A DNA stretch of 64,000 bases, taken from positions 124,001 through 188,000 of the forward strand of contig NZ_JAUZEE010000001.1 in assembly GCF_030705305.1 (NCBI RefSeq). Reading direction: 5' to 3'. Under the pieces are notes generated by a model. It was given only the letters and a program-made list of their open reading frames with translations, did no database searches and was not told the DNA's origin. This document shows, in pieces, positions 1 through 64,000 of the stretch (positions are counted from its first letter, which is position 1; each line of letters starts with the position of its first letter). The position numbers were made by a program, and so were the translations under genes. The DNA is from Leptothrix discophora (lineage in GTDB: Bacteria; Pseudomonadota; Gammaproteobacteria; Burkholderiales; Burkholderiaceae_C).

Positions 1-1
1 A

Positions 2-196
2 CTCGGCTTCGAGATGCGGGCCGGTGCCAACCGCGTGCGCATGAACGACATCGTCGACGGCCAGTTCTGCGGTGCTTGCCACAACAACGTGGTGGCCTGG
101 GGCCCCGACCGCTGCGACCTCTGCCACTCGGGCCTGAAGGGCCTTTCCAGCGGCATCCAGGGCGGCGCGCAGACTTCGGGGCCCGGGAGATGGTGA
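2..196 (+). CDS. C-terminal end of a multihaem cytochrome c (partial, cut by left edge)
   Basis: Only the last 64 or so codons are in the window; the frame is open to the left edge, so the start is outside. Two CXXCH haem-binding motifs are visible (CGACH and CDLCH), spaced as in class III / c7-type multihaem cytochromes. The stop codon TGA (194-196) overlaps the ATG of the next gene by one base, suggesting translational coupling within the cytochrome cluster that continues to CcsA. The role is presumably periplasmic or outer-membrane electron transfer. How many haems the full protein carries cannot be told from here. Confidence 0.75.
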   Translation, partial: LGFEMRAGANRVRMNDIVDGQFCGACHNNVVAWGPDRCDLCHSGLKGLSSGIQGGAQTSGPGRW

Positions 197-1329
197 TGAC
201 GACGCTGCAAGGCCCCGCACGACCCGCGCCGATCGGCCGCCGCGCCCTGCTGGCCGCACTGGCCGCACTGGCCGATCTGACCGCACTGGCCGATCTGGCC
301 GCACTCACCGCCGGCCTCGCGGCGGCGGGCTGTTCCGGCCCGCCGACCCGTCCCGACGACGCGCTGCCGCCGGCCGCGCCGGGACCGGCCGTGGTGCGGC
401 ACTGGCGCACGGTCAGCAGCGGGCAGGTCGGCGTGCCGGGCGGTCCGGCCGGGCTGCCGACCTTGCCGGGCGGGGCGGGCCTGCCCGGCCTGCCCGCACT
501 GCCCGCACTGCCCGCACCGCCCGCACCGCCCGCACCGCCCGCACCGTTGGGCGGCGCGCCGGTCCGGCTGGTCGGCCCGGTCGCGCTGGCGCTGCGCGCG
601 GGCGAGCTGCTGGTGGCCGATGCCGGGCTGGGGCGGCTGGTGCGCATCCCGCCCGACCTGCCGACCTGGACCGTGCTGCCGCCCATCGCCGGGCTGGCGA
701 TCTCGCCGCGCACCGTGCTGGCGCTGGGGCCGGACCGCACGCTGTGGGCGCTCGACGGCCCGGGCCGGCAGCTGCTCAACCTGGGCCTGGGCGGCCAGCT
801 GTTGCGGCGCGTGTCGCTGTCGGCCTGGGCTTCGCCATCCGGCTTCGCGCTGGCGGGCCTCGGCCTGCGCATCGTCGTGGCCGACGACAGCACCGGCCGC
901 TGGGCCGAGCTGCGTGGCGCGAGCCTGGCCGAGCCGATGAACGATGCCTCGACAGGGGACGCCGCCGATGCCATCGCGGCCAGCGCTGACCGTGTCTACC
1001 TGCTGGAGCGTCGCCGTGCCCGCATCCGCGTCGTCGACCTGGTCGACGGCCGTGCGCACGGCACGCTGGGCGAGGGCGAGCTGATGCAGCCGGTGGCGAT
1101 CGCCGCCGATGCGCGTGGCCGCGTCGCGGTGATCGACGCGCAGGACCGCAGCGTGCGGCTCTACGTGCCGGGCCAGCCGGCGCTGCACCTGCTGCCGGCC
1201 GAGCTGCGGGTGCAGCAGCCCGCCGCGCTGGCGATGGACGATGGCTGGCTGGCGGTGGCCGACCGGGTCGGCGGCGTGGTGCAGCTGTTCCGCATCGGCG
1301 AAGGCCGTGCCGCCGGGGGCGCGCGGTGA
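196..1329 (+). CDS. NHL/beta-propeller-like lipoprotein of the cytochrome cluster
   Basis: 377 residues from ATG 196, chosen because GGGAG at 185-189 lies six bases upstream and the start overlaps the preceding stop; ATG 190 and frames further upstream lack this support. The N-terminus has a basic stretch, a long Ala/Leu hydrophobic segment made of short repeats (about residues 17-41) and a lipobox ending AAGC, so Cys46 is the predicted lipidation site. A Pro/Gly/Ala/Leu linker follows, with repeated CTGCCCGCA/CCGCCCGCA units near 480-545. The rest has repeated short blades of the V-A-D-x-G type expected of NHL-like propellers. Probable role: periplasmic or outer-membrane partner of the neighbouring cytochromes (inference). 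Confidence 0.65.
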   Translation: MTTLQGPARPAPIGRRALLAALAALADLTALADLAALTAGLAAAGCSGPPTRPDDALPPAAPGPAVVRHWRTVSSGQVGVPGGPAGLPTLPGGAGLPGLPALPALPAPPAPPAPPAPLGGAPVRLVGPVALALRAGELLVADAGLGRLVRIPPDLPTWTVLPPIAGLAISPRTVLALGPDRTLWALDGPGRQLLNLGLGGQLLRRVSLSAWASPSGFALAGLGLRIVVADDSTGRWAELRGASLAEPMNDASTGDAADAIAASADRVYLLERRRARIRVVDLVDGRAHGTLGEGELMQPVAIAADARGRVAVIDAQDRSVRLYVPGQPALHLLPAELRVQQPAALAMDDGWLAVADRVGGVVQLFRIGEGRAAGGAR

Positions 1330-2480
1330 ATCGCTCACGGCATGCGGTGAGCGCCGCCTGGATCAGCCTGCTGGCCTGCTGGCTGGCGCTCCAGCTGACC
1401 GGCTGCGCCAGCGAGCCCGTGCGCGGCACCTGGCGTCCGGACATGGACGGCCTGCCCGGTCCGGACGAGGCCGCCGCGCTGGTCTGGCCGGCCCGGCCGG
1501 AGCCGGCACGTTATGCCTGGGCCGGGCGCCTGACCGGCGAGCCCGAGCTGCACCGGCCCGAGCCGGCCGGCGGTGCCAGCCTGTGGCGGCGGGTCGGCCG
1601 CTGGATCGCCGGGCTGGACGGCGCCGACGAGGCGCCGCTGCAGTTGCAGCGGCCGAGCGCTGTCAGCGGCGATGCACACGGCCGCATCTACGTCAGCGAC
1701 GCGGCGCGGCGTGCCGTCTTCGTCTTCGACCTGGCCGGCGGCACGCTGGCGCTGTGGGAGCGGGCCGGGCCGGGCCTGAACTGGGTCTCGCCGGTGGGGC
1801 TGGCGCCTGGACCGGACGGCACGCTGGACGTGGCCGATGCCGAGCTGGGCTGGGTCGTCCGCCTGGATGCGCGGGGCGAGCCGCGCGGCCAGATCGGCCG
1901 CGGCTTGCTTCAGCGCCCGACCGGGCTGGCGCGTGACCCCGCCAGCGGCCGGCTCTACGTCGCCGACACGCGGGCCCACGACATCAAGGTCTTCGATGCG
2001 GCCGGCCGGCTCGAACGCACGCTGGGCGGGCCGGGCAGCGCGCCGGGCCGCTTCAACGCGCCGACCCACCTGGCGCTCGCCGACGGCCTGCTCTACGTCA
2101 CCGACAGCCTGAACGCCCGCGTGCAGGTGCTGCGCGCGGCCGACGGCGCGCCGCTGCGCCAGATCGGCTCGCGCGGCCTGGTGCTGGGCCAGCTGGTGCG
2201 GCCCAAGGGCCTCGCGGTCGACGGGGCCGGGCGCATCCACGTGGTCGAGTCCTATCACGACACCGTGCTGGTCTACGACGACCAAGGCCGGTTGCTGCTG
2301 CCGATCGGTCCGGCCTCGGCCTCGATGCCGCCGGTGGCCCGCTTCCTGCTGCCCGCGGGCATCTGGGTGGCACCCGACGGCGACGTGTGGGTCGCCGACA
2401 TGTTCAACGCCCGGCTGGCGCGGCTGCGTCCGGTCGGCCACGGGGCGTCGCCCGACGACGCCGGAGCGACGAGCCGATGA
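1326..2480 (+). CDS. NHL-repeat beta-propeller lipoprotein
   Basis: 384 residues from a GTG start at 1326 that overlaps the end of the previous gene by four bases. It has a signal peptide with lipobox LTGC (Cys27), then several NHL-type blades recognisable by repeats such as RLYVADTRAHDIKVFD, LLYVTDSLNARVQVL, RIHVVESYHDTVLVYD and DVWVADMFNARLARL. NHL propellers are protein-interaction scaffolds and are commonly encoded beside multihaem cytochromes in metal-reducing bacteria; that link is family knowledge, and the function here is inferred. It overlaps the next cytochrome gene by ATGA. Confidence 0.8.
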   Translation: MNRSRHAVSAAWISLLACWLALQLTGCASEPVRGTWRPDMDGLPGPDEAAALVWPARPEPARYAWAGRLTGEPELHRPEPAGGASLWRRVGRWIAGLDGADEAPLQLQRPSAVSGDAHGRIYVSDAARRAVFVFDLAGGTLALWERAGPGLNWVSPVGLAPGPDGTLDVADAELGWVVRLDARGEPRGQIGRGLLQRPTGLARDPASGRLYVADTRAHDIKVFDAAGRLERTLGGPGSAPGRFNAPTHLALADGLLYVTDSLNARVQVLRAADGAPLRQIGSRGLVLGQLVRPKGLAVDGAGRIHVVESYHDTVLVYDDQGRLLLPIGPASASMPPVARFLLPAGIWVAPDGDVWVADMFNARLARLRPVGHGASPDDAGATSR

Positions 2481-5083
2481 AGGCCCTCGATGTGCTGACC
2501 TCGCGCCGCGCCTGGCCGCTGCTGGCGAGCCTGGCCGTGGCGCTGCTGCTGGCGCTGGCCTGGGCCGAGCCGATCCGGGCGCAGCGCGTCTCGGACATCC
2601 GCGGCACCCGCCACAACCTGTCGGTGGACGGCCCCGGCACGACCCATGCGGCGGTGGGCGGCACCGACCAGGTCTGCGTCTTCTGCCACACCCCGCACGG
2701 CGCCAGCCAGACCGACGAGGGCGGCACCGCGCTGCGCGCCCCGCTGTGGAACCGGCGCGTGCCGGCCGGCACGACCTACACGCCCTACGGCTCCGAATCG
2801 CTCGACGCGCAGGCCATCGTCGACGGCTTCAGCGGCCTGCCCGGTGGCAGCAGCAAGCTGTGCCTGTCCTGCCACGACGGCACGCTGGCGCTGGGCAACG
2901 TCAACGTGCTGAACGGCCTGGCCGGGGCCTCGATCCCGATGACCGGCACTGGCCCGGGCGGCACCATGCCGGTCGGCGAAGGCACGGCCAGCGGCTTCAC
3001 CCGCAACCTCGGCACCGACCTGCGCAACGACCACCCGATCTCGCTGACCTTCGACAGCGCGCTGGCCCAGCGCGACGGCGAGCTGCGCGGCGTCGACGCC
3101 GCGCAGCGCTGGCCGGCCGGCAGCGGCACGGTCGTCGGCGTGCGGGCGCCCGGCTACAAGCCGCTGGTGCCGCTGCAAGCCACCGGCGTCAACGGTGCCG
3201 GCCAGGTCCAGTGCGCCACCTGCCACGACCCGCACATCCGCGAGCTCGATGCCAGCAAGGGCAACCAGAAGTTCCTGCGCGCCCAGCGCTTCCAGGAGGC
3301 CGCGCCCTCGGCCGCGCACAGCCCCGCCACCGACATCATCTGCCTGAGCTGCCACGACAAGAACCTGGCCTCGGGCAGCTGGGCGTACTCGGCCCATGCC
3401 CGGCCGGACGTCGCCGACGAGACCTACCGCGATGCCGCCGCCGCGCTGCGCGAGTTCCCGGCCGGCCTGCCGGTCTGGAAGGCCGGCTGCCTGAACTGCC
3501 ACGACACCCACACGGTGCCCGGCGCGCGCCGCCTGACCCGCGAGGGCACCGATGCGCCGCGCCCGGCCGCCAACCCGCTGGCCGCGCGCCAGGGCGGCAA
3601 CCCGGCGCTGGAGGAAACCTGCTACCCCTGCCACACCAGCGCCGCCCGCTCGGTGCTGACCAGCAACCTCCAGGTGCCCGACATCGAGACCGACTTCGCC
3701 TCGGCCGTGCGCATGCCCATCACCAGCGCCGACCAGGGCAACACGCCCGACGAGGTCCACGACATCGGCGGGCGCTTCACCGATCCGGGCGTCGACTGCA
3801 GCGGCCCGTCCAACCGCTGTGGCGCGGACTTCATCGAGTCGCGCGCCCGGCTGGCCCGCCGCCATGCCGAATGCACCGACTGCCACAACCCGCACCGCGT
3901 CATCAAGGCGCGCCAGTTCACCGGCGGCGCGGGCGGACTGGCCGGCCCGGCCGATGCGGCCGGCACCCACCGGCATGACGAGGCGCCCGGCTACACCCAC
4001 ACCCACATCGCCTCCGGCGTGCTGCGCGGCGCCTGGGGCGTCGAGCCCGTCTATGGCTCGACCAGCTTCCAGCAGCTGCCCAGCGGCTACACCGTCAAGC
4101 GTGGCGATCCGGGCAACAGCATCGACACCGCAGCCACCGCCGCCCACGTGACGCGGGAATACCAGGTCTGCCTGAAGTGCCACTCGGACCACGGCTATCC
4201 CGACAACAACGCCTACCCGCTGGGCAGCCGGCCGGCGCTGGGCCACACCGGCGGAACCTCGCCGGGCACCAACAACCTGACGGTCTACACCAACCAGGCC
4301 AAGGAGTTCCAGGCACCGATCACCCACAAGGGCGACACCACCTCGGCCAACTCCGGCGCGGGCAGCAACTTCGCCACCAACAACCACCGGTCCTGGCATC
4401 CGGTGATGGACGGCACCGGCCGCAGCGGCGTCGGCGCCAACGCCTTTCGCGCACCCTGGGGCAATGCCATCGGCACGCAGACCATGTATTGCAGCGACTG
4501 CCACGGCAGCAGCACGGCGGCCACCACCGTCGTGCCCAACGGCGGCGAGAACGGCTCGGCCTGGGGGCCGCATGGCTCGGCCAACCCCTTCCTGCTCAAG
4601 GGTGCGTGGAACACCAACGTCGGCAGCGGCGGCGCGGCCAATGCGCTGTGCTTCAAGTGCCACAACGAGGCGACCTATGCCAGTGCCAACGGCGGCGGCA
4701 CCACGGGTTTCTCCAACGGCAACGACGGCAACCTGCATGCCTTCCACACCGACAAGATCGGCCGCATCCGCTGCAACTGGTGCCACACCGCGGTGCCGCA
4801 CGGCTGGAAGAACAAGGCCTTCCTGGTCAACCTCAACGACGTCGGCCCCGAGGCCGGCCGCGCCGGCAACGAGGAGTGGCGCGAGAACGCGCCCGCACAG
4901 GCCTACAACCAGGAGCCGTACTACCTCAATGCCAAGCTCAAGGTGCGCACCTTCGCGACCAGCGGCAACTGGACCGACACCAACTGCGGCTCGGCCGCAT
5001 CGGCCACCACCTTCGGCACCATCGGCAACAGCGCGCTGTCCGGTCGTGACTGGATGAAGGACGTCTGCAGCAACCCGCCATGA
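2477..5083 (+). CDS. Undecahaem (11 CXXCH) exported cytochrome c
   Basis: 868 residues. The start ATG 2477 overlaps the upstream TGA and is followed by a clear Sec signal peptide (hydrophobic core about residues 14-30, Ala-Gln after). Eleven CXXCH motifs can be counted, the first at residues 67-71 (CVFCH) and the last near 766-770 (CNWCH), with CLSCH, CATCH, CLNCH, CYPCH, CTDCH, CLKCH, CSDCH and CFKCH between. Many are followed by a further His (HTPH, HDPH, HDTH, HNPH), typical of bis-His c3/doubled-CXXCH cytochromes. No transmembrane helix follows the signal, so it is periplasmic or secreted. Probable role: long-range electron transfer with the adjacent propeller lipoproteins. Confidence 0.88.
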   Translation: MKALDVLTSRRAWPLLASLAVALLLALAWAEPIRAQRVSDIRGTRHNLSVDGPGTTHAAVGGTDQVCVFCHTPHGASQTDEGGTALRAPLWNRRVPAGTTYTPYGSESLDAQAIVDGFSGLPGGSSKLCLSCHDGTLALGNVNVLNGLAGASIPMTGTGPGGTMPVGEGTASGFTRNLGTDLRNDHPISLTFDSALAQRDGELRGVDAAQRWPAGSGTVVGVRAPGYKPLVPLQATGVNGAGQVQCATCHDPHIRELDASKGNQKFLRAQRFQEAAPSAAHSPATDIICLSCHDKNLASGSWAYSAHARPDVADETYRDAAAALREFPAGLPVWKAGCLNCHDTHTVPGARRLTREGTDAPRPAANPLAARQGGNPALEETCYPCHTSAARSVLTSNLQVPDIETDFASAVRMPITSADQGNTPDEVHDIGGRFTDPGVDCSGPSNRCGADFIESRARLARRHAECTDCHNPHRVIKARQFTGGAGGLAGPADAAGTHRHDEAPGYTHTHIASGVLRGAWGVEPVYGSTSFQQLPSGYTVKRGDPGNSIDTAATAAHVTREYQVCLKCHSDHGYPDNNAYPLGSRPALGHTGGTSPGTNNLTVYTNQAKEFQAPITHKGDTTSANSGAGSNFATNNHRSWHPVMDGTGRSGVGANAFRAPWGNAIGTQTMYCSDCHGSSTAATTVVPNGGENGSAWGPHGSANPFLLKGAWNTNVGSGGAANALCFKCHNEATYASANGGGTTGFSNGNDGNLHAFHTDKIGRIRCNWCHTAVPHGWKNKAFLVNLNDVGPEAGRAGNEEWRENAPAQAYNQEPYYLNAKLKVRTFATSGNWTDTNCGSAASATTFGTIGNSALSGRDWMKDVCSNPP

Positions 5084-6147
5084 CGCCGCACCCCACGACG
5101 CCTCGCCCGCCGCCCGCCTGGCTGGCCCACTTCGGCTCTCTGCGCACCGCGCTGGCGGGCATGGCGCTGCTGGCGGTCGCGGTGCTGGTCGGGCGATTCC
5201 GCAGCGAGTGGCTGGGCGTCGGCCTGATCGGTGCGCTGCTGTTCCTGGCGCTGAACCTGCTGGTGGCGCTGTGGGCCCATCCGGCGCTGCGGCGGCAGGT
5301 GCCGCTGCTGGTCTTCCACCTCGCGCTGCTGGGGCTGGTCGTGGCCTCAGGTCTGGGACGCATGACGGCGCTGGACGGCCGCTTCGAGCTGACCGAGGGC
5401 GTGCCCTGGGACGGCACGCTGATGGACGGCGTGGCCGGCCGTTGGCATCCGGACCGGCTGGCGCAGCTGAGCTTCATGCACAGCGGCTTCGAGATCCGCT
5501 ACGCGCCCGGCCTCAAGCGCGGCCCGACCCGCAACCGCGTCCACTGGACCGATGCCGACGGCCGGCCGCAGGACGAGGTGATCGGCGACCACCACCCGCT
5601 GGTGCTGCGCGGCTACCGCATCTACACCAGCCCGAACAAGGGCTACGCACCGCTGATGCGCTGGACGCCCACCGGTGGCGAGGCGGCGGTCGGCGCGCTG
5701 CACCTGCCGAGCTTCCCGGCCCAGGCGCTGCGCCAGTCGCTCGACTGGCAGCTGCCGGGCGGCCCGAAGCTGTGGCTGCAGCTGCCGGTCGACCCGGCGC
5801 TGATCGACCCCGATGCGGCCGGCCGCTTCCGCCTGCCCGATGACCGCACGCTGGTGCTGCGGCTGGGCGGCAGGGAGGTTGAGGGCGAGGGCGAACAGCG
5901 CCTGACCCTCGCGCCGGGCGCCTCGGTCGACCTGCCGGGCGGCCGGCTGGACTACCTGGAACTGCGCACCTGGATGGGCTATCGCGTCAGCTACGACCTG
6001 AGCCTGGGCTGGCTGCTGGGCCTGGCGCTGCTGGCGACCGGATCGCTGGGCTGGCACTACGCGAGGCAGTTCTGGGCCGCCTCGCCGAGGCCGGCTGGCG
6101 CTCCGCTGGCCTCGACACCCGGGTCCGCTGCGATGGAGGCACGGTGA
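5080..6147 (+). CDS. resB: ResB/Ccs1-like cytochrome c biogenesis membrane protein
   Basis: 355 residues, starting at an ATGA overlap with the multihaem cytochrome. Three hydrophobic helices lie in the first 95 residues, a large periplasmic domain follows, and a last helix lies near residues 308-330: the ResB/Ccs1 topology. It is shorter than the usual 450-700 residue Ccs1 but within the range of ResB partners encoded next to multihaem cytochromes. With CcsA it forms the system II haem lyase that attaches haem to CXXCH apocytochromes in the periplasm. Placement directly after the cytochromes suggests a dedicated maturation pair. Confidence 0.82.
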   Translation: MTPHPTTPRPPPAWLAHFGSLRTALAGMALLAVAVLVGRFRSEWLGVGLIGALLFLALNLLVALWAHPALRRQVPLLVFHLALLGLVVASGLGRMTALDGRFELTEGVPWDGTLMDGVAGRWHPDRLAQLSFMHSGFEIRYAPGLKRGPTRNRVHWTDADGRPQDEVIGDHHPLVLRGYRIYTSPNKGYAPLMRWTPTGGEAAVGALHLPSFPAQALRQSLDWQLPGGPKLWLQLPVDPALIDPDAAGRFRLPDDRTLVLRLGGREVEGEGEQRLTLAPGASVDLPGGRLDYLELRTWMGYRVSYDLSLGWLLGLALLATGSLGWHYARQFWAASPRPAGAPLASTPGSAAMEAR

Positions 6148-7019
6148 ACGAGGCCGTCATCGCCACGATGCCCGACCAGCCCTGGCTGCATGCGGCACTG
6201 CTGCTGTACGCCGCCTCGGCGCTGCCGGCCTTCTGGGCCGTGCTGGCGAGGCGTCGCGCGGGTGGCTCGGCGCATGAGCCTGCGACGAGATCGTCGGCCT
6301 GGCCGAAGACGGTGCTGCTGCTGGCTGCGCTGGCCGTCACGCTGCACACGGTCTCGCTGGGGCTGCGCTGGGCGACGCTGGGGCATGGGCCGTTCACGAC
6401 CATGCACGAGATCCTCAGCAGCAACCTCTGGAGCCTGGCGCTGGTCTATGGCGTGTCGGCCGCCGCCATCCCGGTGCTGCGCCGGCTGTGGCTGGCGGTG
6501 CTGCCGGTGCTGGCGGTGCTGGCCGGCTGGATGCTGCTGGCCGATGCCCGACCCGGCCACCTGCCACCGACCTACGAGACCGTGCTGCTCTACCTGCACA
6601 CGCTGGTCGGCAAGCTGTTCCTGGGCCTGCTGCTGACGGCGCTGGCCTGGTCGGCGGTGCCGCTGCTGCGGACCTCGGCGGCCGGCCGGCGCTGGACCGC
6701 CGCGCTGCCCGAGGACCGCCGCTGCGACGCGATGGCGCACCGCTACGCCGCCTTCGCCTTCGTCTTCGAGGGCGCGATGCTGACCGTCGGCGCGGTCTGG
6801 GCCCAGGACGCCTGGGGCCGCTACTGGGGCTGGGATCCGCTGGAGACCTGGGCCTTCCTGACCTGGCTGTCGCTGGCCGCGACGCTGCATGCGCGCATCA
6901 CCTTCGGTCCGTCCCCGGTGCGCTTCGGGCTGTGCCTGGTCGGCGTCTTCGTGCTGGCGTTCCTGACCTTCTTCGGCGTGCCTTTCGTGTCGACGAGCCC
7001 GCACCAGGGGGCGATCTGA
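6144..7019 (+). CDS. ccsA: CcsA/ResC-type cytochrome c assembly protein (haem handling)
   Basis: 291 residues from GTG 6144, overlapping resB by four bases. It is polytopic with about eight hydrophobic segments and carries the WWD-type haem-binding signature (WGRYWGWDPLETW, about residues 223-235), followed by conserved His-containing helices. It is the membrane partner of ResB in system II and presents haem for thioether bond formation. It ends the cluster: the next 120 bases are AT-richer and contain the promoter for the following gene. Confidence 0.88.
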   Translation: MNEAVIATMPDQPWLHAALLLYAASALPAFWAVLARRRAGGSAHEPATRSSAWPKTVLLLAALAVTLHTVSLGLRWATLGHGPFTTMHEILSSNLWSLALVYGVSAAAIPVLRRLWLAVLPVLAVLAGWMLLADARPGHLPPTYETVLLYLHTLVGKLFLGLLLTALAWSAVPLLRTSAAGRRWTAALPEDRRCDAMAHRYAAFAFVFEGAMLTVGAVWAQDAWGRYWGWDPLETWAFLTWLSLAATLHARITFGPSPVRFGLCLVGVFVLAFLTFFGVPFVSTSPHQGAI

Positions 7020-7142
7020 GTCCTTCGGGTTGTCCTTCAACCTCACCAGAACTCGGATCGGAATTCACTGGATGTGATCACAAGTCATTGTCAAGAATGA
7101 TAATTTTCTGGATCATCCGGCCGATGAACCTCACCATAATTC
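7020..7142. promoter_or_regulatory. AT-rich promoter region upstream of the HipA-like gene
   Basis: This stretch is clearly richer in A/T than its surroundings. A plausible sigma70 promoter is TTGTCA, 17 bases, GATCAT near 7088-7116. TGATCA palindromic bases lie around 7075. No ribosome binding site is evident before ATG 7143. Confidence 0.35.
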
Positions 7143-8531
7143 ATGCGACCGCGCGATCCCGTCCCGCGTGAACGGCTGCTCGCCGCGCTGCGTCGCCTGG
7201 GGCCTTGCAGCCCGGTGGCGCTGCAGCAGGCGTTGGACGTGCCGCGCAGCACGCTGCTGCGCCTGCTCGACGAACAGGCCGGCGCGCTGTTGGCCGCCGG
7301 TGCCGGGCGGCGGCGGCGCGTGGCCGCCCGGCGTGGCTTGCGCGGCGACGTGGCCGGCATCCCCGTCCACCGGGTCGACGCAGCCGGGCAGGTGCAGTCG
7401 GCCGGCACGCTGCACCTGCTGGAGCCGGACGGCTGCTGGTGGCCGCTCGATGCCGGCGTCTGGCCGCTGCCGGACGCCGCGCGCGACGGCTGGTGGACCG
7501 GCCTGCCGCTGCCCATCCAGGACCTGCGGCTGCAGGGCTACATGGGGCGGCAGTTCGCGCGTCGACACCACGTCCTGCGGGGCCTGCCGGCCGATCCGCG
7601 CGACTGGCGCGACGAGGACCACCTGTGGGCGCTGGCCCAGGCCGGGCAGGACCTGCCCGGCGACCTGATCCTGGGCGAGGCGGCGCTGTCGGGCTGGCTC
7701 GCCTCGGCGGGCGATGCGTCGACGCCACCGATCGACGGTGACGAGCCCGGCCCTGCCTATGCCCGCCTGGCCGAGGCCGCGGTTGCCACCGGCATCGCCG
7801 GGTCGAGTGCGGCCGGCGAGTTCCCGAAGTTCACCGCCCGGCGCCGGCTGGCCGGGGCGGCGACGCCGGAGGTGATCGTCAAGTTCTCCGGTGCCGACGA
7901 CGCACCGGCCGTGCGCCGCTGGGCCGACCTGCTGCGCTGCGAGCACCATGCCCTGCGCACGCTGGCCGAGCGATCCGACCTGCCGGTGTCGCGCTCGCGC
8001 GTGCGGGTCCATGGCGGGCGGACCTTCCTGGAAAGCGAGCGCTTTGACCGCATCGGCGAACGCGGCCGCAGCCCGGTCGTCAGCCTGGCCAGCCTGGACA
8101 GCGAGGCGCTCGGCCTGGCGACCAGCCACTGGCCGGCGCTGGCCCAGGCCCTCGTCCGGCTGGGCTGGTTGACCTCGGACGATGCCCGCCGCGTGACCCG
8201 CCTGCACCTCTACGGCCGCCTGATCGCCAACAGCGACATGCACACCGGCAACCTGGCTTTCCAGCCCGAGGGCGGCCGGCTGCGGCTGGCGCCGGTCTAC
8301 GACATGCTGCCGATGCGCCTGGCGCCGCTGGCCGGTGGCGAGGTGCCGCCGCTGGCCGCACCCGAACTCGCCTTGCCGCGCCCGGACGAGCGCGAGGACT
8401 GGGCCGAGGCGGCGCGCTGGGCGCTGTCCTTCTGGCAGACCGTTGCCGACGACGCCCTGCTGGGCGGGCCGCTGCGCGCCTTCGGCGAGGCCCAGGCCCG
8501 GCTGCTGCGCACGCGCATCGATCCGGCCTGA
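7143..8531 (+). CDS. yjjJ: HipA-family Ser/Thr kinase, YjjJ/HipH type, without antitoxin
   Basis: 462 residues. The N-terminal 60 residues look like a winged-helix DNA-binding domain, which distinguishes the YjjJ group from classical HipA. The C-terminal half is HipA-like, with the catalytic loop NSDMHTGN (residues 363-370: Asp365, His367, Asn370) and a downstream YDMLP motif that supplies the metal-binding Asp. Family members phosphorylate translation-related targets and can be toxic. No hipB-like antitoxin gene lies beside it; the built-in DNA-binding domain may serve that role (inference). The ATG at 7143 has no visible Shine-Dalgarno, so the start is moderately certain. Confidence 0.8.
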   Translation: MRPRDPVPRERLLAALRRLGPCSPVALQQALDVPRSTLLRLLDEQAGALLAAGAGRRRRVAARRGLRGDVAGIPVHRVDAAGQVQSAGTLHLLEPDGCWWPLDAGVWPLPDAARDGWWTGLPLPIQDLRLQGYMGRQFARRHHVLRGLPADPRDWRDEDHLWALAQAGQDLPGDLILGEAALSGWLASAGDASTPPIDGDEPGPAYARLAEAAVATGIAGSSAAGEFPKFTARRRLAGAATPEVIVKFSGADDAPAVRRWADLLRCEHHALRTLAERSDLPVSRSRVRVHGGRTFLESERFDRIGERGRSPVVSLASLDSEALGLATSHWPALAQALVRLGWLTSDDARRVTRLHLYGRLIANSDMHTGNLAFQPEGGRLRLAPVYDMLPMRLAPLAGGEVPPLAAPELALPRPDEREDWAEAARWALSFWQTVADDALLGGPLRAFGEAQARLLRTRIDPA

Positions 8532-8576
8532 ACCGCCGGCCCGCATGCCCAGCCTTGGGAAGCCCCGCCACCCCCG

Positions 8577-8592
8577 TTCCCGTTTCCGGGAA
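8577..8592. terminator. Weak hairpin between convergent genes
   Basis: TTCCCG-TTTC-CGGGAA is a perfect 6-4-6 inverted repeat between the convergent HipA-like and Sel1 genes. There is no T tract, so termination is only suggested by position. Confidence 0.3.
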
Positions 8593-8624
8593 GCCGATTC
8601 CCGACAGTGGGGGAGCGTCCAGCC

Positions 8625-9173
8625 TCAGCGTCCCTGGAGGTAGAGCCCCGCATCGGCGTGGCCCTGTTCGGCGGCCTTGCGGATCCAGCGTTCGGCTTCC
8701 TTCGGGTCCTGGACCACGCCGGTGCCGGTCAGGAACAGGATGCCCAGGCTGTACTGCGCGTTGGCATGGCCCTGGCGCGCCGCCTCGAAGTACCACTGCG
8801 CGGCCAGCCGGGCCGGGTCGCGGTCGTTGCCTGGATCGGCCAGGCCGTAGGCGTACATGTTGCCGAGGTGGTATTGCGCCTCGGCCAGGCCCTGGCGGGC
8901 GGCGCGCTCGAACCAGGTCAGCGCGGTGTCGTTGTTCTCGGCCACGCCGTGGCCGTGGTAGTACAGCTCGCCCAGCCGCAGCTGCGCGACCGCCTGGCCT
9001 TGGCGGGCCATCGGCTCCAGCACCTTGACGGCGGTGGCGTAGTCCTTGCGGCGGATGGCTGCCTGGCCGTCTTCCAGCGCATCGGCCCGCACGGGCAGGG
9101 CGGTCGTCAACAGGCATGACAACATCACGCCCGCAAGCGTTGCGCGTACCACGGACCGAACGACAGACGTCAT
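8625..9173 (-). CDS. Exported Sel1-repeat (TPR-like) protein
   Basis: 182 residues from ATG 9173. A Sec signal peptide (about residues 1-29, ending PVRA) is followed by four Sel1-like repeats with the usual A..G...AQ..LG..Y pattern (for example AVAQLRLGELYYHGHGV, AEAQYHLGNMYAYGL, ANAQYSLGILFLTGTGV). Sel1 repeats are alpha/alpha protein-binding modules, often in periplasmic signalling or envelope proteins. The partner is unknown. Its start codon shares two bases with that of the divergent histidine kinase, so expression of the two may be mutually dependent. Confidence 0.8.
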   Translation of the reverse strand: MTSVVRSVVRATLAGVMLSCLLTTALPVRADALEDGQAAIRRKDYATAVKVLEPMARQGQAVAQLRLGELYYHGHGVAENNDTALTWFERAARQGLAEAQYHLGNMYAYGLADPGNDRDPARLAAQWYFEAARQGHANAQYSLGILFLTGTGVVQDPKEAERWIRKAAEQGHADAGLYLQGR

Positions 9174-10686
9174 GACAGGGCTCCCCGAATCGTCACCAGC
9201 CGTTGCAAGCGGTGTACCCGGCCGGCCGCGCGGGCAATCGCTGCGGGCCCAGGCCGCCTGGGCCTTGCTGGCGCTGCTGGCCTGCCTGGCCGGGTCGGCG
9301 CTGTTCGTGTCGGTCGAGCGCTCGCAGCTGGATGCGCAGCTGCAGGGCCTGCAGTCGGTCAGCCGGCATGAGCGCACGCTGGCGCTGGCGCTGGCCGCCG
9401 TCGAGACGGCCCGGCTCGATGCCAGCGAGGACCTGTCGCAGGTTCATCCCTTGAGCCCGGCCGAGGCCGCCGCGCTGCAGGGCCGCGCACGGGACGCACC
9501 GCCGGACCTGGACGTCTACATCGAGAACTGCGAGCGCCTGTTCGAGGACCTCAAGCCCTGGGACGCCGGCTATCCGCTGCTCTACCGCGCGGTCGAGCAG
9601 CACTGGCAGGTGCTGCGCACGGCGCCAACCGAAGGCGCGTGGCAGGCCTTGCGCGCCGCGCTGGCCGAGCTGAAGGCCGACCTGACGCGTCGCCATGACC
9701 GGCTGGTCGAGCAGCGCGAGGCGCAGGCCCAGGTCTACCAGCGCCAGTTCGATGCGGTCACGACCGAGACCGGCCTGCTGGCCGCCGCCGGGCTGCTGCT
9801 GCTGGGCGTGCCGATGCTGCTCTACGCCGGCCGGCTGGCGCGTGACATCGGCCGGCTCGAATCGCATGCCCGCGGCCTCGTGGGCGGTCAGCGCGGCGAG
9901 CCGCTGCGGGTGACGCGGCGCGACGAGGTCGGCGCGCTGATGGCGTCGGTCAACCAGCTGGCGGCCGACCTGGCCGCGCGCGAGCAGGCGCTGGCACTGG
10001 ACCGCGAACGCCGCGCCCACGACGACAAGATGCATGCGCTGGCCGCGCTGGCCAGCGGCATGGCGCACGAGATCAACAACCCGCTGGCGGTGATCGGCGG
10101 GCTGGCCGAGCAGCTGGTCGACGAGCCGGTCGCCGACCCGGCCGCCGTGGCCGCCGTGGCCGCCGCGGCCCGCGAGATCGTCGCCCAGACCCGCCGCGCC
10201 GCCATCGCCGCGCAGCGCCTGGCCGAGGCCGCCACGCCGCTGCCGGGCGACCTGCGCTGGCTCGACCTGGCCGAGCTGATGGGCCAGGCGGTGCGGCTGG
10301 CCGGCCACGACCGGCGGCTGCGCCAGCTGCGCTTCGAGGTCACGGCCGACCCGGCGCTGCCGGCGCTGCACCTGAGCGCGGCCCGGCTCCAGCAGGTGCT
10401 GATGCAGCTGCTGCAGGCGGCCGGCGAGGCGCTGGCGTCGCGGCCCGAGGCGGTGCGCGAGCCGCTGCGGATCGCGCTCGCGCCGGCCACCGACGACCCG
10501 TCCCAGGTCCTGCTGCGCCTGCCGCTGCCGGGCGTGACCGGGGCGCCCGCACTCGACACCTGCGCGGCGCTGGCCGCAACACTTGGTGGAACTCTTGCGT
10601 TTGCTCAAGATGACGCCTGGGTTTCGTGCATTACGCTGCGGCTTCCCGTCGATGGCGTCGTGCCTGAAGGCGCCCCCGCTGAGTGA
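9172..10686 (+). CDS. Membrane histidine kinase with degenerate ATPase domain
   Basis: 504 residues from ATG 9172. TM1 lies at about 29-48, a periplasmic sensor of about 150 residues follows, TM2 is at 201-222, then HAMP and a dimerisation/phosphoacceptor helix with MAHEINNP (His299). The catalytic domain is short and lacks recognisable G1 (DxGxG) and G2 (GxGLGL) boxes. The N-box position reads QVLMQLLQAAGEAL, with Gln and Ala where Asn is expected. The domain may not bind ATP, making this a kinase-dead sensor or phosphatase (inference). The sigma54 regulator gene starts 15 bases downstream. The start is uncertain because there is no good Shine-Dalgarno. Confidence 0.75.
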   Translation: MTGLPESSPAVASGVPGRPRGQSLRAQAAWALLALLACLAGSALFVSVERSQLDAQLQGLQSVSRHERTLALALAAVETARLDASEDLSQVHPLSPAEAAALQGRARDAPPDLDVYIENCERLFEDLKPWDAGYPLLYRAVEQHWQVLRTAPTEGAWQALRAALAELKADLTRRHDRLVEQREAQAQVYQRQFDAVTTETGLLAAAGLLLLGVPMLLYAGRLARDIGRLESHARGLVGGQRGEPLRVTRRDEVGALMASVNQLAADLAAREQALALDRERRAHDDKMHALAALASGMAHEINNPLAVIGGLAEQLVDEPVADPAAVAAVAAAAREIVAQTRRAAIAAQRLAEAATPLPGDLRWLDLAELMGQAVRLAGHDRRLRQLRFEVTADPALPALHLSAARLQQVLMQLLQAAGEALASRPEAVREPLRIALAPATDDPSQVLLRLPLPGVTGAPALDTCAALAATLGGTLAFAQDDAWVSCITLRLPVDGVVPEGAPAE

Positions 10687-10701
10687 TCCAGGAGTGTGTC
10701 C

Positions 10702-12207
<1,506 letters not shown>

Positions 12208-12219
12208 CCCGCAGCCCGC

Positions 12220-12235
12220 TGGCACGGGATTCGCA
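12220..12235 (+). promoter_or_regulatory. Sigma54 (-24/-12) promoter
   Basis: TGGCACGGGATTCGCA matches the consensus TGGCACG-N4-TTGCA with one mismatch. The invariant GG and GC are exactly 10 bases apart, giving a predicted transcription start near 12245. It sits 12 bases after the sigma54-activator gene and directly upstream of the cytochrome/propeller operon. Confidence 0.75.
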
Positions 12236-12271
12236 CGTCGGCGCCGGATGCCTGCGAACCTGTTGAACCCC

Positions 12272-12583
12272 ATGACCCGCCGTGCCGCGCTGGCCGGGGC
12301 GCTGTCGCTGGCCTGCGCGGTGACGGCGCAGGCGGCCGACCCGTCCAACGGCGGCGCGATCTACCAGCGCCTGTGCGCCCAGTGCCACGGCATGCGCGGC
12401 CAGCCGGTGCTGCCGGTGGCGCCCGACTTCAGCTCGCCGACCGCGCTGATGAAGGCCGATCCGGCGCTGCTGGCGGTGATCCGCGACGGCCGGGGCGCGA
12501 TGCCGGCCTACCAGGGCCAGCTCCGGGAGCGCGAGATGCTCGACCTCGTCGCCCACCTGCGCACGCTGCGGGGTCGGCGATGA
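12272..12583 (+). CDS. Small exported monohaem cytochrome c
   Basis: 103 residues from ATG 12272, which gives a compact signal peptide (MTRRAALAG..., cleavage after AQA). ATG 12248 is in frame upstream but would lie only about three bases from the predicted sigma54 transcript start. One CAQCH motif binds haem, and a late Met in GAMPAYQGQL is the likely sixth ligand: the class I cytochrome c pattern with a C-terminal helix. It is periplasmic and a likely electron donor or acceptor or redox input for the operon. Its stop overlaps the next ATG (ATGA). Confidence 0.85.
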   Translation: MTRRAALAGALSLACAVTAQAADPSNGGAIYQRLCAQCHGMRGQPVLPVAPDFSSPTALMKADPALLAVIRDGRGAMPAYQGQLREREMLDLVAHLRTLRGRR

Positions 12584-13680
12584 CCGGCCTGAGCCGACGC
12601 GCGCTGCTGGGCACGCTGCCGCTGCTCGGCTGGCCGGCCAGTGCACGGGCGGCCGAGCCGCCGAAGCTGCGCGTGCAGGACACCTTCGAGGTCGGACCTG
12701 CGGTCTACGTGCGCTCGCTGGCGGTCGAGCCGGCGCGTGGCGCGGTCTGGGTCGGCACCTCGGCGGGCGTGCACGAGGTCGACCTGAAGGACGGCCGGCG
12801 CCGCCAGACCTTCACCCGCGCCGAGGGCCTGGCCAACGAATACGTCTTCGCCATCGGCATCACCCGCGACGGCAACAAGTGGTTCGGCACCAACGCCGGC
12901 GGCGTCTCGCGCTGGCGCGACGGCCGCTGGAAGACCTTCTTCCCGATGCACGGCCTGGCCGACTACTGGGTCTACTGCTTCGCCCAGCAGCGCAACGGCG
13001 ACCTGTGGATCGGCACCTGGGCCGGCGCCAGCCGGGTCGACGGACGGACCGGCGCGTTCACGACCTACCTGAAGGAACTCGTCAACGAATGGGTCTACGG
13101 CCTGGCCGTGGACGCGCAGGACCGCGTCTGGTTCGGCACCGAGGGCGGCGTGTCGATGTTCGACGGCCAGCGCTGGCGGTCCTGGACCCATGCCGACGGC
13201 CTGGGCGCGGCCAACGACGAGTGCCTGCCGTTCTCCGACAACACCGGCCTGGGCACACGCCGCCGGCACGACCTGACGATCTCGGCCGGCACCCAGGCGA
13301 CCTACAACCCGAACTATGTCTTCGCGATGCTGGCCGCCGCCGACGGCTCGATCTGGGCCGGCACCTGGGGCGGCGGCGCGTCGCGCTGGGATGGCCAGTC
13401 CTGGCGCTCGGTCAGCCGCCGCGACGGCCTGGCCGGCAACATCGTCTACGCACTGGCGCAGGCCGGCGACGGCGCGCTGTGGTTCGGCACCGACCAGGGC
13501 CTGTGCCGCTGGCAGCCGGGTCCGGACGGGTTCCAGGCTGGCTTCCCGGGCGGTGGCACCTGGCAGACCTTCGGCGTCGCCGACGGACTGCCCGACCGCC
13601 ACGTCTACGCCATCGCCGTGGCGCCGGACCAGCGCGTCTGGGCCGGCACGCGCGGCGGTGTCGTGAGGGTCGGGCCATGA
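12580..13680 (+). CDS. Exported two-component-regulator propeller (Reg_prop) protein 1
   Basis: 366 residues. The signal has a twin-arginine-like SRRALLG followed by a hydrophobic stretch (about residues 5-24, ending ARA). The body is built of Reg_prop blades recognised by repeated NGDLWIGTWAG, DRVWFGTEGGVSMFDGQRW, GSIWAGTWGGGASRWDGQSW and GALWFGTDQGLCRW motifs. Such propellers are normally fused to kinases as periplasmic sensor domains; here the domain is free-standing. Inferred role: periplasmic ligand or protein sensor acting with the adjacent cytochrome. It overlaps both neighbours by ATGA. Confidence 0.85.
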   Translation: MTGLSRRALLGTLPLLGWPASARAAEPPKLRVQDTFEVGPAVYVRSLAVEPARGAVWVGTSAGVHEVDLKDGRRRQTFTRAEGLANEYVFAIGITRDGNKWFGTNAGGVSRWRDGRWKTFFPMHGLADYWVYCFAQQRNGDLWIGTWAGASRVDGRTGAFTTYLKELVNEWVYGLAVDAQDRVWFGTEGGVSMFDGQRWRSWTHADGLGAANDECLPFSDNTGLGTRRRHDLTISAGTQATYNPNYVFAMLAAADGSIWAGTWGGGASRWDGQSWRSVSRRDGLAGNIVYALAQAGDGALWFGTDQGLCRWQPGPDGFQAGFPGGGTWQTFGVADGLPDRHVYAIAVAPDQRVWAGTRGGVVRVGP

Positions 13681-14873
13681 CGAAGCCGGCCTCCTTCGAC
13701 CGCCGCCGCGCACTCGGTGCGCTCGGTGCGCTGTGCCTGGCACCGTCGATGTCGGTGGGGCAGGCGGCGGTGCAAGCCGCTTCCATCGCCGCGCCGGCCA
13801 GGCTCGCCGTGCGCCACTTCAACCACTTCCGCGTCGGCAACAAGAACGTCAAGCGGCTCTTCCTCGACGGCGAGGTGCTGTGGGCCGGGACCTCCGGCGG
13901 CGCGGTCCGGCATGACCCGCGCGACGGCTCGGTGCGGCTGTACGACACGACGTCCGGCCTGCTGTCCAACGGCATCTTCCACGTCGGCCGCATCGACCTG
14001 GGCAGCGGCGGCAGCCGCATCGCGCTGGGCACCTACGGCGGCGGCCTGGCCCTGCTGATGGACGAGCTGGAGAAGCCGCCGCGCTGGCGCACCTACAACG
14101 TGCCCGAGGGCCTGGGCGATGCCTTCGTCTACGACTTCCTGCAGACCCGAGACGGTGACCTGTGGATCGCCACCTGGTCGGGCATCAACCGCATCCGCGC
14201 CAGCCGGCTGGACGACCGCCAGGCCTGGGGCCTGCACACCGTCGACAGCACCGCCGGCGGCCTGCCCAACGACTGGGTCTACGGCCTGGCCGAGGGCCCG
14301 GACGGCACGCTCTGGCTGGCCACCGAAGGCGGCCTGGCCGCCTGGCGCGACAACCACTGGCAGCACTGGCGCCATGCCGACGGCCTGGGTGCGCCCTACG
14401 AGCAGGTGCGCGGCTCGCTGACGTCCAGCATCGACCCGGCCAGCCTCTCGCAGCACCACGCCCGCCAGAAGGCCGAGATGGGCCTGAGCGAGGTGCGCGA
14501 GGCCTACAACCCGAACTACGTCGTCTCGCTGGCGGTCGACCGCGCCGGCGTGGTCTGGGCCGGCACCTGGGGCGCCGGGCTGTCGCGCTACGACGGCCAG
14601 CGCTGGCGCCACTACACGGTCGCCGACGGCCTGCCCGGCAACCACGTCTTCATGCTGCAGCTCGACCCGTTCGGGCTGCTGTGGGTCGGCACCGACCAGG
14701 GCCTGGCGCGCATGGTGGCCAGCGGGGCCGAAGGCGACGCCCGTTTCGACGTGCTGACCACGCACGATGGGCTCTACGGCAACGCCGTCTTCTCGATGGC
14801 CACCGGGCCGGACGGCAGCCGCTGGGTCGGCAGCTACGGTGGCGTCGCCCGGCTGCAGTTGCAGACCGGCTAG
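13677..14873 (+). CDS. Exported Reg_prop beta-propeller protein 2
   Basis: 398 residues, a paralogue of the preceding gene (same YNPNYV...AGTWGAG...YDGQRW blade sequences). The N-terminus, DRRRALGALGAL, is a possible Tat signal; mature protein probably begins near residue 35. Blades include GDLWIATWSGINRI, GTLWLATEGGLAAW, VVWAGTWGAGLSRY, LLWVGTDQGLARM and SRWVGSYGGVARL. No transmembrane helix or kinase domain follows. The tandem pair suggests a heterodimeric sensor or substrate-specific duplicates. The hybrid kinase begins 14 bases downstream. Confidence 0.85.
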   Translation: MTKPASFDRRRALGALGALCLAPSMSVGQAAVQAASIAAPARLAVRHFNHFRVGNKNVKRLFLDGEVLWAGTSGGAVRHDPRDGSVRLYDTTSGLLSNGIFHVGRIDLGSGGSRIALGTYGGGLALLMDELEKPPRWRTYNVPEGLGDAFVYDFLQTRDGDLWIATWSGINRIRASRLDDRQAWGLHTVDSTAGGLPNDWVYGLAEGPDGTLWLATEGGLAAWRDNHWQHWRHADGLGAPYEQVRGSLTSSIDPASLSQHHARQKAEMGLSEVREAYNPNYVVSLAVDRAGVVWAGTWGAGLSRYDGQRWRHYTVADGLPGNHVFMLQLDPFGLLWVGTDQGLARMVASGAEGDARFDVLTTHDGLYGNAVFSMATGPDGSRWVGSYGGVARLQLQTG

Positions 14874-14887
14874 GCTGGAGGCCACGC

Positions 14888-17523
<2,636 letters not shown>

Positions 17524-17527
<4 letters not shown>

Positions 17528-18642
17528 CGCGTGTGACGGGCAGGCCGTCGATCCGGCCCGCGCGACGGCGGCTGGTCGGGGCGCTGTTGCTGTCGCCGCT
17601 GCATGGGCTTGCCTGCGGGCCGCTGCCGGGCGGGGCCTGGGCAGGCGACCGGTCCGACGCAGCGCCCGTGACGCTGCGGCGCGAACGCCGCGCGCTGTTC
17701 GGCGGCCGGGCCGAGCTGATCGTGCCCGGTTCAGCTGCGGCCAGCCCCGCAGCGGACCGGGCGCTCGCGCAGGCCTGGGCGCAACTGGCCCGGCTGGACC
17801 GCGAATGGAACGCCTGGAAGCCCGGCGCGCTGCACCGCGTCAACACCGCCCTGGCGGCGGGTCGACGCGTGTCGGTGGACGACGACCTGGCCCGCCTGCT
17901 GCGCCAGGCCCGCGACATCGAGCAGGCCAGCGCGGGCGCCTGCAACGTCGCGATCGGCGCGGCCGTCGCGGCCTGGGGCTTCCATGCCGACCGGCTGCGC
18001 GAGGGCGCGGCCGCGCCGGCCGAGGCCGCGCTGCAGCGGCTGCGCGAGCCGGTGCCGACGCTGGCGTCGCTGCACTGGCAAGGCGGTAGGTTGGGCGGGA
18101 TGTTGGGCGGCACCGACCGCCGGGTCCGGATCGACCTCGGCGCGATCGGCAAGGGCCATGCGGCCGATCTCGCGCTGCACACGCTGCGGGCGGCCGGCAT
18201 CGGCTCGGCGCTGGTCGACCTGGGCGGCAACCTGGCGGCGATGTGCGGGCCGGACGGCGCGGGCGGGCGGCCCTGGCGCATCGGCATCCGGCATCCCGAT
18301 CCGGCCGGCGGCGTGGTGGCGGCCGTCGAGCTGGGCGAACGCGAGGCGGTCATCACCTCGGCCCAGTCCGAACGGCGCCGTCGCCTGAGTGATGGCCGCG
18401 AGGTCGGCCACGTGCTGGACGCCCGCACGCTGCTGCCGGTGTCGTCGGCGGCGGGCGTGACGGTGCTGGCGCGCGACGCGACCTGGGCCGACGCGATGGC
18501 GACCGCGCTGCTGGCGGCCGATCCGGCCGAGCCGTGGCCGACCGTGACCGCCCGCCTGGGCGTGGCGCAGGCGCTGCGGGTGCAACCGGACGGCCGCATC
18601 GAGTCGACGCCGGCCCTGGCCGCGCGGCTGCGGCCCGCCTGA
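17524..18642 (+). CDS. apbE: ApbE-family FAD:protein FMN transferase
   Basis: 372 residues. Signal-like N-terminus, then ApbE signatures: DLGAIGKGHAAD (about 203-214), a GG-N motif, GHVLDARTLLPV and the metal-binding ATWADAMATALL. ApbE transfers FMN to Ser/Thr of extracytoplasmic flavoproteins such as NqrB/C, RnfD/G and FMN-binding-domain proteins. No such acceptor gene is in the window, so the substrate is unknown. Co-transcription with a cytochrome c and propellers (four-base overlap with the hybrid kinase) implies that the operon builds an extracytoplasmic redox module. Confidence 0.85.
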
Positions 18643-18768
18643 GACGCTCGAACGCGAAAAGCGCGCATTCGCCGGGCAGGCGTCACGGCGCGGGGCCGGG
18701 CGTGAACGGCGGGGCTCAGGCCGGGCGGGTGGGGGCCGAAACAGCGGCATCCCCCCAGGAGTGCCGCC

Positions 18769-19185
18769 ATGCCGAATCGCCCCGTCCCGACGTCCGACCG
18801 TGCCCGGACCACCTCACCGCTGGCCCGTTCCCTGCCGTCGATGCCGGTGTGGATGGGCGTGGGCCTGGTCGCGCTGCTGCTGGGCCTGGCCGGGGTTCCG
18901 GCGCAGGCCCAGGCCCAGGCCGATCCGACGCTGTGGCGCTGCCACCTCACGTCCGGCGCGACCCGGCTGCTCTGCGTGGCCGAACGGTCGCCGCAAGCCG
19001 TCGAGGCCGGCACGACCGCGTCGGTGCCCAATGCCAGCGGCCTGCCGGCGCGCTACCCGCTGGACCCGTCCCGCCCGTACACGATCGAGCTGCTGGGGCC
19101 GGCCACCGACATGCCGCTGGTGGCGCAACTCGCGCAGTTCACGCTGTGCCTGAAGACGCCGAACTGCCGGGCGGTGGTGGGGTGA
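18769..19185 (+). CDS. Small secreted protein of unknown function
   Basis: 138 residues from ATG 18769 with AGGAG at 18757-18761. One hydrophobic segment (about residues 25-45) ends AQAQAQA, a likely signal peptide cleaved near residue 51. The mature part of about 88 residues has four Cys that could form two disulfides. I do not recognise a family. It stands alone, 126 bases after apbE, and may have its own promoter. Confidence 0.55.
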   Translation: MPNRPVPTSDRARTTSPLARSLPSMPVWMGVGLVALLLGLAGVPAQAQAQADPTLWRCHLTSGATRLLCVAERSPQAVEAGTTASVPNASGLPARYPLDPSRPYTIELLGPATDMPLVAQLAQFTLCLKTPNCRAVVG

Positions 19186-19208
19186 GGCGAGGACGGTTCA
19201 TGGACGCG

Positions 19209-19877
19209 TCATGCCGAATCGATGGCTGCGTCAATCACGCTGAACGTGCGCTCTGACAAGGCGAGCACGAAGGTCGTCCCGATCATGAACCATTGGTAGA
19301 TGGCCACGTCGATGTCGATCAGGCCGAACAGATCGATCCACATGCCCAGTTCAGCCTCCTGTCCATGACGGGCACGTCCCACGAGCGCGATCAGGTTGTA
19401 GACGGAAAACAAGATGCCGAAATAGCCATTGACGAATCCGACGGTGATGAAGCACATGACGGCAAGCGTCAGCACGACGATCGTCATCAAGCTGTGGAAG
19501 ACGTCATCGAAATGCATCGGATCCAGGAGCAACTTGAAGAGCGCCACAGCCCCCGCGAAGGCGAGAGCCACCTTCAACGCAAAGGAGATCGCGTCCCGCA
19601 GTGACGGCCTGTAGCGTCGCAGGATGCGGCAGGCATAGTGGGCACCAACGATCCACGCCGGGGTCAGCATGAGAAAGACCATCGCCCGGTCATTGGCGAT
19701 GTGTGCGCCCGACTTGATCGCTCGGATGTCCAGCCACAGCGAGATGCAACCCAGCAACAGGAAGACGCCGACGTTCAGATTGATCGACCGAAGCGTTGCG
19801 CGTCTGAGCAAGAAGGGCGGCTCGAATCCGCGATGGTCACTCAGCGCCTCGTGATCGCTGCTGCTGCGTCTTCTCAT
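19209..19877 (-). CDS. Integral membrane protein of unknown function, atypical composition
   Basis: 222 residues. ATG 19877 is chosen for the strong GGAGGGGAG just upstream. After a charged N-terminus of about 30 residues come four to six hydrophobic helices (for example NVGVFLLLGCISLWL, VFLMLTPAWIVGAHYA, ALKVALAFAGAVALF, VVLTLAVMCFITVGFV). No known domain or catalytic motif was recognised. Base composition is visibly lower in G+C than neighbours and codon use is less biased, suggesting recent acquisition. It may be expressed from the promoter at 20004-20032. Confidence 0.65.
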   Translation of the reverse strand: MRRRSSSDHEALSDHRGFEPPFLLRRATLRSINLNVGVFLLLGCISLWLDIRAIKSGAHIANDRAMVFLMLTPAWIVGAHYACRILRRYRPSLRDAISFALKVALAFAGAVALFKLLLDPMHFDDVFHSLMTIVVLTLAVMCFITVGFVNGYFGILFSVYNLIALVGRARHGQEAELGMWIDLFGLIDIDVAIYQWFMIGTTFVLALSERTFSVIDAAIDSA

Positions 19878-20240
19878 CTCGCTCCCCTCCGTGTTTTCTG
19901 CATGGTCCGGACGACGGTCCTGCGCGACTGGCCACGAAGGCCGGCCACAGCATCCAGGGCGAGTTGACATCCCGCATGGATCGGCCGGCAAATGCGAAAT
20001 ATCAGTTTAGGAACGAGCCTGGTCGAGATCAAGTCGGGATGACGCCTCACATCATCATGACGGGCATCGTTGTCTGGGCGACACGATGGCATCGACGCAT
20101 CGGGTCGGATCTGCCGCTCGCCGTTGGCGGCTGGCCGTCGATGCCGGTCTCATCAGACGCAGGACGGGTCGGCGTTGCCTTTCAGATCCGGGACGGTGAA
20201 CCACACCGGTGCGCCTGGCATGGCGCGGGTCGTGACCTCC
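19878..20240. other. 363-base gap of lower G+C between two leftward genes
   Basis: No coding frame with good codon use was seen. It contains the proposed leftward sigma70 promoter at 20004-20032 and otherwise nothing recognisable. With the adjoining membrane-protein gene it may mark a small inserted segment. Confidence 0.4.
20004..20032 (-). promoter_or_regulatory. Sigma70-type promoter for the membrane-protein gene
   Basis: On the minus strand TTGATC, 17 bases, then TAAACT: four of six matches in each hexamer with ideal spacing. This predicts a start near 19997 and a 5' leader of about 120 bases. Confidence 0.45.
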
Positions 20241-20432
20241 TCACGCTGGCTCGTACCCCGCTTCCTTCAGCGCCTCGGCAAGTGCCGACTTCTCGGCGCC
20301 GGTCTCGACCTTCACCTGGTGGGTGGGCAGGTCGATGGCGACCCTGGCCTGTGCATCGACCGACTGGATCGCGGCGGTGACGGCCTTGACGCAGTGGCCG
20401 CAGGTCATCGTGGGGAGCTGGAATTCGATCAT
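20241..20432 (-). CDS. copZ: CopZ-like copper chaperone (single HMA domain)
   Basis: 63 residues making one heavy-metal-associated ferredoxin-like fold, with the metal-binding motif MTCGHC near residues 9-14 and a typical C-terminal ALKEAGYEPA. It binds Cu(I) in the cytosol and hands it to the HMA domains of CopA, which is encoded divergently 197 bases away. Length matches the family exactly. A shared CueR-like operator lies between the two genes. Confidence 0.9.
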   Translation of the reverse strand: MIEFQLPTMTCGHCVKAVTAAIQSVDAQARVAIDLPTHQVKVETGAEKSALAEALKEAGYEPA

Positions 20433-20554
20433 GGTGGTGTTCCTTGCAAGTTCGCTGGACGTGATGACGAGGGCTTGTAGCTTGCCATGAGGGCAAGGCC
20501 CCGCGCGCCGACCCAGGCCCGTTGGCCTGTGCTGGATCAGGCCGTGGCCGCCAG

Positions 20555-20575
20555 ACCCTGACATGATGGCAAGGT
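20555..20575. promoter_or_regulatory. CueR/MerR-type operator between copZ and copA
   Basis: ACCCTGA-N7-GCAAGGT is an imperfect dyad (five of seven positions symmetrical) with the 7-7-7 layout of CueR sites, 55 bases upstream of copA in the divergent copZ/copA region. It would normally sit in an overlong 19-base promoter spacer. The cueR gene itself is not in the window. Confidence 0.5.
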
Positions 20576-20629
20576 TGAGACTGCACGGCACCGGGACCTT
20601 CCGGTGAGCGACGGTCCGGAGCCCTCGCC

Positions 20630-23125
20630 ATGTCCACCACAGCTGCTGCAGCCCCTGTCGTCCTGTCGTCCCGTGGCCCTGCCGATGCGGGCGGCCTGCG
20701 CTGGTCCTTCGTGGTCGAGGGCATGACCTGCGCGAGCTGCGTCGCACGGGTCGAGAAGGCCCTGGCGAAGGTTGACGGCGTGGCCGAGGCGAGCGTCAAC
20801 CTGGCCACCGAGACCGCCAGCGTGTTCGCCGCGCCCGGGGTGACGCTGGAGGCGCTCACCGCTGCCGTGACCCGGGCCGGCTACGCGGTGCCGGCGCGCG
20901 AGTGGCGGCTGCAGGTCGAGGGCATGACCTGCGCGAGCTGCGTCGGTCGGGTCGAGAAGGCCTTGCGGCAGGTGCCCGGCGTGCGCAGCGCCGAGGTCAA
21001 CCTCGCCACCGAGGTCGCCACCGTGTCCGCGCTGCCAGCCATGGTCGACGCGGCCCGGCTGCTGGCCGCCGTGCGCAAGGCCGGCTACGACGCGCACGTG
21101 AAGGACGACGCGCCGGGCGCCGCCGCCGAGGGCGAGCCCAAGGGTCCGCCGCTGTGGCCGGTGCTGACGGCGGCCGCCCTGTCGCTGCCGCTGGCCTTGC
21201 CGATGGTGGCGATGCTGTGGGGCGGTCACTGGATGCTGCCGGGCTGGCTGCAATGGGCGCTGGCCACGCCCGTGCAGTTCTGGCTCGGCGCGCGCTTCTA
21301 CCGGGCCGGCTGGTCGGCCCTGCGCGCGGGCAGCGGCAACATGGACCTGCTGGTCGCGATCGGCACCTCGGCCGGCTACGGGCTGAGCGTCTGGACGCTG
21401 CTGGGCCAGCCCGGCGCCGCCATGCCCGAGCTGTACTTCGAGGGCTCGGCGGTGGTCATCACGCTGGTGCTGCTGGGCAAGTGGCTGGAGGCCCGCGCCC
21501 GGCGCCAGACCAGCGAGGCGATCCGTGCGCTCAACCGCCTGCGGCCCGAGGTCGCGCGGCTGCGCCTGGCCGACGGCCGCGAGGTCGAGCGGCCGATCGC
21601 CGAGGTGCAGGTCGGCGACCTCGTGGTCGTGCGGCCCGGTGAACGCATCGCCGTCGACGGCCGGGTGATCGAGGGCGCCAGCCACGTCGACGAGGCCATG
21701 CTGACCGGCGAGAGCCTGCCAGTGGCCAAGCAGGCCGGCGACGGCGTCATCGGCGGCTCGGTCAATGCCGAGGGCCTGCTGCTGCTGCACACGACGAAGG
21801 TGGGTGCGGAGTCGACGCTCGCGCGCATCGTCCGGCTGGTGGAGAGCGCGCAGGCCCGCAAGGCGCCGATCCAGAAGCTGGTCGACCGCATCAGCGCGGT
21901 CTTCGTGCCGGTGGTCATGGGCATCGCGCTGCTCACGCTGCTGGGCTGGGGCCTGGGCACGGGGCGCTGGGACACGGCCATCCTGCATGCGGTCGCGGTG
22001 CTGGTGATCGCCTGTCCGTGTGCGCTGGGCCTGGCCACGCCGGCGGCCATCATGGCCGGCACCGGCGTGGCGGCGCGCCACGGCGTGCTGATCAAGGATG
22101 CGGAGGTGCTCGAACTGGCGCACCGCATCGACGTGGTCGCCTTCGACAAGACCGGCACGCTGACGGTGGGCCGCCCGACGCTGCTGGCGCAACTGGCCAT
22201 CGACGGCGACGAACGCGCGCTGCTGCAGGCCGCTGCCGCGTTGCAGGCCGGCAGCGAGCACCCGCTGGCTCGCGCGGTGAGCCAGGCCGCCGCCGACGCC
22301 GGCCTGCCCGCCGCGACCGCACCGGTCGACCTGCGCGCGGTGGCCGGACGCGGCGTGTCGGCCACGGTCGACGGCCGGCCCCTGCAGCTGGGCAGCCGGC
22401 GCTGGGTCGAGGAACTGGGCGCGGACCTGAGCCCGCTGAGGGCCCGGGCCGAGGCCGAGCAGGCGCAGGGTCGCACCGTGTCATGGCTGGTGTCATCGGG
22501 CGGTAAGGCCGATGAACACGGGCCGGCCGGGCAGGGCGGTGTCACGCTGCTTGGCCTGTTGAGCTTCGGCGACCGCCTCAAGCCTGGCGCGGCCGAGGCG
22601 GTGCGCGAGCTGCAGGCGATGGGCGTGCGCAGCGTCATGCTCAGCGGCGACAACCGGGGTGCGGCAGAGGCGGCCGGCGCGCAGCTGGGCATCGCCGACG
22701 TGCGTGCCGAGGTGCTGCCCGAGGACAAGTCGCGCATCGTCGGCGAGCTGCGTGCGGCCGGCGCGACCGTGGCGATGGTCGGCGACGGCATCAACGACGC
22801 GCCGGCGCTCGCCGCCGCGCAGGTCGGCATCGCCATGGCCACCGGCACCGACGTGGCCATGCATGCGGCCGGCATCACGCTGATGCGCGGCGATCCGGCG
22901 CTGGTGCCGGCGGCCATCGACATCGCGCGGCGCACCCAGGCCAAGATCCGCCAGAACCTGTTCTGGGCCTTTGCCTACAACGTCGTCGGCATCCCGCTGG
23001 CGGCGGCCGGCCTGCTCAACCCGGTGCTGGCCGGCGCGGCGATGGCCTTCAGCAGCCTCAGCGTCGTCAGCAACGCGCTGCTGCTGAGGCGCTGGCGCCG
23101 AGCGGGCGGCGCAGCGCCGGACTGA
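20630..23125 (+). CDS. copA: Copper-exporting P1B-type ATPase CopA
   Basis: 831 residues. Two N-terminal HMA domains carry MTCASC (Cys34/Cys37 and Cys104/Cys107). The transport core of eight helices has the membrane CPC motif (residues 462-464), the TGES actuator motif, phosphorylation motif DKTGTLT (Asp506), an HP locus (SEHPLA) and hinge GDGINDAP. It pumps Cu(I) from cytosol to periplasm using ATP. Length and order are standard for CopA. It is divergent from copZ, with a CueR-like dyad between. Confidence 0.95.
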
Positions 23126-23255
23126 CGCGTGACCTGGCGTGACGGCAGGGACACGACCCTGGCGAACGCTGCCCACCTGAGCCCCGGCGAGGCTGCCGAG
23201 CGCGCCTGCCCGGAGCTCACGCGACGGCTGCCATGAGCCATTCAGCGACGCTCCA

Positions 23256-23261
23256 TAGAAT
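23256..23261 (+). promoter_or_regulatory. Probable -10 element for the riboswitch transcript
   Basis: TAGAAT lies ten bases before the predicted riboswitch 5' end, giving a transcription start near 23268. The -35 region is not convincing. Confidence 0.4.
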
Positions 23262-23270
23262 CCGCGCCGT

Positions 23271-23375
23271 CACCGGGGAGTAGCCGCCCTGCAACCCCGC
23301 AGGGGTCGCGCGTCAACACACTGGATCGCTCACCGATCCTGGCGCCGACAGCCCCCCGCCTGGCCAGACCGTTGA
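23271..23375 (+). promoter_or_regulatory. yybP-ykoY manganese riboswitch
   Basis: The stretch carries the signature conserved blocks of the yybP-ykoY aptamer in the right order: GGGGAGTAG (23275-23283), GTCAACA in the middle and GCCAGACC (23363-23370) before an expression platform. The gene downstream is an UPF0016 transporter, a known target of this Mn2+-sensing riboswitch. A covariance-model search would be decisive. Confidence 0.82.
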
Positions 23376-23415
23376 CCTTGTCCTCCTGTCGCGCGGGCCG
23401 CAGGAGCTAAAGGTC
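23374..23415 (+). promoter_or_regulatory. Expression-platform hairpin after the riboswitch
   Basis: GACCTT (23374-23379) pairs with AAGGTC (23410-23415), and CTCCTG (23383-23388) pairs with CAGGAG (23401-23406), forming a long stem directly after the aptamer. The first bases abut the aptamer's conserved 3' block, so folding of aptamer and hairpin could be coupled. There is no U tract, so control may be translational or Rho-linked. Confidence 0.5.
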
Positions 23416-23450
23416 ACACGCGTTCATCGGCCCCGGAATCCACATCCCTC

Positions 23451-24026
23451 ATGGAAGCCTTCCTGATCTCCACCGGTGTCGTCGCCCTGGGCGAAATGGG
23501 CGACAAGACGCAGCTGCTGGCCTTCATGCTCGCGGCCCGCTTCAAGAAGCCCGTGCCCATCGTGCTGGGCATCCTGGTGGCCACGCTGGCCAACCACGCC
23601 ATGGCCGGTGCCGTCGGCAACGCGGTCGCGGCCTTCGTCGGCCCGACCCTGCTGCGCTGGGGCCTGGGCCTGTCCTTCCTGGCGATGGCCGCCTGGATGC
23701 TGATCCCCGACCAGGCCGACGACGAGGCGCTCGACGGCAAGGTCTCGCGCCTGGGCGTGTTCGGCACCACCGTGGTCGCCTTCTTCCTGGCCGAGATGGG
23801 CGACAAGACGCAGATCGCCACCGTCGCGCTGGCCGCCCGCTACGACGCGCTGGTCGGCGTGGTGGCCGGCACGACGCTGGGCATGATGCTGGCCAACGTG
23901 CCGGCGGTGTACCTGGGCGACCGGGTCACGCGTGCGGTGCCGATGAAGCTGGTGCACGGCGTGTCGGCGGCGATCTTCGCGGTGCTGGGCGTGCTGGCCT
24001 TGCTCAACGTCGGGTCGCTGTTCTGA
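23451..24026 (+). CDS. UPF0016/GDT1-family manganese exporter
   Basis: 191 residues, six predicted helices in two homologous halves. Each half carries the family motif E-x-G-D-K-T (ALGEMGDKTQ and LAEMGDKTQ), which forms the ion site. Bacterial members such as MneA export Mn2+, eukaryotic ones are Gdt1/TMEM165. Control by the yybP-ykoY element upstream supports a Mn2+ role: high manganese should increase expression. The start follows the aptamer by about 75 bases and has only a weak Shine-Dalgarno. Confidence 0.88.
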   Translation: MEAFLISTGVVALGEMGDKTQLLAFMLAARFKKPVPIVLGILVATLANHAMAGAVGNAVAAFVGPTLLRWGLGLSFLAMAAWMLIPDQADDEALDGKVSRLGVFGTTVVAFFLAEMGDKTQIATVALAARYDALVGVVAGTTLGMMLANVPAVYLGDRVTRAVPMKLVHGVSAAIFAVLGVLALLNVGSLF

Positions 24027-24028
24027 AC

Positions 24029-24106
24029 GTCGGCCCCCAAGGCCGACCTGACCGGTCGTCCGTCCCCCCAGGGGGGAGCGAAACCCTTGGGGCGGCCCGG
24101 CGGGTT
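24029..24106. repeat. Partial copy of dispersed GC-rich intergenic repeat
   Basis: It shares the core palindrome of C and G runs plus the adjacent TTGGGGCGGCCCGGCG block with the full copy at 41188-41309. It sits between the manganese exporter and fdhD genes. The terminal direct repeats seen in full copies are degraded here. Confidence 0.5.
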
Positions 24107-24155
24107 TCGTGACTCGCTTCGGGCGCCGGAGCAGTCCCGATGGGAGAATTTGCCC

Positions 24156-25064
24156 ATGACGACCGACCTGCTCACCGATGCCGTCCCGCTGGCCGATGCC
24201 TCCATCCGCGAGGTCACGCGCTGGCGTGGCGGCGCGGTCCAGACCGCGCAGGACGTGCTGGCCGAGGAAGTGCCCGTCGCGCTGGTCTACAACGGCATCT
24301 CGCATGCCGTGATGCTGGCCAGCCCGGCCGACCTGGAGGACTTCGCGCTCGGCTTCTCGCTCAGCGAGGGGATCATCGACGAGGTCGACGACCTGCTCGA
24401 CTGCGAGGCCCATGTCAGCGACCTGTCCGGCGCGGCGGTGATGCAGGCCGACGGCGAATCCGCCCCCGGCGTGCTGCCCGACGGCACGATCACGGCGGCG
24501 CACGGCCTGACGCTCGAACTGCGCGTCACGCTGCGCTGCTTCATGCGGCTGAAGGAACGCCGCCGCACGCTCGCCGGCCGCACCGGCTGCGGCCTGTGCG
24601 GCACCGAAAGCCTGGCCGAGGCCGTGCGCCCGGTGCGACGCGCGCCGGCCGAGGTCCGCATCCGCCAGTCGGCGCTGGGCCGCGCGATGGCCGGGCTGTC
24701 CGATGGCCAGGGCCTGCAGCAGCGCACCGGCGCGACCCATGCCGCCGCCTGGTGCAGCCTGGACGGCCAGGTGCTGCTGGTGCGCGAGGATGTCGGCCGC
24801 CACAACGCGCTGGACAAGCTCACCGGGCGCATGGCGCGCGACGGCGTCGATCCGGCGCAGGGCTTCATCGCGGTGACCAGCCGGGCCAGCTACGAGATGG
24901 TCTACAAGACCGCCAGCGCCGGCGTCGGCCTGCTGGCCGCCATCTCCGCCCCGACCGCGCTGGCCGCCCGCACCGCCCAGGCCGCCGGCCTGGTCCTGGC
25001 CGGCTTCACGCGCGGCGACCGGGCGTCGATCTATGCCCATGCGGATCGGGTGCAGGCGGGCTGA
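24156..25064 (+). CDS. fdhD: FdhD formate dehydrogenase sulfurtransferase
   Basis: 302 residues. ATG 24156 is preceded by GGGAG. It contains the family hallmark RTGCGLCGTE, with the two catalytic cysteines at 145 and 148, a GAxHAAA-type motif and the C-terminal FTRGDR region. FdhD carries sulfur from IscS to the molybdenum cofactor to make active formate dehydrogenase. No formate dehydrogenase gene is in the window; it must lie elsewhere. The gene is convergent with the dehydrogenase downstream, 32 bases apart. Confidence 0.93.
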   Translation: MTTDLLTDAVPLADASIREVTRWRGGAVQTAQDVLAEEVPVALVYNGISHAVMLASPADLEDFALGFSLSEGIIDEVDDLLDCEAHVSDLSGAAVMQADGESAPGVLPDGTITAAHGLTLELRVTLRCFMRLKERRRTLAGRTGCGLCGTESLAEAVRPVRRAPAEVRIRQSALGRAMAGLSDGQGLQQRTGATHAAAWCSLDGQVLLVREDVGRHNALDKLTGRMARDGVDPAQGFIAVTSRASYEMVYKTASAGVGLLAAISAPTALAARTAQAAGLVLAGFTRGDRASIYAHADRVQAG

Positions 25065-25096
25065 TCGGCCGCGCGCACCTGGCCGCCGGGCCAGGC

Positions 25097-26140
25097 TCAG
25101 GCGATCTCGACCGCCACCTTCCCGAACTGCCGCGACGAATCGAGGTGGTCCAGCGCGGCATGCAGCTCGGACAGCGGGTAGCGCTGGTCGATCACCGGCT
25201 TCAGGTCGTGCAGGGCGACGAAGTTCAGCAGGTCGCGGAACTCGGTCAGGCTGCCGGCGGTGGAGCCGAAGACCTGGAGCTGGCGGATGAACATCCGGCG
25301 GATGTCGGCGCCGGGCTGGTCGCCGGACGTCGCGCCGCAGGTGACCAGGCGGCCGCCACGCACGAGCGACTTCAGTGCCGCGCTCCAGACCGCCGTGCCG
25401 ATGTTCTCGATCACCACGTCGACGCCGCGTCCGCCGGTCAGCTTCAGCACCTGCCTGGCGATCTCGTCGCCGCCGCCCAGCACGACCTCATCGGCACCGT
25501 GCGCGCGGGCCTTCTCCAGCTTGGCCGCGTCGCGCGAGGTCACGATCGCCTTCGCGCCGATGGCCTTGACCAGCTGCAGCGCGGCCAGGCTCACGCCGCC
25601 GCCGATGCCGAAGATCAGCACGGTCTCCCAGGGCTGGACGCGGGCCTTGGAAAACAGCATGCGCCAGGCGGTCAGGTGGTTGACGCCGAGCGCGGCGCCC
25701 TGCGCGAAGTCCAGGCCGTCGGGCAGCGCGAAGACGTTGCGCGCCGGCAGGCTCACGAACTGAGCCAGCGTGCCGTGGCGGTGCTCGCCCAGGTAGCTGG
25801 CGCTGGTGCACAGCGGCGTGTCGCCACGCTCGCAGAACTCGCAGCGGCCGCAGCTGATGATGGACTGCAGCACGACGCGCTGGCCGACCTGCCAGCGGGT
25901 CTCCTCGGGACCCACGTCCTCGACCACGCCGGCGCCGTCCACGCCCATCACCAGCGGCAGAGGGTGGGTGATGCCGGCCCCGCTGTCGCGCATGTAGAGG
26001 TCGACGCGGTTGAGCGTGGCCGCCTTCATGCGCACCAGGATCTCGCCGGGCGCGCGCACCGGGCGCTCGCGCTCGCCGATCGTCACCACCTCGTTGCCGC
26101 CGTGGCCGGTGAGCCAGGCCGCCTTCATCGTCGTCGTCAT
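25097..26140 (-). CDS. Zinc-containing medium-chain dehydrogenase/quinone reductase-like protein
   Basis: 347 residues, MDR superfamily. The N-terminal GroES-like part has the structural-zinc cysteines in CGRCEFCERGDTPLC (C-x2-C-x2-C-x7-C). The position of the usual catalytic-zinc Cys is occupied by Asn (TLNRVDLYMR), as in quinone oxidoreductases. The nucleotide site is GIGGGVSLAALQL (about 175-187) and probably prefers NADPH or NAD. The substrate is not predictable from sequence. It is divergent from dcd across a 123-base region. Confidence 0.85.
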   Translation of the reverse strand: MTTTMKAAWLTGHGGNEVVTIGERERPVRAPGEILVRMKAATLNRVDLYMRDSGAGITHPLPLVMGVDGAGVVEDVGPEETRWQVGQRVVLQSIISCGRCEFCERGDTPLCTSASYLGEHRHGTLAQFVSLPARNVFALPDGLDFAQGAALGVNHLTAWRMLFSKARVQPWETVLIFGIGGGVSLAALQLVKAIGAKAIVTSRDAAKLEKARAHGADEVVLGGGDEIARQVLKLTGGRGVDVVIENIGTAVWSAALKSLVRGGRLVTCGATSGDQPGADIRRMFIRQLQVFGSTAGSLTEFRDLLNFVALHDLKPVIDQRYPLSELHAALDHLDSSRQFGKVAVEIA

Positions 26141-26263
26141 GGTTGTTCCTCAGGTTCTGGGCAGGTCGTGCAGCGGACGGGAAGATGATCCGCATCCGGT
26201 CTGCCGTGATCCTGACACGCCGGGCCCGAACCTAGAATCGTGATCCCCTGAGAGAGGCCGACG

Positions 26264-26833
26264 ATGAGCATCAAGAGCGACAAGTGGATCCGCCGCATGG
26301 CCGAACAGCACGGCATGATCGAGCCGTTCGAGCCGGGCCAGGTGCGGCAGTCGGCCGACGGCCACAAGATCGTCAGCTACGGCACCAGCAGCTACGGCTA
26401 CGACATCCGCTGCGCGCCCGAGTTCAAGGTCTTCACGAACATCTACAGCACGGTCGTGGACCCGAAGAACTTCGACGAGCGCAGCTTCGTGGACATCGAG
26501 TCGGACGTCTGCATCATCCCGCCCAACAGCTTCGCGCTGGCCCGCACGGTCGAGTACTTCCGCATCCCGCGCAACGTGCTGACCATCTGCCTGGGCAAGA
26601 GCACCTACGCGCGCTGCGGGATCATCGTCAACGTGACGCCCTTCGAGCCGGAATGGGAAGGCTACGTGACGCTGGAGTTCAGCAACACGACGCCGCTGCC
26701 GGCCAAGATCTATGCGGGGGAGGGCTGCGCCCAGGTGCTGTTCTTCGAGAGCGACGAGGTCTGCGAGACCAGCTACGCCGATCGTGGCGGCAAGTACCAG
26801 GGCCAGCGCGGCGTGACGCTGCCCAAGACCTGA
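26264..26833 (+). CDS. dcd: dCTP deaminase
   Basis: 189 residues, the typical bacterial length. [13 protein letters not shown] is the standard N-terminus, and the active-site region includes [12 protein letters not shown] and [18 protein letters not shown] with the catalytic Glu. It converts dCTP to dUTP for thymidylate synthesis. TAGAAT about 30 bases upstream is a possible -10 box. The gene is a single unit, convergent with flgN, with only 38 bases between. Confidence 0.96.
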
Positions 26834-26871
26834 TCGGACATTCGCGAGCGCGGCGGGGATCCCGCCCCGCT

Positions 26872-27300
26872 TCAGCCGAGCAGCTGGCCGCTGCCGGCGC
26901 TGGCGCCGTTCCAGCCCCGGGCGCCGTAGAGCGACGGCGCCTCGCGGGGCATGAGGGCGTCCATCGCCCGGTCCAGCGCGACGGTGGCGCGGACCATGGA
27001 TTCACGTTGTGCGGCGACCTGGCCGCTGGCCCGCATCAGGCGGTGGCGCAGCGGGGCCGGCAGGCCACCCTGGCGGGCGGCGGTCTGGAAGCCTTGCAGG
27101 GCGCGTTCGAGCGCCTGGTGCAGGCGCTGGGCATGGCCCTCGATCGCCTCGGGGTCCTGCAGCCGCAGGGACTGCCCGAGCGCGGCCAGCGATTCCTCCA
27201 GACGCTCGACCAGGCCTTCCAGGTCGGCCGGCGGCGTGCCGGCGACGACGGCCGGACGACGGGGCAGCGCGGGGGCGGGGGAGCGGGTCTGCGGATTCAT
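26872..27300 (-). CDS. flgN: FlgN-like flagellar export chaperone
   Basis: 142 residues from ATG 27300, predicted almost wholly helical (LEGLVERLEESLAALGQSLRL..., residues 25-120), as expected for FlgN, which binds the C-termini of hook-junction proteins FlgK and FlgL in the cytosol. Sequence identity in this family is low; the call rests on position directly downstream of flgM and on the helical pattern. It is co-transcribed with flgM, 65 bases apart. The Pro-rich ends are not typical and may be lineage-specific. Confidence 0.75.
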   Translation of the reverse strand: MNPQTRSPAPALPRRPAVVAGTPPADLEGLVERLEESLAALGQSLRLQDPEAIEGHAQRLHQALERALQGFQTAARQGGLPAPLRHRLMRASGQVAAQRESMVRATVALDRAMDALMPREAPSLYGARGWNGASAGSGQLLG

Positions 27301-27365
27301 GCGATGGCCTGTGCCGCGGCGGCGGCTGGAGCGGAGGGACGGAGGGTCGGGAAGACCGCGCGGGC

Positions 27366-27689
27366 TCAGTGCCCGGTCGGGCCGACCTTGCCGAGCACCT
27401 CGCGGGCGTTGGCGATCAGCTTGTCGGCGATCGCCTCGGGGTTGATCTTGTAGGTGCCGTCGGAGATCGACTGGCGGACCTGTTCGACCTTCTGGGCGTC
27501 GAAGCTCCCGTCGGCCGCTTCCATGAGGGCCCGTGCGGTGCTGGACAGCTGCACCGTCGCGCCGCCATCGGCCTTCTTGGCCGATGCGGTGTCCTGAACG
27601 GCGCTGCCCTCTGCGGCCGGACGGCTCGAGGTCGTGGCGGCGCCGGTGGGGTTGATGCCCGCAGGTGCAGGGTTGTTGCCGATCTTCAT
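27366..27689 (-). CDS. flgM: FlgM anti-sigma28 factor
   Basis: 107 residues from ATG 27689 with AGGAG ten bases upstream. The N-terminal half is low-complexity and disordered. The C-terminal half has the conserved sigma28-binding helices, including VQLSSTARALMEA and VEQVRQSISDGTYKINPEAIADKLIANA. It holds FliA inactive until the hook is complete and is then exported. Driven by a good sigma28 promoter at 27867-27893, so it is part of a negative feedback loop. Confidence 0.92.
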   Translation of the reverse strand: MKIGNNPAPAGINPTGAATTSSRPAAEGSAVQDTASAKKADGGATVQLSSTARALMEAADGSFDAQKVEQVRQSISDGTYKINPEAIADKLIANAREVLGKVGPTGH

Positions 27690-28083
27690 GACGTTCTCCT
27701 GTGGCGCCGGACCCCACCCTCGGTGGCGGAGGCCGGCTTCGGTGCGCGACGCGTCATTGTGAGCCCGGTTGCGGTCGTCCCGCATCGACGGGGCGACAGG
27801 CCGGCCCCGCTGTCGCGAGACGTACCCAACGGTCGGCCAGTCTGTTGCATCTGGCCTGCCCCCGGTTTATCGGCTCGTTCCGATCGGGCTTGAGGACCTT
27901 GTGCGGGTCCGCGGTCGTCGGTATCGGGTCGTTTCCCGGGGCTGAAGTGGGTTTCGGCAAGGAAGCGGCAGGACTTGAGGGTGCCGGTGCGTCCGGATGT
28001 GTCCCAGCCCCTGGAACCGGGGGGAAACGAGCGCGCCCCGCAAGTCGCCGGGGCGTGGACAGGGGCTGGACGTGTCCGGTTTT
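27690..28083. other. 394-base gap between flgM and flgA
   Basis: It holds the sigma28 promoter of flgM (27867-27893) and a GC-rich inverted repeat (CGCCCCG / CGGGGCG near 28034-28056), which may end flgA transcription although no T tract follows. No gene was recognised. Confidence 0.45.
27867..27893 (-). promoter_or_regulatory. Sigma28 (FliA) promoter of flgM-flgN
   Basis: On the minus strand TCAAGCCC, 11 bases, GCCGATAA. The -10 block is a perfect match to the sigma28 consensus, the spacing is exact and the -35 block matches four of eight. It lies about 178 bases upstream of the flgM start. Confidence 0.8.
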
Positions 28084-28908
28084 TCACAACCGGATCTCCG
28101 CGCGGCGATCGCCGACCGGCCAGGCCGACAGGAGCTTGCCGCTGGTCGAGCGCAGCCGCACCGGCTGGCCCTCGATGCCGGGGCTCAGGGCCTCGGCCTC
28201 GCCGCTGATGCGAAAGCCGCTGCCGACCGAGTCGACCTGGACCGTGTCGCCGGCGGCGAACCAGATGCGCGCGCGCAGGCTGTCGGCGCGCAGCGTCGTG
28301 CCGGCCGGCTGGGCCCGGCTCAGGCGACGCCCGACCAGCTCGTCGCTGCGGGTGTAGACCGGGCTGGGCTGCTCGGCGATGTCGACCACCGCCAGCTGCA
28401 GCTGGTCGGCGCTCAACGGCGTGTCGGCGGCGACCGGGCTGGCGGTCACCAGCGCCGGGGCCCAGACCTTGACCGTCACCGGCAGGTAGACGTTCCAGGC
28501 CACCGGCCCGCGGGTGCAGCGCAGGCCGACGCGGGTCTTGCCCCAGGGCTTCGCGCCGGGCGGCAGGTAGGGCTGGATCTGGTCGCACGGTGCCAGGCGC
28601 AGGCGCGGGTCGAGCTGGCCGGGGACGACCTCGACACGCGCGCCGGCCGGTGCACCGGCCTGCTCGCGGGCCAGGCCCAGGACCTGGTCGAAGGGGATGG
28701 CTGCGCCGGCTTCCTGCGCATGGGCCGGCTGCGGCAGTCCCAGCACGGACAGCAGCAGCGCGGCGGCCAGCGTCGCCAGCATCGCGCCGAGGTAGTCGCC
28801 GATCACGCGCAGCGGCAGCACGCTGCGGCACGCGCAGGCGGCGGCGACGGGGCTGGTGGGGCTGACGGGGCTGACGGGGCGGGACGGGACCGGGCGATCT
28901 GAGGACAT
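28084..28908 (-). CDS. flgA: FlgA, P-ring assembly chaperone
   Basis: 274 residues from ATG 28908; a GTG four codons upstream is the alternative. A long Pro/Ser/Val N-terminus precedes a hydrophobic signal segment (about residues 37-62, ending AHAQ). The mature domain has the SAF-like region and the conserved C-terminal LxAGD-type sequence (RIWFAAGDTVQVDSVGSGFRISGEAEAL). FlgA helps FlgI polymerise into the periplasmic P ring. It is divergent from flgB, as in many betaproteobacteria. Confidence 0.92.
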   Translation of the reverse strand: MSSDRPVPSRPVSPVSPTSPVAAACACRSVLPLRVIGDYLGAMLATLAAALLLSVLGLPQPAHAQEAGAAIPFDQVLGLAREQAGAPAGARVEVVPGQLDPRLRLAPCDQIQPYLPPGAKPWGKTRVGLRCTRGPVAWNVYLPVTVKVWAPALVTASPVAADTPLSADQLQLAVVDIAEQPSPVYTRSDELVGRRLSRAQPAGTTLRADSLRARIWFAAGDTVQVDSVGSGFRISGEAEALSPGIEGQPVRLRSTSGKLLSAWPVGDRRAEIRL

Positions 28909-29059
28909 GGTGAGCCGCACTTTAGGTGTCGCCCCGGCCGCCCCAGGCGCGGAGATAAGGGCAAACGGCCCTGCTATTCCCGCTCATGTTTCGGGCCCTC
29001 GCGTCCAACAATCTGTTCAAGGGCCCGGATCAGGCCGGCCCGACGCAGGAGCCGCACGC

Positions 29060-29479
29060 ATGATCACCAACCGCCTCACCGACACGCTGGACTTCCAGTC
29101 CCAGGCCCTGGTGCTGCGTTCCGAGCGTCAGCGCCTGATCGCCAGCAACATCGCCAACGCCGAGACGCCGGGCTATGTCGCCAAGGACATCGACTTCGCC
29201 AGTGCCCTCCAGCAGGCCACCGGCGGCGGCGCCCAGCCGGGCCGTGCCGGCGGCCCGCTGGTGACCACCCATGGCGCGCACATCCCCGTGGCCATCGGCG
29301 GTCGCGAGGCCAGCACGCTGCAGTTCGCCACGCAGTCGCAGAGCAACCTCGACAACAACACCGTCGACATGGACCGCGAACGTGCCAGCTTCGCCGACAA
29401 CGCGGTGAAGTACGAGGCCTCGCTGCGCTTCGTCAACGGCCAGGTGTCGACGCTGATGTCGGCCATCAAGGGCCAGTGA
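29060..29479 (+). CDS. flgB: FlgB flagellar basal-body proximal rod protein
   Basis: 139 residues from ATG 29060 with AGGAG upstream. N-terminal rod motif QRLIASNIANAETPGYVAKDIDF is diagnostic. The C-terminal coiled-coil-forming helix (DNAVKYEASLRFVNGQVSTLMSAIKGQ) completes the short rod fold. It is the first gene of the rightward flgBCDEFGHIJKL run and is exported by the type III apparatus to form the proximal rod. Confidence 0.96.
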   Translation: MITNRLTDTLDFQSQALVLRSERQRLIASNIANAETPGYVAKDIDFASALQQATGGGAQPGRAGGPLVTTHGAHIPVAIGGREASTLQFATQSQSNLDNNTVDMDRERASFADNAVKYEASLRFVNGQVSTLMSAIKGQ

Positions 29480-29517
29480 AGGCGATGCCCGCCACGGTCA
29501 CCAGGAGCTGAACCGCC

Positions 29518-29928
29518 ATGTCCATGATGAAGATCTTCAACGTCGCCGGCAGCGCGGTCAGCGCGCAGAGCCAGCGGCTCAACACGGTGGCGACCAACCT
29601 GGCCAACGCCGACACGGTGGCCGGCCCGGACGGCCAGAGCTTCAAGGCCCGCCAGGTGATGTTCCAGACCGTGGCGATGGGCGACCAGGGTGCCGCCGGC
29701 GTCAAGGTCTCGCAGGTCATCGAGGACCAGACCCCCGGCCGCCGCGTGCACGACCCGAAGCACCCGCAGGCCGATGCCGACGGCTACGTCACCTACAGCA
29801 ACGTCAACGCGGTCGAGGAGATGGTCAACATGATGGCCGCCTCGCGCTCCTACCAGAACAACGTCGAGGTCATGAACACGGCCAAGACCCTGCTGCTCAA
29901 GACCCTGCAGATGGGCTCGGGCTCCTGA
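29518..29928 (+). CDS. flgC: FlgC proximal rod protein
   Basis: 136 residues with CAGGAG upstream. It carries the rod signature RLNTVATNLANADTVAGPDGQSFKARQ in separated blocks and the C-terminal axial motif VNAVEEMVNMMAASRSYQNNVEVMNTAKTLLLKTLQ-type ending. Length matches the family. It follows flgB by 38 bases and assembles with FlgB and FlgF into the proximal rod. Confidence 0.96.
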   Translation: MSMMKIFNVAGSAVSAQSQRLNTVATNLANADTVAGPDGQSFKARQVMFQTVAMGDQGAAGVKVSQVIEDQTPGRRVHDPKHPQADADGYVTYSNVNAVEEMVNMMAASRSYQNNVEVMNTAKTLLLKTLQMGSGS

Positions 29929-29960
29929 GCCGCCGCTGCGCACCGAAAGGCTGAACCTCC

Positions 29961-30650
29961 ATGACCACGACCACCGGCACCCACGCCACGAGCAACTCGG
30001 CGGCGGTCTACGCCCAGCTCAATGGCAGCACGACCGGCAAGACCGCGACCGAGGCCTCGGCCGACCGCTTCCTCACGCTGCTGGTCGCGCAGATGAAGAA
30101 CCAGGACCCGCTCAGTCCGATGGACAACGCGCAGGTGACCAGCCAGATGGCCCAGATCAACACGGTCTCGGGCATCGAGAAGGTCAACGAGAGCATCCAG
30201 TCCATGAGCAGCCAGTTCACCCAGCTGCAGGCCATGCAGGGCGCGCAACTGGTCGGGCAGGGCGTGCTGGTCAACGGCAACAAGCTGGCCATCGGCAGCG
30301 ATGGCAGCGCCCGTGCGAGCTTCGACCTGGCCGGTGCGGCCGATGCCACCAAGGTCGAGGTCCTGTCGGCCTCGGGCCGCGTCGTCGGCACCGTCGACCT
30401 GGGTGCGGAGACCACCGGCCGCCACAGCTTCAGCTGGACCCCGCCGGCGCCGGCCGAGGGCCAGACCCCGATCGACACGGGCAACCTGACCTTCCGTGTC
30501 GTCGCCACCAGCGGTGCCACGCAGGTCAGCGCGACCCCGCTGATGCGCGACGAGATCGTCGCCGTCAGCACCTCCGGCGGCAGCCTGAGCCTGGACCTGG
30601 CCAGCGGCGGCCGCATGGCCTATGCCGACGTCAAGGCCTTCGCCGAATGA
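29961..30650 (+). CDS. flgD: FlgD hook-capping/scaffold protein
   Basis: 229 residues. The N-terminal export and cap region contains FLTLLVAQMKNQDPLSPMDN, the FlgD hallmark, and the central part is a FlgD Ig-like/Tudor hybrid domain. It caps the growing hook and is discarded when FlgK arrives. The upstream AAAGG provides a ribosome site. It lies between flgC and flgE in the usual order. Confidence 0.96.
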   Translation: MTTTTGTHATSNSAAVYAQLNGSTTGKTATEASADRFLTLLVAQMKNQDPLSPMDNAQVTSQMAQINTVSGIEKVNESIQSMSSQFTQLQAMQGAQLVGQGVLVNGNKLAIGSDGSARASFDLAGAADATKVEVLSASGRVVGTVDLGAETTGRHSFSWTPPAPAEGQTPIDTGNLTFRVVATSGATQVSATPLMRDEIVAVSTSGGSLSLDLASGGRMAYADVKAFAE

Positions 30651-30720
30651 CGCCGCCGCGCTGATCCTGCCCCTTCCGAACCGATCCGACCCCGATCCCC
30701 CTTCCCGCGAGGACACGACC

Positions 30721-31983
30721 ATGAGCTTCCAGCAAGGCCTTTCCGGCTTGAACGCCACCAGCAAGAACCTGGAGGTGATCGGCAACAACGTCGCCAATGC
30801 CAGCACCTACGGCGCCAAGGCGTCGCGGGCCGAGTTCGCCGACATGTACGCGAGCAACATCGCCAGCACCGGCACCAGCAACATCGGCATCGGCGTGCGC
30901 CTGGCGGCGGTCTCGCAGCAGTTCACGCAGGGCAGCATCAGCGCCACCGAGAACCCGCTGGACGTGGCGATCAACGGCAACGGCTTCTTCCAGCTCAGGG
31001 ACACCACCGGCGCGCTGGTCTACAGCCGCAACGGCCAGTTCAAGCTCGACAGCGACGGCTACATCGTCAACAACGGCGCCCAGAAGCTGCTGGGCTACCA
31101 GGCCGACGCGCAGGGCGTGGTGATTCCCCGTGCGGCCAGCGAGCTGCGCCTGCCGACCGCCGGCATCGACCCGCAGGCGACCGACGCGGTCACGATGGAG
31201 ATGAACCTCGATTCGCGCAGCCAGCCGACGCTGCCGGCGGCGGGCGGCATCAACTTCGACGACCCGGCCACCTACAACAAGGCGACCTCGCTGACGGCCT
31301 ACGACGTCAAGGGCCAGCCGGTGGCGATGACCTACTACTTCCAGAAGACCGGTGCCGACACCTGGGACGTCTATGCCACCGCCAACGGCACCTCGGTGGT
31401 CGATGACGGCGCGGGCAACGCCGCGCCGCTGACCACGCTGCAGTTCCCGACCACCGGCGCCGCACCGACCGCGCCGGCCGCGCCCTTCACCTTCGACGTG
31501 CCGGCCACCACGCTGCCCGACGGCTCGACCACCGAGCCCATCACCGGCGTCAGCATGGACTTCACCCAGTCGACCCAGTACGGCGCGCTGTTCAGCGTCA
31601 CCGACGTGACCCAGACCGGCTACGCGCCGGGCCAGATCACCAGCCTGAACATAGAGTCCAACGGGATCATCACCGCGCGCTACTCGAACGGCCTGACCAA
31701 GGCCGCCGGCCAGCTGGAGCTGGCGAGCTTCCGCAACCCGCAGGGCCTGCAGGCCATGGGCGGCAATGCCTGGACCTCGACCTATGCCTCGGGCACGCCG
31801 ATCGTCGGCACCGCGGGCAGCGGCAACATGGGCCAGCTGCAATCGGGCGCGCTGGAGGAATCCAACGTCGACCTGACCTCCGAGCTGGTCAACATGATGA
31901 CGGCGCAGCGGGTCTACCAGGCCAACGCGCAGACCATCAAGACCGAGGACTCGATCATGCAGACCCTCGTCAACCTTCGTTGA
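30721..31983 (+). CDS. flgE: FlgE flagellar hook protein
   Basis: 420 residues from ATG 30721 (GAGGA upstream). N-terminal MSFQQGLSGLNATSKNLEVI and C-terminal SNVDLTSELVNMMTAQRVYQ pair into the axial coiled coil. The variable middle (about 150-330) is rich in Thr, Ala and Pro, as in surface-exposed hook domains. It polymerises into the universal-joint hook. Length is typical for hook proteins of Burkholderiales. Confidence 0.96.
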   Translation: MSFQQGLSGLNATSKNLEVIGNNVANASTYGAKASRAEFADMYASNIASTGTSNIGIGVRLAAVSQQFTQGSISATENPLDVAINGNGFFQLRDTTGALVYSRNGQFKLDSDGYIVNNGAQKLLGYQADAQGVVIPRAASELRLPTAGIDPQATDAVTMEMNLDSRSQPTLPAAGGINFDDPATYNKATSLTAYDVKGQPVAMTYYFQKTGADTWDVYATANGTSVVDDGAGNAAPLTTLQFPTTGAAPTAPAAPFTFDVPATTLPDGSTTEPITGVSMDFTQSTQYGALFSVTDVTQTGYAPGQITSLNIESNGIITARYSNGLTKAAGQLELASFRNPQGLQAMGGNAWTSTYASGTPIVGTAGSGNMGQLQSGALEESNVDLTSELVNMMTAQRVYQANAQTIKTEDSIMQTLVNLR

Positions 31984-32039
31984 GCCCGGCGCCTGGGGGG
32001 CTTCCTCCGAACGCCACCGAGACCTGACAAGGATTCCAG

Positions 32040-32765
32040 ATGGACCGTCGCATCTACCTCAGCATGGGGGGCGCCAAGGCCACCATGCAGCGCCAGGAAA
32101 CGCTCGCCAACAACCTGGCCAACGTGTCCACGGTCGGCTTCCGCGCCGAGCTGCAGGCCTTCCGTGCCGTGCCGGTGCGTGGCGATGGCGCGACCACGCG
32201 TGCCTACGCGCTGGAAACCACCACCGGCTACAACCCGACGCAGGGCCCGATGACCACCACCGGGCGCAACCTCGACGTGGCGATGCAGGGCAATGGCTGG
32301 CTGGCCGTGCAGGCGCTCGACGGCACCGAGGCCTACACCCGCGCCGGCTCGCTGCAGGTCAGCAACGAGGGCGTGCTGGTCGGCCACAACGGCCTGCCGG
32401 TGCTGGGCGACGGCGGCCCGATCACCCTGCCGGCGAACGCCGAGGTGACGGTCGGCCAGGACGGCACGATCACCGCCCGCGCGGCCAACGGCGGCAGCAC
32501 GCCGGTGGGCAAGCTCAAGCTGGTCACGCCGCCGGAGAAGCTCCAGCGCGGCGACGATGGCCTGTTCCGTGCCGCCGGCGGCGACCTGCCGGCCGACCCG
32601 AACGCGCGGCTGCAGGCCGGCGCGCTCGAAGGCTCCAACGTCAGCGCGATCGAGACCATGGTGTCCATGATCTCGGCCGCGCGCCAGTTCGAGGCCCAGA
32701 TGAAATCGATGCAGACCACCGAGCAGGACGAGCGCTCCGCCGCGCAGCTGCTGTCGCTGAGCTGA
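32040..32765 (+). CDS. flgF: FlgF proximal rod protein
   Basis: 241 residues. [20 protein letters not shown] is the FlgF-type N-terminus, followed by [18 protein letters not shown] and the C-terminal [20 protein letters not shown] rod motif. AAGGA precedes the ATG. It forms part of the proximal rod and sits between hook and distal-rod genes in the normal order. Confidence 0.95.
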
Positions 32766-32802
32766 TCGACCGACCCGACACCCGTACCCGAGGAACACCG
32801 CC

Positions 32803-33585
32803 ATGATGCGCGCCCTGTGGATCTCCAAGACCGGCATGGAAGCCCAGCAGACCCAGCTGGATGTCGTCTCGAACAACCTCGCCAACGTCGCCACCAACGG
32901 CTACAAGAAGTCGCATGCGGTGTTCGAGGACCTGATGTACCAGACGCTGCGCCAGCCCGGCGCGAACAGCTCCGAGCAGACCCAGCTGCCCACCGGCCTG
33001 CAGGTCGGCCTGGGCGTGCGCTCGGTGGCGACCTCGCGCCAGTTCACGCAGGGCAACCTGCAGCAGACCGGCAACTCGCTGGACGTGGCGATCAAGGGCA
33101 ACGGCTTCTTCCAGATCCAGATGCCCGACGGCACCACCGGCTACACCCGCGACGGCGCCTTCCAGGTCAGCGCGACCGGCCAGCTGGTGACCAACGCCGG
33201 CTATGCGGTCCAGCCCGGCATCACCGTGCCGGCGCAGGCCCAGACCGTCACCATCGCGCCGGACGGCACGGTCAGCGTGGCGATGCCCGGCCAGGTGGCG
33301 CCGCAGACGCTGGGCCAGATCCCGGTGGCCAACTTCATCAACCCGGCCGGCCTCGAGGCGCTCGGCGGCAACCTCTTCGGCGAGACCGCCGCATCGGGCA
33401 CGCCCAGCAGCGGCGTGCCGGGCAGCGGCGGCCTGGGCCAGTTGAGCCAGGGCTTCGTCGAGACCTCCAACGTCAACGTGGTCGAGGAACTGGTCACGAT
33501 GATCCAGACCCAGCGTGCCTACGAGCTGAACTCGAAGGCGATCTCGACCTCGGACCAGATGCTGCAGAAGCTCGGCCAGCTGTGA
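32803..33585 (+). CDS. flgG: FlgG distal rod protein
   Basis: 260 residues, the canonical FlgG length. It begins [20 protein letters not shown] and has [17 protein letters not shown]; the C-terminus has [20 protein letters not shown]. It forms the drive shaft spanning the P and L rings encoded next by flgH and flgI. Ribosome site GAGGAA is ten bases upstream. Confidence 0.97.
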
Positions 33586-33594
33586 TCGCCGCCA

Positions 33595-33654
33595 TGAACG
33601 TCGCCACGAACGTCGCCACGAACGTCGCGATGACCGTCGCCATGACCGCCAGGA
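33595..33654 (+). repeat. Five-unit 12-bp tandem repeat before flgH
   Basis: Units resembling ATGAACGTCGCC (then ACGAACGTCGCC twice, and variants GATGACCGTCGCC-like) run in the flgG-flgH gap. Period 12 keeps the flgH frame open and would add M-N-V-A / T-N-V-A / M-T-V-A peptides if translation began at 33595. Confidence 0.7.
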
Positions 33655-33662
33655 TGCCCCTC

Positions 33663-34352
33663 ATGTCCCGCCCGCTGCGCGCTGTCGCGCTCGCCTGCAC
33701 CGCCGCTGCGCTGGCGGCCTGCGGCACCGTCTCGATGCCCAGCTCGCCCAAGGTCGACGTGGCCGAGCCGACCCAGATGCGGCCGCAGCCGCTGGCGGTG
33801 CCGGTGATCGCCAACGGCTCGATCTTCCAGGCCGGGCAGTACCGCCCGCTGTTCGAGGACCACCGCGCCCGGCTGGTCGGCGACACGATCACGGTGCAGA
33901 TCGTCGAGAAGGTCAGCGCGACCGCCTCGTCGACCAGCACGGTCGAGAAGAAGGGCTCGGTCGATGCCTCGGTGACGGCGCTGCCGCTGCTGGGCGCGTC
34001 CAGCGCGCTGGCCAAGCTCGGTGCGGGTGGCAGCAGCAGCAACACCTTCTCCGGCAAGGGTGGCACCGAGAACACCAACGAGTTCACCGGCACCATCACC
34101 GCCACCGTGACCGAGGTGCTGCCCAACGGCCACCTGCTGATCGCCGGCGAGAAGCAGATCGGCGTGAACGACAACGCCGACGTGCTGCGCTTTTCCGGCC
34201 AGGTCGACCCGCGCTCGATCCAGCCGGGCAATTCCGTCGCCTCGGCACAGATCGCCAACGTGCGCGTCGAGCAGCGCGGACGCGGCGGCCAGGCCGATGC
34301 GCAGAAGATAGGGTGGCTCAGCCGCTTCTTTTTGAACCTTCTGCCCATTTAA
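33663..34352 (+). CDS. flgH: FlgH flagellar L-ring lipoprotein
   Basis: 229 residues from ATG 33663, which gives a normal lipoprotein signal (lipobox LAAC, Cys about 20) with AGGA upstream. In-frame ATGs at 33595, 33631, 33643 and 33655 inside a 12-bp tandem repeat could extend it by up to 23 residues. The body matches FlgH: SIFQAGQYRPLFEDHRARLVGDTITVQI and a C-terminal RVEQRGRGG...LSRFFLNLLPI. It forms the outer-membrane L ring. Confidence 0.93.
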   Translation: MSRPLRAVALACTAAALAACGTVSMPSSPKVDVAEPTQMRPQPLAVPVIANGSIFQAGQYRPLFEDHRARLVGDTITVQIVEKVSATASSTSTVEKKGSVDASVTALPLLGASSALAKLGAGGSSSNTFSGKGGTENTNEFTGTITATVTEVLPNGHLLIAGEKQIGVNDNADVLRFSGQVDPRSIQPGNSVASAQIANVRVEQRGRGGQADAQKIGWLSRFFLNLLPI

Positions 34353-34398
34353 GTCCGCCACAGAATGGGTTCGACCACCAAAAGGATCGGACCCGCGG

Positions 34399-35682
34399 AT
34401 GAACGCGCTGCCTGCCTGGCTCGAAGCCACCCATGATGACCAGCTGATCGACCGCCACGAAGCGGCGGTGGACGCTGCCTACGATGCGCTCGAGGCCGTC
34501 CGCCCGAGCGGCTGGACCGGCCGACTCGACCGCCTCGACCGCCTGTGTGCCGGCCTCCTGAGCCGCCTGATGCCCTCGGCGATGCTGCTGGCCGTGCTGG
34601 CTGCGAGCGCCGCACTCTGGTGGCCCGCCAGCGCGCAGGCCGGCCAGCGCATCAAGGAAGTCGCCAGCATCCAGGGCGTGCGCAGCAACCAGCTGGTCGG
34701 CTACGGCCTGATCGTGGGCCTGGACGGCACCGGCGACCAGACCACCCAGACCCCTTTCACCGCGCAGAGCCTGCAGGCCATGCTCCAGCAGCTCGGCGTG
34801 ACCGTGCCGGCCGGCGTCAACATGCAGCTGCGCAACGTCGCCGCCGTGATGGTGACGGCCACGCTGCCGCCGTTCGCGCAGCCCGGCCAGGCGATCGACG
34901 TGACGGTGTCCTCGCTGGGCAACTCCAAGAGCCTGCGCGGCGGCACGCTGGTGGCCACGCCGCTGCGCGGTGCCGACGGCAACATCTACGCGCTGGCCCA
35001 GGGCAACGTGATCGTCGGCGGTGCCGGCGCCTCGGCCGGCGGCAGCAAGGTCCAGGTCAACCACCTGTCGGCCGGCCGTATCCCCGAGGGCGCCACGGTC
35101 GAACGGGCCGTGCCGACGCCGCTCAACCAGGGCGACTCGCTGCAGCTGGACCTGCGCTCGTCGGACTTCAGCATGGCCCGCGAGGTCAGCCGCGTCATCA
35201 ACGCCAAGTACGGCACCGGCACCGCCCAGGCGCTCGACGCCCGCGCGGTCAAGGTCCGCATGCCGGCCTCGCCGGACGAGCGGGTCGGCTTCCTGGCCGA
35301 CCTGGAAGAGCTGCCGCTGACGCTGGCCGCGCCGGCCGCCAAGGTCATCGTGAACGCCCGCACCGGCTCGATCGTGATGAACCAGACCGTCACGCTCAAG
35401 CCCTGCGCGGTGGCACACGGCAACCTGTCGGTGACGATCACCTCGACGCCCCAGGTCAGCCAGCCCGCGCCCTTCTCGAACGGCCAGACGACCGTCACCG
35501 AGAAGGTCGACATCAAGATCAACCAGGACCCCGGCTCGCTGATCCAGCTGCCGGCCGGCACGCAGCTGACCGACGTGGTCAAGGCCCTGAACTCGCTCGG
35601 CGCGACGCCGGGCGACCTGCTGGCGATCCTGCAGGCCATCAAGGCCGCCGGTGCGTTGGAAGCCGAACTCGAGGTGATCTGA
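34399..35682 (+). CDS. flgI: FlgI flagellar P-ring protein with extended N-terminus
   Basis: 427 residues if started at ATG 34399. The first 57 residues are hydrophilic and precede the real signal peptide (MLLAVLAASAALWWPASAQA), so ATG 34570 or 34582 could be the true start, giving the usual 370 residues; neither has a strong ribosome site. The mature protein is unmistakable: RIKEVASIQGVRSNQLVGYGLIVGLDGTGD, then PCAVAHGNLSV and a conserved C-terminal LNSLGATPGDLLAILQAIKAAGAL. It forms the peptidoglycan-level P ring with help from FlgA. Confidence 0.93.
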   Translation: MNALPAWLEATHDDQLIDRHEAAVDAAYDALEAVRPSGWTGRLDRLDRLCAGLLSRLMPSAMLLAVLAASAALWWPASAQAGQRIKEVASIQGVRSNQLVGYGLIVGLDGTGDQTTQTPFTAQSLQAMLQQLGVTVPAGVNMQLRNVAAVMVTATLPPFAQPGQAIDVTVSSLGNSKSLRGGTLVATPLRGADGNIYALAQGNVIVGGAGASAGGSKVQVNHLSAGRIPEGATVERAVPTPLNQGDSLQLDLRSSDFSMAREVSRVINAKYGTGTAQALDARAVKVRMPASPDERVGFLADLEELPLTLAAPAAKVIVNARTGSIVMNQTVTLKPCAVAHGNLSVTITSTPQVSQPAPFSNGQTTVTEKVDIKINQDPGSLIQLPAGTQLTDVVKALNSLGATPGDLLAILQAIKAAGALEAELEVI

Positions 35683-35683
35683 A

Positions 35684-36784
35684 GTGGCCGCCCCGACCCT
35701 GCCTCCCAGCCACGCGCCCGACTGGCGCAACAGCCGCTCGACCCCCTCGGTGGCGAGCCAGCGGCTGGCGGCGGGTGGCGGTCAGCTCGACGGCCTGCGG
35801 GCTGCCTCCAAGAGCGACCCCAAGGGCGCGATCAAGGAAGTCGCCAAGCAGTTCGAGGCCCTGTTCATGCAGGAAGTGATGAAGAGCATGCGGGCCGCCT
35901 CGGCGAATTCGTCGATGAGCAGCGGCATGCTCGACAACAACGGCACCGAGATGGCCACCGGCCTGCTCGACCAGCAGTACGCCACCGAGATGACCGGCCG
36001 TCCCGGCGGCCTGGCCGAGGCGATCGCCCGCCAGCTCGAACGCCAGACCGGCCTGGGCCCTGTCACGCCGGCGCCGGCGGGGGGCTACACGCTGCCGGCC
36101 CGTCCGGCCGCGTTGCAGAACCTGCCGGGCGCGCAGATGAGCCCTGGCGCGGCACGAGCCGCGTCGGCCTCCTTCAGCCAGGGCACGCAGGCCGCGGCGC
36201 GCTATGCGCAGCTCGACCCGGCCCAGCGCATCGACACGCCGGCCGAGTTCGTGCAGGCCCATGCCGATGCGGCCGAGGCGGCCGCCGCCGACAGCGGCAT
36301 CCCGGCCCACTTCATGCTCGCCCAGGCCGCGCACGAGACCGGCTGGGGCCGCAAGCAGATCGTCGGCCAGGACGGCACGCTGTCGAACAACCTGTTCGGC
36401 ATCAAGGCCGGACCGGGCTGGACCGGCCCGAGCGTGGTGGCCACCACCACCGAGGTCGTCAACGGCCAGCCGCAGAAGGTGCAGGCGCGCTTCCGGGCCT
36501 ATGCCTCGGCCGAGGACAGCTTCCGCGACTACGCCCGCCTGATCGGCAACAGCCCGCGCTACCAGGGCGTCATGAACAGCCTCAAGGCCGGCGACAGCGC
36601 CACGCCGCAGACGGCGGCCGCCTTCGCGCAGGGCCTGCAGCGCGCCGGCTATGCCACCGACCCGCAGTACGCCGCCAAGCTCGGCCGCGTCATCGACACC
36701 ACCGCTCGGGTGCAACGCCAGCTCGATGCCGGTCAGCAGGCCCGCGCCGACGCGCCGGGCCCGCGCCTGAACACGTCGGCCTGA
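35684..36784 (+). CDS. flgJ: FlgJ rod-cap protein with peptidoglycan hydrolase domain
   Basis: 366 residues from GTG 35684, one base after the flgI stop. The N-terminal rod-cap domain (about 45-130) has AIKEVAKQFEALFMQEVMKSMR and the Gly/Met-rich segment after it. A linker of about 70 residues follows. The C-terminal glucosaminidase domain (about 195-345) carries FMLAQAAHETGWGRKQI, with the catalytic Glu, and NLFGIKAGPGW. It caps the rod and locally cuts peptidoglycan. It is the dual-domain form, as in beta- and gammaproteobacteria. Confidence 0.95.
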   Translation: MAAPTLPPSHAPDWRNSRSTPSVASQRLAAGGGQLDGLRAASKSDPKGAIKEVAKQFEALFMQEVMKSMRAASANSSMSSGMLDNNGTEMATGLLDQQYATEMTGRPGGLAEAIARQLERQTGLGPVTPAPAGGYTLPARPAALQNLPGAQMSPGAARAASASFSQGTQAAARYAQLDPAQRIDTPAEFVQAHADAAEAAAADSGIPAHFMLAQAAHETGWGRKQIVGQDGTLSNNLFGIKAGPGWTGPSVVATTTEVVNGQPQKVQARFRAYASAEDSFRDYARLIGNSPRYQGVMNSLKAGDSATPQTAAAFAQGLQRAGYATDPQYAAKLGRVIDTTARVQRQLDAGQQARADAPGPRLNTSA

Positions 36785-36797
36785 ACAGGACACAGAG

Positions 36798-38711
36798 ATG
36801 AGCACCACCAGCCTGATGAACGTCGGCACGCGGGCCATGTTCGCGGCCCAGGCGCAGCTGCAGACCACGGGCCACAACATCTCCAACGCCAACGTGGCGG
36901 GCTACTCGCGCCAGGAGACCGTGCTGACCACCGCCAGCGGCAGCTACACCGGCGCGGGCTACTTCGGCCGTGGCGTGACGGTGCAGACCGTCACCCGCGC
37001 GGTCGACGGCTTCCTGACCGACCGGGTCGCGCAGACCCGCTCGCAGGCCAGCGCCGACAGCACCCGGCTGGACCTGCTGAACCGGCTCGAAGGCAGCTTC
37101 GGCACCGGCGAGTCCGGCCTGGGCTATGCGGCCACGCAGGTCTTCAACGCCTTCAGCGACGTCGCCAACTCGCCGGCCGACCCGAGTGCGCGCCAGGTCG
37201 TGCTGGCCCGCTCGGAGGAACTGGCCTCGCGCTTCCGGGCCAGCGCCGACCAGATCGAGTCGCTCCAGGCATCGACCACGCTGGACGTCCGGAACACCGT
37301 CGACACCATCAACGGGCTGGCCCGCCAGATCGCCAAGCTCAACGACAACATCGCCGGCGCGCAGGGCAACGGCCAGTCGCCCAACGACCTGCTCGACCAG
37401 CGCGACCAGCTCATCGGCGAGCTGAGCCAGCATGTGCAGGTCACGCGGCTGGAGCAGGACGACGGCTCGCTCAACCTCTTCATCGGCGGCGGCCAGAGCC
37501 TGGTGCTCGGCAACTCGGCCTACCAGCTGACCTCGCAGCCCGACGACTTCGACCCGTCGCGTGTGCGGGTCGGCATCCAGATCGGCGGCATCGAGCGCCG
37601 ACTCGACGAGGGCATGCTCGGCGGCGGCACGCTCACCGGCCTGGTCCGCTTCCAGAACCAGGACCTCGCACATGCCCGCGACCAGCTCGGCCTGCTGGCC
37701 GGCACGCTGGCCCGCGAGGTCAACCGGCAGCAGTCCTTCGGCCTGGGCCTGGACGGCCAGCCCGGCAACGCGCTGTTCCGCTACGGCGACGCCAACGCGA
37801 TCCCCGCCAAGACCAACGCGGTCGACGGCGCCGGCAACCTGATCGGCGCGATCTCGCTGACCGTGACCGACAGCCGGGCGCTGCAGCCCAGCGAGTACGA
37901 GCTGAGCGTCAACCCGGATGGCAGCTACGACGTGCTGCGTCGCTCGGACGGCGCGACCTTCGCCAACCTGGCCGATGGCGCGACGCTCGACGGCTACACC
38001 ATCACCGGCGGCGGCGTGCCCGGCGACCGCTTCCTGCTGCAACCCTTCAGCACGGCCGCGCAGGGCCTGGGCGTGGCGCTGGCCGATCCGCGCGGCATCG
38101 CCGCCGCCAACCCGGTCAACGCGGTGGCGGCACCGGCCAACACCGGCACCGGCACGATCAGCGCGCTGACCATCGAGGCGCCGCCCGCCGGCAGCTACAG
38201 CAGCTTCAACGTCACCTTCGGCGCCCAGAACGCGCTGGGCGGCCGCGACTACACGCTGACCGACAGCGGCGGCGGCGTGCTCGCCAGCGGCAGCTGGAGC
38301 GCCGGCACCCCCATCCGCCACGACGGCATCGCGATCAAGCTCGACGGCGTGCCGGCCTCGGGCGACACCTTCGCGATCCAGCCGACGCTGCAGGCCTCGT
38401 CCAGCAACGGCAACGCGCTGGCGCTCGAAGGCCTGGCCCATGCGGCCATGGCGGTGGGCCTGACCTTCACCAACCAGTACGCCCAGGCCCTGTCGGGCAT
38501 CGGCGTGCGGGTGCAGGGCGCGCAGGCGGCGGCGGACGTGTCCTCGGCCGCCGCCGACCAGGCCGCCACCGAGCTGGGTGCGCGCACCGGCGTCAACCTC
38601 GACGAGGAAGCCGCCCGCCTGATGCAGTACCAGCAGAGCTACCAGGCCGCGGCCAAGGTGCTGCAGGTGGCGCAGAAGGTGTTCGACACCATCCTGTCCA
38701 TCGCCGCCTGA
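36798..38711 (+). CDS. flgK: FlgK hook-filament junction protein 1
   Basis: 637 residues. N-terminal LMNVGTRAMFAAQAQLQTTG with HNISNANVAGYSRQE and C-terminal GVNLDEEAARLMQYQQSYQAAAKVLQ are the family's axial segments. The long middle includes DLLDQRDQLIGELSQHV. It is exported with chaperone FlgN and connects hook to filament. AGGA lies upstream of the ATG. Confidence 0.96.
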   Translation: MSTTSLMNVGTRAMFAAQAQLQTTGHNISNANVAGYSRQETVLTTASGSYTGAGYFGRGVTVQTVTRAVDGFLTDRVAQTRSQASADSTRLDLLNRLEGSFGTGESGLGYAATQVFNAFSDVANSPADPSARQVVLARSEELASRFRASADQIESLQASTTLDVRNTVDTINGLARQIAKLNDNIAGAQGNGQSPNDLLDQRDQLIGELSQHVQVTRLEQDDGSLNLFIGGGQSLVLGNSAYQLTSQPDDFDPSRVRVGIQIGGIERRLDEGMLGGGTLTGLVRFQNQDLAHARDQLGLLAGTLAREVNRQQSFGLGLDGQPGNALFRYGDANAIPAKTNAVDGAGNLIGAISLTVTDSRALQPSEYELSVNPDGSYDVLRRSDGATFANLADGATLDGYTITGGGVPGDRFLLQPFSTAAQGLGVALADPRGIAAANPVNAVAAPANTGTGTISALTIEAPPAGSYSSFNVTFGAQNALGGRDYTLTDSGGGVLASGSWSAGTPIRHDGIAIKLDGVPASGDTFAIQPTLQASSSNGNALALEGLAHAAMAVGLTFTNQYAQALSGIGVRVQGAQAAADVSSAAADQAATELGARTGVNLDEEAARLMQYQQSYQAAAKVLQVAQKVFDTILSIAA

Positions 38712-38737
38712 GCGCGGCAGGACCCACGGAGCACGTC

Positions 38738-39964
38738 ATGAGAATCTCGACCGCCCAGACCTACGAGACCACGGTCAATTCGCTGCAGCGCCGCCAGCAG
38801 GAGCTGTCGCGTTCGCAGAGCCAGATGACCAGCGGCAAGCGCATCGACCGGGCCAGCGACGACCCGACCGCCGCCGCGCGGGCCGAACGCGCGCTGATCG
38901 AGCAGTCGCGTGGCGAGACCACGCTGCGGGTGGCCGATGCCAGCCGCAACGCGATGCAGCTGTCGGAATCGGCCCTGGGTGATGCGACCAACCTGCTGCA
39001 GTCGGCCCGCGAGACGCTGGTGGCAGCCGGCAACGGCGCCTACCAGCCGACCGAGCGCCGCGCGCTGGCGCTGCAGCTGCGCGAGGTCCGCATGCAGCTG
39101 CTCAACGTCGCCAACCAGCAGGACGGCAACGGCGGCTACCTGTTCGGCGGGCAGGGCGTGAAGACCGCGCCCTTCCTCGATGCGGTCGGAGGCGTCGCCT
39201 TCGCCTCGACCGGTGGCCAGATCGACGGCTCGACCAGCGAGCGCCTGCCGCTGTCGGTCGACGGCGAACAGGTCTGGCTGCATGCCCGCAGCGGCAACGG
39301 CGTGTTCGAGACCGCCGCCAGCACCGGGAACACCGGTTCGGCCTGGGTCGACGGCGGCCAGGTCACCGACCCGTCGGCGCTGCCGGCCGGCGACGTGGCG
39401 CTGCTGTTCGGCACCGATGCCAGCGGCGCGACCACCTACAGCGTGGTCGATCCGGCCTCTGGCAGCGTGCTCAACGACGCCTCGGGCACGCCGATGAGCG
39501 GTCTGCCCTTCGCCAGCGGCAAGAGCATCGAGGTGATGGGCATGGCGCTGAAGGTGACCGGCCAGCCTGCGCCCGGCGACCAGTTCACGATGAAGCAGGC
39601 GACGCCCGACCTGAGCGTGTTCGACGCGCTCGACAACGCCCTGTCGGTGCTGGAGGACCCGCTGGCCAGCCGTGGCGCGGTCAGCCAGGCGGTCAGCAAC
39701 GGCCTGCGTGACATGGACCAGGCGCTCAGCAACTTCCAGTCGGCCCGCTCGACCGCCGGCGAGACGCTCAATCGCATCGATGGGCTGACGGATCGCACGA
39801 ATGCGCGGATTCTTTCGGCCAAGACCACCCGCTCGGATGCCGAAGATCTCGACATGGTCCAGGCTGTCTCGGACTTCACCAACAAGCAGACCAGCTACCA
39901 GGCGGCCTTGCAGTCGTACTCGATGGTCCAGAAACTCTCGCTCTTCAACTACATCGGCAACTGA
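38738..39964 (+). CDS. flgL: FlgL hook-filament junction protein 2
   Basis: 408 residues, flagellin-like ends: MRISTAQTYETTVNSLQRRQQEL with SGKRIDRASDDPTAAARA at the start, and a C-terminal helical segment DLDMVQAVSDFTNKQTSYQAA. GGAG is near the start. It is the last structural gene of the locus. Together with FlgK it forms the hook-filament junction and is handled by FlgN. Confidence 0.95.
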   Translation: MRISTAQTYETTVNSLQRRQQELSRSQSQMTSGKRIDRASDDPTAAARAERALIEQSRGETTLRVADASRNAMQLSESALGDATNLLQSARETLVAAGNGAYQPTERRALALQLREVRMQLLNVANQQDGNGGYLFGGQGVKTAPFLDAVGGVAFASTGGQIDGSTSERLPLSVDGEQVWLHARSGNGVFETAASTGNTGSAWVDGGQVTDPSALPAGDVALLFGTDASGATTYSVVDPASGSVLNDASGTPMSGLPFASGKSIEVMGMALKVTGQPAPGDQFTMKQATPDLSVFDALDNALSVLEDPLASRGAVSQAVSNGLRDMDQALSNFQSARSTAGETLNRIDGLTDRTNARILSAKTTRSDAEDLDMVQAVSDFTNKQTSYQAALQSYSMVQKLSLFNYIGN

Positions 39965-39981
39965 ACCCTCAGACGTCCTCC

Positions 39982-41181
39982 ATGAACTTCTCCATCCTGG
40001 GCCAGATGGCCCTCAGCTACTGCCCGATCATCGACCGGCAGCGCAACGTCATGGCGACCCGCCTGACCGTGACGCCGCTGCGGCCCGGCCGAGCGCTGCC
40101 GGTGGCCGAACTGCTCGAAGCGGTGGGGCAGGTCTGGCCGTCCGACGGACCGAGCGTGGCGCTGTCGGTGCGCAGCGAATCGCTGCTGGCCGACCTGCTG
40201 GCGGTCCAGCCGACCACCAACGTGATGGTCGAGATCCCGAAGTTCATGGCCGGCGATCCGCTGCACCGCGAGGCGATCCAGACGCTGGCCGCCAACGGCA
40301 ACGTGCTGCTGCTGTCGGGCCGGCCCGACCAGCCACTGCCGCGCGAGCTGCTGGGCTGCTTCAAGTACGCCATCGTCGACACGGCCGACGAGCGCCGGCT
40401 CGAAGGCATGGCCGTGCCGGCCGGCGTGAACCGCAGCATCGGCTTCTTCCAGGACGGCGTGCGCACCCTGGCCGACATGGACGGCGCCTTCAAGCGCAAC
40501 GCCGTGGCCGTGCTCGGCTGGCCGATCGACGACGTCGCCAAGCCCCGTCCGGGCCGCACGCCGGCATCGACCCGGCCGGACCTGCAGGCCATCGTCGAGC
40601 TGATCAACCAGGTCGACGCGGAGGTGCCGCTGGGCCAGCTGGAGGCCACGCTCAAGCGCGACCCGACGCTGGCCTACAAGCTCATGCGCTACATCAACTC
40701 GCCGGTGTTCGGCCTGAGCGTGGAGATCTCGTCCTTCAGCCACGCCATCATGCTGCTGGGCTACCAGCGCCTGAAGCGCTGGCTGGCGCTGCTGCTGGTG
40801 ACGGCCGGCAACGACGTCAACCTGCGTCCGGTGATGTTCGCGGCGGTGCGCCGCGGCCTGCTGATGGAGGCGCTGGCGCCGGAAGGCTCCAGCGCCGACA
40901 CCCGCAGCGAGATGTTCATCTGCGGCGTCTTCTCGCTGCTCGACCGGATGTTCCAGCTGCCCTTCGCCGACCTGCTCAAGACCATCCCGGTGCCCGACCA
41001 GGTCTACCAGGCGCTGGTCGAAGGCAAGGGCCCCTACGAGTACGCGATCGGGCTGGTGCGCTGCCTTGAAGGCGGCACCGCCCTCGACATCACCGACATG
41101 GCCGAGAAGGCGATGCTGGAGATGCGCGAGGTCAACCGCGCGCTGCTCAAGGCGCTGGCCGGTGCGATCCAGCTGGCCTGA
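39982..41181 (+). CDS. Degenerate EAL / HDOD signalling protein
   Basis: 399 residues starting 18 bases after flgL. The N-terminal part (about 1-185) resembles the EAL fold of YuxH-like proteins but has no EAL/EVL catalytic signature. The C-terminal half is an HDOD domain (LEATLKRDPTLAYKLMRYINSPVFGLSVEISSFSHAIMLLG). Such proteins do not cleave c-di-GMP but take part in regulatory complexes affecting motility or virulence. Linkage to flgL suggests a motility role (inference). Confidence 0.82.
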   Translation: MNFSILGQMALSYCPIIDRQRNVMATRLTVTPLRPGRALPVAELLEAVGQVWPSDGPSVALSVRSESLLADLLAVQPTTNVMVEIPKFMAGDPLHREAIQTLAANGNVLLLSGRPDQPLPRELLGCFKYAIVDTADERRLEGMAVPAGVNRSIGFFQDGVRTLADMDGAFKRNAVAVLGWPIDDVAKPRPGRTPASTRPDLQAIVELINQVDAEVPLGQLEATLKRDPTLAYKLMRYINSPVFGLSVEISSFSHAIMLLGYQRLKRWLALLLVTAGNDVNLRPVMFAAVRRGLLMEALAPEGSSADTRSEMFICGVFSLLDRMFQLPFADLLKTIPVPDQVYQALVEGKGPYEYAIGLVRCLEGGTALDITDMAEKAMLEMREVNRALLKALAGAIQLA

Positions 41182-41187
41182 CGTCAA

Positions 41188-41309
41188 CCCCTCGCCCGGC
41201 GGGTACGCCGGTCGGTCCCCCAGGGGGACGGCGGTCCGGCTTGGGGCGGCCCGGCGCTCGGCCCGCAGAGGTCGGCCCCTCGCCCGGCGGGTACGCCGGT
41301 CGGTCCCCC
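41188..41309 (+). repeat. Full copy of ~120-bp GC-rich repeat with terminal direct repeats
   Basis: A 34-base segment at 41188-41221 is repeated without change at 41276-41309. Between them lies a CCCCCAGGGGG palindrome and a TTGGGGCGGCCCGGCG block. The reverse complement of 62961-63080 has the same layout, and partial copies lie at 24029-24106 and 58881-58970. All are intergenic. Confidence 0.75.
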
Positions 41310-41436
41310 GAGGCTGTGCCTACACTGCGGGGACGATGATCCCAAGCCTGCAGCGTCCCCTGGTTCCTGAGATCTCCACACGACGGCCGACCCGGTGTTC
41401 CGGGCCGGCCGTCGGTCGTTGCGGAGGACCGTGCTG

Positions 41437-44400
41437 ATGCTGCCCGAGGCCCTCTTCGATGCGCTGGTCGAGCCGGTGCTGGTGTTCGATGACGCGACCT
41501 CGCTGCGCTACGCCAACCCGGCCGCCCTGCGGGCCCTGCCGGTCGAGGCCGGCATGCGCCTGGCGGACCTGCGCGAGGTGCTGGACGGACCGGTCTGGAG
41601 CGCCGTCAGCCAGGCCATCGCCGGCGGGCGCCAGGTGGTGCTGGCGGCCTCGCAGGTGGCGCCGGCGGTGGCCAGCGTGGCACCGGCCGGCAGCCCGGCA
41701 CCGGCTGGCCCGGCCGGACCGGGCAGGGGCCGCATCGTGGTCAACCGCATCGCCGACCGGCTCTGGGCGCTCTGCCTGCCGGCGGGCACGCCGCGGGCGC
41801 GCGAGTCCCTGCGCGATGCCACGCCGGTGCCGGTGCTGGAGATCGCCGACGGCCCGCTGCGCCACGTCCACAGGCTGCTGTGGGGCTCGCCGTTTCCGGT
41901 CATGCTGCAGGACGAGGCCTTCCGCATCCTCGACGTCAACCCGGCCTTCGTCGAGCTGACCGGCGCCACGCGCGAACAGCTGATCGGGCGTGACCCGATC
42001 GAGCTGCAACCCGAGGCCGACCGCGCCCAGGTGCTGGCCGACCGCGAGCGGCTGGTGCAGAACCCTTTCCATGCCGACGTGCCGGCGCTGGTCGAGCACC
42101 GGCTGGTCGACACCCACGGCCTGCCGCGCTGGCTGCGCGCGGCGCGCTATGTCACGCTGACCGAGGACCAGCGCCGGCTGCTGCTGACGCTGATGCAGGA
42201 GTCCACCGCCGAGCACGTCGCACGCGACCAGGCCGAGCGCTATTCGCGCGAGCTGGACCAGTGGTTCGACCGTTCGCCGCTGGGCATGGCGCTGTTCGAT
42301 CCGGCTGGCCTGGTGCTGCGCGCCAACGCGGTGTTCGAGCAACTCGTCGGCGGTCCGCTGGTCGACCTGCGCGAGGCCAGCGCCGAGGTCCAGGCGCTGC
42401 TCGGCTGGTCCGACCGCTGGGAGCGCACCTGGCCACTGCCGCGCGGCGTGGATGCACCACCCGCGCCACCCGCGCCGCCGTCGCCCGCCGACCCGTCCGA
42501 CCAGGGCGGTGGCTGGCGGGCCCGCGATGGCAGCCTGACGCAGGCCGATGGCCGCGCGCGCTGGGTGCGGGCGCTGCTGCGTGGGGTCGAGTCGCACGAG
42601 GCCCGGGATGCGCGTGAGGCCGGCGGCGCCCGAGAGGGTGCGCGCGCCGCGCCGCATCGCATCCTGTGCATGCTCGAGGACCGCACCGCCGAGGAAGAAC
42701 GCGACCTGGCGCGGCTGCAGCTCGGCACGCTGGTTCACACCGCTGGCGCCGGCCTGACCACGCTGGGCAGCGGCGACGCTGGCCTGGCGCCGGCCAGCGC
42801 ACCGGGCGATGGCCTGCGGGGCGCCTTGACCGGCATCAAGGGCCTGGTGGCCGCACCCATCACCACACCCATCAACGCACCGATCGCCGGACCGATCGCC
42901 GGACCGGATGCCGCCGCAAACGACGCGGCCCCGGTCCGTCGTGCCACCGTGCCAGCCGATGCCGGCCTGTTCGTGCAGGGCGTCCGGCGCGACTGGGTGC
43001 TGCCGGCCTCCCTGCCCGAGTTCGAGCGCCTGCAGCAGGCACTGGTGCGGGGCGAGCGGGTCGAGGCGCGCTACGCGATCGAGCATCCCGAACTGGGCCT
43101 GCGCTGGCTGGTCACGCGGGTGGAGCCCGGCCGCACCGCGTCGGGCCGGGTCAGCACGCCGGTGGTCACGCTCGACATCACCGAGCAGCAGACCGCCCGC
43201 GAGCGTGCCGAGCTGCTGCTGGCCGAGCTGACCACCATCCTGGAAAGCTCGCCGGCGGGCATCGCCTCGATGCGCGGCTACACGCTGATGCACTGCAACC
43301 GCCGCTTCGAGCGGATGCTGCGGCTGCAGCCGGGCGCGGCGGTCGGCTCCGACATCCGCGTGCTGCTGGCCGCGCACACCCAGAGCCCGCTGCCTGAGCA
43401 GCTCGACGCCGGTTCGCTCTACGAGGCCGAGCTGGAGGTGCAGGCCGACGACGGCAGCCACCACTGGTATGCGCTGAGCATCCGCCGCACCGGCCCGGCC
43501 ACGCCGACCGGTGCGCCGCAGGCCATCGCGGTGGTCTCCGAGATCACGCGGCTGAAGGCGCAGCAGGTCGAGCTGGAGCAGCTGGCCGGTGAACGCGCCC
43601 AGCTCGCGCGGGTGCTGGGCCAGCAGGCCGACCGCACGCGGGCGGTGCTGGATTCGGTGCTGGTGGGCATCGTCACGGTCAACGAGCAGGGCGAGATCTC
43701 CTGGCTCAACCGCTCGGCCCGGCGCATGTTCGGCGGCGACCTGGGCGACTTCCTCGGCCAGCCGATCGGCTCGGTCGCGGCCGACGACACGCTGCATCCC
43801 TTCCGCCGCACGCTGGAGATGGCCGGCTCGCTGCGCGACGGCGAGGCGGTCATGTTCGAGTGCCGCGTGCATGGCCGTGACGGCCGCACCTTCTGGGTCG
43901 TCGGCAACGCGGTCAACACGCTGGGCCTGGAGGGCCAGCGCGAGCTGACCTTCGCGCTGATGGACATCGAGCAGCGCCGCCAGGCCGAGGCCCGCATCGC
44001 CGAGGCGCGCGCATCGCTGCAACGCATCATCGAGGCCGCGCCCATGGCCATCACGCTGTGCGACGCGAACACGCTGGCCGTGCTGCAGCTCAACCGGGTC
44101 GCCGCGCAGCTCTGCCGCGTCAACGCCGACGAGGCGATCGGCCTGCAGCCCGAGCAGCTGTTCCCGCCCGAGACCGCCGCCAGCCTGCGCGCCGACCTGC
44201 GCGCCGCGCTGGCCGATCCGAGCCGCGTCACGCAGCGCGAATACCGCTGGCTGCGGCGCGGCGAGGGCACCCAGGCCGAGCAGGTCTGGGATGCCCGCTT
44301 CCTGCCCCTGACGCACGGCCAGCCGATGCCCGGCGAGGCCGTCCAGGTCGACCAGATCCTGATGGTCGCCAGCGACGTCAGCGCCCAGCGCGCGGCCCAG

Positions 44401-45078
44401 AAGGCCGAGCTGGAGGCCGCCATCGCGCAGCGCGAGATGCTGGTGCAGGAGGTCCATCACCGCATCAAGAACAACCTGCAGGGCGTCGCCGGCCTGATGC
44501 AGCAGATCGCGATCCGGCGGCCCGAGATGCAGCCGGTCATCGCCGAGGTGGTCGGCCAGGTGCAGGCCATCGCCCATGTCTACGGCCTGCAGGTCGGCAA
44601 CCTCGGCGCGCTGCGGCTGCGCAACGTGATGAGCGCGATCGCGCACTCGGTGCAGCGCACCTTCGGGCGCGAGATCGAGCTGAAGGTCGAGGAAGACGGC
44701 GCGCTGCCGGGCAGCGACTGGTCGCTGCCGGAGTCGGAGTCAATCCCGATCGCGCTGACCGTCAACGAGCTGCTGACCAACGCGATCAAGCACAGCCCTT
44801 CGGGCAGCACGGTGCATTGCCGCCTGGTCTGCGAGCGCGGCGGCGTGCGCATCGAGATCGGCAACGCCGGCCGACTGCCCGAGGGCCTGCGCATCGACCA
44901 CCGGCCGTCGACCGTCTCGGGCCTGGGCCTGGTGCGGTCGCTGCTGCCGCGCCGCAACGCCTCCTTCGCGCTCGAACAGCGCGACCACCGCGTTGTCGCC
45001 ACCGTCGCGCTGGCCAGCCCGGTGGTCAGCCGCATCGACGCCGAGACCGGCGCGGCCCTGCCGGCGGCGGGCCTCTAA
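41437..45078 (+). CDS. PAS-rich HWE/HisKA_2-type histidine kinase
   Basis: 1213 residues from ATG 41437, ten bases after GGAGG; GTG 41431 is too close to it. No transmembrane helix. Several PAS domains fill the first 980 residues (for example around 150-275, 275-430, 530-680, 700-840, 860-990), separated by Pro/Ala linkers with short repeats near 42850-42910. The transmitter has LVQEVHHRIKNNLQG (His about 1007) and an ATPase with LTVNELLTNAIKHSP and GLGLV: the HisKA_2 class. It is followed 78 bases later by an ANTAR response regulator, its probable partner. Confidence 0.88.
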   Translation: MLPEALFDALVEPVLVFDDATSLRYANPAALRALPVEAGMRLADLREVLDGPVWSAVSQAIAGGRQVVLAASQVAPAVASVAPAGSPAPAGPAGPGRGRIVVNRIADRLWALCLPAGTPRARESLRDATPVPVLEIADGPLRHVHRLLWGSPFPVMLQDEAFRILDVNPAFVELTGATREQLIGRDPIELQPEADRAQVLADRERLVQNPFHADVPALVEHRLVDTHGLPRWLRAARYVTLTEDQRRLLLTLMQESTAEHVARDQAERYSRELDQWFDRSPLGMALFDPAGLVLRANAVFEQLVGGPLVDLREASAEVQALLGWSDRWERTWPLPRGVDAPPAPPAPPSPADPSDQGGGWRARDGSLTQADGRARWVRALLRGVESHEARDAREAGGAREGARAAPHRILCMLEDRTAEEERDLARLQLGTLVHTAGAGLTTLGSGDAGLAPASAPGDGLRGALTGIKGLVAAPITTPINAPIAGPIAGPDAAANDAAPVRRATVPADAGLFVQGVRRDWVLPASLPEFERLQQALVRGERVEARYAIEHPELGLRWLVTRVEPGRTASGRVSTPVVTLDITEQQTARERAELLLAELTTILESSPAGIASMRGYTLMHCNRRFERMLRLQPGAAVGSDIRVLLAAHTQSPLPEQLDAGSLYEAELEVQADDGSHHWYALSIRRTGPATPTGAPQAIAVVSEITRLKAQQVELEQLAGERAQLARVLGQQADRTRAVLDSVLVGIVTVNEQGEISWLNRSARRMFGGDLGDFLGQPIGSVAADDTLHPFRRTLEMAGSLRDGEAVMFECRVHGRDGRTFWVVGNAVNTLGLEGQRELTFALMDIEQRRQAEARIAEARASLQRIIEAAPMAITLCDANTLAVLQLNRVAAQLCRVNADEAIGLQPEQLFPPETAASLRADLRAALADPSRVTQREYRWLRRGEGTQAEQVWDARFLPLTHGQPMPGEAVQVDQILMVASDVSAQRAAQKAELEAAIAQREMLVQEVHHRIKNNLQGVAGLMQQIAIRRPEMQPVIAEVVGQVQAIAHVYGLQVGNLGALRLRNVMSAIAHSVQRTFGREIELKVEEDGALPGSDWSLPESESIPIALTVNELLTNAIKHSPSGSTVHCRLVCERGGVRIEIGNAGRLPEGLRIDHRPSTVSGLGLVRSLLPRRNASFALEQRDHRVVATVALASPVVSRIDAETGAALPAAGL

Positions 45079-45100
45079 ACTTCGTTGTCGCGCCCATCCG

Positions 45101-45136
45101 GCCACCACTCCGGCCACCATTCCGGCCGCCAAACCA
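45101..45136. repeat. Three-unit 12-bp tandem repeat between kinase and regulator
   Basis: CGGCCACCACTC-CGGCCACCATTC-CGGCCGCCAAAC runs in the gap between the HWE kinase and the ANTAR regulator. No function is evident. Confidence 0.6.
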
Positions 45137-45155
45137 CCGGCACCTCAAGGCACCC

Positions 45156-45806
45156 GTGACCTTCACCGAGCCCACTTCCTCGTCCGCGATCGACCCGTCC
45201 GCCAAGGGCCGCATCCTGGTCGTTGACGACGACCGCCTGGTGCTGGCCACGCTGGTCCACGGTCTGGCGCAGGCGGGCTTCGACATCATCGACGCCGACA
45301 ACGGCGACGACGCCATCCTGCTGGCGCGTCAGCACAAGCCGGACCTGGCGCTGCTGGACATCCGCATGGACGGCATGAGCGGCTTCGACGTGGCGGCCTA
45401 CCTGCGCGAGCACCTGCGCATCCCCTTCATGTTCCTGTCGGCCTTCTCCGACGAGGCGACGGTCAACCAGATCAAGGCACTGGGCGCGCTGGCCTACCTG
45501 GTCAAGCCGCTGGACGTGGCGCAGATCGTGCCCGCCGTCGAGGCCGCCTTCGCCCAGGCCCGCGAACGCGCCGGCAAGCCCGCGTCATCCGCACCTGCGC
45601 CGGCCGCGCTGGCCGCGCCGCTTGACCCGCTGGCGCAGCACGTGCCGATGGCGGTGGGCATCCTGATGCACCGCTATTCCCTTGGCGCCGACGCCGCCCT
45701 GCAGCGCCTGCGCAAGCTGGCCGAACGCGAGGGCCGCCCGATCGACGCGAGCGCGAAGGCGATGGTGCAGGCGCTGGAACAACTGGCCGCCCCCGGCGAT
45801 CTTTGA
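45156..45806 (+). CDS. Response regulator with ANTAR RNA-binding output
   Basis: 216 residues from GTG 45156 with AAGG five bases upstream. The receiver domain has DDD acid pocket, Asp68 (LLDIRMDGMSG) and the KPLD loop. After an Ala/Pro linker the C-terminal MAVGILMHRYSLGADAALQRLRKLAEREG fits the three-helix ANTAR domain. ANTAR proteins bind paired RNA stem-loops and stop transcription termination. Together with the HisKA_2 kinase upstream it makes a known type of pair controlling, for example, nitrate, ethanolamine or amide operons; the target here is unknown. Confidence 0.88.
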   Translation: MTFTEPTSSSAIDPSAKGRILVVDDDRLVLATLVHGLAQAGFDIIDADNGDDAILLARQHKPDLALLDIRMDGMSGFDVAAYLREHLRIPFMFLSAFSDEATVNQIKALGALAYLVKPLDVAQIVPAVEAAFAQARERAGKPASSAPAPAALAAPLDPLAQHVPMAVGILMHRYSLGADAALQRLRKLAEREGRPIDASAKAMVQALEQLAAPGDL

Positions 45807-45866
45807 GTCTCACGACGGGGAGCGGGCGCGTTCCACCCGATCGTGGTTTGGAGGCCCATCGGCAAC

Positions 45867-45897
45867 AGCCCGTCGGACACGGGGTGTCCGACGGGCT
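45867..45897. terminator. Bidirectional hairpin terminator
   Basis: AGCCCGTCGGACAC - GGG - GTGTCCGACGGGCT is a perfect 14-bp stem between the rightward ANTAR regulator and the leftward kinase gene. CTTGCTC follows on the plus strand. It lies in the right place to end both transcripts. Confidence 0.75.
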
Positions 45898-45934
45898 CTT
45901 GCTCAACGCACGGTGGCCGACCGTGTCCGCTGGC

Positions 45935-47320
45935 TCAACTCAAGGTGAAGAAGAAGCACGCGCCCTGATCGACCGTCGCCTGCGCCCAGATCTCGCCGCC
46001 GTGGCGCAGCACGATGCGGCGCACCGAGGCCAGGCCGACGCCGCTGCCGGCGAATTCGCTGGCGCTGTGCAGGCGCTGGAAGGGCTTGAACAGGCGCTCG
46101 GCGAACCGCAGGTCGAAGCCCGCACCGTTGTCGCGCACGTAGTAGACCGGGCGATCCTGGGATTCCGGGGTCTCGGGCCGCACCGCCTTCAGCCGCGTGC
46201 TGCCGAACTCGATGCGCGCAACGTCGCGCTTGCCGCTGTACTTCCAGGCATTGCCCAGCAGGTTGTCGAACACGGTGCGCAACAGGCTGGCGTCGCCTCG
46301 CGCGAGCAGGCCGGGCTCCAGGTCGACGATCACCCGGCGCTGCGGCTCCTGGGCCCGCAATTCCTCGATCACGGTGGACGCCATCGTCGACAGGTCGACC
46401 GGCTGGCGCACCAGCGGCGCGCTGCTCAGGCGCGAGAGCGCCAGCAGCGCCTCGATCATCCCCTTCATGCGGTCGACCGCGCCGAGCACCCGGTCGAGGT
46501 GGTCGTTGCCGATGCGGTCGAGCAGGTGGCCGTAGTCCTCCCGCACGATGCGAGTGAAACCCTCGATGACGCGGATCGGCGCCTTCAGGTCGTGCGTGAC
46601 CGTGTAGACCAGCGACTCGCGGTCCTGCGCCGAGTGCGCGCTGCCGTCGGCCTCCGCGCTTGCCGGGGCCGCGACGGGCAGCGCGGGCCGCTGCCACAGC
46701 ACATGCCGGTCGACGGCCAGCGGCAAGGCCGACCAGGTGCCCGGTGCGGCGGCCTGCTGGTGCGCATCGACGGCCTCCTGCAGCGAGGCCACCACGTCGG
46801 CCGGGCGGACCTCCGGATGGCGCACCAGCCAGTGGCTGAGGAGTTCGGGGCGCGGCGCGGCGGGATCGTCCGATGAGCCAGCCGGCGATGCCTCGGCCGG
46901 GTCGTGCATGGCCAGCACCAGCCAGTCGGTCAGCGGGCCGTCGACCACCCGTTGCAGCAAGAGGGTGCGACCGGGCAGTCGGCGCAGCAGCAGGCGTTCA
47001 TGGTCGGCAGCCCGGGTCAGGGCCTGGGTCTGGGCTTGGGCATTTGGCGGGACCGTCTCGGCGGCGACGCCGGCTGTGGTTCGGACCGGCAACGGCGAGG
47101 CGACAGACGTATCGCCCTGTAACCCGTCCGACCCGGGTCCCGTCCGCTGGAACGCGATCCGCAGGGCCAGTCCGCCGAGCACACCGCAGACCCCGGCGAT
47201 GGCCCAGGACGGGCCGAGCGACAAGCCGACCTGCACGGCAGCGGTGCAGGTCAGCAGCAGGCCCAGGGTGCCGGCCAGCGCGGTGCGCCAGGCGCTACCA
47301 GATCGGTTCGTGGCGCTCAA
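45935..47320 (-). CDS. Membrane histidine kinase with TTG start
   Basis: 461 residues. No ATG or GTG lies in frame near the beginning; TTG 47320, with GAAGGGA upstream, is the best start and places two transmembrane helices at about 10-32 and 37-57. The region 100-225 has no recognised sensor domain. The transmitter has VTHDLKAPIRVIEGF (His243), an N-box FDNLLGNAWKYSG, DNGAGFD and GSGVGLASV: bacteriophytochrome-like HisKA plus an intact ATPase. It is divergent from the hybrid kinase gene at 47675. No receiver is fused, so the partner may be one of the nearby regulators. Confidence 0.8.
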   Translation of the reverse strand: MSATNRSGSAWRTALAGTLGLLLTCTAAVQVGLSLGPSWAIAGVCGVLGGLALRIAFQRTGPGSDGLQGDTSVASPLPVRTTAGVAAETVPPNAQAQTQALTRAADHERLLLRRLPGRTLLLQRVVDGPLTDWLVLAMHDPAEASPAGSSDDPAAPRPELLSHWLVRHPEVRPADVVASLQEAVDAHQQAAAPGTWSALPLAVDRHVLWQRPALPVAAPASAEADGSAHSAQDRESLVYTVTHDLKAPIRVIEGFTRIVREDYGHLLDRIGNDHLDRVLGAVDRMKGMIEALLALSRLSSAPLVRQPVDLSTMASTVIEELRAQEPQRRVIVDLEPGLLARGDASLLRTVFDNLLGNAWKYSGKRDVARIEFGSTRLKAVRPETPESQDRPVYYVRDNGAGFDLRFAERLFKPFQRLHSASEFAGSGVGLASVRRIVLRHGGEIWAQATVDQGACFFFTLS

Positions 47321-47674
47321 ACTCGAAGTCCCTTCGTGACGGCTGGTTGTGACCGTCCTGCTCGGTGTCGCTGTCGGTGTCGGGACAATTGTAGGGAGCG
47401 GCCCGCAAGGCCGAGAACGACCCCGCCGGAGCGTTCCGGCAAGCCGGGGCGGAGGGTGTGGAATTTGCGCGTTTGGCCTGATCTGGGTCGTGGTCGGGCC
47501 ATGCCCAGCACCTATGCTTGAGGCCAGCTTGGGTTGAATGGAAGCACAGGTCCGGACCGGTTGCGCCGCGCATCGCGGTCTGCCGGACGGCCGTTTGGAG
47601 TGATCGGGTCGAGACGGGATGATTGCCTTGGATAGCCGAGTGCGCAGCGCCACCGCGTTGCGGGAGGAGCTCGC
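47321..47674. other. 354-base divergent regulatory gap
   Basis: No coding frame was seen. A perfect inverted repeat GCCGGA-GCGT-TCCGGC lies at 47425-47440. A hexamer ATTGTA (TACAAT on the minus strand) near 47389 could be a -10 element for the leftward kinase. TATGCT near 47513 could serve the rightward gene. These are weak. Confidence 0.35.
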
Positions 47675-50600
47675 GTGCGACTGATCCGTCGGGTCGAAGA
47701 ATCGCTGGACACGCTCGATGCCGATCTGCTGCTGCGCCTGGGACAGGCGATCGCTGGCAGCGACCGCCTGATCGACGCGCTGGCCATCGTCGTGCCGAAA
47801 CTGGCCCGCGTGCTCGGTGCGCAGGGCCTCGGTGTGCTCCAGGTGCTGCAGTGGCAACCGGCCTCGATCGTGGTCCAGCCCTGGGCCACGCCGGACCTGC
47901 GCGACGACATGATCGACCTCGACCAGCTGGTGGTGGTCGGCGCCGACAGCGGCCCGCTCGGCCGCAGCCTGCGCAGTGGCCGCATCGAACAGGGGCTGGC
48001 CGAGCCGGCCGAGGCCGCCCGGGCCTGGGGCTGGCGGGTTGGCGCGGTCCGCCAGGTGCTGGTGCTGCCGGTGCCGGGCTGGATCGCCGGGGCAGCCGAG
48101 CACACCCTGCCCACCGGCAGCGCGCCGGGCGCGGCCGAGTCGCCGGTGCCGACCGTCGCCGCGATCGAGTTCCACGACGCGCCGACGCTCGACGGTGCGT
48201 CGCGAAGCCTGCTCGGCCTGGTCGCGCTGCAGCTGGCGGCGGTCGCCACGCGCGAGCTCGAACGCACGCTGGCACGCCAGCGCGATGCCCAGTTCGCCCA
48301 GGTCGCGACGCTGGCGGTGCGGGCCGGCCGGGCCACCGTGATCACCGATGCACGCGGCATGGTCGAGTGGGTCCACCCCGGTTTCGCCGAGGTGACCGGT
48401 CATGCCGCCGACTCGGTGCTGGGCCAGCCGCTGTGGGCCGTGCTGACGCGCGACCTCGCGCCCGGCGACGAGGCGGGCCAGCTGCGCGAGCGCTTCGCCG
48501 CCCAGGGCACCTTCCGGCACGAGCTGTCGGCCCGGCTCGGCCCTCTGTCGGCCACGCCGGGGCAGGGCTACTGGCTGGAGGTCGATGCGGTCCAGGTGCT
48601 CGACGAGGCCAGCGGCCGCCTGCAGCTGGTCTGCCAGTGCAGCGACATCACCGCGCGCAAGGCCAAGGAGTCCGACGTCGACGAGCAGCGCGAGCTGCTG
48701 GGCGCGCTGACCGAGAACCTGCCGATCAGCCTGCTGGTGGTCGACATGGCGACGATGGAGCTGCTGTCCTTCAACCGCCATGCCCAGCTGGAGTTCGGCA
48801 TCTCGCCGGCGACCGGCCGGCCGACGCTGGGCGAGGCGATGGGACGCGGTCTGAGCACCCTCATGCTGCCGCAGCTGCGCGAGGTGATGAAGCGGCCCAG
48901 CGCGGTCGAGCACGAGTTCGTCTGGGACACCGCCGACGGCCAGCGCCTGATCCGGGCCCGCCACGTCGCCGTGCGCGGCCGCCACGGGCCGCGCCGGCTG
49001 GTCATCTCGCAGCTGCGCGACGTGACCCGCCAGCGCCGCGACGAGCAGCGCCTGCGCGAGTCCGAGACCCGCTACCGCGAGCTGGTCGAGACCATCGACG
49101 AGGGCGTGTTCATCAGCAACCCGACGCGCGAAGCGTGGTTCTACATCGGCCCGCGGGTCTACGAGATGCTGGGCCTCAACCCGGCCGACCGGCGCGACCA
49201 TCCGGACATCCTGCGCGCGCTGGTGCTGCCCGAGGACACCCCGCTGCTGGACCAGCAGCGCGAGCATGAGGAAGCGCTCGAAGCCACCGACGTGACGCTG
49301 CGCATCCAGCACCCGACGCGCGGCCTGCGCTGGTTGCGCCAGCGCACCCGCACGCGCGCGCTGCCGGCCGGCGAGGCGCGTGTCTACGGCCTGCTCGATG
49401 ACGTGTCCGACGAGCGCGAGCGGGCCCTGCAGCTGCAGTCGGCGCGCGACGTGGCCGAGGCCGCCAGCCAGGCCAAGAGCCAGTTCATGGCCAGCATGAG
49501 CCACGAGATCCGCACGCCGATGAACGGCATCCTCGGCATGACCGAGCTGCTGCTGGGCACGCCGCTGGACGACCGTCAGCGGCGCTTCGCGCAGGCGGTC
49601 TACCGCTCGGGCGAGAACCTGCTCGAGATCATCAACGACGTGCTCGACTTCTCGAAGATCGAGGCCGGCCGGCTCGAACTGGCGCCGACCGACTTCCACC
49701 TGCGCACGCTGATCGAGGACACGCTGGACCTGCTCGCGCCGCGCGCCCACGAGAAGGGCCTGGAGCTGAGCCTGCGCGAGACCGGCCCGACGCCGACCAG
49801 CGTCGTGGCCGACCCGCTGCGGCTGCGACAGGTGCTGACCAACCTGGTGGCCAACGCGATCAAGTTCACCGAACACGGCGAGGTCACCATCGACGTCAAG
49901 GCCTGCGCCGGCGGTGCGGGCGAGGCGCCGCTGATGCTGGAGTTCCGCGTCCGCGACACCGGCATCGGCATCGCGCCCGAGCTGCTGCCGCGCCTGTTCC
50001 AGGCCTTCACGCAGGCCCACGGCGGCATGGCCCGGCGCTATGGCGGCACGGGGCTGGGGCTGGCGATCTCGCGCCAGCTGGTCGAGTTGATGGGCGGGCG
50101 CATCGAGGTCACGAGCCAGGCCGGCATCGGCTCGGAGTTCCGCTTCACGCTGGCGGTCGAGCCCGGCAGCGCCGGCGAGAGCCAGGCCGGCGAGCTGGCC
50201 GCGCTGCCGCGCCTGCAGGTGCTGGTGGTCGACGACAACGCGACCAACCGCACCGTGCTGGACCATCTGTTGAGCGCGTGGGGCATGGCGGTGACGCTGA
50301 GCGCCGATGGCGACGACGCGCTGGCGCTGCTGCGCGAGCGGCCGGCCGATGCGCCGGCCTTCGACGTCGCGCTGGTCGACTGGCGCATGCCCCGGCTCGA
50401 CGGCATCGGCTTCGCCCGCGCGGTGCGCGAGCAGGCGCTGGCCCCGCGCATGAAGCTGATCATGCTGTCGTCGGCCAGCGCGCCCGATGACGTCAAGGTG
50501 GCGCAGCAGGCCGGCTTCGACCGCTTCGTCCACAAGCCGGTGCGCAAGGCCGAGCTGCGCCAGGCGCTGCTCGGCGTGAGTCTGGAGAGCGGTGGCGAGA

Positions 50601-51556
50601 CCAGCGCCGCGCCGCTCGGGGCGCAGGTGCTGGTGGTCGAGGACAACCCGGTCAACCAGGAGGTCATGGCCCAGATGCTGACCCGCCTGGGCTGCGGCGT
50701 CCGCGTGGCCGCCCATGCGCTGGACGGCCTGCGCTCGCTGTGCGAGCAGTCGGTCGACATCGTGCTGATGGACATCCAGATGCCGGGCATGGACGGCATC
50801 GAGGCGCTGGGCTGGATCCGCCGCGGCCGCACGCCGCGCTTCGCGCTGGAGACCCCGGCCGATGTGCCGGTGGTGGCCGTGACGGCCAACGCGCTCGATG
50901 GCGACGAGGAACGCTTCCTGCACCTGGGCTTCGACGCCTACCTGCCCAAGCCCTATCGGCAAAGCCAGCTGCTGGCGACGATGCAGCGCCTGCTGCCGGC
51001 GCTGGTGGCGCAGAACGGCGAGGTCGACACCTCGCTGGATGCGCTCGGCTTCGAGGCCCTGCTGCCGGCCGCGCGCCTGGGCGAGAAGGCGCCGTGGCTG
51101 GGCGAGCCGCAGTTCGTGCGGACCCGCCCGGACGCCGTCGACGAGCTGCGCCGGGCGACGACGGCGTTTGGCGCCGACGACATCAACGGCGCGGAGCCGA
51201 CGCTCGATCCGCAGGCGCTGCTGCGGCTGCGCGAGCTGGACCCGGGCGGCCAGAACCGGCTGGTCGAGCGGGTGCTGAAGGCCTTCGACCAGTCGATCGG
51301 CCGCATGCTGACCCAGCTCGCTGAAGGCCAGTCCGCCCGCGACATCGCGCAGGTGCGGCAGGTGCTGCACACCCTCAAGTCGTCGTCGCACAGCGTCGGC
51401 GCGCTCGCCCTGGCGCGCATGTGCGTGGACTGCGAACTGCAGCTGCGCCAGGGCGCCGACATCGGCCAGATCGGCACCCGCCTGAACCAGCTGCAGCTGG
51501 AGATGCTGCGGGTCCAGCAGGGCCTGCTTCCCTACCTGGAGCCGAATCCGGCCTGA
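47675..51556 (+). CDS. Large hybrid histidine kinase (GAF-like/PAS-HisKA-HATPase-REC-REC-Hpt)
   Basis: 1293 residues from GTG 47675 with GGGAGGAG upstream. About 1-195 resembles a GAF domain. PAS domains follow at about 210-335, 340-465 and 465-590. HisKA has [11 protein letters not shown] (His610), and the ATPase has DTGIGI and [10 protein letters not shown]. Two intact receivers follow (Asp902 in [11 protein letters not shown], Asp1033 in [11 protein letters not shown]), then an Hpt domain [12 protein letters not shown] (His1232). No membrane helix. The Hpt likely passes phosphate to a separate receiver; the next gene, seven bases on, begins with one. Confidence 0.92.
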
Positions 51557-51563
51557 TCCCCGC

Positions 51564-53750
51564 ATGTTCCTTCGTGACGACAACGACCAGGCCGCCCGAG
51601 ACGAGGCGCGCCAGCCCCGCATCCTGCTGGTCGACGATGACGAGGTCAGCCTGCTGCTGACCGCCGCGGCGCTGCGCGAGCGCGGCTTCGCGGTGACCGA
51701 GGCCAACGGCGGCGACCGGGCGCTGCGCCTGCTGGGCGACTGGACACCCGACCTGATCGTGCTGGATGCGCTGATGCCCGGCCGCGACGGCTTCGACACC
51801 TGCATCGAGCTGCGCGGCCTGCCGGGCTTCGAGATGATGCCGGTGCTGATGCTGACCGGGCTGGACGACGACGCGTCCATCGAGCGGGCCTACGAGGCCG
51901 GCGCGACCGACTTCTTCGTCAAGAGCACGCAATGGAGCCTGCTGGCCGGCCGCCTGCGTTACCTGCTGCGCACCGCCCGCATCCACCTGGAGCTGCTGCG
52001 CAGCCGCGCCAAGCTGGCGCGGGCGCAGGACCTCGCCCGCATGGGCAGCTTCGAGTGGCATGGCAACGCGACCGGGCTGGTGCTGGAGGCCGAGGCCCTG
52101 CGCGTGTTCGGCCGCGGCCCGCACGAGTCCTTCCGGCTCGGCCAGCTGCTGCGTGCGCTGGTCGGCGAGGAGCGTGCCGGCTTCTGCAACCTCCTGCGCG
52201 AGGTGGTGCGCCACAGCACGGTGATCGACGTCGACCTGCGCATCGTCATGCCCGACCGGCGCCAGCGCGTGGTCCACATCGAGGCCGAGCCGGAATTCGA
52301 CGAGCAGGGCGGCCTGATCGGCTACACCGGCGTGGTCCAGGACGTGACCGACCGCCGCATGATCGAGGACAAGGTCCGCCACCTGGCGAACTACGACCCG
52401 CTGACCGGCCTGCCCAACCGCCGCCAGCTGGTCTGGCGCTCCGAGCGGGCGCTCGAACACGCACGCCGCCTGGGCCATGCCTGCGCGCTGCTGCTGATCG
52501 ACCTGGACCGCTTCAAGAACATCAACGACACGCTCGGCCATGCCGCCGGCGACGAGTTGCTGGTGGCCATGTCGCGGCGCCTGCGCGGCTGCATCACGCA
52601 CCACGACGCGCTGAGCGACGTCGGCCTGGACGCGGCGCTGCTGCGCTCGCACCGGACGCTCGAATCGGTGGCCCGGCTGGGCGGCGACGAGTTCGTCGTG
52701 CTACTGCCCGAAGTCGCCGACGAGGACGTGGCCAGCGCGGTCGGCCACCGGCTGCTGCAGGCCCTGCGCGAGCCGGTGCTGATCGGTGGGCGCGAGTACT
52801 TCGTCACCGGCAGCATCGGCCTGGCGCTGTTCCCGCGCGACGGCATCAGCGTGGTCGACCTGATGCGACATGCCGACCTGGCCATGTACGCGGTCAAGGG
52901 CAGCGGGCGCAACAACCTGGCGATCTACCACGCCCAGATGGGCGGGCGCAGCCGCGAGAAGCTGGAGCTGGAGAGCGCGCTGCACAAGGCGCTGGAACGC
53001 GGCGAGCTGGTGCTGCACTACCAGCCCAAGGTCGAGGTCGGGCGCGACGCGGCCGGACGCAGCGTTGTCACCGGCCTGACCGGCGTGGAGGCGCTGATGC
53101 GCTGGCAGCGCGCCGGCGAGCTGGTGCCGCCCGCCGAGTTCATCCCGCTGGCCGAGGAGACCGGGCTGATCGTGCCCTTGAGCAACTGGGCCATGCGCGA
53201 GGCGGCCCGCCAGATCCGGCACTGGCGCGACCGCGACGGCCTGGCGCTGACGGTGGCCGTCAACCTGCCCAGCCGCAGCTTCGAGCGCGGCGACGTGCTC
53301 GACCTGATCCACAGCGCGGCGGCGGCACACGACGTGCCGCTCAACGCGCTGGTGCTGGAGATCACCGAGACCGGGCTGATGAAGGGCATCGACGAGGTGA
53401 TGCCCATGCTGCACCGGCTCAACGCGCATGGCGTGGGCCTGTCGATCGACGACTTCGGCACCGGCTACTCGTCGCTGAGCTACCTGACCCAGCTGCCCAT
53501 CAGCGAGCTGAAGATCGACCGCTCCTTCGTGCATCGGCTCGACCAATCCGGTGGAAATTCCGCAGTTGTCACCGCCATCGTGGCGCTGGCCGGCGGCCTG
53601 GGCCTCAAGTTGGTCGCCGAGGGGGTCGAAAACGAGGCACAGCGCGATGTGTTGTTGCGCCTGGGCTGCCACACCATGCAGGGCTTCCTGTATGCCCAGC
53701 CGATGCCGGCCGATGCGCTGGTCGACTGGGTGCGCCGACAGCGGTTCTGA
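51564..53750 (+). CDS. REC-PAS-GGDEF-EAL c-di-GMP regulator
   Basis: 728 residues. The receiver (about 20-135) has DDDE and Asp68 in VLDALMPGRDG. A PAS region (about 150-265) precedes the GGDEF domain, whose motif GGDEF is at 373-377. It has a short insertion before the motif and RTLE instead of the RxxD inhibitory site. The EAL domain starts with EALMRW (509-514) and contains the DDFGTGYSSL and E-x-VE motifs needed for phosphodiesterase activity. It may make or break c-di-GMP depending on phosphorylation by the hybrid kinase just upstream. Confidence 0.93.
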   Translation: MFLRDDNDQAARDEARQPRILLVDDDEVSLLLTAAALRERGFAVTEANGGDRALRLLGDWTPDLIVLDALMPGRDGFDTCIELRGLPGFEMMPVLMLTGLDDDASIERAYEAGATDFFVKSTQWSLLAGRLRYLLRTARIHLELLRSRAKLARAQDLARMGSFEWHGNATGLVLEAEALRVFGRGPHESFRLGQLLRALVGEERAGFCNLLREVVRHSTVIDVDLRIVMPDRRQRVVHIEAEPEFDEQGGLIGYTGVVQDVTDRRMIEDKVRHLANYDPLTGLPNRRQLVWRSERALEHARRLGHACALLLIDLDRFKNINDTLGHAAGDELLVAMSRRLRGCITHHDALSDVGLDAALLRSHRTLESVARLGGDEFVVLLPEVADEDVASAVGHRLLQALREPVLIGGREYFVTGSIGLALFPRDGISVVDLMRHADLAMYAVKGSGRNNLAIYHAQMGGRSREKLELESALHKALERGELVLHYQPKVEVGRDAAGRSVVTGLTGVEALMRWQRAGELVPPAEFIPLAEETGLIVPLSNWAMREAARQIRHWRDRDGLALTVAVNLPSRSFERGDVLDLIHSAAAAHDVPLNALVLEITETGLMKGIDEVMPMLHRLNAHGVGLSIDDFGTGYSSLSYLTQLPISELKIDRSFVHRLDQSGGNSAVVTAIVALAGGLGLKLVAEGVENEAQRDVLLRLGCHTMQGFLYAQPMPADALVDWVRRQRF

Positions 53751-53804
53751 CCGGAGCCGCCGCGTCGGCGCGGTTGCGGGCGCCCTCGAACAGTCAGGTG
53801 AGCG

Positions 53805-55853
53805 ATGCAGCAGACGACGACCTCCAAGGACGTGATCGAACCCGCGCAGCTGGCCAAGGCGGCCCTGCGCCGCCTGGCCCTGGCCAAGCGCGAACCCACC
53901 CCGGGCAACTTCGCCCGCGCCTGGCGCGAGGAAGGTGGTCCGCTCGAACCCGAAGCGCCGGCGGCCGAGGCCGGCCCGGCCATCCAGGCCATCGTGCGCC
54001 GGCTGATGCCGCCGGGCGAGGGCCGCGACGCGCTGGCCAAGGCGCTGGGCGCCGGCCGCTGGGACGAGGCCGGCAAGCTGGTCGAGGCCCGCGTGCCCGC
54101 GCCCGACGACCAGGCCCGCACCTGGGCTGGCCTGATCGACCGCAGCGTGCGCGGCGTCGCCCGCGCCAGCAAGAGCTGGCCGATGGGCCGCCGCCGCGAC
54201 AGCCTCGGCCACGTGCTGGAGGCCAGCCGCAGCGACCCGTTCCGGCTGCAGCAGCGGCTGGGCAGCCTGCTGGCGAGCTGGGACGGGGAGGCCGGCGATG
54301 CGGGTGATGTGGGCGATGCGGCCGCTGCGACCGCGGACGTGCCGACCACTGTTCCAACCGAACAGGCGACCGCACATGCGACCGCAGTCCCGACTGCACT
54401 CCCGACCACTCTCCCGACCGATGTGCCCGTCGAACAGGCCGTGGCCCAGCTGGCGGCGGTCGTCGCCGCTGCGGCCGAGCGGTCCGAGGCGCAGGCGGCA
54501 GATGCCGCGAACGCGGGCGTCGAACACCCGCTGGACCGACCGACCGAGCCGGTGCCGCTGGAGCTGCTGCCCAACTCGGCGACCGTGACGGCCGGGGCGC
54601 GCATCCGCCCGTCGGCGCTGGACATCGCCGTCGAGCCGCCCGCGCCGGTCGTGCCCGATCCGCACTGGCCGCGTGCGGTTCAGGTGCTGGAGGCGACGCT
54701 GCAATCGGCCTTGCCACCCGGCGAGCCGCGTGCCGGCGAGGTGGGCAGCCGGCTGGCCGAGGTGGCCGGCGCGCTGCGTGCCGAGGTGCGCGCCGATGGC
54801 CAGCTGGTTGACGCGCTGCACCAGGCCTGCGACGAGGTCCGGCTCGTGCTCCAGCACCGTCATCACCTGGTCGACCAGATCGGCGGCCTGGTGCGCGAGC
54901 TGACCGACGGCCTGGGCGAGCTGGCCGAGGACGACAGCTGGGTCGAGGGCCAGTGCATCGCCATGCGCGACCACATCGGCATGGGCCTGAGCACGCGCGG
55001 CGTCAGCGCGGTCAGCCAGCTGCTGGCCAGCACGCGGGCGCGCCAGACCCAGCTGCGGCTGGAGCGCCGCCAGGCCCGCGATGCGCTCAAGGAGATGATC
55101 CACCGCATGCTGCAGGACATCGGTGAACTGGGCGTGCAGACCGGCCGCTTCAACGACAGCGTCGGCCGCTACGCCAGCGTGATCGGTCAGGCCGAGTCGC
55201 TCGAAAGCCTCGCGGGCATCGTGCGCGAGATGGTCGACGAGACGCGCGCGGTCCACCAGGTCGTCAGCCAGACCACCCAGCGGCTGCATGACGAACATGC
55301 CCGGGCGGCCGAGATGGCCGAACGCGTGCGTCAGCTCGAGGACGAGCTGCGCCAGCTCTCGCAGGAGGTCGGCACCGACCAGCTGACCCAGGTCGCCAAC
55401 CGGCGCGGGCTGCTGCGGCAGTTCGAGGTCGAGCAGTCGCGCATCGACCGCGAGGGCATCACGCTGGCCGTGGGCCTGCTCGACATCGACAACTTCAAGC
55501 GCCTGAACGACACGCTGGGCCACAACACCGGCGACGAGGCGCTGAAGTTCCTGGCCCGCCGGGTCGGCGAGATGCTGCGTCCGACCGACACGCTGGCCCG
55601 CTACGGCGGCGAGGAGTTCGTCGTGCTGCTGCCCGCCACCGAGGTCGAGGAAGCCCGCAGCGTGCTGACGCGGGTCCAGCGGCTGATGTCGGCCGAGCTG
55701 TTCATGCACGAGAACAAGCAGACCTTCGTGACCTTCTCCGCCGGCGTGACGCTGTTCCGCCGCGGCGAGGCGCTGGAAGCGGCGCTGCAGCGTGCCGACG
55801 AGGCGCTCTACGAGGCCAAGCGCACGGGCAAGAACCGCACCTGCGCGGCCTGA
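53805..55853 (+). CDS. Diguanylate cyclase (GGEEF) with novel helical N-terminus
   Basis: 682 residues. The first 500 residues are not a known sensor: an N-terminal TPGNFARAW motif region, a Thr/Ala/Val/Pro low-complexity linker (about 165-220) and a long helical part (about 290-510). The C-terminal GGDEF domain has YGGEEF (601-605), with an inhibitory RPTD site five residues before, and complete substrate residues. It should be an active, product-inhibited diguanylate cyclase. It follows the GGDEF-EAL gene by 54 bases. Confidence 0.9.
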   Translation: MQQTTTSKDVIEPAQLAKAALRRLALAKREPTPGNFARAWREEGGPLEPEAPAAEAGPAIQAIVRRLMPPGEGRDALAKALGAGRWDEAGKLVEARVPAPDDQARTWAGLIDRSVRGVARASKSWPMGRRRDSLGHVLEASRSDPFRLQQRLGSLLASWDGEAGDAGDVGDAAAATADVPTTVPTEQATAHATAVPTALPTTLPTDVPVEQAVAQLAAVVAAAAERSEAQAADAANAGVEHPLDRPTEPVPLELLPNSATVTAGARIRPSALDIAVEPPAPVVPDPHWPRAVQVLEATLQSALPPGEPRAGEVGSRLAEVAGALRAEVRADGQLVDALHQACDEVRLVLQHRHHLVDQIGGLVRELTDGLGELAEDDSWVEGQCIAMRDHIGMGLSTRGVSAVSQLLASTRARQTQLRLERRQARDALKEMIHRMLQDIGELGVQTGRFNDSVGRYASVIGQAESLESLAGIVREMVDETRAVHQVVSQTTQRLHDEHARAAEMAERVRQLEDELRQLSQEVGTDQLTQVANRRGLLRQFEVEQSRIDREGITLAVGLLDIDNFKRLNDTLGHNTGDEALKFLARRVGEMLRPTDTLARYGGEEFVVLLPATEVEEARSVLTRVQRLMSAELFMHENKQTFVTFSAGVTLFRRGEALEAALQRADEALYEAKRTGKNRTCAA

Positions 55854-55995
55854 GGCGGGCACCGCGGCGCGGCGCCTGTCGCGCATCGGCCCGGATCGTG
55901 AATACCTGCAACTGAGGGACGCGACAACCTTCACGCGCGGGGGGGCAGCGGCCGTACGCGACGGCCAGCCAGCCACGAGAATGCGCCCAGTGCCG

Positions 55996-56013
55996 GCAAA
56001 CGTTTCCGTTTGC
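55996..56013. promoter_or_regulatory. Perfect inverted repeat upstream of the EpsL-like gene
   Basis: GCAAACG-TTTC-CGTTTGC is a 7-4-7 palindrome 45 bases before ATG 56059, a likely operator for a dimeric regulator. It could also be a small hairpin in the leader. Confidence 0.5.
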
Positions 56014-56058
56014 AACCGTAAGCCGGCGATCTGAACGCATCTGTCTGGAGAGACCCGC

Positions 56059-57312
56059 ATGAAGCCGTCGCGACACCCGAACCCGATCCATGCCCTGGCC
56101 CGTGCGGCCGCCTGTGCCGGGGCGATGGCGGTGGTCTGCGGGTCGGCGCTGGCTCAGAGTTCGCCCTACTACCTGGGTGCCTCGCTGGGCGTCACGCACG
56201 ACAACAACCTCGACCGCGCCAAGGCTGGCGTGGCGGCCCAGCCGGTGCTCAGCGACAGCTACGTCTCGACCGGCGTGCGTCTGGGCGCGGACCTGCCGAT
56301 CGGGCGCCAGCGCGTGCAGGGTCGCTTCGACGCCAATCGCAACCGCTACAACACCTACGGCCAATACGACCACAACGACTACCTGCTCAATGGCCGTCTC
56401 GACTGGAGCAGCGCCGACCTGTGGTCGGGCAACGTGCTGGCCGAGACCCGCCAGTCGCTCGACCGGTCCGACCTCAACAGCACCAGCACCGTCGCCGGCC
56501 GCAACCTGGTCAAGACCGATGTGCTGGGCCTGGGCGTGCGCCTGGGTGGACCGACCCAGTACACCTTCGATGCCGGCCTGACCGGCACGCAGGTGCGCTA
56601 CGACACCTCCACGTCGCGCAACGTGCGCCAGCTGACCGGCAACGGCGGCGTCACGATGCGCCCGGGCAGTGGCCTGCAGGTGCGCCTGGGCGCTCGGCAC
56701 ACCCGCGCGGACTACCCGAACTTCAACGCCGGTGCCGGCGACGACGTGCGCCGCAACGACATCGACCTGAGCAGCGTCATCGAGGCCAGTGGCGCCAGCA
56801 CCTTCAACGTCCGCCTGAGCCGCACCCGCGAGACCCACAGCGCCCAGTTCGCCCGCACCTACACGGCCTGGACCGGCAGCACCGGCTGGACCTGGAAGCC
56901 GAGCCCGAAGCTGAGCTTCGAGACCTCGCTGACCCGCGACAGCAACATCGGCAACACCGCCTTCGACAACGCGCTGTTCTCGTTCGACACCAGCGACACC
57001 CGGCTGCGCACCAGCCTGGCCCTTCGGGCCAGCTGGGAGCTGACCGGCAAGGTGCTGCTGGGCGGTGGGGCGACCTACAGCCGTCGGACGCTGGACAACG
57101 CGCTGGTCAGTGGTGCGGGCAGCTCGTCCACCTCGGCCTCGGACCGCACCGTGGCCTGGGACCTGAGCCTGCGCTACCTGCCGATGCGCAACGTCGAACT
57201 GGGCTGCGGACTGCGCCGCGAGGACCGCAGCGTCAGCGACCCGAACGTCACCATCACCTACGCCTACGACGTCACCGTGGTCTCGTGCAGCGGCCAGCTG
57301 TACTGGCGCTGA
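56059..57312 (+). CDS. EpsL-like outer-membrane beta-barrel protein
   Basis: 417 residues with GGAGAG upstream. A Sec signal (about 1-33, ending ALAQ) is followed by repeated amphipathic beta strands rich in alternating hydrophobic residues and R/D/N/T, ending with a terminal aromatic-rich strand (QLYWR). This pattern matches the BBP2/EpsL group associated with exopolysaccharide export. No other exopolysaccharide gene is in the window. Placement after two c-di-GMP genes suggests c-di-GMP-controlled surface biology (inference). Confidence 0.7.
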   Translation: MKPSRHPNPIHALARAAACAGAMAVVCGSALAQSSPYYLGASLGVTHDNNLDRAKAGVAAQPVLSDSYVSTGVRLGADLPIGRQRVQGRFDANRNRYNTYGQYDHNDYLLNGRLDWSSADLWSGNVLAETRQSLDRSDLNSTSTVAGRNLVKTDVLGLGVRLGGPTQYTFDAGLTGTQVRYDTSTSRNVRQLTGNGGVTMRPGSGLQVRLGARHTRADYPNFNAGAGDDVRRNDIDLSSVIEASGASTFNVRLSRTRETHSAQFARTYTAWTGSTGWTWKPSPKLSFETSLTRDSNIGNTAFDNALFSFDTSDTRLRTSLALRASWELTGKVLLGGGATYSRRTLDNALVSGAGSSSTSASDRTVAWDLSLRYLPMRNVELGCGLRREDRSVSDPNVTITYAYDVTVVSCSGQLYWR

Positions 57313-57389
57313 GCCGGCAGGTCGCGCGGTCGTCGACTCCCCCTCAAGGGCGGTGACCGGCCGGTGCGCATCGGGCAACATGCGCGCCC

Positions 57390-58859
57390 ATGAACGACAC
57401 CTCCAGCGACGGCGCGACCTTCTTCTGGCACGACTACGAGACCTTCGGCAAGTCGCCACGGCGTGACCGGCCGGCCCAGTTCGCCGGCATCCGCACCGAC
57501 CTCGAACTCAACGAGGTCGATGCCCCGGTGATGCTGCATTGCCAGCCCACCGCCGACTACCTGCCCGATCCCGAGAGCTGCCTGCTGACCGGCATCCTGC
57601 CGCAGCACTGTCTGGAACAGGGCGTCCCGGAAAACGACTTCGCCAGCGCCGTCGAGGCCCAATTGGCCCGGCCCGGCACCATCGGCGTGGGCTACAACAG
57701 CATCCGCTTCGACGACGAGGTCACGCGCTTCCTGTTCTGGCGCAACCTGATCGAGCCCTATGCGCGCGAATGGCAGAACCAGTGCGGCCGCTGGGACCTG
57801 CTGGACGTGCTGCGCTGCTGCCATGCGCTGCGCCCCGAAGGCATCACCTGGCCGACCCACCGCGACGGGCCGATGGCGGGCAAGCCGTCCTTCAAGCTCG
57901 AACACCTGACCGCCGCCAACGGCCTCAGCCACGAGGCCGCGCACGATGCGTTGTCGGATGTGCGCGCCACCCTCGCGCTGGCCCGACTGGTTCGCCACGC
58001 CCAGCCCAAGCTGTTCGACTTCTGCCTCAGGCTGCGCAAGAAGGAAGCGGTGCTGCAGGAGATCGGCGTCGGCCGGCCCTTCCTGCACGTCAGCGGCATG
58101 TACGGCACCGAGCGCGGCGGCATCGCCATCGTCTGGCCGCTGGCGCCGCATCCGACCCACAAGAACGAGCTGATCGTCTGGGACCTGTCGCACGACCCGT
58201 CCGAGCTGTTCACCCTCGATGCACCGACCATCCGCCAGCGCCTCTACACCCGGGCCGAGGACCTGCCCGAGGGTGTCACCCGGCTGCCGCTCAAGACCAT
58301 CCACATCAACAAGTCGCCCGTGGTGATCGGCAACCTGAAGGTGCTGAGCCCGGCGATGGCGCAGCGCTGGGGCATCGACGTGGCGCAGTGCCTGAGCCAT
58401 GCCGAGACCGCCGCCAGGCAGGGCGCGACCCTGGCCGGCATCTGGCCCGACGTCTATGCCCGTCCGCCTGCAGACGCTGGCCAGCCGCCGACCGACGTCG
58501 ACGAGGACCTCTACGGCGGCTTCCTGTCCAACGACGACCGCCGCACGCTGACGCGGCTGCGCGGCCTCAGCCCGTCGCAGCTGGCCGACAAGCGGCCGGC
58601 CTTCCACGATGAGCGGCTCGACGAACTCGTGTTCCGCTGGCGCGCGCGCAACTTCCCGGCCACCCTCGACGCGGCCGAGCAGGACCGCTGGGAGGCGCTG
58701 CGGCAGTCGCGGCTGGTCGAAGGCGCGGGCGGCGTGCAGACGCTGGCGCAATTCTTCGAGCGCATCGACGCGCTCGGCGAAGCGCTGCCGGACGACGACG
58801 AGCGCGGCCAGGACATCCTCGGCGCGTTGTACGACTACGCCGAGCAGATCGCGCCCTGA
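57390..58859 (+). CDS. sbcB: Exodeoxyribonuclease I
   Basis: 489 residues. DEDDh exonuclease motifs: WHDYETFG (Exo I, about 12-19), NSIRFDDEVTR (Exo II), AHDALSDVRATLAL (Exo III). The SH3-like and helical C-terminal regions of ExoI follow, with length close to E. coli SbcB. It degrades single-stranded DNA 3' to 5' in recombination and mismatch repair. Single gene; 77 bases after the barrel protein. Confidence 0.94.
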   Translation: MNDTSSDGATFFWHDYETFGKSPRRDRPAQFAGIRTDLELNEVDAPVMLHCQPTADYLPDPESCLLTGILPQHCLEQGVPENDFASAVEAQLARPGTIGVGYNSIRFDDEVTRFLFWRNLIEPYAREWQNQCGRWDLLDVLRCCHALRPEGITWPTHRDGPMAGKPSFKLEHLTAANGLSHEAAHDALSDVRATLALARLVRHAQPKLFDFCLRLRKKEAVLQEIGVGRPFLHVSGMYGTERGGIAIVWPLAPHPTHKNELIVWDLSHDPSELFTLDAPTIRQRLYTRAEDLPEGVTRLPLKTIHINKSPVVIGNLKVLSPAMAQRWGIDVAQCLSHAETAARQGATLAGIWPDVYARPPADAGQPPTDVDEDLYGGFLSNDDRRTLTRLRGLSPSQLADKRPAFHDERLDELVFRWRARNFPATLDAAEQDRWEALRQSRLVEGAGGVQTLAQFFERIDALGEALPDDDERGQDILGALYDYAEQIAP

Positions 58860-58880
58860 TCGCGCCCTCATCGAGTCCGC

Positions 58881-58970
58881 GCCTCGCCCGCATCCCCCAT
58901 CGGCGGGATGCCCGGCGCGGCTTCGGTGGCGCCACCCCCTCCAGGGGGAGACCGTCCGGCGCGGCAGCTG
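58881..58970. repeat. Partial copy of dispersed GC-rich intergenic repeat
   Basis: It shares the CCCCCTCCAGGGGGAG core and CCGGCGCGGC flank with the elements at 24029, 41188 and 62961, but is more divergent. It fills the gap between sbcB and the ligase gene. Confidence 0.45.
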
Positions 58971-59007
58971 GCTACCTTGGCGGTTTTCCACGCCCGCCGA
59001 GACCGCC

Positions 59008-60009
59008 ATGCCCCAGCATCCGACCTGTCCATCGCGTTCAAGCTGGCTCGATGCCAGCGAGATGTCCAGCCCGCAGGCCCCGCGTCGACGCTGGCTGATC
59101 CGCAGTGCCGTGCTGGCGCTGTCCGGTTGGTGGCATGAACCGGGCGCGGCCGGTCCGTCCGGTCGTTCGGCGACGTCGGCCGTGGGCGACATCCCGATCG
59201 AGCTGGCGCGCGACCTGGGCCCCGAGGCCGTCGCTACGGTCGACCTGTCGCGCTACCTGGTCAGCGAGAAGCTCGACGGCGTGCGCGCGATCTGGACCGG
59301 CCGCCGCTGGCTGACCCGCAGCGGCCGCGAGATCCCCGCGCCACCGCGCTGGCTGGCGTCGCTGCCGGCGGGCGAGCCGCTGGACGGCGAGCTGTGGCTG
59401 GGACGCGGGCGCTTCGAGGCGGTCTCCGGCCTGCTGCACCGGCTCGATGCGACCGATGACCCGCTCTGGTCGACCCTGCGCTATGCCGTGTTCGACCTGC
59501 CCGGCGCGACCGGCACCTTCGCCCAGCGCCAGTTGCGCCTGAAGGCGCTGCTGGCGGACCGGCCCGCCGTGGGCGACGTCCGGATCGAGGCGATCGAGCA
59601 GCGCCGCGTCGCCAGCCCCGAGGCGTTGCGTCGGTGGCTGGATGAGGTCGTGGCGCAGGACGGCGAAGGGCTGGTGCTGCACGCGACCGATGCGGCTTTC
59701 CGGCCCGGCCGCAGCGCCGGCGCGGGCACCGATGCCGCCGGCCACCTGCTCAAGCTCAAGCCGCTGTCGGATGCCGAAGCCGTCGTCATCGGCCACCTGC
59801 CCGGCAAGGGCCGGCACCTCGGCCGCGTGGGCGCCTTGCAGGTGCGCGACGCGCAAGGCCGTCGCTTCGCGGTCGGCAGCGGCCTGAGCGACGCGCAGCG
59901 CGAATCGCCGCCGGCGATCGGCCAGCGCATCAGCTACCGGCACCGCGGCGTGACCCGCCACGGCTTGCCGCGATTCGCGACCTTCTGGCGGGTGCTGGCC
60001 GAGGACTGA
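59008..60009 (+). CDS. ligE: Exported ATP-dependent DNA ligase (LigE type)
   Basis: 333 residues from ATG 59008; ATG 59062 is nearly as likely and gives 315. After a basic RRRWLIRSAVLALSGWW segment, probably a signal peptide, the adenylation domain has motif I EKLDGVRA (Lys88 of the long form), motif III-like DGELW and motif IV DGEGLVLH, then an OB domain with a KLK motif. It lacks the extra domains of LigD/LigB. LigE proteins of Neisseria and relatives are periplasmic and have been linked to extracellular DNA. Confidence 0.85.
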   Translation: MPQHPTCPSRSSWLDASEMSSPQAPRRRWLIRSAVLALSGWWHEPGAAGPSGRSATSAVGDIPIELARDLGPEAVATVDLSRYLVSEKLDGVRAIWTGRRWLTRSGREIPAPPRWLASLPAGEPLDGELWLGRGRFEAVSGLLHRLDATDDPLWSTLRYAVFDLPGATGTFAQRQLRLKALLADRPAVGDVRIEAIEQRRVASPEALRRWLDEVVAQDGEGLVLHATDAAFRPGRSAGAGTDAAGHLLKLKPLSDAEAVVIGHLPGKGRHLGRVGALQVRDAQGRRFAVGSGLSDAQRESPPAIGQRISYRHRGVTRHGLPRFATFWRVLAED

Positions 60010-60060
60010 CGCGGGCCCGCCGCCGCTTGCGCCGTCAGCGTCATCGGCCGCCAGATGACA

Positions 60061-60092
60061 CAAGGCCCGCCGGGTTGCCCCGGCGGGCCTTG
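60061..60092. terminator. Strong bidirectional terminator
   Basis: CAAGGCCCGCCGGG - TTGC - CCCGGCGGGCCTTG, a perfect 14-bp stem, lies between convergent ligE and acnB and ends both transcripts. There is no long T tract. Confidence 0.75.
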
Positions 60093-60140
60093 TCGCTGCG
60101 TCAGGCCGGCCGCCCGTTCAGGCGGCCGGACCGGTCAGGT

Positions 60141-62732
60141 TCAGACCGTCACGCCCTTGGCGGTGTCGGCGTATTCCTCGATCTGGTCGAAGTTCATGTA
60201 CTTGTAGATCGACGCGCCGTCCTTGTTCACGACGCCCATGGCGGCGTGGTATTCCTCGACCGTCGGGATCTTGCCCAGCTTGGACGCGATCGCGGCGAGC
60301 TCGGCCGAGCCCAGGAACACGTTGGTGTTCTTGCCCAGGCGGTTCGGGAAGTTGCGGGTCGAGGTCGAGATGACCGTCGCGCCTTCACGCACCTGCGCCT
60401 GGTTGCCCATGCACAGCGAGCAGCCCGGCATCTCGGTGCGCGCACCGGCGGTGCCGAAGGCGGCGTAGTGGCCTTCCTTGATCAGCTCGCTCTGGTCCAT
60501 CTTGGTCGGCGGGGCGACCCACAGCTTGACGGGGATGTCGCGCTGGCCGCCCAGCAGCTTGGCCGCCGCACGGAAGTGGCCGATGTTGGTCATGCACGAA
60601 CCGATGAAGGCCTCGTCGATCTTGGTGCCGGAGACCTCGGACATGAACTTGGCATCGTCCGGATCGTTCGGGCAGCAGACGATCGGCTCCTTGATGTCGG
60701 CCAGGTCGATCTCGATGACGGCGGCGTATTCGGCGTCTGCATCGGCTTCGAGCAGGCTGGGCTGGGCCAGCCATTCCTCGACCTTGCGGATGCGGCGTTC
60801 GAGCGTGCGGGCATCGGCATAGCCGTCGGCGATCATGTTCTTCATCAGCACGACGTTGCTGGTGAGGTACTCCTTGATCGGCGCCGGGTTCAGCTTGATC
60901 GTGCAGCCGGCGGCCGAGCGCTCGGCCGAGGCGTCCGACAGCTCGAAGGCCTGCTCGACCTTCAGGTCCGGCAGACCTTCGATCTCGAGGATGCGGCCCG
61001 AGAAGATGTTCTTCTTGCCGGCCTTGGCGACGGTCAGCAGACCGGCCTTGATCGCGTACAGCGGGATCGCGTGCACGAGGTCGCGCAGCGTGACGCCCGG
61101 CTGCATCTGGCCCTTGAAGCGCACCAGCACCGACTCGGGCATGTCCAGCGGCATCACGCCGGTGGCCGCGCCGAAGGCGACCAGGCCGGAGCCGGCCGGG
61201 AAGCTGATGCCGATCGGGAAGCGGGTGTGGCTGTCGCCGCCGGTGCCGACGGTGTCGGGCAGCAGCAGGCGGTTCAGCCAGCTGTGGATCACGCCGTCGC
61301 CCGGACGCAGCGCGACGCCGCCACGGCTGCTGATGAAGGCCGGCAGCTCGCGGTGGGTCTTGACGTCAACCGGCTTCGGGTAGGCGGCCGTGTGGCAGAA
61401 GGACTGCATCACCAGGTCGGCCGAGAAGCCCAGGCAGGCCAGGTCCTTCAGCTCGTCGCGGGTCATCGGGCCGGTGGTGTCCTGGCTGCCGACGGTGGTC
61501 ATCTTCGGCTCGCAGTAGGTGCCCGGGCGCACGCCCTGGCCCTCGGGCAGGCCGACGGCCCGGCCGACCATCTTCTGCGCCAGCGTGAAGCCGGCCTTCG
61601 ACGCGGCGGGCGGCTGCGGCAGGCGGAACAGCGTCGAGGCGGGCAGGCCCAGGAACTCGCGGGCCTTGCCGGTCAGCGAGCGGCCGATGATCAGGTTGAT
61701 GCGGCCGCCGGCACGCACCTCGTCGAACAGCACGTCGCTCTTGAGCTTGAACTCGGCGACGGTCTGGCCGTTCTTCACCAGTTTGCCGTCATAGGGCTGG
61801 ACCTCGATCACGTCGCCCATCTCCAGCGCGCCGACCTCGACCTCGATCGGCAGCGAGCCGGAGTCTTCCTGCGTGTTGAAGAAGATCGGGGCGATCTTGC
61901 CGCCCAGCGTGACGCCGCCGAAGCGCTTGTTCGGCACGAAGGGGATGTCCTGGCCGGTGGCCCAGATCACGCTGTTGGTGGCCGACTTGCGGCTCGAACC
62001 GGTGCCCACCACGTCGCCGACGTAGGCGACCAGGTGGCCCTTCTTCTTCAGGTCCTCGATGAACTGCATCGGGCCGCGCTTGCCGTCTTCCTCGGGCTTG
62101 AACGCCGCGCCTTCGCGGGTGTTCTTCAGCATGGCCAGGTAGTGCAGCGGGATGTCCGGGCGGCTCCACGCGTCGGGCGCGGGCGACAGGTCGTCGGTGT
62201 TGGTCTCGCCGGGCACCTTGAAGACCGTCACGGTGATGCTGCGCGGCACTTCCGGGCGGGTCGTGAACCACTCGGCGTCGGCCCAGCTCTGCACGACTTC
62301 CTTGGCCTTGGCGTTGCCGGCCTTGGCCTTCTCGGCCACGTCGTGGAAGAAGTCGAACATCAGCAGGGTCTTCTTCAGGCCCTCGGCGGCGACGCCGGCG
62401 ACGTCGGCGTCGTCCAGCAGGTCGATCAGCGGCTTGACGTTGTAGCCGCCGACCATGGTGCCCAGCAGCTCGGTGGCCTTGGCGCGCGAGACCAGCGCGA
62501 CGGCGAAGTCGCCGTGTGCGACGGCGGCCAGGAAGCTGGCCTTGACCTTGGCGGCGTCGTCCACGCCCGGCGGCACGCGGTGGGTGAGCAGGTCCAGCAG
62601 GAAAGCCTCTTCGCCGGCCGGCGGGTTCTTGATCAGCTCGATCAGCTCGGCCACTTGCTTGGCGTCGAGCGGCAGCGGCGGGATGCCAAGAGCGGCGCGC
62701 TCGGCAACGTGTTGGCGATAGGCTTGCAGCAT
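60141..62732 (-). CDS. acnB: Bifunctional aconitate hydratase 2 / 2-methylisocitrate dehydratase
   Basis: 863 residues, standard AcnB length and order: N-terminal HEAT-like domain, swivel domain and then the Fe-S catalytic domains. Iron-sulfur ligands lie in SCMTNIG and [10 protein letters not shown]. It converts citrate to isocitrate in the TCA cycle and may act in the methylcitrate cycle. Its upstream region has two overlapping palindromes (62824-62849) that may be bound by a regulator. Confidence 0.97.
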
Positions 62733-62823
62733 GAAGGGAACTCCGTGCGGGGGTGGCGAGAGACGGGGCAGGACCTTGTCACAGCGTCGGAACCCTGCTC
62801 CTGGGGTTTGCCCGACATTTTAT

Positions 62824-62849
62824 GTCTTATATAAGACTTGCCAAGTCTT
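62824..62849. promoter_or_regulatory. Two overlapping palindromes in the acnB promoter
   Basis: GTCTTATATAAGAC (62824-62837) and AAGACTTG-C-CAAGTCTT (62833-62849) are both perfect inverted repeats sharing AAGAC. They are in the only AT-rich stretch of the region, about 90 bases upstream of acnB, and TATAAG could be its -10. The first resembles GntR-type operators; the regulator is not in the window. Confidence 0.6.
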
Positions 62850-62889
62850 CCCTGCACCGGGAAGGGGATGACGTGCCTCAAAAAGACAA

Positions 62890-62912
62890 ACGGCCGCCCG
62901 GTGGGCGGCCGT
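62890..62912 (-). terminator. Rho-independent terminator of the small periplasmic protein gene
   Basis: On the minus strand ACGGCCGCCC-ACC-GGGCGGCCGT is followed by TTTGTCTTTTTG: a perfect 10-bp stem with a clear T tract, in line with the leftward gene ending at 63077. Confidence 0.88.
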
Positions 62913-62960
62913 CAAGGCTGGTGTCAGCAGGATCCGGGCCGACCGACCGAAAGCAAGGGA

Positions 62961-63080
62961 TCAACGTACCCGTCGGCCAAGGGGCTCAAGTCCCCCGCAG
63001 GCCAGCGCCGGGCCGCTCCCAAGCGGCCTGCGCATCCCCCTGGGGGATCGACCGACGTACCCGTCGGTCGAGGGGCTCAA
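62961..63080 (-). repeat. Full copy of ~120-bp GC-rich repeat (inverted relative to 41188)
   Basis: Its terminal direct repeats (62964-62990 and 63055-63081, 27 bases with two differences) flank a CCCCCAGGGGG palindrome on the minus strand and the CTTGGGAGCGGCCCGGCG block. Read on the minus strand it aligns from end to end with 41188-41309. It lies between a gene and its terminator, so it is transcribed as part of the 3' untranslated region. Confidence 0.75.
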
Positions 63081-63538
63081 GTTTTCTGATTCGGATGCAC
63101 GCAGTTGTCGACCATGCGGCGACCGACCTTGGCGTTCATCAGCATCGACTTGTTGGCGATCTGCAGCCAGACCAGGCCGTTCTTCTTGTCCTCGAGGCGG
63201 ACCGCGCCGGTGGTGGTCGGCTCGGGTGCCATCAGGTAGGACTTGCCCTTGAAGGCGACCTTGAAATAGCCGGACTTCTCGGTGGCGGCATCGACGCTGA
63301 CGGACTGGTTGAACTCGCAGGCGCTCGGACCGGTCAGCACGCGTTCGGCGTTGGCGATCTGCTCGGGCGTCAGGTCGGGCAGGGCAGGGGCCTTGGCGGC
63401 GGGCTTCTTCTTGGCCGGGGCCGGTGCGGCGGCGTCGGCTGCGGCGGCCGGCAGGCTGGTCAGCACGGCGGCGCCCAGAAGGGCGACAGACAGGGCGGCC
63501 GACAGGGCCAGGGCGGGCAACGAGCGTTGGGTGTTCAT
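63077..63538 (-). CDS. Small periplasmic protein of unknown function
   Basis: 153 residues from ATG 63538. Sec signal (about 1-34, ending AAAA), an Ala/Pro/Lys linker, then a mature domain of about 95 residues with two Cys (ACEFN and DNCVHPN) that could pair. I do not recognise a named family; similar short proteins are seen in Burkholderiales. It is followed by a strong terminator and therefore is a single-gene unit. Confidence 0.7.
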   Translation of the reverse strand: MNTQRSLPALALSAALSVALLGAAVLTSLPAAAADAAAPAPAKKKPAAKAPALPDLTPEQIANAERVLTGPSACEFNQSVSVDAATEKSGYFKVAFKGKSYLMAPEPTTTGAVRLEDKKNGLVWLQIANKSMLMNAKVGRRMVDNCVHPNQKT

Positions 63539-63722
63539 TCTGGTGACTCCGGGTATCGGGATGCGACAGCCAGAGATTCTTGGCGAACCGAAGCGAGCCA
63601 ACGTCACCAAATGCAGCCGTGAAAAGTATCACTTCCGGCGATCCGTGCCGGCCGGTGGATGCTTCTGGTCACATCCTGGCGCTCGGATGGGGCGGCGCGC
63701 GGCCTCCCGCCCGTCTCGCCAC

Positions 63723-64000
63723 TCAGCTGGCGAAGAAGGCGCGGCGGACCTCGCCGGGCAGCTGCTCGCCGCCGGCCACCGAGGTGCGGTGCGCCCGTTC
63801 GAGCACGTGCCAGAAGTAGCGGTAGCTGGCGCGGTCGTGCAGCGTGTCCAGGCCGGCGTGCAGGTGACGGATCGGTGCCCAGTCGGCGGCCTGGGCGGCC
63901 ATCAGGATCTCGACCGCGTGGTCGACCTCGGCAACGGTCGGCGAGAAGGCCTCGACGATCGGCCGGATCTGGTCCGGGTGGATGCTCCACATGCGCGTGT
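63723..64000 (-). CDS. C-terminal end of a HpcH/HpaI aldolase or CitE-like lyase (partial)
   Basis: The frame runs off the right edge; about 91 residues are visible. WSIHPDQIRPIVEAFSPT is the C-terminal signature of the CitE/malyl-CoA lyase superfamily, followed by the helical LHDRASYRYFWHVLERAHRT tail seen in a Burkholderiales CoA-lyase subgroup. The active site lies outside the window, so the substrate cannot be stated. The ATG at 63992 is internal. Confidence 0.75.
   Translation of the reverse strand, partial: TRMWSIHPDQIRPIVEAFSPTVAEVDHAVEILMAAQAADWAPIRHLHAGLDTLHDRASYRYFWHVLERAHRTSVAGGEQLPGEVRRAFFAS

What the first reader, a model, noticed from the sequence alone, without database searches (positions are those of the whole stretch)
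2..7019. Multihaem cytochrome, NHL lipoproteins and a dedicated Ccs pair: candidate electron conduit
An exported 11-haem cytochrome, at least one more multihaem protein, two propeller lipoproteins and a ResB/CcsA pair are joined by start/stop overlaps. Similar groupings occur in extracellular electron transfer loci of metal-reducing or iron-oxidising bacteria. A private haem-ligation system suggests a high demand or unusual apocytochromes. The left end is outside the window, so a porin or further cytochromes may follow there.
Basis: partly seen in the sequence, partly recalled or inferred. Interest (0 to 1): 0.65.

Follow-up and report, generated by a model that had tools for sequence, protein, structure and literature searches.

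The report
Uet-type electron conduit with own haem-attachment pair
The stretch is the right-hand end of a large conserved gene cluster (the published 'Uet' type) that probably carries electrons across the bacterial outer membrane, and it brings along its own small haem-attachment machinery; the type is already known, but its maturation, wire and switch now look testable.

Summary
Read to the left, the genes at 2-7019 are the 3' end of a 17-kb run (contig C11:113836-131019): an NHL lipoprotein, a tetrahaem cytochrome homologous to PDB 7tfs (OmcE, by recall), a parvulin PPIase, an outer-membrane barrel (28 strands in a homologue's AlphaFold model), four trihaem proteins, two helical proteins, two more NHL lipoproteins, an undecahaem cytochrome, a short ResB and CcsA. 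Content and order match the published Uet (undecaheme electron transfer) cluster of Ca. Tenderia, already reported in Gallionella and mobilis-type Leptothrix. The conduit reading is supported and the predicted porin exists; the kind is known. Added here: ResB follows the undecahaem gene in 16 of 17 near-complete named loci with room; it is the only ResB-family gene in this genome, which has CcmF elsewhere; the undecahaem protein begins with an OmcE-like tetrahaem head; sigma-54-type sites precede the tetrahaem gene in 6 of 17 loci (shuffle mean 0.19; four of the six are where I first saw them); a kinase and NtrC-type regulator follow in all four same-family loci. Direction of flow and filament formation are inferred.

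The parts
1..196 (+). 3' end of trihaem c7-type cytochrome K (full gene C11:123822-124196); likely periplasmic carrier
   Evidence: TIGR04257 65.1 bits, cut-off 40; 3 CXXCH in 21 of 21 homologous frames
190..1329 (+). NHL-repeat lipoprotein L (UetH position)
   Evidence: PF01436 22.8 bits; 27% identity to M over 219 aa; lipobox by eye. Poorly conserved: an L match upstream in 8 of 22 loci
1326..2480 (+). NHL-repeat lipoprotein M (UetI position)
   Evidence: PF01436 72 bits; upstream of the 11-haem gene in 20 of 22 loci with at least 9.5 kb upstream
2477..5083 (+). undecahaem cytochrome N (UetJ): OmcE-like tetrahaem head (residues 33-295) plus seven further haems
   Evidence: 11 CXXCH in 31 of 31 rows of A5, a selection, and in 37 of 41 frames in all; 7tfs E 6.8e-26; tetrahaem protein D E 5.5e-24
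5080..6147 (+). short ResB (CcsB) of cytochrome c maturation System II, 355 aa
   Evidence: PF05140 27.3 bits; His80 invariant in 11; only ResB-family match in the genome
6144..7019 (+). CcsA, haem-handling subunit of System II, with WWD motif
   Evidence: PF01578 71.3 bits; TIGR03144 108.7 bits, below its cut-off 187.6; His152, 249, 287 and WGRYWxWDP invariant in 11
9172..10686 (+). sensor histidine kinase T, linked regulatory block
   Evidence: PF00512 and PF00672, both just over cut-off; same order downstream of Uet in L139, L140, L141
10696..12207 (+). NtrC-family sigma-54 activator U
   Evidence: PF00158 229.5 bits, PF00072 106.5 bits; 75-89% identical homologue downstream of Uet in 3 of 3 other same-family loci
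12248..12583 (+). monohaem cytochrome c V, linked block
   Evidence: PF13442 46.8 bits; V-W-W2 stand beside Uet on the other flank in L151 and L152; not listed in L139-L141, where the overlap filter of the script could hide it
12580..13680 (+). exported propeller W (two-component-regulator type)
   Evidence: PF07494 97.1 bits
13677..14873 (+). exported propeller W2
   Evidence: PF07494 78.5 bits
14888..17527 (+). hybrid sensor kinase X (PAS-HisKA-HATPase-REC-Hpt)
   Evidence: Pfam; found in L139, L140, L141
17524..18642 (+). ApbE-family FMN transferase Y
   Evidence: PF02424 187.5 bits; found in L139 and L141, not in L140
18769..19185 (+). small exported protein Y2, right end of the linked block
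   Evidence: found in L139, L140, L141; no Pfam match at E 0.05

Best explanation
This is a Uet-type electron conduit. Shown by sequence: an outer-membrane barrel, an OmcE-like exported tetrahaem protein, four trihaem c7-type proteins, an undecahaem protein whose N-terminal third is itself OmcE-like, three NHL lipoproteins, a parvulin chaperone and a short ResB-CcsA pair, kept in one order across the proteobacterial loci examined. Inferred mechanism: the trihaem proteins carry electrons through the periplasm between inner-membrane carriers and the barrel; the barrel houses the crossing; the undecahaem and tetrahaem proteins act outside, the tetrahaem one possibly as an OmcE-like filament that the undecahaem protein's OmcE-like head caps or roots; NHL propellers and the PPIase help placement and folding. 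The ResB-CcsA pair attaches haem to the cluster's own cytochromes beside System I. Direction is more likely inward (electrons taken from Fe, Mn or another solid donor), given the probable Leptothrix host, the absence of a NapC/NirT-type quinol dehydrogenase in this genome and the divergent class-I cytochromes. In this family the cluster is probably under an NtrC/sigma-54 switch encoded next door. Likelihoods: Uet conduit about 0.9; Ccs pair dedicated 0.7; inward flow 0.6; filament 0.4.
For: Gene content and overlaps. D to 7tfs E 1.1e-18 and to 9yuq (16 chains) E 2.4e-24 (that 7tfs is OmcE is recall). In 17 aligned D exactly eight His are invariant, four in CXXCH and four others. Barrel: homologue in L077 modelled at pLDDT 89.4 with 28 long strands (my count of the listing); among many barrels the Mtr-complex chain 6r2q_B (MtrB by recall) aligns 445 residues, Z 14.4, rmsd 8.8, rank 19. 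Trihaem protein F matches multi-c7 structures, best E 6.8e-37. Synteny: of 22 loci with at least 9.5 kb upstream, barrel, PPIase, F, G and J in 19 each, D in 18, K in 17. ResB in 16 of 17 and CcsA in 15 of 17 loci with at least 6 of 8 core genes and at least 3.9 kb downstream (my tally). These loci come from the 40 closest of 80 returned by a capped search. Own genome: one CcmF/NrfE-family match at 750.8 bits, one ResB-family match, no PF03264 match. Sigma-54-type sites before D: 6 of 17, shuffle mean 0.19, 0 of 300 shuffles reach 6, opposite strand 0. Uet description and Tenderia expression from passages.
Against: No experiment here. Direct comparison with the Tenderia proteins was not possible. 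The short ResB matches only about 126 of 486 profile positions, so its activity is uncertain. One complete Uet locus with room (L087) has neither ResB nor CcsA, and L063 has ResB but no detected CcsA. In G080 and G329 a second, longer ResB lies within about 3 kb of the Uet pair. PF03264 proteins occur in 8 of 13 Uet genomes, two of them partial, and undecahaem cytochromes are reported in a Mn reducer (PMC13264449 passage); both leave outward flow open. N passes the Pfam domain PF22113 of MtrC/MtrF-like cytochromes (38 bits, cut-off 30), so some Mtr-type kinship is not excluded. Four of the six sigma-54 hits are the loci in which I first noticed the sites; among the other 13 windows only 2 hit, against about 0.3 expected from the 2.1% control. 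The undecahaem model was poor (pLDDT 52.4); nothing is claimed from it.
Confidence: 0.85

Rival explanations
1. Same conduit, but run outward: electrons from the quinone pool are sent to Mn(III/IV), Fe(III) or humics as a respiratory outlet.
For: Undecahaem cytochromes are reported in a Mn-reducing Dechloromonas (passage); the cluster occurs in Rhodocyclaceae and Dechloromonas records; 8 of 13 Uet genomes have a PF03264 match.
Against: Own genome has no PF03264 match; passages on Tenderia (cathode) and on Gallionella and Leptothrix (metal oxidisers) favour uptake.
Confidence: 0.3
2. The ResB-CcsA pair is simply the host's general cytochrome c maturation system that happens to lie here.
For: ResB is common in the order: PF05140 over cut-off in 137 of 300 genomes, Uet-type short ones included.
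Against: Own genome has a CcmF/NrfE-family protein at 750.8 bits; this ResB is a short form, unlike the full-length ones that mostly score about 400-500 bits; ResB follows the undecahaem gene in 16 of 17 near-complete loci with room.
Confidence: 0.1
3. The tetrahaem protein is a monomeric surface electron carrier, not a filament subunit.
For: Only homology to 7tfs and 9yuq, no filament data; the Uet passage seen here calls UetA an extracellular tetraheme cytochrome.
Against: All four haem motifs and four further His align with 7tfs; the other PDB match is deposited with 16 chains.
Confidence: 0.5

Closest known systems
Uet (undecaheme electron transfer) cluster of Ca. Tenderia electrophaga and Gallionella (PMC5371394, PMC10734462; passages read)
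   Same: UetA tetrahaem, UetB PPIase, UetC barrel, UetDEG trihaem, a TPR-type gene among the trihaem genes, UetHI NHL, UetJ undecahaem; the order agrees with the gene letters and with the Tenderia locus tags given in PMC5371394. UetJ with a porin is also reported for Leptothrix Group 2 (PMC13386937 passages)
   Different: More than the named Uet genes: a fourth trihaem protein, a second helical protein (H, found in 5 of 22 named loci), an NHL gene ahead of the tetrahaem gene, a ResB-CcsA tail and a linked regulatory block. Whether the defining paper (Eddie 2022, not held) lists these is unknown to me
OmcE extracellular cytochrome filament, Geobacter sulfurreducens (PDB 7tfs, name by recall)
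   Same: Tetrahaem protein with all four haem motifs and four further His aligned
   Different: Longer; polymerisation untested; a related module also heads the undecahaem protein
Cytochrome c maturation System II (ResB/CcsA)
   Same: Adjacent ResB and CcsA, WWD motif, His positions that I recall as haem ligands
   Different: Short ResB; a CcmF/NrfE-family protein is also present in the genome; CcsA below the TIGR03144 cut-off
MtrCAB/MtoAB and PCC3 porin-cytochrome conduits
   Same: Barrel plus cytochromes on both sides (inferred here); mtr clusters can also sit beside maturation genes, there System I ccmA-I (PMC8805035 passage)
   Different: Cluster proteins fall far below the decahaem MtrA/MtrC-type models, although N passes the Pfam domain PF22113

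Membership tests
Uet cluster | Undecahaem cytochrome (UetJ) | tested here: met
   11 CXXCH
Uet cluster | Exported tetrahaem cytochrome (UetA) | tested here: met
   C11:115276-116268, 4 CXXCH, hydrophobic N-terminal segment; start codon uncertain; extracellular place not tested
Uet cluster | Peptidyl-prolyl isomerase (UetB) | tested here: met
   C11:116280-117404, PF00639 57.2 bits
Uet cluster | Outer-membrane beta-barrel (UetC) | tested here: met
   No Pfam match over cut-off for the own protein, which was not modelled; homologue in L077 (26% identity) modelled as a barrel
Uet cluster | Three trihaem cytochromes (UetDEG) | tested here: met
   Four TIGR04257 proteins at 61.5-65.1 bits, cut-off 40
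Uet cluster | TPR-type protein among the trihaem genes (UetF) | tested here: inconclusive
   H and I are in the right place; only sub-threshold TPR matches for I, none for H
Uet cluster | Two NHL proteins (UetHI) | tested here: met
   L and M; L barely over cut-off
Uet cluster | Sequence identity to the Tenderia proteins | not testable with these tools
   No Tenderia record among the 80 loci returned by the capped search; defining paper not held
OmcE-type filament | Homologous tetrahaem chain with four haem sites and four further His | tested here: met
   E 1.1e-18 to 7tfs; 8 invariant His in 17; ligand roles inferred
OmcE-type filament | Polymerises into extracellular filaments | not testable with these tools
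   needs microscopy
System II maturation | CcsA with WWD motif and conserved His | tested here: met
System II maturation | Full-length ResB | tested here: not met
   355 aa; profile positions 154-281 of 486 only
Mtr/Mto conduit | MtrA or MtrC type decahaem protein in the cluster | tested here: not met
   TIGR03508 at most 38.7 bits against 192.2, TIGR03507 at most 16.1 against 209.3 (ten proteins); but N passes PF22113, 38 bits against 30

The most novel reading that the evidence does not exclude
The cluster is a self-contained, sigma-54-switched 31-kb electron-uptake island that carries a minimal System II (short ResB plus CcsA) dedicated to its own cytochromes, and whose surface wire is an OmcE-type tetrahaem filament rooted or capped by the undecahaem protein through its OmcE-like head.
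Probability: 0.22. Interest if true: 0.7.

Novelty: new member of a known kind. Interest (0 to 1): 0.45.

Why it matters
From what I could read, Uet is a predicted electron conduit of metal oxidisers without a genetic test. If the host is a Leptothrix, as the evidence suggests, three questions become testable in a culturable group: does a short ResB-CcsA pair mature only the conduit's cytochromes in a cell that also has System I; does UetA make OmcE-like filaments in an aerobic metal oxidiser; and does an NtrC/sigma-54 switch respond to the extracellular donor.

Tried and rejected
AlphaFold model of the undecahaem protein: pLDDT 52.4, discarded, not searched. Idea that the Ccs pair serves unusual haem motifs: no support; N of the window has only CXXCH, 2 of 31 N rows have one possible CX3-5CH, and in D, F, G, J and K only CXXCH was counted, longer variants were not. 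Idea that small protein Y2 is an ApbE target because of an SGAT stretch: rejected, not kept in its three homologues. Idea that Uet hosts are enriched for System I in the order: not supported; 8 of 11 Uet genomes in the sample are over the CcmF/NrfE cut-off against 177 of 300 overall. Sigma-54 sites by count alone: not above chance (7 against 4.43 in L002; 4 against 13.31 in the window). Only position conservation stood out. With 10 or more of 12 matches, B had 4 of 9, C 3 of 11 and D 6 of 17 windows, against 2.1% of 6000 random windows; only D got the shuffle test, and the cut was chosen after seeing the first sites. I dropped L061, L062 and L069 there as the same genomes as L052, L048 and L045 (contig lengths agree). 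The six D hits include close relatives (L002/L042, L043/L053). In L053 the plus-strand site of the B-C gap stands ahead of an extra cytochrome gene, not directly before C. G235 has trihaem arrays but no Uet in the stretch read. A5 uses the window's protein plus 30 of the 41 N frames found; over all 41 the CXXCH count is 11 in 37, 10 in 3 and 9 in 1. The barrel searches list many unrelated barrels above the Mtr-complex chain, so kinship with MtrB is not claimed. U-like hits at 27-34% in L063, L068, L075 and L092 were ignored as general NtrC similarity.
Full report
OBSERVATION. The window is contig C11:124001-188000 of a 4.65-Mb, 31-contig genome. The left part was fetched and read.

ANATOMY (C11 coordinates; subtract 124000 for window). 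Divergent, minus strand: A 111842-112888 (3 CXXCH) and B 112885-113730 (2 CXXCH), class-I cytochromes with PF13442 domains. Plus strand: C 113836-114990 NHL-type lipoprotein (34% identity to M over 335 aa; not scanned against a family library); D 115276-116268 tetrahaem; PPIase 116280-117404; E 117439-119631 barrel; F 119682-120146 trihaem; G 120157-121299 monohaem plus trihaem; H 121296-122216 and I 122213-123193 helical paralogues (28% identity); J 123202-123825 and K 123822-124196 trihaem; L and M NHL; N undecahaem; O ResB; P CcsA. Gene starts are my choice; the conserved part of D begins later, so its start may lie downstream of 115276.

WHAT THE PARTS ARE. D matches 7tfs (OmcE by recall; the tool names it only 'Cytochrome c') at E 1.1e-18 and 9yuq at E 2.4e-24, with the haem motifs aligned; 17 aligned D have exactly eight invariant His, four in CXXCH and four others. 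N matches the same two chains through its first 250 residues, and D itself over residues 33-295 at 33% identity, E 5.5e-24: an OmcE-like head followed by seven more haems. F, G, J and K pass TIGR04257; F matches solved multi-c7 proteins (3ov0, 3oue; Geobacter by recall). The barrel homologue in L077 folds with 28 long strands at pLDDT 89.4; the own E protein lies outside the window and was not modelled. N also passes PF22113, an MtrC/MtrF-like domain, at 38 bits.

THE CCS PAIR. ResB here is short (355 aa) and matches PF05140 over positions 154-281 of 486; a profile of 11 finds one solved protein named CcsA at E 3.4e-4. His80 of ResB and His152, 249 and 287 plus the WWD segment of CcsA are invariant in 11; that these correspond to the haem-ligand His of CcsBA is recall. 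Among the 40 closest named undecahaem loci (L057-L096, of 80 returned by a capped search), 17 have at least 6 of 8 core genes and at least 3.9 kb downstream: ResB in 16, CcsA in 15 (my tally). The 12 loci with no core gene detected had no ResB directly behind, though several of those contigs are short on one or both sides, and in L085 the pair lies upstream. In 13 Uet genomes, 10 have a CcmF/NrfE-family protein over the cut-off, one has it in two pieces (G205), one only fragments (G250), one none (G080); 10 have no full-length ResB, while G080, G180 and G329 do, in G080 and G329 with a longer ResB within about 3 kb of the Uet pair. In the window's genus the contrast is complete: 10 of 10 Uet-less genomes carry the long ResB (two in pieces or partial) and 3 of 3 Uet genomes lack it; 5 of those 10 Uet-less genomes also have a CcmF/NrfE-size match. 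The three Uet genomes may be one lineage, and across the order System I is not clearly enriched, so I record a lineage-level difference, not a rule. The own genome has a further PF01578 protein at C1:95911-96666 without ResB.

DISTRIBUTION. TIGR04257 passes its cut-off in 12 of 300 genomes of the order; 11 of these are Uet loci by synteny and one (G235) is not in the stretch read. Uet occurs in 3 of the 13 genomes of the genus examined. Named loci with the core include Rhodocyclaceae, Dechloromonas, Sulfuritalea, Burkholderiales, Chromatiales and other gammaproteobacteria, Magnetococcales and a Kiloniellaceae MAG; many are MAGs. Host: G009's single contig of 4,909,403 bases agrees with my memory of Leptothrix cholodnii SP-6, and UetJ is reported in mobilis-type Leptothrix (Group 2) while Sphaerotilus is said to have very few multihaem proteins (PMC13386937 passages). 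The host is therefore probably a Leptothrix, by inference.

REGULATION AND FLANKS. A block T (kinase), U (NtrC-type), W, W2 (propellers), X (hybrid kinase) and Y2 follows Uet in G007, G009 and G298 as here, with ApbE in G007 and G298. V-W-W2 stand on the other flank in G183 and G288. The block was not found in the stretches fetched behind Uet of G046, G167, G250 and G288; behind Uet of G183 only a 32% kinase match to X appeared. In named loci U-like proteins at 54-61% occur downstream in L057, L060, L077 and L088. Sigma-54-type sites precede D in 6 of 17 windows (0 of 300 shuffles reach 6), and one site points each way in the B-C gap of the four same-family loci. Four of the six D hits are the loci in which I first saw the site; of the other 13 windows 2 hit, against 2.1% in random windows. 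G007 shares the left neighbours Z, Z1 and Z0 with the window genome, G009 does not within the stretch read, which suggests the unit has moved.

LITERATURE. Seen as passages only: PMC10734462 (Uet naming; six Gallionella), PMC5371394 (Tenderia trihaem genes among its most highly expressed, TPR gene beside them, undecahaem gene), PMC13386937 (UetJ plus porin in Leptothrix Group 2), PMC13264449, PMC5566968 (PCC3), PMC8805035 (mtr clusters beside ccmA-I) and PMC12246660; other papers only as search listings. Eddie 2022, Baquero 2023 and the DOI I recalled for Szeinbaum 2020 are not held and were not read. I saw no link of Uet to ResB/CcsA, OmcE or sigma-54 in the listings or in the passages above, but the defining paper may contain it.

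VERDICT. In content and order a member of a known but, as far as I could read, genetically untested conduit type, with additions on maturation, filament kinship and control. On checking, I lowered the probability of the boldest reading from 0.25 to 0.22, because part of the sigma-54 evidence is the set in which it was discovered and a further PF01578 protein exists in the genome.

Noticed in passing
window 7143-8531: A HipA_C-domain protein (PF07804) sits between CcsA and the regulatory block in this genome; no match to it in the stretches read of the three other same-family Uet loci, so it looks like a later insertion.
   Followed up: partly
window 9172-19185: Kinase, NtrC-type regulator, cytochrome, two propellers, hybrid kinase, ApbE and a small exported protein form a block that keeps company with Uet in the family; why an FMN transferase is there is unexplained.
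   Followed up: partly
C11:117439-119631 and homologues in L044-L095: The barrel is poorly conserved outside the family (about 22-36% identity) while trihaem proteins F, J and K beside it mostly keep about 52-84%.
   Followed up: no
G000 to G012 (genus of the window): Cytochrome c maturation differs within one genus: long ResB in the 10 Uet-less genomes (5 of them also with a CcmF/NrfE-size match), CcmF/NrfE and no long ResB in the 3 Uet genomes.
   Followed up: partly
L064, L066, L070, L083: Undecahaem genes in Polaromonas, Aromatoleum and Azoarcus records stand without detected Uet core genes; in L066 and L083 a second copy about 6 kb on is followed by ResB.
   Followed up: no
G080:C97:2210-3724 and G329:C43:21573-23078: A second, longer ResB lies within about 3 kb of the short Uet ResB-CcsA pair.
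   Followed up: no
C11:105377-108280: Large protein left of the cluster that by eye resembles a formate dehydrogenase alpha subunit (not tested); 96% identical neighbour in G007.
   Followed up: no
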